A DNA stretch of 27,404 nucleotides from a virus: the IMG/VR virus record IMGVR_UViG_3300042305_000998, positions 1 through 27,404 of that record; one strand, written 5' to 3'. Of the stretch, positions 1 to 27,404 are shown in pieces; within the stretch, counting starts at the first letter, position 1; every line of letters begins with the position of its first letter. The position numbers and the translations under genes are program-made. The notes below the pieces were generated by a model that ran no database searches, was not told the DNA's origin, and was given only the letters and a program-made list of their open reading frames with translations.

Positions 1-792
1 GTTCTTCTTCTTCTCCTCGTCATCAATCGCGGAGTTGTCCAAGAAGCGCAGCGTGAACTTGCGGATGATTGCGTTAGGGTCGTTCTCAGACTTCTCGGCG
101 CGTTCGCACAGTCCAAGGAGCGCATCATTCTTGGAATGTGGCATGGCCGACCAAATGAAGCGGCCTTTGCGATCCGCGAGGCGGGCTTGCATTTCCCCCA
201 CCCAAGCCTCATTCGACAAATCTTCGTCACACCAGACCAAGTCGGCGGCGAAACCTTGGGGCGGTTCACCTTCTGATGAGAAGCAATAGATCGTCCATCC
301 CGTGATGAGTTCAGCCTTCTGGAGATAGCCGGCGTTCTTCTGCACCCAGGCGATTTCTCGGATCATTCTTGGAGGGATCAGAGGAGGCGCTGGTTTGGCC
401 TCTCCCCTTCTTGCATCGTCCTTGCCGGGAATGAACGCCCGCCACTTGTTCGTCTCTTCGTCCCGGATCATCCGGAACGCACCGGGGCGAAACAGGATCC
501 TGTGGATCACCATGCCGATGTGGGTCCACCCCTTCCCCACGATCACAAGGTTGCCGCCCTCTTTGGGATACTTGTTGTGGGGGTCTTGGCCTGTCGCTGC
601 CCTAGCGATCTCTGCCGCAACACACAGCGTCTTGCCAGCACGGTTGCCTCCGATCACGATCCGCTCGCTCGCCATGCACTTGTGGATCTCGTCCTGCTTG
701 GGCATGGGCGTGTATAGCCGCAACGCCTCAATGCGACGTTCCGCGATCTCCTGCTGCAACTCCTTCATGGAGTCCAGCGCGTGCTTTGTCAT
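1..792 (-). CDS. terL: Terminase large subunit, N-terminal ATPase part (partial)
   Basis: This is the DNA-packaging motor ATPase that pumps phage DNA into the procapsid. The reading frame is open to the left edge, so only the first 264 residues are visible and the C-terminal nuclease lies outside. A Walker A motif GGNRAGKT sits at residues 48-55. A Walker B-type segment, DLVWCDED, sits at 184-191 with the acidic pair D189/E190. Both spacing and order fit TerL. The ATG at 792 lies 16 bases after the preceding stop; a second in-frame Met is at residue 9. It is the last visible gene of the leftward virion operon, directly after the small-terminase candidate. The family assignment is firm; the exact start is less so. 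Confidence 0.93.
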   Translation of the reverse strand, partial: MTKHALDSMKELQQEIAERRIEALRLYTPMPKQDEIHKCMASERIVIGGNRAGKTLCVAAEIARAATGQDPHNKYPKEGGNLVIVGKGWTHIGMVIHRILFRPGAFRMIRDEETNKWRAFIPGKDDARRGEAKPAPPLIPPRMIREIAWVQKNAGYLQKAELITGWTIYCFSSEGEPPQGFAADLVWCDEDLSNEAWVGEMQARLADRKGRFIWSAMPHSKNDALLGLCERAEKSENDPNAIIRKFTLRFLDNSAIDDEEKKKN

Positions 793-808
793 GCCCGCAA
801 TCGGGGCA

Positions 809-1003
809 CTAGCGGTCGGAGGTGGGGGGATCTTTGGGTGCTTGCGCATTGAGTTCAGAGAGGACGATGTCTATGGCCTCCACTATCGACTTGTCGGACG
901 GTCTTGTCCCAGTGAGGAACTCTGAGCAATACCGTCTCAGGTTCTTCAGGACGACAACCGCATCACCCAGCCGCTGGAGTTCTGTTTGCGTTTTCATGTT
1001 CAC
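809..1003 (-). CDS. Small hypothetical protein between terminase genes
   Basis: A 64-residue, mostly helical protein of unrecognised family, with no visible domain. Its GTG start overlaps the stop of the upstream zinc-ribbon gene as GTGA, a translational-coupling arrangement; an ATG two codons later is the alternative start. It ends 16 bases before TerL. Position between the small-terminase candidate and TerL suggests a packaging accessory role, but that is inference from context only. Confidence 0.6.
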   Translation of the reverse strand: MNMKTQTELQRLGDAVVVLKNLRRYCSEFLTGTRPSDKSIVEAIDIVLSELNAQAPKDPPTSDR

Positions 1004-1142
1004 CGCACATCGTTTCCGGAGTTGTCATGGGGAAGCGGCTGTCCCCGCTCTCCATCGGCTTCGGGGGATACCGGAGGCACAACCCAATTCGTGGCTCCTT
1101 GTTGACTTCGATCCACCACTTGCAAGTTTCGCACTGCTTCAT
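963..1142 (-). CDS. Cys-rich small protein overlapping the small-terminase candidate
   Basis: A 59-residue protein lying in a different frame across the 3' end of the 1000-1644 gene (143 bases shared) and the 5' end of the next gene. It starts MKQCETCKWW and has a CxxC pair, a GLCLRYPP segment, then FPMTTPETMCGEHE. That pattern of CxxC, Cys before Arg-Tyr-Pro-Pro, and a final Cys-Gly-Glu-His is one I recognise from small phage zinc-binding proteins. It implies a single metal site made of four Cys and possibly His. The longer frame reading in from 1319 is basic and low-quality, so the start at 1142 is preferred. No strong Shine-Dalgarno is visible. Function unknown. Confidence 0.6.
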   Translation of the reverse strand: MKQCETCKWWIEVNKEPRIGLCLRYPPKPMESGDSRFPMTTPETMCGEHENANRTPAAG

Positions 1143-1644
1143 TGAGGTCTTTCTGTGGTAAGGCGTTGATGACCGTCGCCGCTTCCAGGACACGCTTCTG
1201 TAGCTCCGTTTCCAATTCGTCTTCGGACCAGAGGGTGAGCGGTTTCTTTGCACCACCATCGGCGGAGTTCTGGGCAGTGAGCCGGACCATCGTCTCCAGC
1301 ATCTTGGTCCTGAATGCACCGCCGGCAGGGGCGTCGTAGAACTGCTTCATCCAGGCGTTGCCGAACCCCGCCACGCCACCGAAGTAGGTGTAGAGAATCT
1401 CCACCAACTCCGAGGAATGGGGGATGTTCGATCCACCCAGGCGGGCGGCGGCGATGAAGAGATCGACCGCACCCTTCTCAATCTCTTCCAGCTTCTTGTC
1501 GGTCTTACGCTTGCGCTTCTTCTTCGCAATCGTATTGCGGCAGTGACGGCACTTGGAGTGATAGCCGTCCTTCGACTTGTGGAAGTGTTTGGGGTCTAGC
1601 GGGTAGGTCTTGCCGCACTCGGCGCAGGTGCGTTCGCTAGACAC
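1000..1644 (-). CDS. Zinc-ribbon protein, putative small terminase subunit
   Basis: A 214-residue protein. The N-terminus has a four-cysteine ribbon (CAECG near residues 8-12 and CRHC near 33-36), followed by a Lys/Arg-rich stretch at about 41-50. Residues 60-150 form a helical region including LVEILYTYFGG and KPLTLWSEDELETEL. I recognise this layout from genes just upstream of TerL in other phages, where it is the best small-terminase candidate: DNA recognition by the ribbon, oligomerisation by the helical part. No biochemical signature proves this. Its start overlaps the end of the glycosyltransferase-like gene by 8 bases, and its last 143 bases also encode the 59-residue Cys protein in another frame. 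Confidence 0.72.
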   Translation of the reverse strand: MSSERTCAECGKTYPLDPKHFHKSKDGYHSKCRHCRNTIAKKKRKRKTDKKLEEIEKGAVDLFIAAARLGGSNIPHSSELVEILYTYFGGVAGFGNAWMKQFYDAPAGGAFRTKMLETMVRLTAQNSADGGAKKPLTLWSEDELETELQKRVLEAATVINALPQKDLNEAVRNLQVVDRSQQGATNWVVPPVSPEADGERGQPLPHDNSGNDVR

Positions 1645-2494
1645 TCACTTTAAACTTGGGCTTTAGGTCCACGATCTTCACGGTCGAATCGAAGTTGGCT
1701 TCCCAAGACTGCTTCAGCTTCTCGGAGATGTGCTTGGCTTCGATGAACTGCGGCTTGCCGACGCACTTCGGCTTCCAGTGGCCCGCCCAAGCATCCCAGT
1801 TACAGAACAGCGGATTGTATCCCAGCTTCTGCGTGCCAACCAAAGAAAGATCGCGTGTCTGTGTAACATCTTCCGTGGACGCCTTCTCGGCCTGATACTT
1901 GTCGGGGTATTCGTAATAGAACCAGGGCTTGTCCGCTTCGGTATTGGGCTCCGTGAGTTCAAAGGCCCGCATGTCGTACATGATCAGACCCGTGGGGAGG
2001 GCGGCGCATTCCTGGATACCTGACATCTTCACGGCCTGAGACCGTTCGTACATCTTCAACTGGAAGTCCGGATTGGGATTCCCGGTCTGCATGTTCCGCC
2101 ATTCAAAGACGTACACGCACTCCATCGGAGGCGGGCCGCAGTACGGGGCACCGATGACACACGGGCCCTTTTCGTAGTGGTCGTACAGGAAGTCGAAGGA
2201 CGATGTGAAGAACGGTTTGCCGCCCGGTTCGCAGTCGGGCTTCATGTCCGAATCGATCATCACCAACACATCCACCCCGTACTCGCGGGCCTGGAGAACG
2301 GCCCGGTTGCGGGTCATGGTGATCGGCGTGTCTGCAAGATTCCAGATGCGGATGTTCTCAATCCGTGGATCCCGGGACGCCTCGGCAACGAGGGGTGTCA
2401 TCCACTCACGGATGTCCGGGACTTCAGAGGAAATCCCGCCGTTGCCACCGTAGGAGAAAGTAACCAGACCGACGTTCAGCTTGCGTTGTTGCAT
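1637..2494 (-). CDS. Glycosyltransferase-like protein (GT-A type)
   Basis: A 285-residue protein. A predicted strand-loop, VDVLVMIDSDMKPD (residues 74-87), contains the DxD-type motif D81-S-D83 that binds the metal and nucleotide-sugar in GT-A glycosyltransferases. It is preceded by TMTRNRAV at 59-66, common in phage members of this fold. A start at 2494 is supported by GAGGTG four bases upstream. It overlaps the zinc-ribbon gene by 8 bases. It lies within the virion operon, so a role in glycosylating a virion protein or DNA is possible but not shown. It could also be a fold relative with a non-sugar role. Confidence 0.75.
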   Translation of the reverse strand: MQQRKLNVGLVTFSYGGNGGISSEVPDIREWMTPLVAEASRDPRIENIRIWNLADTPITMTRNRAVLQAREYGVDVLVMIDSDMKPDCEPGGKPFFTSSFDFLYDHYEKGPCVIGAPYCGPPPMECVYVFEWRNMQTGNPNPDFQLKMYERSQAVKMSGIQECAALPTGLIMYDMRAFELTEPNTEADKPWFYYEYPDKYQAEKASTEDVTQTRDLSLVGTQKLGYNPLFCNWDAWAGHWKPKCVGKPQFIEAKHISEKLKQSWEANFDSTVKIVDLKPKFKVSV

Positions 2495-2540
2495 GTATCA
2501 CCTCGGGGGAGAGTGAGTGTATCAGATTAGTGGACGGATG

Positions 2541-4424
2541 TCAAGTCCACGGGCCTGTAAAGCTGCCGTCCACAGGCCCCTTCCAGCCAGATTCGCGAAG
2601 CATCTCCTGAAACGCCGCGCGTGATGGACTGTCGGCACCAAGGGTTGCAATCTGACTGAGCATCGCGGCTTGCGATGCGTTCGGGGGCCGTACGACCTGA
2701 CTCATGCGTTTGTCCATGCGCCGGCGTGTGTCTCTTTCGCGGGCAAGGCGAGCCATCACATCCTTTACTCGCTGGGCGGTCTTTTGTGCATGTGCTACAT
2801 CGTCAAAAGGCTCTGGGGCCGATGTGATCGGGCGACCATACCAATCAGAAAAATATGCGTCCGATGCTTGCTGCGCCTGACGCGACGCAATCATGGCTTG
2901 TAATTTCTCACGGGCTGCGGCGTGCCGCTCCTGACCCGGCGCAATTGTGTTGATATGCAGATCAGAATGCGCAAATCCGTTCTGACTGTACGCCGACCCT
3001 ACGTCCTGTCTGTGCAAATCACCTGAGATGGTTTGGATGTACTCATTGATTGCTCTCTCTAGCTGCGGATCAAAGCTCATCCCGGCATTGCGCAGCAAAT
3101 TAACACGCTCCCGCGCAAGGGCCGCCCTTTCGTCAACACGTAGGTTCCTTCCAGTCCGAGTAGCCGCCTCCCCGCCCACTACTAGCGCGGTGCCCAGGTT
3201 AACGTCAGCTAGCGACTTGTATGGGGAGGTGGGGCCAAGGCTTTGAGATAGTGCAGCTAGCGCGCTGCGATTGTCGTCGGCGCGTTTCTTTGCTTGCATC
3301 GCCTCTTGCGGGCTGCCGTACTGCTGGCGGTCGTCAATTCCGTCCTTGTCGATATCAACGGGGCTCCCGCCATACGGCATCCCCTGGCTTCGTGGCGGGA
3401 TAGGCTGGGCTTGGCCGGGGCGCGTCATCCAGTCCGGCGCGTACTCCGGAATCGGCGGATCGTTGTTGACGTAGTGAGCGTCTGACCAGAGCTTGCCGTC
3501 ACGGTATTCAGCCGGGACGTAGGTCATGCCTGGGCGGTCGTTGGGGCTCTTGCTGACTGGGGCCTGCTGTGAAGGAGGTGGCGAAGCCTGCGGCTGCTGC
3601 GTCCCGAGTGGCATGATCCACTGATCACGCGGCTGATAGCCCGGGAGCGAGGAGAGCCACTGTTGGTATGGGTCGGCCTGCATGGGCGGCGCGGTGGGCG
3701 GCATCCTGGGCCCACCAAACATCGGCTGCATGAAGTACGGATTCGCCTGCGGCATGAAGTACGGATTCCCGTACAGGCTGGGAGGGGCGTACGGATTCAG
3801 GGACTCCGGCGCCATCGTCTGCTGCTGCTGAAAGTACTGCGTGAAAGGGTTGTAGAACCCGTCCTGCACCATCTGCGATGCGGCATTGCGCATGCCCTGG
3901 AGATCGATCTGTGGCGCACCAAAGTCTTGCTTGGTGAAGTTGGCAACCTGATACGGGAGCATCGCCTGCATGGACTGCTGGACGAACGCATCGCGCTGAC
4001 GCATGGCGTCTGCGAGTCCCTGAGACTGATTGCCGCCGTAGAACTGCCCCCCTGGCGAGTACACGCCGGGCTGCATGTTGGCGTACGGGTTCGCCTGCGG
4101 CTGGCCGTAGGCAGTTCCCAGAGACGGTGTCTGCGTCGGCTGCGCTTTGCCGGGGGCGTAGGCGGAGAAGTCCATCGATCCGGACTGTTTGGTCTGCGGC
4201 GCGGCGGGCTGCTGCGAGTTCTTGCGGAAGATTGCGTCACTCGGAATACCGCCCTGGCCCGGCTGCGGCGGGGCGTAGGGGGACGATGAGTTAATCCTGC
4301 CGGACGGCTGCGAACTCCAATTACCCCAATCGGCAAACGCCTTCTGTGCCTGCTTCCCCTCCGCAGTCTGCATGTACTGGTCATGCGGCATATCCTGATA
4401 CTGCGGCGATTTCTGCCAACGCAT
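2541..4424 (-). CDS. Large Gln/Pro-rich protein, probable virion component
   Basis: A 627-residue protein without a recognisable enzyme domain. Residues 1-330 are dominated by Gln, Pro, Ala, Tyr, Met and Asn, with degenerate NPYFM and NPYA units around residues 110-235, which implies a disordered, flexible region. The C-terminal half is more helical and charged (stretches of ERAALARERVNLLRNAG type). The gene starts in a TAATG overlap with the preceding 49-residue gene, with AAGGGTG seven bases upstream. Location in the structural operon after the capsid genes suggests an internal, connector or tail-related virion protein; this is inference only. Confidence 0.7.
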   Translation of the reverse strand: MRWQKSPQYQDMPHDQYMQTAEGKQAQKAFADWGNWSSQPSGRINSSSPYAPPQPGQGGIPSDAIFRKNSQQPAAPQTKQSGSMDFSAYAPGKAQPTQTPSLGTAYGQPQANPYANMQPGVYSPGGQFYGGNQSQGLADAMRQRDAFVQQSMQAMLPYQVANFTKQDFGAPQIDLQGMRNAASQMVQDGFYNPFTQYFQQQQTMAPESLNPYAPPSLYGNPYFMPQANPYFMQPMFGGPRMPPTAPPMQADPYQQWLSSLPGYQPRDQWIMPLGTQQPQASPPPSQQAPVSKSPNDRPGMTYVPAEYRDGKLWSDAHYVNNDPPIPEYAPDWMTRPGQAQPIPPRSQGMPYGGSPVDIDKDGIDDRQQYGSPQEAMQAKKRADDNRSALAALSQSLGPTSPYKSLADVNLGTALVVGGEAATRTGRNLRVDERAALARERVNLLRNAGMSFDPQLERAINEYIQTISGDLHRQDVGSAYSQNGFAHSDLHINTIAPGQERHAAAREKLQAMIASRQAQQASDAYFSDWYGRPITSAPEPFDDVAHAQKTAQRVKDVMARLARERDTRRRMDKRMSQVVRPPNASQAAMLSQIATLGADSPSRAAFQEMLRESGWKGPVDGSFTGPWT

Positions 4425-4573
4425 TATTCGTCACCCTTCTTCGTTGGGATGCTGTCCATGCCCATACCCGTGCCCTGGAGCATGCGCAGTTTGATGATGT
4501 CCACGGACTCTGGCTTCCGCGTCTCGGCAATGAGTTGCCGGAGGTAGTCCAGGTTCTGGATTGCTGGTTCCAT
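4424..4573 (-). CDS. Small hypothetical protein downstream of a terminator hairpin
   Basis: A 49-residue, charged, helical protein starting MEPAIQNLDYLRQLIAE and ending in KKGDE. Its stop and the start of the large Gln/Pro-rich gene share a TAATG, so the two are likely translationally coupled. The ATG comes directly after the T-rich tail of a strong hairpin, with no Shine-Dalgarno in the leader. Translation would therefore depend on read-through transcripts or an unusual initiation. Family not recognised. Confidence 0.58.
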   Translation of the reverse strand: MEPAIQNLDYLRQLIAETRKPESVDIIKLRMLQGTGMGMDSIPTKKGDE

Positions 4574-4610
4574 AAAGAAAACGCCGCTGGCCAGTTGCCC
4601 AGCCAGCGGC
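4574..4610 (-). terminator. Rho-independent terminator after the capsid genes
   Basis: Read on the minus strand, a perfect 9-bp stem GCCGCTGGC/GCCAGCGGC with a 10-base loop is followed by GTTTTCTTT. It lies 30 bases past the stop of the decoration-like gene, so it would cap the scaffold-capsid transcript and lower expression of the genes further left. Confidence 0.75.
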
Positions 4611-4639
4611 GCCCCCGATTGCCCTGTGACGGGCAGTTC

Positions 4640-5230
4640 TTAGTAGCGGGTCTTCACGATGGCCAGGACGTTCGCCCCGGTGGTCGCACCCGTGCTGCAC
4701 GCACGGCCGAGAACACCGAGACCGTTGTCGTTGGCAAGCTGCGTGCCAGCCGCGACACCGCTCTTCGTCACGCGACCAGCCGTGGTGCCCGTCGAAGCCG
4801 CAGCGGTGATCGCCGCGAGCCGGTCGCCCACAACCAGATCCGAACCGCTGAGAGCAACAGCCACCTCAGTCGGACCTTCCACCGTGACCCAGAACACATC
4901 GTTGACCGCAACGCCCGTCGCCGGGAGATGCTCATCCACCACGCCAACGCGCTCTTCGTTGGTCGCCGTGGTGTAGCCCTTCGTCACCGTGAAGCCAGCC
5001 AGACCAGCCGTGGCCGTGTCGAACGACACAACCCGCTTGGGGGCCAGGGCGATGGTGGACAGGTTCCGCACGGCAACGCAGGTCTTCACCCGGTTGCTGC
5101 GGATCCGGCCCGTGCTGGGATCAACGTCAGGGAAGGTCTTCACCGCCCCGACCCAATTTGCACCGTCCGTGGCGTTGGTGACCCCAAGGGTCTGGCCAAG
5201 CGAGAACGGCGGATCAACAAAAAGACTCAT
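4640..5230 (-). CDS. Capsid decoration-like protein
   Basis: A 196-residue protein rich in Ala, Thr, Val and Gly, with many short predicted strands and no Cys except two or three scattered residues. This is typical of head decoration or head-fibre proteins encoded directly after the major capsid gene. The start at 5230 is preceded by AAGAGGT at a good distance. There is an 18-base gap to the capsid gene and the terminator lies just downstream, so it shares the high-expression capsid transcript. No specific family can be named from motifs; the assignment rests on composition and position. Confidence 0.65.
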   Translation of the reverse strand: MSLFVDPPFSLGQTLGVTNATDGANWVGAVKTFPDVDPSTGRIRSNRVKTCVAVRNLSTIALAPKRVVSFDTATAGLAGFTVTKGYTTATNEERVGVVDEHLPATGVAVNDVFWVTVEGPTEVAVALSGSDLVVGDRLAAITAAASTGTTAGRVTKSGVAAGTQLANDNGLGVLGRACSTGATTGANVLAIVKTRY

Positions 5231-5248
5231 TTCAGATTACCTCTTTCT

Positions 5249-6358
5249 TTAGGCAAGGGCAGCGAGTTTGAAGAAGTTGCGCGGGCTCTTAAACTTAAGG
5301 TTGCCCAACGTTGACACAACGTAGCGATACTGTTGGGTGGTCTCGTCGTAGAACGGGCCCTCAGAGTTGAGAAGCTGTCCTTCCATGCAGAGCAACTCCA
5401 TGTTACCGATGGCGAGACCGTAGCCCGTGTCGGCCGGAATCGAATTTTCCGCCGACACCTCAACTCCGTCGAACTCAAACACATCCGTGAAGCCGTAGCT
5501 CCGCAGACCGTTCTGGCGGCTGACGATGACCCGCTCCTTGTCGTCCAGCTTGTTCAGGAAGTCGATGTACCAACGACGGTTCAGGAGAACCATGTCGATC
5601 TGGTCTTCCTTCGTATCGTTGCGACGAGCCTGATGAAGCGCCTCGCGGAGAGCCTTGGCACAGTTGGCTGCCCAAGTCGTACCGCCGAAGTAGCTGCTGG
5701 TCACGTTCGCGATGACCGGGCTGTAAAAATCAAATTCAGCATCGGCTTCGCCGTTGGGCCAAACGCCCGTCTTCTGCGAGCCGCCGTACGCGCCCAGGAC
5801 GGTCGAAAGACCGGCGTAGGTGTCGGACGGATACGCAAACGGATCCAGTGCATTGGCCGTACGCTGGGCGCCGGTCGCCACGTTGATCGTGCCGTTGGTG
5901 CCCAGGAACGATTCCAGGCCGTGGAAGCGAAGCTCGTTGCCGGCAGCGTAGCCGTCAACCACCCACTCCTTGGCAAGGTACTGCTCCATGCTGGTCAGAA
6001 GACGCGAAGCCATCTTGCCAGCAACGTTGACAAGAGCTTGTGCGCTACGATTTTCCAACATCTCTTTCTTGTAGATCGCGTCGGTCACCTGCGCGCCACG
6101 ATACTCCAGTTCGGCGTTCTTCCAGAGGTTCTGGCGAGCGAACGAGCGAGGAGTTTCGCCGTTGTTACCGCTTGGGGTGTGGTTGCGATACTGGATTTCC
6201 CAGTCGAAACCTCGTCCCGACATGTTTGTGCGAATGTTGCCGCTGCCTTCCAAAGCAGCGAACACCTTGTACTTCCGCAACGAGGCGACCTCTTCCTCCC
6301 GAAGGTGGTTGACAATCGTCGTTGCGATGGAACGTGCCCAGTCAGTCGAACTAGCCAT
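5249..6358 (-). CDS. Major capsid protein
   Basis: A 369-residue protein of the right size for an HK97-fold coat protein. It follows a scaffold-like gene through a TAATG overlap (6356-6360) with GGAGT six bases before the ATG, and it precedes a decoration-like protein and terminator. The N-terminal helix, a long middle domain with WANCAKALREALHQAR near residue 230-245, and a C-terminal segment with YRYVVSTLGNLKFKSPRNFFKL fit phage coat proteins that form rings of capsomers. No cleavable prohead region is obvious. The identification rests on length, composition and order; the exact capsid subfamily is not certain. Confidence 0.82.
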   Translation of the reverse strand: MASSTDWARSIATTIVNHLREEEVASLRKYKVFAALEGSGNIRTNMSGRGFDWEIQYRNHTPSGNNGETPRSFARQNLWKNAELEYRGAQVTDAIYKKEMLENRSAQALVNVAGKMASRLLTSMEQYLAKEWVVDGYAAGNELRFHGLESFLGTNGTINVATGAQRTANALDPFAYPSDTYAGLSTVLGAYGGSQKTGVWPNGEADAEFDFYSPVIANVTSSYFGGTTWAANCAKALREALHQARRNDTKEDQIDMVLLNRRWYIDFLNKLDDKERVIVSRQNGLRSYGFTDVFEFDGVEVSAENSIPADTGYGLAIGNMELLCMEGQLLNSEGPFYDETTQQYRYVVSTLGNLKFKSPRNFFKLAALA

Positions 6359-7398
6359 TAAAGGACTCCATCGTTAACGAGTTGGCCTTTCAGCCGCTCT
6401 TCAAAACTCATCCGAGAACGCGGTGCCCTCGGCTCTGTGGTGCCTGCACTTCGATTCGGAGCGCGGGTTGCACGCTCGCGAAGGAACTGCATGTTCTGTT
6501 GTGCAACGGGGTCAACGGGGGCTTGGGGCTGCATGGGCGGCGCCTGCGGAGGCATGGCCTGCGGCGGAGCCTGCTGCATCTGCTGGTAGCGGAGGTTCAG
6601 GAGATCCCGCTGCAACATCCCAGTCGCGTACTGCCAACGGGCCTTGGGATCCTGGATGCCGATCTGCTGGGCCTGCTGGATGTAGCCCTGGATGGCCTGA
6701 CCTTCACGGCTCACCGATCCATCAGGGTTGTAGAGCCAGTCGGAGTTCTGACGTTCCAGATCCTGGACGTAGTTCTGCGACTGATACTGGCCAAGCTGCT
6801 GTTGCACAAGCTCTTGGGCCTTCTGCATCGCGACCTGTTCAACAAACGGCTTCAGCGTGTTCTCGGGATCCGTGACCAGCTTGCGAGCGAAGTTCGCGGT
6901 GTAGTCCTGGTACTTCCGGAGAGCCTGCTGGGCCTCAAACGGAGCGTTGGGGTCGATGACCTCTTTGCCCGTCTGCGGGTCGCGGACGATGTACGACTTG
7001 TAGGTGTCTTCGATGGACGGGGGGTTCCACCACTTCGGCTGCTCGGGAGCCTTGGGGCGGCTGGCTTCCTGCTGGGCGGCGAGCCACTGCTGATACTTCT
7101 CAGCGTTCGCCATGTATTCCGTCGTCTTCGGGATCAACGACTGGAACTGCTGAAGCTGACGCTGGGTCTCACCGTAACCGTTGAACGCACGGTACAGGTT
7201 CTGGGCGATGGCGAGATCGTCCTGGCCCGCAAATTCGGGAAGTGCGCGGAACGCGAAATAGGGGCTTTCAAAGCCGCTATCCGACGATTGCGGTGCGGCC
7301 TGATGCGGCGCTGGTGAACTGTCCGGCGCTGCGCCCGCAGGCGCGGAAACCTGGGGTTCGACGGCGGCGTCTGTGCTGTTTGCGAATTCTTCGGACAT
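6358..7398 (-). CDS. Capsid scaffold-like protein
   Basis: A 346-residue acidic and Gln-rich protein. The first 45 residues are Ala/Pro/Ser-rich and disordered, residues 60-240 are helical with long Gln stretches (for example QRQLQQFQSL), and the C-terminus is Pro/Gln-rich then basic with the end SFEERLKGQLVNDGVL. A disordered N-terminus, helical middle and basic C-terminal tail directly before the coat gene is the classical scaffold layout. GAGGAG eight bases before ATG 7398 supports the start. That ribosome site lies inside the upstream endonuclease reading frame. Confidence 0.75.
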   Translation of the reverse strand: MSEEFANSTDAAVEPQVSAPAGAAPDSSPAPHQAAPQSSDSGFESPYFAFRALPEFAGQDDLAIAQNLYRAFNGYGETQRQLQQFQSLIPKTTEYMANAEKYQQWLAAQQEASRPKAPEQPKWWNPPSIEDTYKSYIVRDPQTGKEVIDPNAPFEAQQALRKYQDYTANFARKLVTDPENTLKPFVEQVAMQKAQELVQQQLGQYQSQNYVQDLERQNSDWLYNPDGSVSREGQAIQGYIQQAQQIGIQDPKARWQYATGMLQRDLLNLRYQQMQQAPPQAMPPQAPPMQPQAPVDPVAQQNMQFLRERATRAPNRSAGTTEPRAPRSRMSFEERLKGQLVNDGVL

Positions 7399-8036
7399 TC
7401 AACATTCTCCTCGGGGGTAAACGGCTTTACACCGTCTACCTTCTGAATGTCCGTCTCAGCCAAATCCGTAACGGAATATGGCTGATATCGATAGTCTGTG
7501 GACGCGGTGCGTTCTAAGTAACGTACAACAGCCATCAAAACAGCCGGATTTTCTAGGCTTAAGCCAACGAGACTATTACATCGATAGCAGACGACACCTC
7601 GCACCGCGCCATCTGAATGCCGATGATCAAAGTGTTGGTGCTTTCCGCTTTTGAACACGGCACCACATATCTCGCACACCTTCGCCAAAGCCATCTCGCG
7701 GACGCGGTCTTCCGGGATCCCGTAACGGCGAGCCCTGCTGACAGCGTTATCGCACTCTCGGCAATACCTCCCCAGGCCGTCATTGGCCGCGCGGTAGATT
7801 GCAAACTGCGACGACGGCTTTACCGTTCCGCACTTCGCGCACTGCTTTTCGGCAGGGATGTGGTCAGTGCCCGTGCGCCTTCGCTTCTTCTGGCGAAGCG
7901 CGTGGTTCTTGGCGTAGTAGCACGGCTTGCAAGCACCAACGTAGCCATCGCGGCATTTCTCGTTGGCGTAGTATTCGCTTATTGGCTTAAGAACGCCGCA
8001 AGCGCTGCAAGTCTTCTCTGTCGGGGGCTGGGCCAA
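7134..8036 (-). CDS. Endonuclease VII-like HNH protein with two zinc ribbons
   Basis: A 300-codon frame starting at TTG 8036, supported by AGGAGG just upstream. It has two N-terminal four-cysteine ribbons (Cys at about residues 10/13 and 36/39, then 66/69 and 92/95). The endonuclease VII core follows at residues 121-175: CEICG, HFDHRHSDGAVRG and CYRCN, a zinc-bound beta-beta-alpha-metal nuclease fold with His at 138 and 140. Such proteins cut branched DNA during packaging or act as free-standing homing nucleases. The frame does not stop before the scaffold start: about 88 Arg/Pro-rich residues are read out of frame across the scaffold gene. The tail may be a passive run-on. Confidence 0.78.
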   Translation of the reverse strand: MAQPPTEKTCSACGVLKPISEYYANEKCRDGYVGACKPCYYAKNHALRQKKRRRTGTDHIPAEKQCAKCGTVKPSSQFAIYRAANDGLGRYCRECDNAVSRARRYGIPEDRVREMALAKVCEICGAVFKSGKHQHFDHRHSDGAVRGVVCYRCNSLVGLSLENPAVLMAVVRYLERTASTDYRYQPYSVTDLAETDIQKVDGVKPFTPEENVECPKNSQTAQTPPSNPRFPRLRAQRRTVHQRRIRPHRNRRIAALKAPISRSAHFPNLRARTISPSPRTCTVRSTVTVRPSVSFSSSSR

Positions 8037-8090
8037 GACACCTCCTGTGAACGTCCGTCCACAGGATTAATGTCCCGCTACCCCCTTGCC

Positions 8091-8735
8091 TCACTCGTCA
8101 CTCAATAGCCCGTAGGCTATGCCCCCGCCCATGACTCCTCCTGCGCCCATCAGTCCTCCGACGATCTCTGGGTTCTCTTGGAGTGCCTTGCGGAGAACGA
8201 CTTGCGGGGATTCTGCGGCGAGTCGGGAAAGGAGGTCGTCGTTCAGTGGGAGTTTGAATACGGCCGGGAGTTGGTCGTAGACCTCGGGGTTCTGTCGGCC
8301 GCTCTCCAGGATCGCTCGGGCATTGGCCAGTCGGCGTTCCTGGCGGGCGGCTGATGCGTCATGCGGATACGGACGAGGAGGATCATTCGGGACGCGAACT
8401 GATACTCGCTTCACTCCGCCGCGTGGAGGGACGGAGACGTAATCGGCAATGCCCTTCCCAGTCGCATCCGGGATGTCACCGTAGATGTTGGGGACGGACT
8501 GCTCAAATCCGCGTTGGCGGGTGACGTAGCGATAGCCCTTCCCATAACGCTCTGCTTCTGAGCGGGCCCATTCACTGGGGAGTGGGGTGGTGTCTACTTC
8601 CGCACCACGGCGGGCCATCATCATGGCTTCCATGGCAGACTCAGGGGCTGCACGGGGCAGGCCGGCGAGGATGTCGTCGGCTACCCACGGAACGAGACCG
8701 GAGACATCTGCGACGTAGCGGGTTGGGTTGGGCAT
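8091..8735 (-). CDS. Hypothetical protein with Gly-rich hydrophobic C-terminus
   Basis: A 214-residue protein of unknown family. The middle is charged and proline-containing (VPNDPPRPYPHD), and the C-terminal 25 residues hold a glycine-rich hydrophobic segment, GGLMGAGGVMGGGIAYGLL. That segment could insert in a membrane, as in ejected internal virion proteins. Its start overlaps the upstream gene as TAATG, so it forms a coupled set with the next two genes. A virion or DNA-ejection role is inferred from position and the membrane-active-looking tail. Confidence 0.65.
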   Translation of the reverse strand: MPNPTRYVADVSGLVPWVADDILAGLPRAAPESAMEAMMMARRGAEVDTTPLPSEWARSEAERYGKGYRYVTRQRGFEQSVPNIYGDIPDATGKGIADYVSVPPRGGVKRVSVRVPNDPPRPYPHDASAARQERRLANARAILESGRQNPEVYDQLPAVFKLPLNDDLLSRLAAESPQVVLRKALQENPEIVGGLMGAGGVMGGGIAYGLLSDE

Positions 8736-9460
8736 TAGCGCACCGGGAGGGCAAGGCGTGGAGCGGGCGGTGAATTGCGGAGACGGCGAATGACTTCCCC
8801 CGCGTCATCGACAAGATGCGTTGCAGCACCTTGGCCGTAGCGGGCGCGGTCCATAAGGCGGATGGCGTCATCGACACTCCGCACCAGAGCGCCGCCTTGT
8901 CGCATCATCAGTCCCGGATAGACGAACGCTTTCAATCCGGAAACAGGGGCGGTGATGTAGAACTCCGGGTCGGTCAGGTATTCCGTTGCCATGACCGCGC
9001 CCGCACCGACACCGTTCTTCTGGGCAGCGGCACGCCAGTCTCTTTCCTGTCCACGGCCACCGGACGACATCGGAGGAATCGCCCCAGCGAACGGAGCTTG
9101 CAGGGCAAGACGGGCGGCATCCAGGTATTCGCCATCGCTCGCCGCAGCAGAGGACGCAAAGGCCGTGTCTCGCATGCGCCCACCGTAATCGAACACGTAG
9201 TTCGCGGCTTGCTCTTCCGCGTCAAATGCATCAGAAGACCGTCTGGGATACAGCGTGTCGGCCACGGCGTTCATGCGAACCGCACGCGGATCGACGGACA
9301 CGCGCATACTGCGGTCGTAGATCGGCTCGTCCCGCTTGGCCTTCAGCCACTGGTAGTTGGGAGACGAGGTGATCTTGTCGTACTCGCGGCGCTGGGTATC
9401 CAGATCCGCAGCGCGGCGTTCAGGAGACCCTTGCAGCCAGTCCATCCAGTTGTCGGCCAT
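8735..9460 (-). CDS. Hypothetical virion-associated protein
   Basis: A 241-residue protein starting MADNWMDWLQGSPERR. It has alternating charged and Ala-rich segments, moderately hydrophobic patches near residues 150-185 and no Cys. Both ends are in TAATG overlaps with its neighbours (8735 and 9460), so all three genes are almost certainly translated from one message. No family recognised. An internal head or ejection protein is plausible from context. Confidence 0.65.
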   Translation of the reverse strand: MADNWMDWLQGSPERRAADLDTQRREYDKITSSPNYQWLKAKRDEPIYDRSMRVSVDPRAVRMNAVADTLYPRRSSDAFDAEEQAANYVFDYGGRMRDTAFASSAAASDGEYLDAARLALQAPFAGAIPPMSSGGRGQERDWRAAAQKNGVGAGAVMATEYLTDPEFYITAPVSGLKAFVYPGLMMRQGGALVRSVDDAIRLMDRARYGQGAATHLVDDAGEVIRRLRNSPPAPRLALPVR

Positions 9461-10884
9461 TAGCGATCCTCCTGCATGAGCAACGGAGCTAGGACGGACG
9501 CACCCACGCCTTGCTCAATGAGCCGGCGGCGCATTTCGTCGGACATGATGTAGCGGCGACCGGCATCACCTTTCGGATTGAAGGCCGGCAGAGACGCCTC
9601 CAAGGCCGATTGCGCCTTGGCCCTCGCGATCAGTTCGCCCACCGCCAATCCCGCCTGCTTGCGAGCGGCGCCGAGCTGCATGTTCCCGTCTGTCAGCGAC
9701 TTCACGCCGGCTTGGTATGCGGCTTGGTAGTTCTCTGCCAAAAATCGATCCAGCACATCCTCGCCATGCCCAGCCTTCCGCATGAGGGTCATCTTCCGAA
9801 CCATCTCGCCATACTCATCCTCCATGAGGTCGGCCCCCATGCCGGGGGCTTTGCGGCGAGTTCGCCACATGAAAGCGTTCGCTGACCCCATCGCTTCAGC
9901 GGCTGCGGCACGCACCGCTGAAGGAGTGTTGATCGATACCTCCGACAACGCTCCAGAGTCTTCTGTAAGCCCCCCCATCTTCCTGCCAAGCCGCTCCAGC
10001 GCGCCTGGGACAACCTTGCCGTAGAAGTGTTCGTAGTTGTCAATGTTGCCGCCGACCTTGTCAGCGATTGCTCGCGGCGAGGCGACTTCGATGGCGCGAT
10101 GGCCTTTGCGTGCGGCTTCTAGGGCGAGGCGTTTGATGAGGAGGTCGGACCAAGTGTCTTCTAGGGGGAAGGGAAGGCCCTGGGCGGATGGATCGTTCTG
10201 CACCACATGCTGGCCATCAACGATAGCTGTCTGCGGATTCTGTGCCGCGTACTCACGCGCCTTCCGGTTATGAATCCCCAGGTCAGACTGGAGTTCATTG
10301 ATCCGCAAGGCATCGCCGTGGGTGTCGAAGCGGGCGTGGGCTATAATGTTGTTTCGTTCGTACTGCTTCGCCGCTGGCTTTGCCGATCCACGCCCCCAAT
10401 GGCTTCCGTATTCTCCTGCGACCGTGGGCTGGCCGACGAGCAGTTCGGTGTAGTCCTTTCCGCCTTGGCTGTAGGCTCCGTAGACTGCATCTCCGTGCGG
10501 CCCGCCGGCACCAAGCGGGGAGGGCGAGCCTACGGCTAGCTTGTCGCGGACATAGCCGGAGGTGTCTTGTGGCGTACCCCCCAGCACAATCTCCTTGTGC
10601 GTATACACCGGGCTGCGTTCTTTGACTCTCGCCAAGAGTTCTGATCGCGACACCGCATCCCGGCCGGCGATGACCGAATCCAGGTCGGTCTCTTTCAACT
10701 CCCAGCCGGGGACGCCTTCCTTGTAGCGCTTCAGGAGTCCTGGGAGTTCCTGAACCCTGACGTTCTCTGGCATCTGCTCAATCGCCCGCTCCAGTCGCGA
10801 GTAGATGCCAGGGCCGGGGTTGTATGTCAGGAGACCAGCGATCTTGCGCCCCGCTTCATCAATGCCGCTGATGGGGTTAGCCAT
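9460..10884 (-). CDS. Polyvalent-protein-like domain virion protein
   Basis: A 474-residue protein. Residues 178-290 contain the layout NIIAHARFD...ALRINELQSD...DTWSDLLIKRLALEAARKGHRAIEV. This matches the core of a domain I know from very large phage 'polyvalent' proteins, whose usual form has EIQSDWHQ, then W-x-x-L-x-x-K-R. Here ELQSD replaces EIQSD and the Trp-His is lost, so it is a divergent copy. The domain's biochemical activity is not established. The C-terminal third is helical. It lies in the overlapping three-gene set of the virion operon and is a candidate ejected protein. Domain match: moderate; function: unknown. Confidence 0.7.
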   Translation of the reverse strand: MANPISGIDEAGRKIAGLLTYNPGPGIYSRLERAIEQMPENVRVQELPGLLKRYKEGVPGWELKETDLDSVIAGRDAVSRSELLARVKERSPVYTHKEIVLGGTPQDTSGYVRDKLAVGSPSPLGAGGPHGDAVYGAYSQGGKDYTELLVGQPTVAGEYGSHWGRGSAKPAAKQYERNNIIAHARFDTHGDALRINELQSDLGIHNRKAREYAAQNPQTAIVDGQHVVQNDPSAQGLPFPLEDTWSDLLIKRLALEAARKGHRAIEVASPRAIADKVGGNIDNYEHFYGKVVPGALERLGRKMGGLTEDSGALSEVSINTPSAVRAAAAEAMGSANAFMWRTRRKAPGMGADLMEDEYGEMVRKMTLMRKAGHGEDVLDRFLAENYQAAYQAGVKSLTDGNMQLGAARKQAGLAVGELIARAKAQSALEASLPAFNPKGDAGRRYIMSDEMRRRLIEQGVGASVLAPLLMQEDR

Positions 10885-10890
10885 TATCGC

Positions 10891-11145
10891 TCACCATTTT
10901 TCGCGATTGGCCCAGTACGCCGCAGACATCTTGCCCTTGGCAATGTTCTCTGCGTGGCGGGCCTTAAAGGCTTCGTTCCTTGCCGATCCGTCAGGTGAGC
11001 CTTCGACACCCTGCTGGCCGAAGCGGATCAGCTTCTCCTGGTCTCCGGACTTCGCCAGGACCATGTGCGACTTCTCCGGATGATTCGGAGTACGCACTGG
11101 ACGATTCGGAATCAACTTCCGGATCTTGTCACCCTCGCTGTCCAC
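10891..11145 (-). CDS. Small protein with MDSEGDKIRKL head and ARH...YW...W tail
   Basis: An 84-residue protein starting at GTG 11145. The C-terminal half (KLIRFGQQG, then RNEAFKARHAENIAKGK, then YWANREKW) matches a conserved small phage domain of the type RxxFRARH...YWxxxxW, similar to DUF6321-like proteins and usually near structural genes. The first 11 residues are identical to those of the gene just upstream, although written with different codons. It overlaps that gene by 17 bases. Function unknown; probably a minor virion or virion-assembly component. Confidence 0.7.
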   Translation of the reverse strand: MDSEGDKIRKLIPNRPVRTPNHPEKSHMVLAKSGDQEKLIRFGQQGVEGSPDGSARNEAFKARHAENIAKGKMSAAYWANREKW

Positions 11146-11284
11146 TCAACTTCCTCCACTGCTTGGGATCTGGGTAGTCCTTGTCACCCGGCTTGGCGGG
11201 CGCTTCGCCGCGTTCACGCTTGGCATGGACGTTGGCCCAGAGGCCCTTGCGGAGTTTGCGGATCTTGTCGCCTTCAGAGTCCAT
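11129..11284 (-). CDS. Small basic protein with MDSEGDKIRKL head
   Basis: A 51-residue basic protein: MDSEGDKIRKL, then RKGLWANVHAKRERGEAPAKPGDKDYPD. The GLWANxHAKRxRGExPxKPGDKDYP core is a small conserved phage motif I recognise from structural regions; its role is not known. The ATG at 11284 aligns with the GTG of the next gene, so both share the same N-terminal peptide. Start and stop overlap both neighbours, so translation is probably coupled along the whole stretch. Confidence 0.7.
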   Translation of the reverse strand: MDSEGDKIRKLRKGLWANVHAKRERGEAPAKPGDKDYPDPKQWRKLSGQRG

Positions 11285-11318
11285 CGTCCCAGTCGTCGTC
11301 AAAGAGGAAGTCGAACAT
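11274..11318 (-). CDS. Possible 14-residue acidic leader peptide
   Basis: MFDFLFDDDWDDGL, six of whose fourteen residues are Asp. Its ATG overlaps the stop of the upstream gene (TGATG), and its end overlaps the start of the 51-residue gene (ATGGACTCTGA). It could be a real micropeptide, or only a coupling leader that carries ribosomes to the next start. The sequence alone cannot decide. Confidence 0.3.
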   Translation of the reverse strand: MFDFLFDDDWDDGL

Positions 11319-11803
11319 CAGTAGATGACTCCGCCACGGAAGGCGGCTTTGGGCTGCGGGCCAGATGACTGACGGGCCTGATCCAGCCGGGCCAGGATGG
11401 CATCCAACTCCATCCGCTTCAGTTCCTTCTCATGCTCCATGCGGCGCATCTCACGCATCTGGGCGACACGGGAGTCGTTCTCGTCCTGGTGGGCACCCAT
11501 GGTCTGGGAGATCATGTCGCCCAGGGCCTTGCCCTGTTGGGCAGAACCCATCGCAGCGTGGTAAGCGCCTGAAGCGCCGTGGTTCATCATGGAATTTCCT
11601 GTGGCAAAAGGTGAGTTGCGGCGGGCGTTCTGTTGATCCGTGACGCGGTCCTGGATCATGCCCTGGGCGTTGGGGTTGCGAGTGATCTTGCGGGGAGGAC
11701 GGCCCTGCATCGCGGCCAACTGCGCTTCAGCGAAAGCCTCCCGCTGAATGCGGTTCTCTTCCTCTTGCTCTTCTTCACTCAGCAGGAACGGCCCGTCTGG
11801 CAT
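11318..11803 (-). CDS. Coiled-coil structural protein
   Basis: A 161-residue protein, Met-, Gln- and Glu-rich. Residues 8-35 and 95-145 are strongly helical and heptad-like (MREMRRMEHEKELKRMELDA), suggesting a coiled coil. The middle, residues 40-90, is Asn/Gly-rich and flexible. Nothing resembles a catalytic site. It belongs to the run of small virion-module genes that starts with the Cys-rich protein. A minor structural or assembly role is likely. Confidence 0.68.
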   Translation of the reverse strand: MPDGPFLLSEEEQEEENRIQREAFAEAQLAAMQGRPPRKITRNPNAQGMIQDRVTDQQNARRNSPFATGNSMMNHGASGAYHAAMGSAQQGKALGDMISQTMGAHQDENDSRVAQMREMRRMEHEKELKRMELDAILARLDQARQSSGPQPKAAFRGGVIY

Positions 11804-11821
11804 AGTGATTCTCCTAAGAGA

Positions 11822-12283
11822 TCACTGTCCCTTTTTGCGGGCATTGCGAATGGCTTTTCTCACCAGGATCTTTCCCGCCATGCGAAGGAAGGGAAGTTTC
11901 CTCTTCGTCGCCTCTTCCTGGAGCCAGTCGCAGATGGTCTCTAAGTTCTTTTCGCACCAGCCGGGTTCATTGAACTCATTGGCATCCATGAGCTTGGCAC
12001 GGGTGTTACATGAACAGCCGGGAGAGGCGACGATACCGACACGCTTCAGGAGAGCTTTGAGTTCTGTGCCTGGGCCGTGACCGGGCGATGGTGTTTCGTC
12101 TGGCTTGCGCCTGACAACAGCCTTGGGTTGTGGGCCCCGATACTTCTTCACCAGGAGGCTATAAGACTCTTGCGAGAGGGTTACTTTGTCTCCATCCACC
12201 TGGGCGTGAGACAGGACATCCTCCAGATATCCGGCCGGGCGGGAGAGGGCGGTCTTGGAGAGTGATTGAAGTGATAGGATCAT
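11822..12283 (-). CDS. Conserved phage protein with GCSCNxRA motif
   Basis: A 153-residue protein. The C-terminal half contains GPGTELKALLKRVGI, PGCSCNTRAKLMD, PGWCEKNLETICDWLQEEA and a basic LVRKAIRNARKK end. This GCxCxxRAxxMD...WCxxNxxxIxxWLxEEA layout is a conserved phage domain of unknown role that I recognise from virion regions. The three conserved Cys could bind a metal. ATG 12283 overlaps the stop of the Cys-rich gene as ATGA and is preferred over upstream in-frame starts, which read through the Cys-rich gene out of frame. Confidence 0.75.
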   Translation of the reverse strand: MILSLQSLSKTALSRPAGYLEDVLSHAQVDGDKVTLSQESYSLLVKKYRGPQPKAVVRRKPDETPSPGHGPGTELKALLKRVGIVASPGCSCNTRAKLMDANEFNEPGWCEKNLETICDWLQEEATKRKLPFLRMAGKILVRKAIRNARKKGQ

Positions 12284-13044
12284 GGGTTTTGGAATTCCGG
12301 GCAGTCGCAGTACGTCGCCGCGCAGTAGATGCCATCGGGGCAACAAATGTAGTTGGGTTCTGGGCAGCAGCCGTTCACATCTGCGCCCGGGCAGCACGTT
12401 TCAATCGCTGGATCGCACTGAACCGGGCAATCCTCCTCGGGAAGCGGTGCGCATGTCTCGCACACCTCTGGATAGCAGACGCCGTCCAGGCAGCACTCGC
12501 CCGCCGGGCAGTCCTCGCTGGTCGTACACTCTCCGCACGGCTCATCTTGGCATTGACCGTTACAGCACACGAACGGGTCAGTGGTGCATCCCCCGCATCC
12601 CTCTGGCAACCCGGTGTCAATGTACGCTAAGGCTTCCGCCAGTGTTGCGAATATCATTGGGAACGGGTTTGGATCTGGCTCTGGGTCGCATGAGCAGGTC
12701 AACACAACGGACTCGCAGTCCTCGTCCGTCTCGCACCCATCACACGGGTCATCCTGACACACCCCGTCACAGCAGTACTGGCCTTCGTTGCAACAGACCT
12801 GGGACTCACCAGTACCACAGCATTCCTGGGTGGGTGGGCAACATTCCTCCCCGCAGCAGAGGTCACCTTCTGGACAGCACTCCTGGCCAGAGCCCACACC
12901 ACAGCAGACGCGGGGATCCTCGCAGCACTCCTTGGACCCAGAGGGCCCGCAGCAGACATCGGGCTCCTTGCAACAGGTGGACGGGGAACCGCAGCATTCG
13001 CCCGGCGGGGTGCCATTCTCACAGCAGCACTTGCAGCAGGCCAT
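12280..13044 (-). CDS. Extremely cysteine-rich protein (57 Cys in 254 residues)
   Basis: A 254-residue protein in which about 22% of residues are Cys, in 18 CC doublets or triplets spaced 5-9 residues apart (GECCGSPSTCCKEPDVCC and so on) over residues 1-95. A linker with few Cys (about 115-150) is followed by a second Cys-rich lobe at 150-254 with CCNGQC and CCLDGVC units. The pattern is granulin- or EGF-like and implies stacked disulfides outside the cell or metal binding inside. It is acidic, with no transmembrane segment or clear signal peptide. It is the first gene of the leftward virion operon, so it is a candidate adhesion or surface protein. Start ATG 13044 has a weak AAAGGG upstream. 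Confidence 0.75.
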   Translation of the reverse strand: MACCKCCCENGTPPGECCGSPSTCCKEPDVCCGPSGSKECCEDPRVCCGVGSGQECCPEGDLCCGEECCPPTQECCGTGESQVCCNEGQYCCDGVCQDDPCDGCETDEDCESVVLTCSCDPEPDPNPFPMIFATLAEALAYIDTGLPEGCGGCTTDPFVCCNGQCQDEPCGECTTSEDCPAGECCLDGVCYPEVCETCAPLPEEDCPVQCDPAIETCCPGADVNGCCPEPNYICCPDGIYCAATYCDCPEFQNP

Positions 13045-13444
13045 TAGACGCCCTTTCTAGTAAACAAGTGTCCAGCGTCACCCTGGAGGCGAAACGGGGC
13101 TTAGGGGGCGAATCTGGGCCTCTGGCGGGGGGCGACACGCGGGCGACATGGGGGAAAAAACGAGAAGCATCGGGTTTTGAAAAAAGTCGGGGGTGGAATT
13201 GACATGATTCCGACGACGATTTGGGGGGGGATGGGGGGCCTGTTGTCCGTGTCTGCCATGGCCGTAGGCTCGTCGTAAGTCTAGCCGTGCCAGCGACTTA
13301 CGTTTCCACACTACACCCTGCGGTTAAGGCGGGGGTTTTTAAACGGCGTTTAGAAATGGCGATTCCCGGCCGGAGCGGTGCGCATGCATGGCCCACTATT
13401 CCCCTGTACACTGCTGTCCATCCGTACACTCCCAGCCCCGGCCA
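13045..13444. other. Non-coding interval upstream of the virion operon
   Basis: About 400 bases with no convincing gene. They should hold the promoter and leader of the leftward virion operon, but I could not pick a convincing -10/-35 pair. Visible features are runs of G on the plus strand at 13094-13132 and 13223-13238 (G8-AT-G6), an 8-bp stem CGTAAGTC/GACTTACG at 13274-13302, and two GTACACT motifs at 13406-13430. Confidence 0.6.
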
Positions 13445-13508
13445 ACAAAAAAGCCCCGCCATCCCGTGAAGAATGGCGGGGCCCGTAGTGTACGCCGTGC
13501 CAGTGTAC
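13406..13508. repeat. GTACACT motifs in inverted pairs around a terminator
   Basis: GTACACT occurs at 13406-13412 and 13424-13430 (18-base period) and its complement AGTGTAC at 13487-13493 and 13502-13508 (15-base period). The two pairs face each other across the terminator hairpin at 13453-13482. Four 7-mers could be protein sites or chance. Confidence 0.4.
13445..13482 (-). terminator. Rho-independent terminator of the 277-residue orphan gene
   Basis: On the minus strand a perfect 10-bp stem GCCCCGCCAT/ATGGCGGGGC with a 10-base loop is followed by TTTTTTGTT. It lies 33 bases past the stop of the gene at 13515 and is the clearest terminator in the window. Confidence 0.9.
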
Positions 13509-13514
13509 GCCGGT

Positions 13515-14348
13515 CTACTTCCCGGCGTAGTACTCTGCCAGTTCAGCCCGATACGATTCCGGGTTGGGATGCATCACCGGCACCATAGACCGGGCCCCGG
13601 AATCCCGCCCGCGTACCATTGGCCCGGCTTGCGGCGGAGTGCGGCGGCGGCGGGGCATAGGCTTTCCGTCCGTCACGATGCAAGGCGGGTACACTTGTTC
13701 AAACCCGGGGCGTCGGTTCATCCGCCAGCCCGTTTCTACTTCCGCCAATTCCTGCTCACGTTCAACCCATTCCCGCAAGACTTGCACAGTGGGCACCATT
13801 TTGCCATCGCCCCGGGGCTGGCCCTTCCCGCCCGTCACCGCTACAGGCTCGCCGGGGATATCGTCCCCCAACCCGGCGAGGGCTTCCCGGTCTTCCGAAG
13901 CGTACATGGAGGCTTGCACAATCGCGGCGGGGTTGGGGGTTCCCGTGTTGAGGGCCCGATTGTAAGGGTACCATTTGCGGGAATCCCGGCGGCGGGGCTG
14001 ATCGCCTACTTGCGGGAGAATGTAGTACGCTCGCCGCATATAGGCCGCTGCGCCCATTACCGCCCGCGTAGGTTCGTCGGCGGTAATCTTCGCGGCTTTG
14101 TAGTCCCGGTCTAGAAACACCGAAAGCGTATCCTGTGCGGCTTGCTCTAAACGAGCCTCCCGCAAGTCTTTCGGCAGTCCATCCCCAACCCCTGCCCGTG
14201 CTGCTTTGTACTTCCACCATGCCATACAGTCCCGGAATCGTCCCGGATCGGCCATATAGTCCCGGGGATTGAACACGGTTCCCGGTGCCGGGTTGGTGAC
14301 AATCAACCCAAACAAGCGGTGCTGTATTCCGGCGAGATTCTTTTTCAT
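13515..14348 (-). CDS. Orphan protein in a single-gene transcription unit
   Basis: A 277-residue protein of no family I recognise. It is rich in Arg, Pro, Ala and Tyr, with FRDCMAWWKYKAAR near residue 40-50, MRRAYYILPQ near 104, and a basic, Pro-rich segment MPRRRRTPPQ near 230. It is probably soluble and possibly nucleic-acid binding. ATG 14348 has GGAGG nine bases upstream; the longer frame to 14426 overlaps the promoter, so it is rejected. The gene has its own promoter and terminator, unlike the polycistronic rest, and its DNA is unusually rich in CCCGG words. An early regulator, replication factor or acquired cargo gene is possible. Confidence 0.72.
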   Translation of the reverse strand: MKKNLAGIQHRLFGLIVTNPAPGTVFNPRDYMADPGRFRDCMAWWKYKAARAGVGDGLPKDLREARLEQAAQDTLSVFLDRDYKAAKITADEPTRAVMGAAAYMRRAYYILPQVGDQPRRRDSRKWYPYNRALNTGTPNPAAIVQASMYASEDREALAGLGDDIPGEPVAVTGGKGQPRGDGKMVPTVQVLREWVEREQELAEVETGWRMNRRPGFEQVYPPCIVTDGKPMPRRRRTPPQAGPMVRGRDSGARSMVPVMHPNPESYRAELAEYYAGK

Positions 14349-14397
14349 GGTCTTACCCTCCACAGTGTAAAGGCGAGTATCTGCCCGCCATGGTTGT

Positions 14398-14426
14398 ATC
14401 ATAGTATCGTCATGGTTGGGTTGCAA
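14398..14426 (-). promoter_or_regulatory. Sigma-70-type promoter for the orphan gene
   Basis: On the minus strand, -35 TTGCAA (14421-14426), a 17-base spacer and -10 TATGAT (14398-14403). The expected start of transcription near 14391 leaves a leader of about 43 bases to ATG 14348. The -35 is the centre of the palindrome GGGTTGCAACCC, so a dimeric regulator could bind there. Confidence 0.7.
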
Positions 14427-14432
14427 CCCCTA

Positions 14433-14469
14433 GCGAAAAATATTTTTCGCCGTTCCAATGTTCCCGCCA
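14433..14469. repeat. Palindrome plus CCAATGTTCCCGCCA, copy 1
   Basis: A perfect 18-bp palindrome GCGAAAAATATTTTTCGC (14433-14450), then four bases, then the 15-mer CCAATGTTCCCGCCA (14455-14469). The same composite occurs again 137 bases to the right. It could be an operator or an origin-like element. On the minus strand it can also be read as a short peptide frame. Confidence 0.65.
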
Positions 14470-14569
14470 TATATGTTGCCAATTCATTCCCGCCCGGTTC
14501 AACCCGGACGGAATGAAACAATCGACCGCGAATTGTCGCACAGGTCTGGCGAGTGAACATATGCGGCGA

Positions 14570-14606
14570 GCGGAAAATTCTTCCGCCCGTCCCAATGTTC
14601 CCGCCA
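14570..14606. repeat. Palindrome plus CCAATGTTCCCGCCA, copy 2
   Basis: A near-palindrome GCGGAAAATTCTTCCGC (14570-14586), then five bases, then the identical 15-mer at 14592-14606. Similarity to copy 1 continues for about 20 bases beyond the 15-mer. Confidence 0.65.
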
Positions 14607-14680
14607 GTAATGTTGCGACGATTTCATGCGGGAAGGAAACGTATTACTTCCTGCGCATGCGGGCAGCCAATGGAGGTACG

Positions 14681-14842
14681 ATGGACTACAACTGGTTCCT
14701 CTGCCGTTACTCCGCAGCCCTTGCCACCCTGAAGCATCCAGGGGAGTGCTACGGAGGAATTCGTGATATCTGGGATGTGATTGCATTCGGGCTCTGCGTG
14801 GATCTTCCAACCACGCGGGCCCCATGGCAACGCATCCGATAG
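14681..14842 (+). CDS. Small hypothetical protein, first gene of the rightward operon
   Basis: A 53-residue protein, aromatic- and Cys-containing (MDYNWFLCRYSAALATL, three Cys). No family recognised. GGAGGT five bases before ATG 14681 fixes the start; the same 17-base leader CCAATGGAGGTACGATG starts the next gene as well. Longer in-frame extensions run into the repeat region and look non-coding. Confidence 0.62.
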   Translation: MDYNWFLCRYSAALATLKHPGECYGGIRDIWDVIAFGLCVDLPTTRAPWQRIR

Positions 14843-14848
14843 GCCGAA

Positions 14849-14882
14849 ACCGCCGCGAGGCGGTCTACCCGTGATGCGGGTA
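14849..14882 (+). promoter_or_regulatory. Two tandem small RNA hairpins
   Basis: ACCGCC-GCGA-GGCGGT (14849-14864, a GNRA tetraloop) and TACCCG-TGATG-CGGGTA (14866-14882) lie back to back in the gap between the first two genes, just before the second gene's ribosome site. No T-tract follows, so they are more likely RNA stability or translation elements than terminators. Confidence 0.5.
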
Positions 14883-14909
14883 CTGAAGAGGCCAACCAAT
14901 GGAGGTACG

Positions 14910-15116
14910 ATGTACTGTGACATCAACTTCCCGACGAAGAAGGCTCTGAAAGCGGCTGTTGCCAGTGGGCAGGCTGTGACGATCTTCTCGCCGGGGCCGT
15001 TTCCCGTGGATTGTTCTACGGGCAAGCATTGTGTGGAGGGGCCGCACTATCCCAAGCCTCACTCCTGGTACGCCAGTGTGGTGGTGGCTGATGGGCGGAT
15101 CGTGTCGGTGAAGTGA
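14910..15116 (+). CDS. Conserved small phage protein (EGPHYPKPHxWYA type)
   Basis: A 68-residue protein. NFPTKKALKAAVASG, a short strand VTIFSPGPF, then EGPHYPKPHSWYASVVVADGRIVSVK match a small conserved phage family I know by its EGPHYPxPHxWYA signature. It is probably an all-beta fold of unknown role. GGAGGT precedes ATG 14910, within the same leader repeated before 14681. Confidence 0.75.
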   Translation: MYCDINFPTKKALKAAVASGQAVTIFSPGPFPVDCSTGKHCVEGPHYPKPHSWYASVVVADGRIVSVK

Positions 15117-15508
15117 CGGGATTCGATCCCGGGCAGTGGCAGCCCTTATGGGTTATTCCGTGTTGCTGCCCGGGTTCGGCTGCCGTTTCGGTGGGTAGCC
15201 GTCGCCTCTGCCTGTGCCTGGGAGTAATTACCTGGGACGAAAGCAGCGTGGACGGCTTCCTGTGGTCCGTAACAGGGTTGCCACACGGGCAATAGGGGTG
15301 GATCGTCAATGCCCCGCCCGCCGTTTCTACGGTGTCCGAATAGCCCCCTCTGGGCTGACATCAAAACGCATCCGATCAGCAAGGTGCGTAGTTCGCGGAA
15401 GATGGTACACGCGGCGGGTTCCCTGTCGCATTCCATGCCGCCGTGGTGCCAGTAGGGGGCTATTCGGCTGCCGTTCGGTAGTCGGTTTCTCAAACGATGA
15501 GGTGCTAC
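15117..15508. other. Structured non-coding interval
   Basis: About 390 bases without a convincing gene on either strand. They contain a 6-bp stem CGGGAT-TCG-ATCCCG right after a stop codon (15118-15132), a CCCGGGCAG/CTGCCCGGG arm pair at about 15130-15174, a direct repeat TTCGGCTGCCGTT at 15175-15187 and 15463-15475, and a 14-bp inverted repeat at 15336-15349/15454-15467. A structured RNA or regulatory leader for the Gp88-like gene is possible. Confidence 0.5.
15336..15467. repeat. 14-bp perfect inverted repeat around 104 bases
   Basis: CCGAATAGCCCCCT (15336-15349) and AGGGGGCTATTCGG (15454-15467) are exact complements. Inside, TGGTACACGCGGC near 15405 and GCCGCCGTGGTGCCA near 15438 form a second imperfect pair, so the transcript could fold into a long branched stem. 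Confidence 0.65.
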
Positions 15509-16393
15509 ATGGGTTACCATGCGGCCCGCATCGTCCAGGATGGCGAAGCAAACGCCAAGATTCGCCACGGGATGCAGGACTATAAGGTCTGCACCGTGTC
15601 GCTGCTGGCGTCCGATGCTTCGGGGTACAACATGTGCCCCAAGGCATACCCCATCACGCGGTTCCGTGAACTGCGTACTGCGGGCTGGACGCTGGAAGCT
15701 ATCCGCGAGGATGCCCAGAGCAAAGACCTAGCGCTCTGCTCTGTGCCCTGTGTCACCTCCCAGTCTGGGCAGGGTGCCATTGGTGATGTGCCCGAGATTC
15801 GGGCCAATCTCACCCGCTGGTACGTGGAGAATCGGGACGAGTTTCGTGCCCATCTTCTGGACGAGTTGCGGGGTTATGTGCGCCGGGCAGGGGATTCGAT
15901 TGTCGCCTGCCGGCCGAATCTGGATTCCGATGCTCCATGGGAGCGGACGATTCCTGAGATGTTCGATCTGCCCATCCAGTACTGGGACTACACCAAGGTC
16001 TCCAAGCGGCTGGGCAAGGTGCCGTCCAACTATCACCTGACCTATTCGGTCAGTGAGGCTACGACGGCGGAAGACTGGCAGCGGGTCTACGACACGGGCA
16101 GTTCAATCTCCGTGGTCTTTGACTCTGCGTGGCAGCCAAGCGGTAAGCGGGAGTATCACCGCTTCGGCCGCATGCCTACGTGGTACACCGACCCCAACGG
16201 GTATCGGTGGCGTGTTGTGGATGGTGACAGGACCGATCTGCGGTTCCTGGATCCTTCCAACGTCTGCGTGGGCCTGCGTCTGAAGGGCCGCAAATGGGAA
16301 CGCTGGTTTGCCCGCTGGTCTGGTTTTGCGGTCAGGCTGCCCCGTGCGTTGCGGGGTGTGTTCGGGAACATTCATCCGGCGAATGCCGCGTGA
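15509..16393 (+). CDS. Gp88-like phage protein
   Basis: A 294-residue protein. Motifs in order: SGYNMCPKA with a conserved Cys, CVTSQSGQGAIG, RANLTRWYVENRDEFRAHLL, ACRPNLDSDAPWE, PIQYWDYTKVSKR, SNYHLTYSVSE and DGDRTDLRFLDPSNVCVGLRLKG. I know this order from Gp88-family (DUF7227-like) phage proteins, in which conserved Cys, Asp and His residues suggest a metal-dependent or radical-type enzyme. The activity is unproven. ATG 15509 is chosen because GAGGTG-CTAC-ATG matches the spacing of the following genes. It is the largest protein in the early block apart from the recombinase. Confidence 0.82.
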   Translation: MGYHAARIVQDGEANAKIRHGMQDYKVCTVSLLASDASGYNMCPKAYPITRFRELRTAGWTLEAIREDAQSKDLALCSVPCVTSQSGQGAIGDVPEIRANLTRWYVENRDEFRAHLLDELRGYVRRAGDSIVACRPNLDSDAPWERTIPEMFDLPIQYWDYTKVSKRLGKVPSNYHLTYSVSEATTAEDWQRVYDTGSSISVVFDSAWQPSGKREYHRFGRMPTWYTDPNGYRWRVVDGDRTDLRFLDPSNVCVGLRLKGRKWERWFARWSGFAVRLPRALRGVFGNIHPANAA

Positions 16394-16401
16394 GGTGTGA
16401 C

Positions 16402-16530
16402 ATGGTCGATGCGTACTACTCCAACGAACTCAAATGCTGGGTGCGTCTGGAGCGTGAGGCGGATGGCGAGTGGTGCCATACGTCTGGATTCTCTACCCGT
16501 GAGGCTGCGATTCGCGGCCGTGAGGTGTGA
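16402..16530 (+). CDS. Microprotein of 42 residues
   Basis: Residues MVDAYYSNELKCWVRLEREA, then HTSGFSTREAAIRGREV. It has the small beta-plus-helix look of phage proteins with an FxTREEA-type segment. It begins in the 13-mer GAGGTGTGACATG and ends in the next copy, so its last two residues Glu-Val are the ribosome site of the next gene. Function unknown. Confidence 0.65.
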   Translation: MVDAYYSNELKCWVRLEREADGEWCHTSGFSTREAAIRGREV

Positions 16531-16531
16531 C

Positions 16532-16684
16532 ATGACACTGCGAGAACTGATTGCACAAATCCATACCGTACTCCCGGGTGCCTACTTCTGGCAGGACAAC
16601 GACGGCGAGTTGTGCATTGCGACCCGGTTCGTGTACCCGGTCGGAGAAGACGCGCCTATGGAGCCCTTTAGCGAGGAGGTGTGA
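16532..16684 (+). CDS. Microprotein of the EDNDGQLxIYT type
   Basis: A 50-residue protein: LRELIAQIHTVLPGAYFWQDNDGELCIATRFVY. It resembles a known small phage type with a 'D(N/D)xGQ(I/L)xIYT' strand, and the 68-residue protein at 21439 is a probable paralogue. Both flanking junctions are exact GAGGTGTGACATG copies. Function unknown. Confidence 0.65.
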   Translation: MTLRELIAQIHTVLPGAYFWQDNDGELCIATRFVYPVGEDAPMEPFSEEV

Positions 16685-16685
16685 C

Positions 16686-16898
16686 ATGAGCGATGGGTTA
16701 GACAGATGGGCAGTACTTTATCGGGCTGCCGACTCTCCGCCTGCCGATCCGCCGGAGGCTTTCCTTTGCTGGGCAGAGGATGGCGACCACGCCGACGAGC
16801 AGTGCCGGAACGCTTACCCGGGCTGCGAGGTGTTGTGGTCTTACCTAGGTGATGCTGACGATGCGTACCGAGAGTACTACGACAACCCGGAGGTGTGA
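16686..16898 (+). CDS. Acidic microprotein of 70 residues
   Basis: An acidic protein with CWAEDGDHADEQCRNAYPGCEVLW in the middle and DDAYREYYDNPEV at the end. It has three Cys. Function unknown. It lies between two exact GAGGTGTGACATG junctions. Confidence 0.63.
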   Translation: MSDGLDRWAVLYRAADSPPADPPEAFLCWAEDGDHADEQCRNAYPGCEVLWSYLGDADDAYREYYDNPEV

Positions 16899-16899
16899 C

Positions 16900-17235
16900 A
16901 TGGCAGATACAACCTACAACGGCTGGACCAACTACGAAACGTGGCTGGTCAACCTGTGGATGGATAACGAGCAGGGCTCGCAGGAATACTTCCGTGAGCA
17001 GGCCCGCAGAATCTACGGATTTGCAACGGCCGACCCGGGCGGGTGGTTCACGCGGGAAGAGACAGCCCGCTTTCGGTTTGCGGACTGGCTGAATGAACAC
17101 CATGAGGAGAACCGTCCAGAGATGCCCGCATGCGGCGTGTACTACGACCTGTTATCAGGTGCCCTGTCTGAAGTGAACTGGAATGAGATTGCCCGTCATT
17201 ACATCGAAGCCATAGAGGAGGAGGCTAATGCCTGA
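16900..17235 (+). CDS. YNGWTNYETW-family phage protein
   Basis: A 111-residue protein. YNGWTNYETWLVNLWMDNE at residues 5-23 is the hallmark of a widespread small phage family (often named DUF7249-like), followed by helices and LLSGALSEVNWNEIARHYIE. The family's function is not known; it is common in early or accessory regions of many phages. ATG 16900 is set by the preceding GAGGTG-TGA-C. Confidence 0.8.
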   Translation: MADTTYNGWTNYETWLVNLWMDNEQGSQEYFREQARRIYGFATADPGGWFTREETARFRFADWLNEHHEENRPEMPACGVYYDLLSGALSEVNWNEIARHYIEAIEEEANA

Positions 17236-17407
17236 CATGCAATGCCCCGTCTGCGATTGTTGCGAGGTGTCGTTTGCCGGTGTTCTCGGTGACGTAGGTC
17301 ATGCGAGATGCCGGGACTGTGGGATTGTTTACACGTTTGACCCGTCATTGGAGGACGAGTGCTATGTGGGCAGTACGGACACGGAAGAGGATTGTGGCGA
17401 CGTTTGA
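17228..17407 (+). CDS. Zinc-ribbon microprotein A
   Basis: A 59-residue protein. CPVCDCC (residues 6-12) and CRDCG (28-32) form a four-cysteine zinc ribbon; the C-terminus is very acidic. It overlaps the previous stop by 8 bases with GGAGG upstream; an ATG at 17237 is the alternative start. A transcription or RNA-polymerase modulator is possible from the fold, but no target is known. Confidence 0.65.
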   Translation: MPDMQCPVCDCCEVSFAGVLGDVGHARCRDCGIVYTFDPSLEDECYVGSTDTEEDCGDV

Positions 17408-17492
17408 TGAGCGATGGGAGGCGGAAGAATGGATGCGGACTTGGCGTTCCATCCACGGACACAAGTGTTTCCTAGTGCGAACGGAGAATTGA
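17364..17492 (+). CDS. Microprotein of 42 residues in a nested frame
   Basis: MWAVRTRKRIVATFDERWEAEEW, then KCFLVRTEN. Shape and residues fit a small phage beta-alpha-beta protein. It overlaps the zinc-ribbon gene by 44 bases in another frame. The ribosome site is weak (GAGGACGAG). Confidence 0.55.
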   Translation: MWAVRTRKRIVATFDERWEAEEWMRTWRSIHGHKCFLVRTEN

Positions 17493-17493
17493 T

Positions 17494-17664
17494 ATGGCTG
17501 CCCGCAAGTGGGCCAAGTGCTGCGAGTGCGGCGGCGAGGTGTGGTTCGATGCGTGGGCCGACCTGGAGGGAGACATTGCCGGTGGCCCGTACGACAACAA
17601 CAAATGCTCCGAATGCGAAGAGGAGGACGTTGACTATGTCGAAGTTGAAGAAGACGACGAGTAA
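17494..17664 (+). CDS. Zinc-ribbon microprotein B
   Basis: A 56-residue protein. CCECGG (residues 9-14) and CSECE (38-42), with GPYDNNKCSEC between and an acidic tail DYVEVEEDDE. This CxCGG...GPYxNNKCxxC pattern is a small phage zinc-ribbon type I recognise. The previous stop is one base before the start. Probably metal-binding; role unknown. Confidence 0.7.
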   Translation: MAARKWAKCCECGGEVWFDAWADLEGDIAGGPYDNNKCSECEEEDVDYVEVEEDDE

Positions 17665-17866
17665 GCGCGTGATCGTCCACGTTTCTGGAGGCATGGCGTC
17701 TTGCGTGTCTGATCCGGGCGTGGATTGTCTGGTGCTGGACTGGGATGCAATGTGTGACGGCAATGCACCGCCGACGATGGAGGATATTCGCGTGTGGCGT
17801 GACCAGTATCGCGGACTGTTAGACGGACAAGATGTGGATCGATTGGAAATCCTTGCAGGAGAATGA
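17636..17866 (+). CDS. Small beta-rich phage protein (VSGGMAxCVxDP type)
   Basis: A 76-residue protein. RVIVHVSGGMASCVSDPG and DCLVLDWDAMCDG resemble a small conserved phage family with a strand-turn-strand core and a DWD motif. AGGAGG lies upstream of ATG 17636. It overlaps the zinc-ribbon gene by 29 bases. Function unknown. Confidence 0.7.
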   Translation: MSKLKKTTSKRVIVHVSGGMASCVSDPGVDCLVLDWDAMCDGNAPPTMEDIRVWRDQYRGLLDGQDVDRLEILAGE

Positions 17867-17867
17867 C

Positions 17868-18053
17868 ATGACCGCACATGACTGCATCGCCTGCGAGCGG
17901 CTGCTGCTGCGGGCGAAAGAGTTGATTGATGAGGCTCTGTGGCAGCACATCTATGACGAGAGCAACGGCGAGCGACCGGATAAGAACTGCGAGTACTCGC
18001 AGTGGCTGAATGACTGTGATCGATTCCTATTAGGCGAGGAGGCTACGACATGA
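17868..18053 (+). CDS. Small hypothetical protein
   Basis: A 61-residue helical, acidic protein: MTAHDCIACERLLLRAKELIDEAL and ending LGEEATT. No family recognised. It starts one base after the previous stop, with GGAG six bases upstream, and its end overlaps the next start as ATGA. Confidence 0.65.
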   Translation: MTAHDCIACERLLLRAKELIDEALWQHIYDESNGERPDKNCEYSQWLNDCDRFLLGEEATT

Positions 18054-18268
18054 GCTTTCGACCGATGGTGAAGGTGGGCAATGAGTGGGCTGGCAATGGC
18101 GTCCGGTTTGCCACCCGTGAAGAGGCTGAGTCTTCCGCCCGTGATCTGTACGGACGGTGGACGCTGTGTGTAGATCACCGGGCAGATGAGTCCGATGATC
18201 CGGTAAACTGTGAGTGGGATTCAACCCGTGGCAATGTGCATTTGGAGGTGGCCAATGTCGATGGTTGA
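18050..18268 (+). CDS. Small phage protein (FATREEAExxARDL type)
   Basis: A 72-residue protein. KVGNEWAGNGVRFATREEAESSARDLYGRW is a common small phage module with a strand, then helix. Another 30 residues follow with PVNCEWD. Function unknown. ATGA overlap with its predecessor. Confidence 0.7.
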   Translation: MSFRPMVKVGNEWAGNGVRFATREEAESSARDLYGRWTLCVDHRADESDDPVNCEWDSTRGNVHLEVANVDG

Positions 18269-18560
18269 GAACGCCGAGGACATCTGCTTGGGGGACTGGG
18301 TGCGAGATCAGTACGGGCGTATCGGCCGCGTGACGGAGAAGCATTACATCTGCCCACAAGATGAGCAGTGGCTGTCCATGCAGGCGATACCCGTCACGCC
18401 CGAGCAGATGAATGAGCCGTGGTGCAGCGTGCTGGTTCACAACAGCGGTGCTGTTGTCCAGCCGATCAGCACCCTCTGCACACTAGACAATCATCCAGAA
18501 TCTTTGAACAACCCTTGGACTAGCTTCTACTTTCGGGAGACAGCCAATGCCCGCGATTGA
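18255..18560 (+). CDS. SH3-like small phage protein
   Basis: A 101-residue protein. LGDWVRDQYGRIGRVTEKH at the N-terminus looks like a KOW/SH3-type barrel start, then QWLSMQAIPVTPEQMNEPWCSVLVHNSGAV. I recognise this as a small conserved phage protein without known role. GGAGGTG four bases before ATG 18255 supports the start inside the previous gene's last codons. Confidence 0.7.
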   Translation: MSMVENAEDICLGDWVRDQYGRIGRVTEKHYICPQDEQWLSMQAIPVTPEQMNEPWCSVLVHNSGAVVQPISTLCTLDNHPESLNNPWTSFYFRETANARD

Positions 18561-18813
18561 CATCTCAAACACCGAGGCCGTGGCTATCGACACGGCATGC
18601 ATGACCCTCATGGAGACCGTGCGGCGAGGGCGCAAGAAGCAGGAGGCATACATTGAAGAGGACAACGATCCCGATGGGGCCGCGTCCTTGGAGGACGGAC
18701 TTTCTGACCTCCTCCAGGCCATGCGCGCGCTTCGCCTCCTGCTGGAGCGGGCGGGATGGACCAGCGAGATGATCGGTCATGCCTATAAGGAGAATGCCAA
18801 TGCCCAAGATTGA
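18547..18813 (+). CDS. Small helical protein starting MPAID
   Basis: An 88-residue, all-helical and charged protein (METVRRGRKKQEAYIEEDN, then LSDLLQAMRALRLLLERAG). Its start is embedded in the last codons of the previous gene, in GCCAATGCCCGCGATTGA. The same arrangement, two bases different, ends this gene and starts the next. Confidence 0.65.
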   Translation: MPAIDISNTEAVAIDTACMTLMETVRRGRKKQEAYIEEDNDPDGAASLEDGLSDLLQAMRALRLLLERAGWTSEMIGHAYKENANAQD

Positions 18814-18997
18814 TTGGACTGCTGACCAAGGCGAGGAGGTGCGGCAGTTGCTTCTGAATCAAATTGATTTCCTGCAAGAGAGAAAGGCAACGTGGGTTTC
18901 CGGCGGTGCTATCGGCCCAGCAGCAAGCGACTCGTACCTCATCCAAGACTTGCGTGACATCCTTTCTAAACTGGAGGCTGCATATGCCAACCATTGA
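18800..18997 (+). CDS. Small helical-hairpin protein, paralogue 1
   Basis: A 65-residue protein, MPKIDWTADQGEEVRQLL and ending LRDILSKLEAAYANH. It belongs with small phage proteins having an 'xLTxEEAexLxxxL...LxxLLxxL' two-helix layout. The adjacent gene starts MPTIELTDEQAEEL and is a likely paralogue. Function unknown. Confidence 0.65.
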   Translation: MPKIDWTADQGEEVRQLLLNQIDFLQERKATWVSGGAIGPAASDSYLIQDLRDILSKLEAAYANH

Positions 18998-19163
18998 ACT
19001 GACCGACGAGCAGGCCGAGGAGTTGAAGGATGTGGTAACCGATAAGATGGGCGTTCTTGCCCGCAAGATTGACTTTCGGTGGAACATTGGGGACGAGGCG
19101 CTGGAACTCAAGCACATTCGTTCTGTCCTGTCCGACATCCTTCACCTACTGGAGATTGCGTGA
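18984..19163 (+). CDS. Small helical-hairpin protein, paralogue 2
   Basis: A 59-residue protein, MPTIELTDEQAEELKDVV, a KIDFRW centre and the helix IRSVLSDILHLLE. Same plan as the preceding protein. GGAGG precedes ATG 18984, and the stop overlaps the next start as TGATG. Confidence 0.68.
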   Translation: MPTIELTDEQAEELKDVVTDKMGVLARKIDFRWNIGDEALELKHIRSVLSDILHLLEIA

Positions 19164-19288
19164 TGACTGACCTAACCGTGATCGACAAGGGCAACCACTG
19201 CGAGATTCACCAAGGCGATGCGATTGCCGCAGACTATGTGGCCAGCAAACGTCTGGCCACTCTGTTCGCCGCCTCCCCTGAGTTGTTG
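19163..19288 (+). repeat. 126-base imperfect direct repeat, copy 1
   Basis: The 5' ends of PELL genes 1 and 6 (here and 20847-20972) differ at only about a dozen positions, roughly half of them silent. A recent duplication or gene conversion is likely. Confidence 0.75.
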
Positions 19289-19399
19289 TACCAGCTGAAG
19301 CATGCCATCCGCCTGCTCGTTGACGCTGGATATCCGGAGACGTATGAGCGGTGGCAGGAGTTCGACATGGCTGTGAACATGGCAGAAGGGAGAGAGTGA
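19163..19399 (+). CDS. PELL-family protein 1
   Basis: A 78-residue member of the small phage family with a core 'A(A/S)PELLxxL...' helix and a final AEGRE. Its first 42 residues differ at only four positions from the gene at 20847, so one copied the other recently. TGATG overlap at both ends. Function of the family is unknown. Confidence 0.72.
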   Translation: MTDLTVIDKGNHCEIHQGDAIAADYVASKRLATLFAASPELLYQLKHAIRLLVDAGYPETYERWQEFDMAVNMAEGRE

Positions 19400-19412
19400 T
19401 GGCACATACACC
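19382..19412 (+). repeat. 31-base exact direct repeat, copy 1
   Basis: The junction from GCAGAAGGGAGAGAG through the start codon into the MAHTP codons is identical to 20240-20270, 858 bases (286 codons) away. Recombination between the copies would delete PELL proteins 2-4 precisely and in frame. Confidence 0.85.
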
Positions 19413-19662
19413 TGGACCATGGATCGTGCGCGAGCCGGAAGAGGATGAACTGTACGAGGTGTACGCGGAGAACGGCGGCGATCTTATTTGCTACCCGGTC
19501 TACACTCGCAACCAGCGGGACAACATTCACCTCATCGCCGCAGCCCCGGAATTGCTGGAGTTGGTGCGGACTGCCCGTGTGATTGTGGAATCCGCCGGTC
19601 ACATGGATTTGTCAGTTCGCATGTGGAATGCAATCGCCAACGCAGAAGGAGCTACCGAATGA
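19399..19662 (+). CDS. PELL-family protein 2 (MAHTPGPW start)
   Basis: An 87-residue protein. MAHTPGPW at the N-terminus, a variable beta region, then HLIAAAPELLELV and a final ANAEGATE. The family is very common in phages and prophages and has no known function. The start shares an exact 31-base stretch with the gene at 20257. Confidence 0.75.
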   Translation: MAHTPGPWIVREPEEDELYEVYAENGGDLICYPVYTRNQRDNIHLIAAAPELLELVRTARVIVESAGHMDLSVRMWNAIANAEGATE

Positions 19663-19982
19663 GTTGCACACCTGGACCGTGGTCTGTGATGCCCACCCCG
19701 ACCGACGTGCAGCACACCCACAAGATCATGTACGACTGTGTGCAGGAGCGCCGCAGGATCGGTGCCGTGTGCGGCGTGTTCGCAAAGGATGACGGCGAGG
19801 CGACTGACAACGCCCGTCTCATCGCCGCTGCCCCCGAGTTGCTGATGTCGCTTCGTGCGGCGCTCAACGAACTGATTGAGTTGTACGAGGAGGCGTATCC
19901 AGACGATGAGTCTGACAACGACACCACCGTCGCAATCGACGCAGGATTGGCGGCGATTGCCAAAGCAGAAGGGAGCGAGTGA
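19659..19982 (+). CDS. PELL-family protein 3
   Basis: A 107-residue protein: MSCTPGPWSV, NARLIAAAPELLMSLRAAL and a final AAIAKAEGSE. It has an acidic insert in its C-terminal part. ATGA overlap with the gene before, TGATG with the next. Confidence 0.75.
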   Translation: MSCTPGPWSVMPTPTDVQHTHKIMYDCVQERRRIGAVCGVFAKDDGEATDNARLIAAAPELLMSLRAALNELIELYEEAYPDDESDNDTTVAIDAGLAAIAKAEGSE

Positions 19983-20257
19983 TGCGTCATACAGATGGAC
20001 CCTGGTGGGCCTGTCCCCCAGACGAAGACAGCGAAAACTGGGAGATCGAAGACGGGTACGGTCACACAGCAACCGTCTACGGCGACGATGAGCCGGCGGC
20101 AGCCAATGCCCGGCTGATGGCGGCTGCCCCGGAGTTGCTGGCTGCACTGCGGGAACTTGTCCACTATGACGAAGGCAGTAGTGAGCAGGGGTCGTACGGA
20201 TACGAAGTTCTGAGTCGATGCAAGGCAGCCATTGCCAAAGCAGAAGGGAGAGAGTGA
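19982..20257 (+). CDS. PELL-family protein 4
   Basis: A 91-residue protein: MRHTDGPWW, a D/E-rich segment, then ANARLMAAAPELLAALREL and a final AAIAKAEGRE. TGATG overlaps at both ends; an in-frame GTG one codon earlier is less likely. Confidence 0.75.
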   Translation: MRHTDGPWWACPPDEDSENWEIEDGYGHTATVYGDDEPAAANARLMAAAPELLAALRELVHYDEGSSEQGSYGYEVLSRCKAAIAKAEGRE

Positions 20258-20270
20258 TGGCACATACACC
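20240..20270 (+). repeat. 31-base exact direct repeat, copy 2
   Basis: Exact copy of 19382-19412. The 5' part (ATTGCCAAAGCAGAAGGGAG) also occurs at 20485 exactly and at 19956, which diverges by one base further into the junction. Confidence 0.85.
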
Positions 20271-20511
20271 CGGGCCCTGGGCTTGGAGATGGAGCCAGCC
20301 GCTGAACACGCTTGTGATTGAGGCCGGCGACGGATACATCGCCCGCAATATCAGCAACGACAATGCCCGCCTCATCGCCGCTGCCCCTGAATTGCTGGCT
20401 GCATCCCGGCTGGCAAACCAAGAACTGATTGACCTGGGTGTCGGCAGCAGTGGGTCGCCTGCGTTGGTGGCACTGTGGGCTGCGATTGCCAAAGCAGAAG
20501 GGAGAGAGTGA
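20257..20511 (+). CDS. PELL-family protein 5 (MAHTPGPW start)
   Basis: An 84-residue protein: MAHTPGPWAW, NARLIAAAPELLAASRLA and a final AAIAKAEGRE. Its start lies in the second copy of the 31-base repeat. The C-terminal Ala-Glu-Gly-Arg-Glu codons are also the purine-rich ribosome site for the next gene. Confidence 0.75.
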   Translation: MAHTPGPWAWRWSQPLNTLVIEAGDGYIARNISNDNARLIAAAPELLAASRLANQELIDLGVGSSGSPALVALWAAIAKAEGRE

Positions 20512-20843
20512 TGTTCTATTGGGACGAGGATCGTTACCCCATTGGTGAAGGCGAGCAGCCCACCCGGTGGGGAGTTGTAATGCTGGACGACACGTATACT
20601 CTGGGGCCCGTATACAAGCTGGCCATCTACGAGATGCGTGAGATTCCTGGTGTCGGCAAGCGGCCGGTTGCCATGCTCGTTTGCCGGGGGTTCTGTGAGT
20701 TGAGTTGCACCCCTGCGGCTGCCGTAGAGCGGGCTGAACAGTGGCGCCGCAAAGAGTTTGCTGATGACGGTGGCGTTGAGTTCCGATGGGTCGGTGCGTT
20801 GCGCTGGTCTGACCCGAATCGACCTGTGAAGAAAGGAGTCTGA
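20511..20843 (+). CDS. Hypothetical protein inside the PELL array
   Basis: A 110-residue protein that lacks the PELL core: MFYWDEDRYPIGEGEQPTRW, a strand-rich middle and CTPAAAVERAEQWRRKEFAD. It starts at the same type of junction as the PELL genes, as if a different cassette had been placed in the array. No family recognised. Confidence 0.65.
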   Translation: MFYWDEDRYPIGEGEQPTRWGVVMLDDTYTLGPVYKLAIYEMREIPGVGKRPVAMLVCRGFCELSCTPAAAVERAEQWRRKEFADDGGVEFRWVGALRWSDPNRPVKKGV

Positions 20844-20846
20844 GCG

Positions 20847-20972
20847 ATGACTGACCTGACCGTGATCGACAAGGGCGACCACTGCGAGATTCACCAGGGT
20901 GATGCGATTGCCGCAGACTATGTGGCCAGCACACGTCTGGCCAATCTGTTCGCCGCTGCCCCCGAGTTGCTG
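20847..20972 (+). repeat. 126-base imperfect direct repeat, copy 2
   Basis: Second copy of 19163-19288. The copies diverge sharply after the PELL codons. Confidence 0.75.
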
Positions 20973-21137
20973 GCTGCCTTGCAGTCGTTCATCGCTCTTA
21001 GTGATGACGGCTCTCTGCATATCGACGGCAGCCCGGCTACGGAAGACCCCGCACTCACTGCTGCCCGTGCAGCCATAGCCAAGGCCGAAGGTATCACCAC
21101 GGAGGTAGATGATGGCAAGGAGCGATCATTGGACTGA
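20847..21137 (+). CDS. PELL-family protein 6
   Basis: A 96-residue protein. Its first 42 residues are nearly those of PELL protein 1; it then has AAPELLAALQSF and ARAAIAKAEG followed by a 14-residue acidic and charged tail. The tail overlaps the next gene by 26 bases, which may show where a cassette joined. Confidence 0.72.
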   Translation: MTDLTVIDKGDHCEIHQGDAIAADYVASTRLANLFAAAPELLAALQSFIALSDDGSLHIDGSPATEDPALTAARAAIAKAEGITTEVDDGKERSLD

Positions 21138-21249
21138 CGAGACAGTGGACAAGGCCATCCGCCTGCTTGTGCTGGCGGAGGATGCTGTGAAGGACACCGA
21201 GCCTGACCTGTACCAACAGATCAGGCTTTTTCTTTTGGAGGAAGCATGA
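21112..21249 (+). CDS. Microprotein of 45 residues
   Basis: A helical protein: MARSDHWTDETVDKAIRLLVL and ending LFLLEEA. GGAGGT five bases before ATG 21112. It overlaps PELL gene 6 by 26 bases and the next gene as ATGA. No family recognised. Confidence 0.6.
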   Translation: MARSDHWTDETVDKAIRLLVLAEDAVKDTEPDLYQQIRLFLLEEA

Positions 21250-21446
21250 AAAGTACGCTGCGAATGAATGGATCTGTGCGGTTTACGCGCGATGAGGCTG
21301 CTGCCTTGGTCAGTGCGGCAGCTATTGCCCTTCAGCATGACGAGCCCCCAGAGGAAGTGAGGCAGCCGCTGGCCGATGCACTAGCCAAACTGGACAACCT
21401 TTTCAAATTCGGGATTCGCGAAAGCCTGGAGGATCTCAATGCCTGA
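21246..21446 (+). CDS. Small hypothetical protein
   Basis: A 66-residue protein: strand-like RMNGSVRFTRDEAAALVSAA, then helix LADALAKLDNLFKF. GGAGG four bases upstream. No family recognised. Confidence 0.63.
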   Translation: MKSTLRMNGSVRFTRDEAAALVSAAAIALQHDEPPEEVRQPLADALAKLDNLFKFGIRESLEDLNA

Positions 21447-21645
21447 GTTCGACGGGACCACTGAGCAGTTCGCCCGCATCGTACGGGAGATGTTCCCCAC
21501 ATGCCGAATCTGTGAGGACGATGAGGGGCAGATCGTCATCTACACCGGAGCCGCTATGCAAATGGGCGGTGAGGTTGTATCATGGTTGCCTGATGATGAG
21601 GATGTGTACCAATCGTGGTGCGATAGAAACCCGGAGGTGATGTGA
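21439..21645 (+). CDS. EDDEGQIVIYT-type small protein
   Basis: A 68-residue protein: FARIVREMFPTCRICEDDEGQIVIYTGAAMQMGGEV. It belongs to the same small phage type as the 50-residue protein at 16532, with a helix followed by a paired strand. Function unknown. It starts in the last codons of its predecessor. Confidence 0.7.
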   Translation: MPEFDGTTEQFARIVREMFPTCRICEDDEGQIVIYTGAAMQMGGEVVSWLPDDEDVYQSWCDRNPEVM

Positions 21646-21965
21646 TGAGCCTCAGTGCATCCGAAGCGTTCGACTTGTTGGAGATTGGACGCTGCGATCA
21701 TGGCGGCAACCAATGGGTAGTGTTTACTGACGGCGCCTACCGGCACGTTGTTGGTGCGAGCCACTTCGATTCCTGCGGGCGCTCTGCCCGTGAGACGGAC
21801 GAGGAACACCGCGCCGATGACTACGGCGAGTGGTGCAGCCGTGGTGTGTGGGCCAACGATTTCGTGGCGGGGGAGGTTGCCGCGTTGTGTGACCTTGCGT
21901 TTGTGCATTCCGCAACGAGCGGTGGGTGTGGTCGTATCGATGCAAAGGAGGTGACCGATGGTTGA
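21645..21965 (+). CDS. Cys/His-containing hypothetical protein
   Basis: A 106-residue protein with CDHGGNQWVVFTDG, DSCGRSARETDEEHRADDYGEWCSRGVW and a Cys-containing end. Four Cys and several His residues could bind metal, but no known motif fits. ATG 21645 is preferred to the GTG one codon earlier. Confidence 0.65.
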   Translation: MSLSASEAFDLLEIGRCDHGGNQWVVFTDGAYRHVVGASHFDSCGRSARETDEEHRADDYGEWCSRGVWANDFVAGEVAALCDLAFVHSATSGGCGRIDAKEVTDG

Positions 21966-22182
21966 CGCATGGCTAGTGCGTGGCTACCAGCTTCCATGGG
22001 AGCATGCTCCGCTGTGGTCTGCGGCCAATCAACGTGCGTTGGGTTCCCGCCGGCTGCGGCCGTACCTGGACATCATCATGGCCGATGGATACGGGAGCGC
22101 GCCTGATCACCTGCGGTGGGTGATCCGTGGCAAGGTCAGTGAGATTGAATCCTGGGCAAAGGAGATAGCCGATGAGCGTTGA
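21958..22182 (+). CDS. Small hypothetical protein
   Basis: A 74-residue protein rich in Trp, Arg and Leu (LPWEHAPLWSAANQRALGSRRLRPYLDIIM). GGAGGT lies just upstream and the start overlaps the previous gene by 8 bases. No family recognised. Confidence 0.63.
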   Translation: MVDAWLVRGYQLPWEHAPLWSAANQRALGSRRLRPYLDIIMADGYGSAPDHLRWVIRGKVSEIESWAKEIADER

Positions 22183-22453
22183 GTCCGTCCGTGCCGATAT
22201 CAATGCCGCCATTCAGCGGCTACGCCTGGAGGGATGCGTCCCCACCATGCGGAGTGCGTTGCTTCTGTGGCAGCAGTACCTAGTGGAGACCCAGCCGAAT
22301 GGGTTGTCCACCAACGACAGGAATGAGTACGCCCAGGAACACAAGCGGGTGACGTTCCTGTTGTCTGAAATCTTCCCGCCTGATGAGGACGACATTGAGG
22401 CTGAGTTATTGCGTCAGCATGTGGCAAAAGAACTGGAGGTGCGTGATGGCTAA
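22172..22453 (+). CDS. Small helical hypothetical protein
   Basis: A 93-residue protein, almost all helix (SVRADINAAIQRLRLEG, then RSALLLWQQYLVE). Acidic, with no Cys beyond one. It overlaps both neighbours. No family recognised. Confidence 0.63.
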   Translation: MSVESVRADINAAIQRLRLEGCVPTMRSALLLWQQYLVETQPNGLSTNDRNEYAQEHKRVTFLLSEIFPPDEDDIEAELLRQHVAKELEVRDG

Positions 22454-22682
22454 GAAACGTGCAAGGAAAATCACCGCAGAGGCGTTCATTGACGCCGTCA
22501 TGCGGCATCGGGACGGGATGATTCAGGACATTGCCGATGAGCTGGGTGTCACCCAGCAGGCAGTGAGCAAGCGACTGCGTGAGTACAAGGAACGTGGAGT
22601 CACGGGTCTCCCCGTATTCAACGGCCGGGTGGTGGATGTGGATGACGTTCAGAAGATGGTCAATAAATACAGGGGGAAGTGA
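22446..22682 (+). CDS. Small helix-turn-helix DNA-binding protein
   Basis: A 78-residue basic protein. Residues 25-50 read MIQDIADELGVTQQAVSKRL, a standard helix-turn-helix of the kind found in MarR-, Lrp- and phage Cro-like proteins, followed by RERGVTGLP-like residues. It is the only clear transcription-factor-like protein in the block and a candidate for control of the divergent region at 14.4 kb. GGAGGTG precedes ATG 22446. Confidence 0.78.
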   Translation: MAKKRARKITAEAFIDAVMRHRDGMIQDIADELGVTQQAVSKRLREYKERGVTGLPVFNGRVVDVDDVQKMVNKYRGK

Positions 22683-23038
22683 TGGGAGACGATGTTCGCG
22701 AGCGTGCCTATGACAGCGAGTTCTTTGTGGAGAATGCCGATCAGATCCGTGACGCCCGGTTGCTAGCCAATGCCATTGCCGACATGGAATGTGCTACTCA
22801 CAACGGCACACCGCATGAGGTACGGCTGGCGTGGTTGCAGTTCTACGACATCGCCGGGCCAGTGCTGACTGGCAAGTTCATTGCGTCCGGTGCGTGGCAG
22901 GACTACTGCCCCGAGATCGATGACGAGACCGACACCGACTCACGCGCCACCCTGTGGACGGACGGCGAGAAGCGTGTCGTTTCCACGCTGCGGTTTACCC
23001 ACGATACACCGTGCGACATGACGTTCACGGTTGAATAG
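22682..23038 (+). CDS. Hypothetical acidic protein
   Basis: A 118-residue acidic protein with the middle segment YDIAGPVLTGKFIASGAWQDYCPEIDDETDTD and a beta-rich C-terminus. No family recognised. TGATG overlap with the HTH gene, so the two are likely co-translated. Confidence 0.65.
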   Translation: MGDDVRERAYDSEFFVENADQIRDARLLANAIADMECATHNGTPHEVRLAWLQFYDIAGPVLTGKFIASGAWQDYCPEIDDETDTDSRATLWTDGEKRVVSTLRFTHDTPCDMTFTVE

Positions 23039-23046
23039 GAGTTTAT

Positions 23047-23157
23047 ATGTACAAGGATGTACTGATTCTCATGCATGTCATGGCGACATGCATCCTCTTG
23101 CTGCTTGCGGTGCAGCTAAAGGAGATCCTGATCCGTATACTATTGGAGGTCCGATGA
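23047..23157 (+). CDS. Single-pass membrane peptide of 36 residues
   Basis: MYKDVLILMHVMATCILLLLAV forms one hydrophobic helix, followed by an amphipathic basic segment QLKEILIRILLEVR. AGGAG lies just upstream. It could be a small membrane regulator, an inhibitor of entry or a toxin; none is proved. Confidence 0.55.
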   Translation: MYKDVLILMHVMATCILLLLAVQLKEILIRILLEVR

Positions 23158-23228
23158 GCGAGATGGCTGACTTCTGCGTTGGTTCCTTGGTTGTTCTTGC
23201 CTTCCTCTGGTGGAGTTCCCTGTCGTGA
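23154..23228 (+). CDS. Single-pass membrane peptide of 24 residues
   Basis: MSEMADFCVGSLVVLAFLWW, with an SSLS end, is one short hydrophobic helix. It overlaps the previous gene as ATGA and the recombinase start as GTGA, so all three are probably coupled. At this length the coding call is tentative. Confidence 0.45.
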   Translation: MSEMADFCVGSLVVLAFLWWSSLS

Positions 23229-23983
23229 AACTGTATCTCTATGGCCGTGTCTCAACGGACGATCAGCAGACATCGGCCGACGCCCAGTCGGTCAGGCTGC
23301 GTGAGTTCGCTGAGAAGTCTGGCCTGGAGATTGGCGGGGTGTTTGTGGACGAGGATGTCTCTGGCAAGATCCCCCTCCAAGAGCGACCCAAGGGGAAGGA
23401 GTTGTGGAATCTCATCCAGCCTGGGGATGCCATCGCATTCACCAAGGTGGATAGATGTTTCCGATCCCTGGTAGATGCTGCCTCCACCCTGGAGAAGTGG
23501 AAGACTCTCGGCATCCGGGTCCACATCCTGGACTTAGGGATCGATGTGAACACGCCGGCTGGAGAGTTGTTCTTCTCCCAGCTTGCAGCCTTCGCACAGT
23601 TTGAGCGGGCCATGATCGGCCTGCGTGTGCGTGAGGCCCAGGCACACAAGCGGCGCACCGGCAAGCCGTACAACAAGACGCGCCCCATCGGCTGGCGTAG
23701 GCAGGGTGACTGCTATGTGCCCCTGCATTCCGAGCGGAGGCTGGCCGAGCGTGTCATCGCTTGGCGCGACCGTGGCGAGAGCCTGCCCCGGATTGCTTTG
23801 CGCCTGTGCAAGGAGAACATCCGGAGCGCTGACGGCTCTTGGCTTCGCCCCTCCCATGTCCGGCGGCTGGAGATCGCGGCGCGAGCCGGATATCCAAGGA
23901 TTGCGAGACGGTCCTTGCAAGCCTCTGTGCAGACATGCTCGCCACACGGATCGGGATCTGATGTTCCTCCGACAGAGACCTGA
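23225..23983 (+). CDS. Serine recombinase (resolvase/invertase family)
   Basis: A 252-residue protein. YGRVSTDDQ at residues 6-14 carries the nucleophile Ser10 and Arg8. KVDRCFRSLVDA (74-85) and AQFERAMIGLRVREA (124-138) give the conserved Arg and helix E region. Residues 145-226 form a small DNA-binding domain (PIGWRR, RRLAERVIAWRDRG, WLRPSHVRRL). It lacks the large zinc and coiled-coil domains of big phage integrases, so a resolvase- or invertase-like or simple integration role is likely. GTG 23225 is set by the GTGA overlap. Residues after 226 lie antisense to sigma region 4 and look passive. Confidence 0.9.
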   Translation: MKLYLYGRVSTDDQQTSADAQSVRLREFAEKSGLEIGGVFVDEDVSGKIPLQERPKGKELWNLIQPGDAIAFTKVDRCFRSLVDAASTLEKWKTLGIRVHILDLGIDVNTPAGELFFSQLAAFAQFERAMIGLRVREAQAHKRRTGKPYNKTRPIGWRRQGDCYVPLHSERRLAERVIAWRDRGESLPRIALRLCKENIRSADGSWLRPSHVRRLEIAARAGYPRIARRSLQASVQTCSPHGSGSDVPPTET

Positions 23984-24398
23984 GCGTCATGCCGTGCATG
24001 AAGCGGTTGAACGCCATCTCCTGGTCGTCCTCTGGCAACTCTTCAATCGCCAGCCGCAGATGATCTAGCTCGTCGTATTCCGGCATGCGGTCAGCAGCGT
24101 CAGCCAGGGAGATGCGGTTCTCTCTCGGGGTTCTCGTTGCCTTCTTAATGAATTTCAACATGCCATTCAGGATGGCCCGAGCGAAGTAGGCTTTCGGATA
24201 CGGGAGTCTCTTGGGATCGTACGTCCGTGCGGCCTTCGACAAGGCGAGGAACCCCTCCCCTTCCAGGTCGTCAACGTACAGAGAACGCTGCCATTGCGGG
24301 CGGTTCTGTACGAAGTACCTCGCCAACATGTGGACGAGGTCCAGGTAATCAGTGACTAGGCGCTGCTTTGTCTTTGAGAGTTTTGATCTCTTGCTCAT
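23754..24398 (-). CDS. Sigma-70-like RNA polymerase sigma factor
   Basis: A 214-residue protein. Region 2 covers residues 15-86 (DYLDLVHMLARYF, DDLEGEGFLALSKAARTYDP, KAYFARAILNGMLKFIKK). Region 4 covers about 117-165 (IEELPEDDQEMAFNRFM, then TLRSLSEEHQIPIRVASMSAQ), the helix-turn-helix that contacts -35 elements. It would redirect host polymerase to phage promoters, perhaps late ones. ATG 24398 gives a clean N-terminus; the upstream extension reads through the neighbour. The 49 residues after region 4 are antisense to the recombinase and of poor quality, so the true functional end is near residue 165. Confidence 0.85.
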   Translation of the reverse strand: MSKRSKLSKTKQRLVTDYLDLVHMLARYFVQNRPQWQRSLYVDDLEGEGFLALSKAARTYDPKRLPYPKAYFARAILNGMLKFIKKATRTPRENRISLADAADRMPEYDELDHLRLAIEELPEDDQEMAFNRFMHGMTLRSLSEEHQIPIRVASMSAQRLARTVSQSLDIRLAPRSPAAGHGRGEAKSRQRSGCSPCTGAKQSGAGSRHGRAKR

Positions 24399-24576
24399 GC
24401 ATTTCCAGCCGAGCCTCATGGTCGGCCAGTGTTTCTTTCAGTTCTTCAAACATCTCAGGCATGCGTTGCACCGTGTCCGCAATCACAGCCACCTTGGCGT
24501 GGATTGAAAACGCCCACGGAATCACGGCCGCACAAGCCGAGATCACAAGCATCCAGAATTCTGCGTCAACGCTCAT
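24349..24576 (-). CDS. Holin-like membrane and coiled-coil protein
   Basis: A 75-residue protein. One N-terminal membrane helix (residues 6-24, WMLVISACAAVIPWAFSI), then an amphipathic region and a heptad-rich coil LADHEARLEMHEQEIKTLKD. One membrane helix plus coil fits small holin- or spanin-like phage proteins, though no lysis enzyme is visible nearby except the protease. The end overlaps the sigma gene by 50 bases. The name is a structural guess. Confidence 0.65.
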   Translation of the reverse strand: MSVDAEFWMLVISACAAVIPWAFSIHAKVAVIADTVQRMPEMFEELKETLADHEARLEMHEQEIKTLKDKAAPSH

Positions 24577-24782
24577 GTCATCCCCATTAGCACCATGCCC
24601 GCGTACGGATGTAGCTGGCCTTCCAGTACATGCAACCGAATGATCTCCATCGCATCGGGGGTTTCTTCATCGGGGAACTGGTAGATGTGTGTCTCGCCGT
24701 TGTATTTCACAATGAGCCGAGTGAACTGGACGCCTCGCTCTTCAGCCTGCGGATCTCGCCAGCGTTTCTTTTGGATATCCAC
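24573..24782 (-). CDS. Small phage protein (YNGET...EGxLHPYAGMVL type)
   Basis: A 69-residue protein. LIVKYNGETHIYQFPDEETPD, then LEGQLHPYAGMVLMGM match a small conserved phage pattern of unknown role. The start is uncertain. GTG 24782 is used because it keeps the first strand; GTG 24710 overlaps the previous stop as GTGA, and ATG 24851 is further up. None has a good ribosome site. Ends ATGA-like with the holin-like gene. Confidence 0.55.
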   Translation of the reverse strand: MDIQKKRWRDPQAEERGVQFTRLIVKYNGETHIYQFPDEETPDAMEIIRLHVLEGQLHPYAGMVLMGMT

Positions 24783-25021
24783 TTCAGTATCCAGTGAGAG
24801 ATGAGGTTCGCGAGTATGGGGAGAACGAAGAGCAGGAACACCGACCCGCATTCGGGGTTGAGCCTGCGGTATTCGGTGCGGATGCGAGACCGATACTCCG
24901 CAAGTGATGCCTCCTCATCCCAGACGACGATAGCCACCAGAGCCACATCCGTGGCACGGCCACTGAGTCTTCCCGTCTTTGTGTACCGGACTGCTTCATC
25001 TGCTACTTCTTGGGCGCGCAC
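24707..25021 (-). CDS. Membrane-anchored small protein
   Basis: A 104-residue protein. A charged N-terminal half (ATDVALVAIVVWDEEASLAEYRSRIRTEYRRLNP) is followed by a membrane helix VFLLFVLPILANLISHWIL and a basic end. This layout is shared with small conserved phage proteins that have an 'E(Y/W)xRLxP' then membrane segment. GTG 25021 has GAGG seven bases upstream; ATG 25036 and 25075 are alternatives. Confidence 0.6.
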   Translation of the reverse strand: MRAQEVADEAVRYTKTGRLSGRATDVALVAIVVWDEEASLAEYRSRIRTEYRRLNPECGSVFLLFVLPILANLISHWILKWISKRNAGEIRRLKSEASSSLGSL

Positions 25022-25251
25022 TTGCCCCCCTCGCATCCTGCCTGCTTGCACTTGCATGTATCTGGACATGGACACTTCGTCTTGTGTCCATCACCGTGCG
25101 TGATGACGCCGGACTTGCATTGGCCGCAGCATTCCTTCGCCGCCACCGGAGCCTTCTGTGTGGCGATCACGTACGCTGCCTCCGCTGCGACCGACCCGGT
25201 GTAGTCGGGCGTGCCCCAGAACGACGCGAGGATGAGGAACAACTTACTCAT
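25003..25251 (-). CDS. Small Cys-rich protein
   Basis: An 82-residue protein. The N-terminus is hydrophobic (MSKLFLILASFWG) but not a classical signal peptide. The last 42 residues are CCGQCKSG, ITHGDGHKTKCPCPDTCKCKQAGCEGGKCAPKK: eleven Cys in 42 residues, with a THGDGH segment. I recognise this G(K/V)ITHGDGHxTxCPCP plan as a small phage family of unknown role. Zinc or disulfide binding is likely. Starts in an 8-base overlap with the protease gene. Confidence 0.7.
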   Translation of the reverse strand: MSKLFLILASFWGTPDYTGSVAAEAAYVIATQKAPVAAKECCGQCKSGVITHGDGHKTKCPCPDTCKCKQAGCEGGKCAPKK

Positions 25252-27403
25252 TGCGGAGGAGTCCTATCGCACCAAAGTCGGGCAGCTTCTGGGGTGGGAA
25301 TCCATCTACGTTTCCATATGCATAGCAGTCTTCCGACCGGACGCACACTTCCCAGTCGTCTTCCTTGGTCACGATCATGCCGGGAACCCAGGGCGGATAG
25401 TCTGCCGGCCAGTCGCGAGGTGCTTGGTTCCACGCACCCCAGCTATTCGCAATGAAGAAGACGTTGAACGGCCAGAACTGCTTGGTGAAGTCCATCCCTA
25501 CTGTGGCCATCGCATGATTCCAACCGGGTGAGATGCGGCGGTGGACATGATCCTTGTCCGTGTCCGCTGACCACGCAGCGTACTGGCCTGACGCCAGTGC
25601 ATAGCCGTTGAACAACGCATCCCTGGCATCCGAGACAGATCGAATCTGCCGGATGGTGCCTACCTTGTTCTCATTGCAGAGCTTCTGCACATCTTCCGGC
25701 ACACCCCGAGAGCCCCAGCGTGCGCCGATGGATCCCTTGTAGACCGACAGATCAACGAGTTCGTACTTCTTGCGGACCAGGAAGCCGGTCTTGTTCTCAA
25801 ACATCGCAGCCCGAGCAGGCGACATCCCTGCCCCACCGTGCCCACGCGCCCCATAGGTAGGCTCCGTGGCGCCACGCTTGTAGAAGTCTTCGGGCTCGCC
25901 GTTCACCAGGATTTGCACGGCACGGCTGGTGTCTCTGGCATTCCTGGAGCAATGGCTGGTGCAGTTGTGGACGGCGTAGCCATTGGCAATGAATGCGTGA
26001 TCCTGTTCGACCTCCACGCAGTACACCATGCCGTCGAAGTGCGAGGACGATACGCTTGCTATGCGGCATGCGAAGCCGCCATCCACCCGCCACGTTCGCG
26101 GACTCTTCCCCGCAGCCGGCGATGTCATTCGCAGCTTGCCGGGGAATAGTGCGACGGCGCTCTTGCCGTAGAAATGAACCTCGCTCGCCTGCTTTGATTG
26201 CTTGTATGCCTTGCGTATTGTCTCCGTGCATTGTATTCCCGCCGCAATGGCAAGGCATCGCATGTCCCTTATGAGGCCGCGAGACACAGACGTTCCAGTT
26301 GCCTTGCACATGTTGTACTGCGGTGTGTTGGAGCGCGGGCCCTTCATTACGCACCCGTCTCCCTCCATCCATCCGCGCACACACGCCAGTTGCACATCCA
26401 CTGGCGAGGAAAACATTTCTTTTGGGGCACGCTTGGAGTAGGTGTTCCCACTGCCTGCGATCCGATACATCCAGCGGGCGAGTGGACCGCACCCGATCTC
26501 CACAAACAGGCAGCTAGGCTTTGAAACCAGCGTCTTAATGCGGGCCTGTACGCCACACTGCGAGCGAAGGATTGATTTGATTCGCATCGCAATCTGCATC
26601 TCGTCGCTGCACAGGTTCCACACAAGGCCGTGCGGCTTGCCGTTTAGGCCCTTGTCTGTTGAGCCCTCTGCGAGCCATATGCCGATTAGCCACGCAACGT
26701 CGGAGTTGAGGGTGATGTGGCGGTTGCAGGAGACCTTGCCGTTGAGTGCGCGTACCTTGCCGTCCGATGCAACGATGCGCCGAGAATTCTCCGGCGCGCC
26801 CGGAAGTTCGTTGGGGTTCTCTCCGCACAGTTCCTCTTCCGCCAAGTCGTACGTGTGATAATCACCCGTTCGGACATCGATGCTAGGAAGGAAGAGCCTG
26901 TCTCCCTTCTTCAGTTCTCCAGCCTGTTGCCACACCCATTCGTACTGGTTGACATGCGAAACGAAACGGTGGTCGGACGTAGAGGTGATGCTATCGGCAC
27001 AGCCGTCTCCTCGCATGGTCACGGCCTCGCCCACATACCGCTTCGCAATCGTGGATAAGACCGTGCGCACACCACCAAACGGCGATGCTATCTTGTCTCC
27101 AGCCTCCACATCTTCGATGGCTCGCTCAGTGCCATCGGCCATGCGGACGAGCGTGCCGGCAACGAAGCAGTCGGGCTCCGTCTGCCGCTCCGTATAGGCG
27201 CCCTTGTCCAGGGCCTGGAGGTAGGTCCAGAGCAACGCACGCTTGCCTTCTCCCGAGCCGGCTGTGTTGGGCTCCGAGTACACGCTCTTCGGCTGGGACT
27301 CAGAGAACAACCCACGCTCACGCGGGCTGTCGATCCAGCCCACCATGCCACCGTTCTGGTAGGCGTTTAGGATTTCGTACGGCGTCTCAAAGTCTTCAGC
27401 CAC
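25244..27403 (-). CDS. Papain-like (C1) cysteine protease precursor with intein
   Basis: A 719-codon frame; it starts at GTG on the window edge, so more could lie upstream. Residues 1-78 and 481-719 (317 residues after splicing) form a C1-type peptidase. DC-TSHCSRNARD around residue 481 supplies the nucleophile Cys, GWNHAMATVG holds His630, and FIANSWG holds Asn653. NSWG is the papain Asn signature. I know phage members with the form GDCVSxGAxxAxD...WDHxM...NSWG, which this matches. Residues 79-480 are an intein. The protease should be inactive until the intein is excised. Possible roles are lysis, host-protein cleavage or virion maturation. Confidence 0.85.
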   Translation of the reverse strand: MAEDFETPYEILNAYQNGGMVGWIDSPRERGLFSESQPKSVYSEPNTAGSGEGKRALLWTYLQALDKGAYTERQTEPDCFVAGTLVRMADGTERAIEDVEAGDKIASPFGGVRTVLSTIAKRYVGEAVTMRGDGCADSITSTSDHRFVSHVNQYEWVWQQAGELKKGDRLFLPSIDVRTGDYHTYDLAEEELCGENPNELPGAPENSRRIVASDGKVRALNGKVSCNRHITLNSDVAWLIGIWLAEGSTDKGLNGKPHGLVWNLCSDEMQIAMRIKSILRSQCGVQARIKTLVSKPSCLFVEIGCGPLARWMYRIAGSGNTYSKRAPKEMFSSPVDVQLACVRGWMEGDGCVMKGPRSNTPQYNMCKATGTSVSRGLIRDMRCLAIAAGIQCTETIRKAYKQSKQASEVHFYGKSAVALFPGKLRMTSPAAGKSPRTWRVDGGFACRIASVSSSHFDGMVYCVEVEQDHAFIANGYAVHNCTSHCSRNARDTSRAVQILVNGEPEDFYKRGATEPTYGARGHGGAGMSPARAAMFENKTGFLVRKKYELVDLSVYKGSIGARWGSRGVPEDVQKLCNENKVGTIRQIRSVSDARDALFNGYALASGQYAAWSADTDKDHVHRRISPGWNHAMATVGMDFTKQFWPFNVFFIANSWGAWNQAPRDWPADYPPWVPGMIVTKEDDWEVCVRSEDCYAYGNVDGFPPQKLPDFGAIGLLRNE
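25964..27169 (-). mobile_element. Intein with LAGLIDADG homing endonuclease (402 residues)
   Basis: Starts with Cys79 in block A (CFVAGTLVRMADGT), with block B at TSDHRFVSH (His145). The endonuclease blocks are LIGIWLAEGS (240-248, acidic E246) and VRGWMEGDGC (342-351, acidic D349). Block F is MVYCVEVEQDHAFIANG (459-475) and block G is YAVHN-C: Asn480, then Cys481. All four splicing residues are intact, so splicing should work. It can spread by cutting intein-free copies of the protease gene. The insertion point is the protease's catalytic Cys, a highly conserved site. Confidence 0.92.
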
Positions 27404-27404
27404 C

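Follow-up and report, generated by a model that had tools for sequence, protein, structure and literature searches.

A recurrent 13-base stop-and-start joint in a variable array of small phage genes

The 13-mer and its genes in the window

The window, by which we mean the whole 27,404-base stretch of viral DNA that was analysed, carries on its plus strand an array of small genes preceded by a fixed gene, here called leader B (P0005, 15509-16393, 294 aa, Pfam PF17338 'Gene product 88'). We took the start of leader B as 15509; another in-frame ATG lies at 15497. Leader B is 94-96% identical in three related contigs (L118-L120). Four successive genes follow it on the same strand, and each is opened by an exact copy of the 13-base sequence GAGGTGTGACATG, referred to below as the 13-mer. 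In joint 1 (16392-16404), the TGA of leader B at 16391-16393 is combined with the Shine-Dalgarno sequence GAGGTG and with the ATG at 16402 that starts the microgene P0001 (16402-16530, 42 aa, family F6). Joint 2 (16522-16534) closes P0001 with GAG GTG TGA and opens P0002 (16532-16684, 50 aa, family F57) with the ATG at 16532. Joint 3 (16676-16688) closes P0002 and opens P0003 (16686-16898, 70 aa, family F54), and joint 4 (16890-16902) closes P0003 and opens P0004 (16900-17235, 111 aa), which belongs to DUF7249 (PF23907) and also to phrog_871, of unknown function. P0001, P0002 and P0003 had no Pfam or PHROGs match at an E value of 0.01.

The next cassette on the plus strand (17237-17407, 56 aa, family F1) stands behind a different joint, AATGCCTGACATG, and its relative in contig L005 stands behind the 13-mer. 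The remainder of the small-gene array (17408-23038, plus strand) has many overlapping stop/start joints of other sequence, and the exact 13-mer is absent from it. A serine recombinase-like ORF lies near the end of the array (23225-23983), with a relative at L156:10950-11708; we found no link between the window's ORF and the joints.

The original prediction had read one sequence as the C-terminus and stop of one gene together with the Shine-Dalgarno site and start of the next, repeated at four gene starts. All four copies, each on the plus strand, were confirmed in place, with 0 further exact copies on either strand of the 27,404 bases, and the highest count of GAGGTGTGACATG in 100 dinucleotide shuffles of the window was 0. 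The combined reading holds for copies 2-4, which parse as GAG GTG TGA C ATG, that is, Glu-Val-stop of the left gene, a C and the next start. The prediction had rightly limited the Glu-Val end and the TGA stop to these three, copy 1 being in another phase: there the left gene ends in GCG TGA, the stop includes bases 1 and 2 of the 13-mer, and the TGA further inside the 13-mer is not the left gene's stop. The left stop of copy 1 lies seven bases earlier, so the 13-mer stands in two different phases with respect to its left gene. All four ATGs open ORFs.

Allowing two mismatches adds two sites in the window: GAGGTGCTACATG at 15499, whose ATG starts the leader ORF at 15509, and GAGGTGATACATG at 2492 on the minus strand, whose ATG starts a larger ORF at 2494. 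Since both of these sites end in start ATGs, GAGGTG four bases 5' of ATG is also used at other starts of this phage, with spacers other than TGAC. With three mismatches allowed there are 12 sites in the window, which is not above the shuffles (mean 9.3).

The 13-mer in related arrays

Related loci were gathered through P0004, which has at least 558 related stretches in IMG/VR viral contigs, of which we took the best 80. The exact 13-mer occurs in 11 of these best 80 loci; a scan of whole DUF7249-bearing records, covering L005-L050, found it in 11 of 46 and not in the other 35. The end of leader B is followed by three different genes in the window, L006 and L034, and the end of a second leader gene, leader A, is followed by four different genes in L007, L017, L022 and L032. 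Homology of the two leaders was considered and rejected: they have no detectable similarity, and a BLASTP E value of 2.5 gives no support.

We aligned ten leader A sequences, all from loci holding the 13-mer, and scanned with this alignment, without using the 13-mer itself, which yielded 33 viral contigs. At the leader A stop, the 13-mer is exact in 16 of these contigs, one base off in 5 and further away in 12; in one of the last group (L131), an exact 13-mer opens the first called gene slightly downstream. The gene next to leader A comes from 17 different families in the 30 non-duplicate leader A contigs.

The full array set comprises 40 contigs: the 33 with leader A, the window and L117-L120 with leader B, and L005 and L026 without a located leader. 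Grouping of their 562 proteins gave 182 families, of which 99 have more than one member. Three near-duplicates (L130, L140 and L149) were dropped from the statistics, which refer to the resulting 37-contig set; L141 and L142 were retained. These two are similar to L136 and L138. Genes were called with our own caller, which missed a 13-mer start at L132:6697 (an 83-aa ORF). Because family F0 mixes DUF7249 proteins with RLIAAAPELL proteins, its counts are unreliable, and F0 was omitted as a flank from the table of indels.

A nucleotide search of the phage collection with positions 15400-19600 gave no match, and a search of the same collection with the head protein gave no protein match. P0004 has one distant match there, and P0005 matches 264 records, all below 60% identity and 235 of them Mycobacterium phages; none of these searches returned a named phage of this group. 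A leader A search of genome contigs gave no match, although L160 nonetheless encodes a 69% relative. The head protein matches two contigs of metagenome-assembled genomes (MAGs), one from Pirellulaceae (82%) and one from Ignavibacteriales (79%). Since these two contigs may be mis-binned phage contigs, we draw no host assignment from the matches. The 13-mer occurs once in the Pirellulaceae MAG, on a contig (8748 bases) other than the one with the head-protein match, and is absent from the Ignavibacteriales MAG.

Of the 525 genes called in the 37 non-duplicate contigs, 57 start at the 13-mer, which brings together 25 left neighbours and 30 right-gene families in 48 distinct combinations; a further 29 starts are one base off. 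Proteins of the 30 right-gene families are 42-174 aa long, and the 10 families of the 30 that were scanned against Pfam had no match. By start position from the leader, the 13-mer is found at 21/37, 14/37, 6/37, 7/34, 5/33, 3/33, 0/31 and 1/30 starts, and at 0/253 starts beyond the eighth. Among whole records, the 27 that have a located leader contain 57 sites (a different set from the 57 gene starts), placed between -8 and +1989 nt relative to the leader stop; six more sites lie in the records of L005, L026 and L117, which sums to 63 sites in 30 of the 40 records. None of the measured sites lies outside the array behind the leader.

In the 40 loci, 63 copies lie on the array strand (+) and 0 on the opposite strand. 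Called gene starts account for 60 of the 63; of the others, one opens the 83-aa ORF that our caller missed, one leaves the locus and one has only 5 codons, so the sites accompany starts and do not lie free. According to our gene calls, the TGA of the 13-mer is the left gene's stop at 31 of the 57 starts, while the left stop lies at the beginning of the joint at 21 and further off at 5. Since the TGA is not the left stop in these 26 cases, TGAC is not retained by stop function alone.

Exchange of microgenes between arrays

Comparison of the contigs shows that the leader, and often the joint, is conserved among the related phages. These differ in the microgenes between joints, which have been exchanged, inserted or lost, and reordered, and most homology begins and ends at the joints. 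The window and L118 are homologous over 15319-16404 (91%), a stretch that ends with the final base of joint 1; homology returns at 16891 (76%), inside joint 4, so that the 13-mer interval of the window is the block that differs; the L118 joint matching joint 4 is AAGGTGTGACATG, one base off the 13-mer. Across the window, L118, L119 and L120, leader B and an identical 13-mer are followed by three different gene families.

Individual cassettes recur in other surroundings, and gene order is heavily shuffled between arrays. P0001 has 10 copies in the 37-contig set, with 6 different left neighbours and with 8 copies behind the exact 13-mer; its family (F6) follows leader A, leader B, F54, F36 or others, and several families follow F6. 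Together with both of its 13-mers, the P0001 cassette matches L132, where it sits behind leader A, at 139/143 bases, against 17/60 and 13/60 in the flanks. Matches to the P0001 gene in nine contigs reach the right joint in 4 cases and end inside the gene in 5. L137 holds a stretch of 162 bases that matches P0002 at 91% of nucleotides. P0003 and the 13-mer on its left match L134 at 199/214 bases (flanks 12/60 and 14/60), and BLAST aligns the two at 93% over 16676-16902, from 13-mer to 13-mer to the base. The P0003 family stands before the P0001 family in L134 and L155, and after it in the window. The expectation that microgenes could be swapped as cassettes is supported by the three families behind the leader B joint and by the P0001 cassette behind the other leader, and the reordered or missing microgenes that it implied at the joints of relatives were found, the reversed order of P0003 and P0001 families being an example. 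The prediction had named as contrary evidence a 13-mer that recurs at many unrelated starts while no genes are swapped; we found measured sites confined to the array and extensive swapping.

Homology blocks were compared in six contig pairs. Between L129 and L132, the block between two 13-mers is replaced and homology ends at most 5 nt from the 13-mers; between L132 and L120, homology begins at the 13-mer in both; and between L131 and L134, one block begins within 2 nt of a 13-mer. L134 and L155 have homology that ends inside a gene, and L144 and L147 differ by an insertion behind a joint other than the 13-mer. An insertion flanked by the joint is seen where some contigs have leader A, F54 and F6 with the 13-mer twice and others have leader A and F6 with the 13-mer once. 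Other insertions between equal joints involve AGATTGCGTGATG around F49 and AGGACGAGTGATG around F94. Vertical inheritance of whole arrays was considered and rejected, as the gene orders do not fit it.

Over the whole set, homology ends fall between -15 and +8 of a start codon in 550 of 797 cases (301/439 right ends, 249/358 left ends), against 82/797 random positions, and right ends fall most often on the G of ATG (112/439). Ends at 13-mers number 83/797 (52 right and 31 left), against 9/797 random positions. In 87 pairs with the same left and a different right gene at the 13-mer, identity is 0.82-0.90 upstream, 1.0 in the joint (the selection criterion) and at most 0.34 from the second codon, and 20 pairs with the same right and a different left gene give the mirror-image pattern; because pairs were picked by identity thresholds on both sides, these levels outside the joint partly follow from selection.

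Swap pairs also occur at joints other than the 13-mer (237 and 250 pairs) and are about as sharp there. Given the same left gene, turnover at position 0 is 0.95 at the 13-mer and 0.87 at other joints, and at positions 1-5 it is 0.72 and 0.70; the 13-mer joints have no clear excess of turnover over other joints at matched position. Events with the same right and a different left gene at the first six positions have an identical joint in 8/40 and a non-identical one in 32/40, where the shuffled mean for identical joints is 2.97 and 49 of 2000 shuffles reach 8. When at least one member of a same-right event has the 13-mer (16 events), the joints are within one mismatch in 13. In 12 of the 157 indel comparisons, both joints equal the empty-site joint; these represent 3 of 75 distinct cases, and the 13-mer is the joint in one of the three. 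Only the left joint is retained in 30 comparisons, and only the right joint in 5. The match in positions -10 to -1 is 0.90 for the same left gene, 0.60 for the same right gene and 0.42 for unrelated genes. The joint mostly accompanies the left gene. One other joint, GAGGTGGTCAATG, is found 12 times, between 2 left families and 8 right families, and the stop-to-start distance is often fixed per left family across many right genes (8 nt in 22/30 for leader A). The original prediction that identical joints let genes be swapped stands as far as swapping goes; its causal part is not proven, given the 237 swap pairs at other joints. Comparison of the contigs shows the cassette exchange itself, and a driving role of 13-mer identity does not follow from these counts.

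Candidate mechanisms and related systems

The reading we favour, with a probability of about 0.6, is that the 13-mer is a dual-purpose joint bounding one-gene cassettes in a hypervariable array, and that cassettes are exchanged by short-identity recombination, likely of an Erf-like kind. The 13-mer would serve both as the stop of one gene, often with a Glu-Val C-terminus, and as the Shine-Dalgarno sequence and start codon of the next, and the array of cassettes that it bounds would begin directly behind the conserved leader gene. A cassette bounded in this way would be translatable in front of any other; because it would still be translated wherever it is placed, the joint would be retained and would spread with the cassettes. 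Cassettes would be exchanged while the phage replicates, with the short identity of the joint (13-17 bp) and any existing flanking homology serving for recombination, most likely through the phage's own Erf-like single-strand annealing protein with a RecE-like exonuclease. Selection for intact overlapping genes would then retain the clean products.

The gene content of relatives makes an Erf-like annealing protein a candidate agent of exchange. Among the products encoded by one 59.6-kb relative (L156-L158) are an ERF-family annealing protein, pieces of helicase and a serine recombinase, and an exonuclease VIII-like ORF adjoins ERF in L157. The ERF family occurs in 21 of 39 group records, a set that left out the window's own 27-kb record: in 21/22 of those of at least 44 kb and in 0/17 of the shorter ones. 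The Erf of phage D3 is described as matching Redβ in efficiency, on identical as well as on diverged DNA, and the minimal pairing lengths quoted in the same paper are 23-27 bp for Redβ and 31-34 bp for RecA (PMC3945230). Since the joint identity of 13-17 bp is shorter than the Redβ pairing length, a single infection would seldom see exchange over the joint, or else flanking homology would help.

Random (illegitimate) recombination followed by selection, with breaks falling anywhere and only products with intact overlapping genes surviving, is a possible but less probable source of the pattern. The joint would then be inherited with the 3' end of the left gene because this end holds the next gene's ribosome site. 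Several observations agree with this: the similar breaks at ATG in joints other than the 13-mer, the left-linked joints such as GAGGTGGTCAATG and the stop-to-start distances fixed by the left gene, the preponderance of left over right joints kept at indels, the equal turnover at positions 1-5, and a 13-mer shorter than the quoted pairing lengths (PMC3945230). Random recombination alone nevertheless leaves unexplained why one exact 13-mer stands behind 25 left families in two main phases, and does not account for the TGAC kept where it is not a stop or for right genes that keep the 13-mer, or a one-mismatch form of it, behind different left genes.

A more doubtful proposal is a gene-capture platform anchored on the leader, whose 3' end would present a ready ribosome site and start at which cassettes with the same joint would be inserted by short-homology annealing. 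If true, microgenes would accumulate in an integron-like manner without a dedicated integrase.

We consider it quite improbable that the 13-mer is a regulatory sequence, bound by protein or RNA in the manner of start-associated sequences (SAS) or stoperators, that coordinates leader-proximal expression and for which swapping is a by-product. The conserved spacer bases, the occurrence on one strand only and the clustering of sites within 2 kb of the leader would suit such a role, and a like argument has been made for the SAS of cluster K from bases without rRNA pairing (PMC3203893), but many leader-proximal starts have other joints, the exact 13-mer stands at the leader A stop in 16/33 contigs, and the sites go with starts (60/63 being called starts). 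Convergence, in which GAGGTG-TGA-C-ATG as the best overlap of stop, Shine-Dalgarno sequence and start arose many times independently, is disfavoured and more improbable still. GAGGTG does serve other starts in this phage, and TGA-N-ATG prefers C both without a preceding GAGGTG (38/46) and outside the exact 13-mer (38/54); against this, a position-weight model predicts 0.6 13-mer starts (0.1 when built without the 13-mer) and a first-order model 8.3 (1.7 when built without it) where 57 are observed, the TGA is not the left stop in 26/57, and the 13-mer is missing from 35/46 whole records that bear DUF7249. Misjoining of metagenome contigs at a repeated 13-mer can be dismissed for practical purposes even though the sequences are IMG/VR contigs, mostly metagenomic by name, since shared cassettes differ by a few percent (139/143 and 199/214), the same breaks occur at many other joints, and the usual assembly k-mers are longer than 13-17 bp.

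Short conserved boundary (linker) sequences have been proposed as a target of homologous recombination in the mosaicism of lambdoid and some other phages (PMC3233612, PMC3029335, PMC4546147). The first two of these papers set out boundary-targeted recombination and random recombination with selection as the two models of mosaicism, and the third deals with long repeats that lie between modules and also touches on linker sequences. Like boundary sequences, the 13-mer is a short identical stretch between unrelated neighbours whose modules differ between relatives: it is found at module boundaries in several genomes (57 joints, 48 pairs), and homology breaks there well above random positions, with some breaks inside genes. 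Unlike boundary sequences as these papers present them, the 13-mer is itself translated or translational (stop, ribosome site and start), occurs in tandem and separates modules that are single small genes.

The SAS of cluster K mycobacteriophages are 13-bp asymmetric repeats with a Shine-Dalgarno core, lying immediately upstream of many starts of different families; about half are extended, with 17-bp inverted repeats upstream, some contain the upstream stop, and the authors call such repeats possible recombination targets (PMC3203893). Our 13-mer resembles them as a 13-bp start-associated repeat with a Shine-Dalgarno sequence at starts of different families. It differs from them, as described there, in sequence (GAGGTGTGACATG, not GGGATAGGAGCCC), in including the ATG, in its restriction to a single array, as far as the measured records go, and in having cassette exchange mapped to it. 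Homology also breaks precisely at start codons between the cluster D phages Gumball and Troll4 (PMC3233612), where one segment is described; here there are hundreds of homology ends and a recurrent identical joint.

How the boundaries of phage mosaics come to lie between genes is an old open question. With the 13-mer joint, swapped cassettes and an annealing protein occurring together, and joints other than the 13-mer as built-in controls, the two models of mosaicism become directly comparable in this group. The 13-mer might moreover serve as a portable translational joint where small genes are to be stacked. Its letters had no match in the full text of the open-licence literature, and none of the paper titles listed there concerned this phage group.

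Integron gene-cassette arrays have a fixed leader followed by variable tandem small genes and are most variable beside the leader. The present array works like integron cassettes; unlike theirs, its joint is only 13 bp, and we do not file it as a member of the integrons. The recombinase near the end of the array is of the serine type, as opposed to the tyrosine integrase IntI of integrons.

Variants of the joint and a second series

Leader A, one of two fixed genes that front the arrays of small tandem genes, ends in L126 as LQ-EV*, fused directly to the 13-base repeat that joins successive genes, versus LQA* plus the 13-mer; the phase of the same joint is thus switched on the same leader. At L128:6796 (the same contig as L116, position 8654 there), the 13-mer is followed by a stop after only five codons. 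Because a homologue of the gene behind it is about 60 aa long elsewhere, this copy reflects either a frameshift or an error in sequencing.

Window 19399-20511 also holds small genes in tandem, which have an RLIAAAPELL-like motif in common and almost identical start joints of the AAGGGAGAGAGTGATG type. They form another series with a repeated joint, apparently arising through gene duplication.

Relatives on binned contigs

Relatives of the head protein used as query in the host search were found on L159 (82%), a contig binned to a Pirellulaceae MAG, and on L160 (79%), binned to an Ignavibacteriales MAG; these matches may hint at the host or may reflect mis-binning. L160 also encodes a relative of leader A (69%).

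Recombinase-like ORF and other window features

A serine recombinase-like ORF (23225-23983, + strand) is located at the array's far end; its relative at L156:10950-11708 has matches to Resolvase in Pfam and to an integrase family in PHROGs. An ORF with intein-splicing and LAGLIDADG matches occupies 25244-27403 (- strand). Two 48-nt direct repeats (77%; 14432-14479 and 14569-14616), with hairpin-like heads, sit between mainly - strand genes and + strand genes. The ORF at 12280-13044 (- strand) is very rich in cysteine (MACCKCCCENGTPPGECC...), and by eye an ORF at L156:3509-3928 resembles it.
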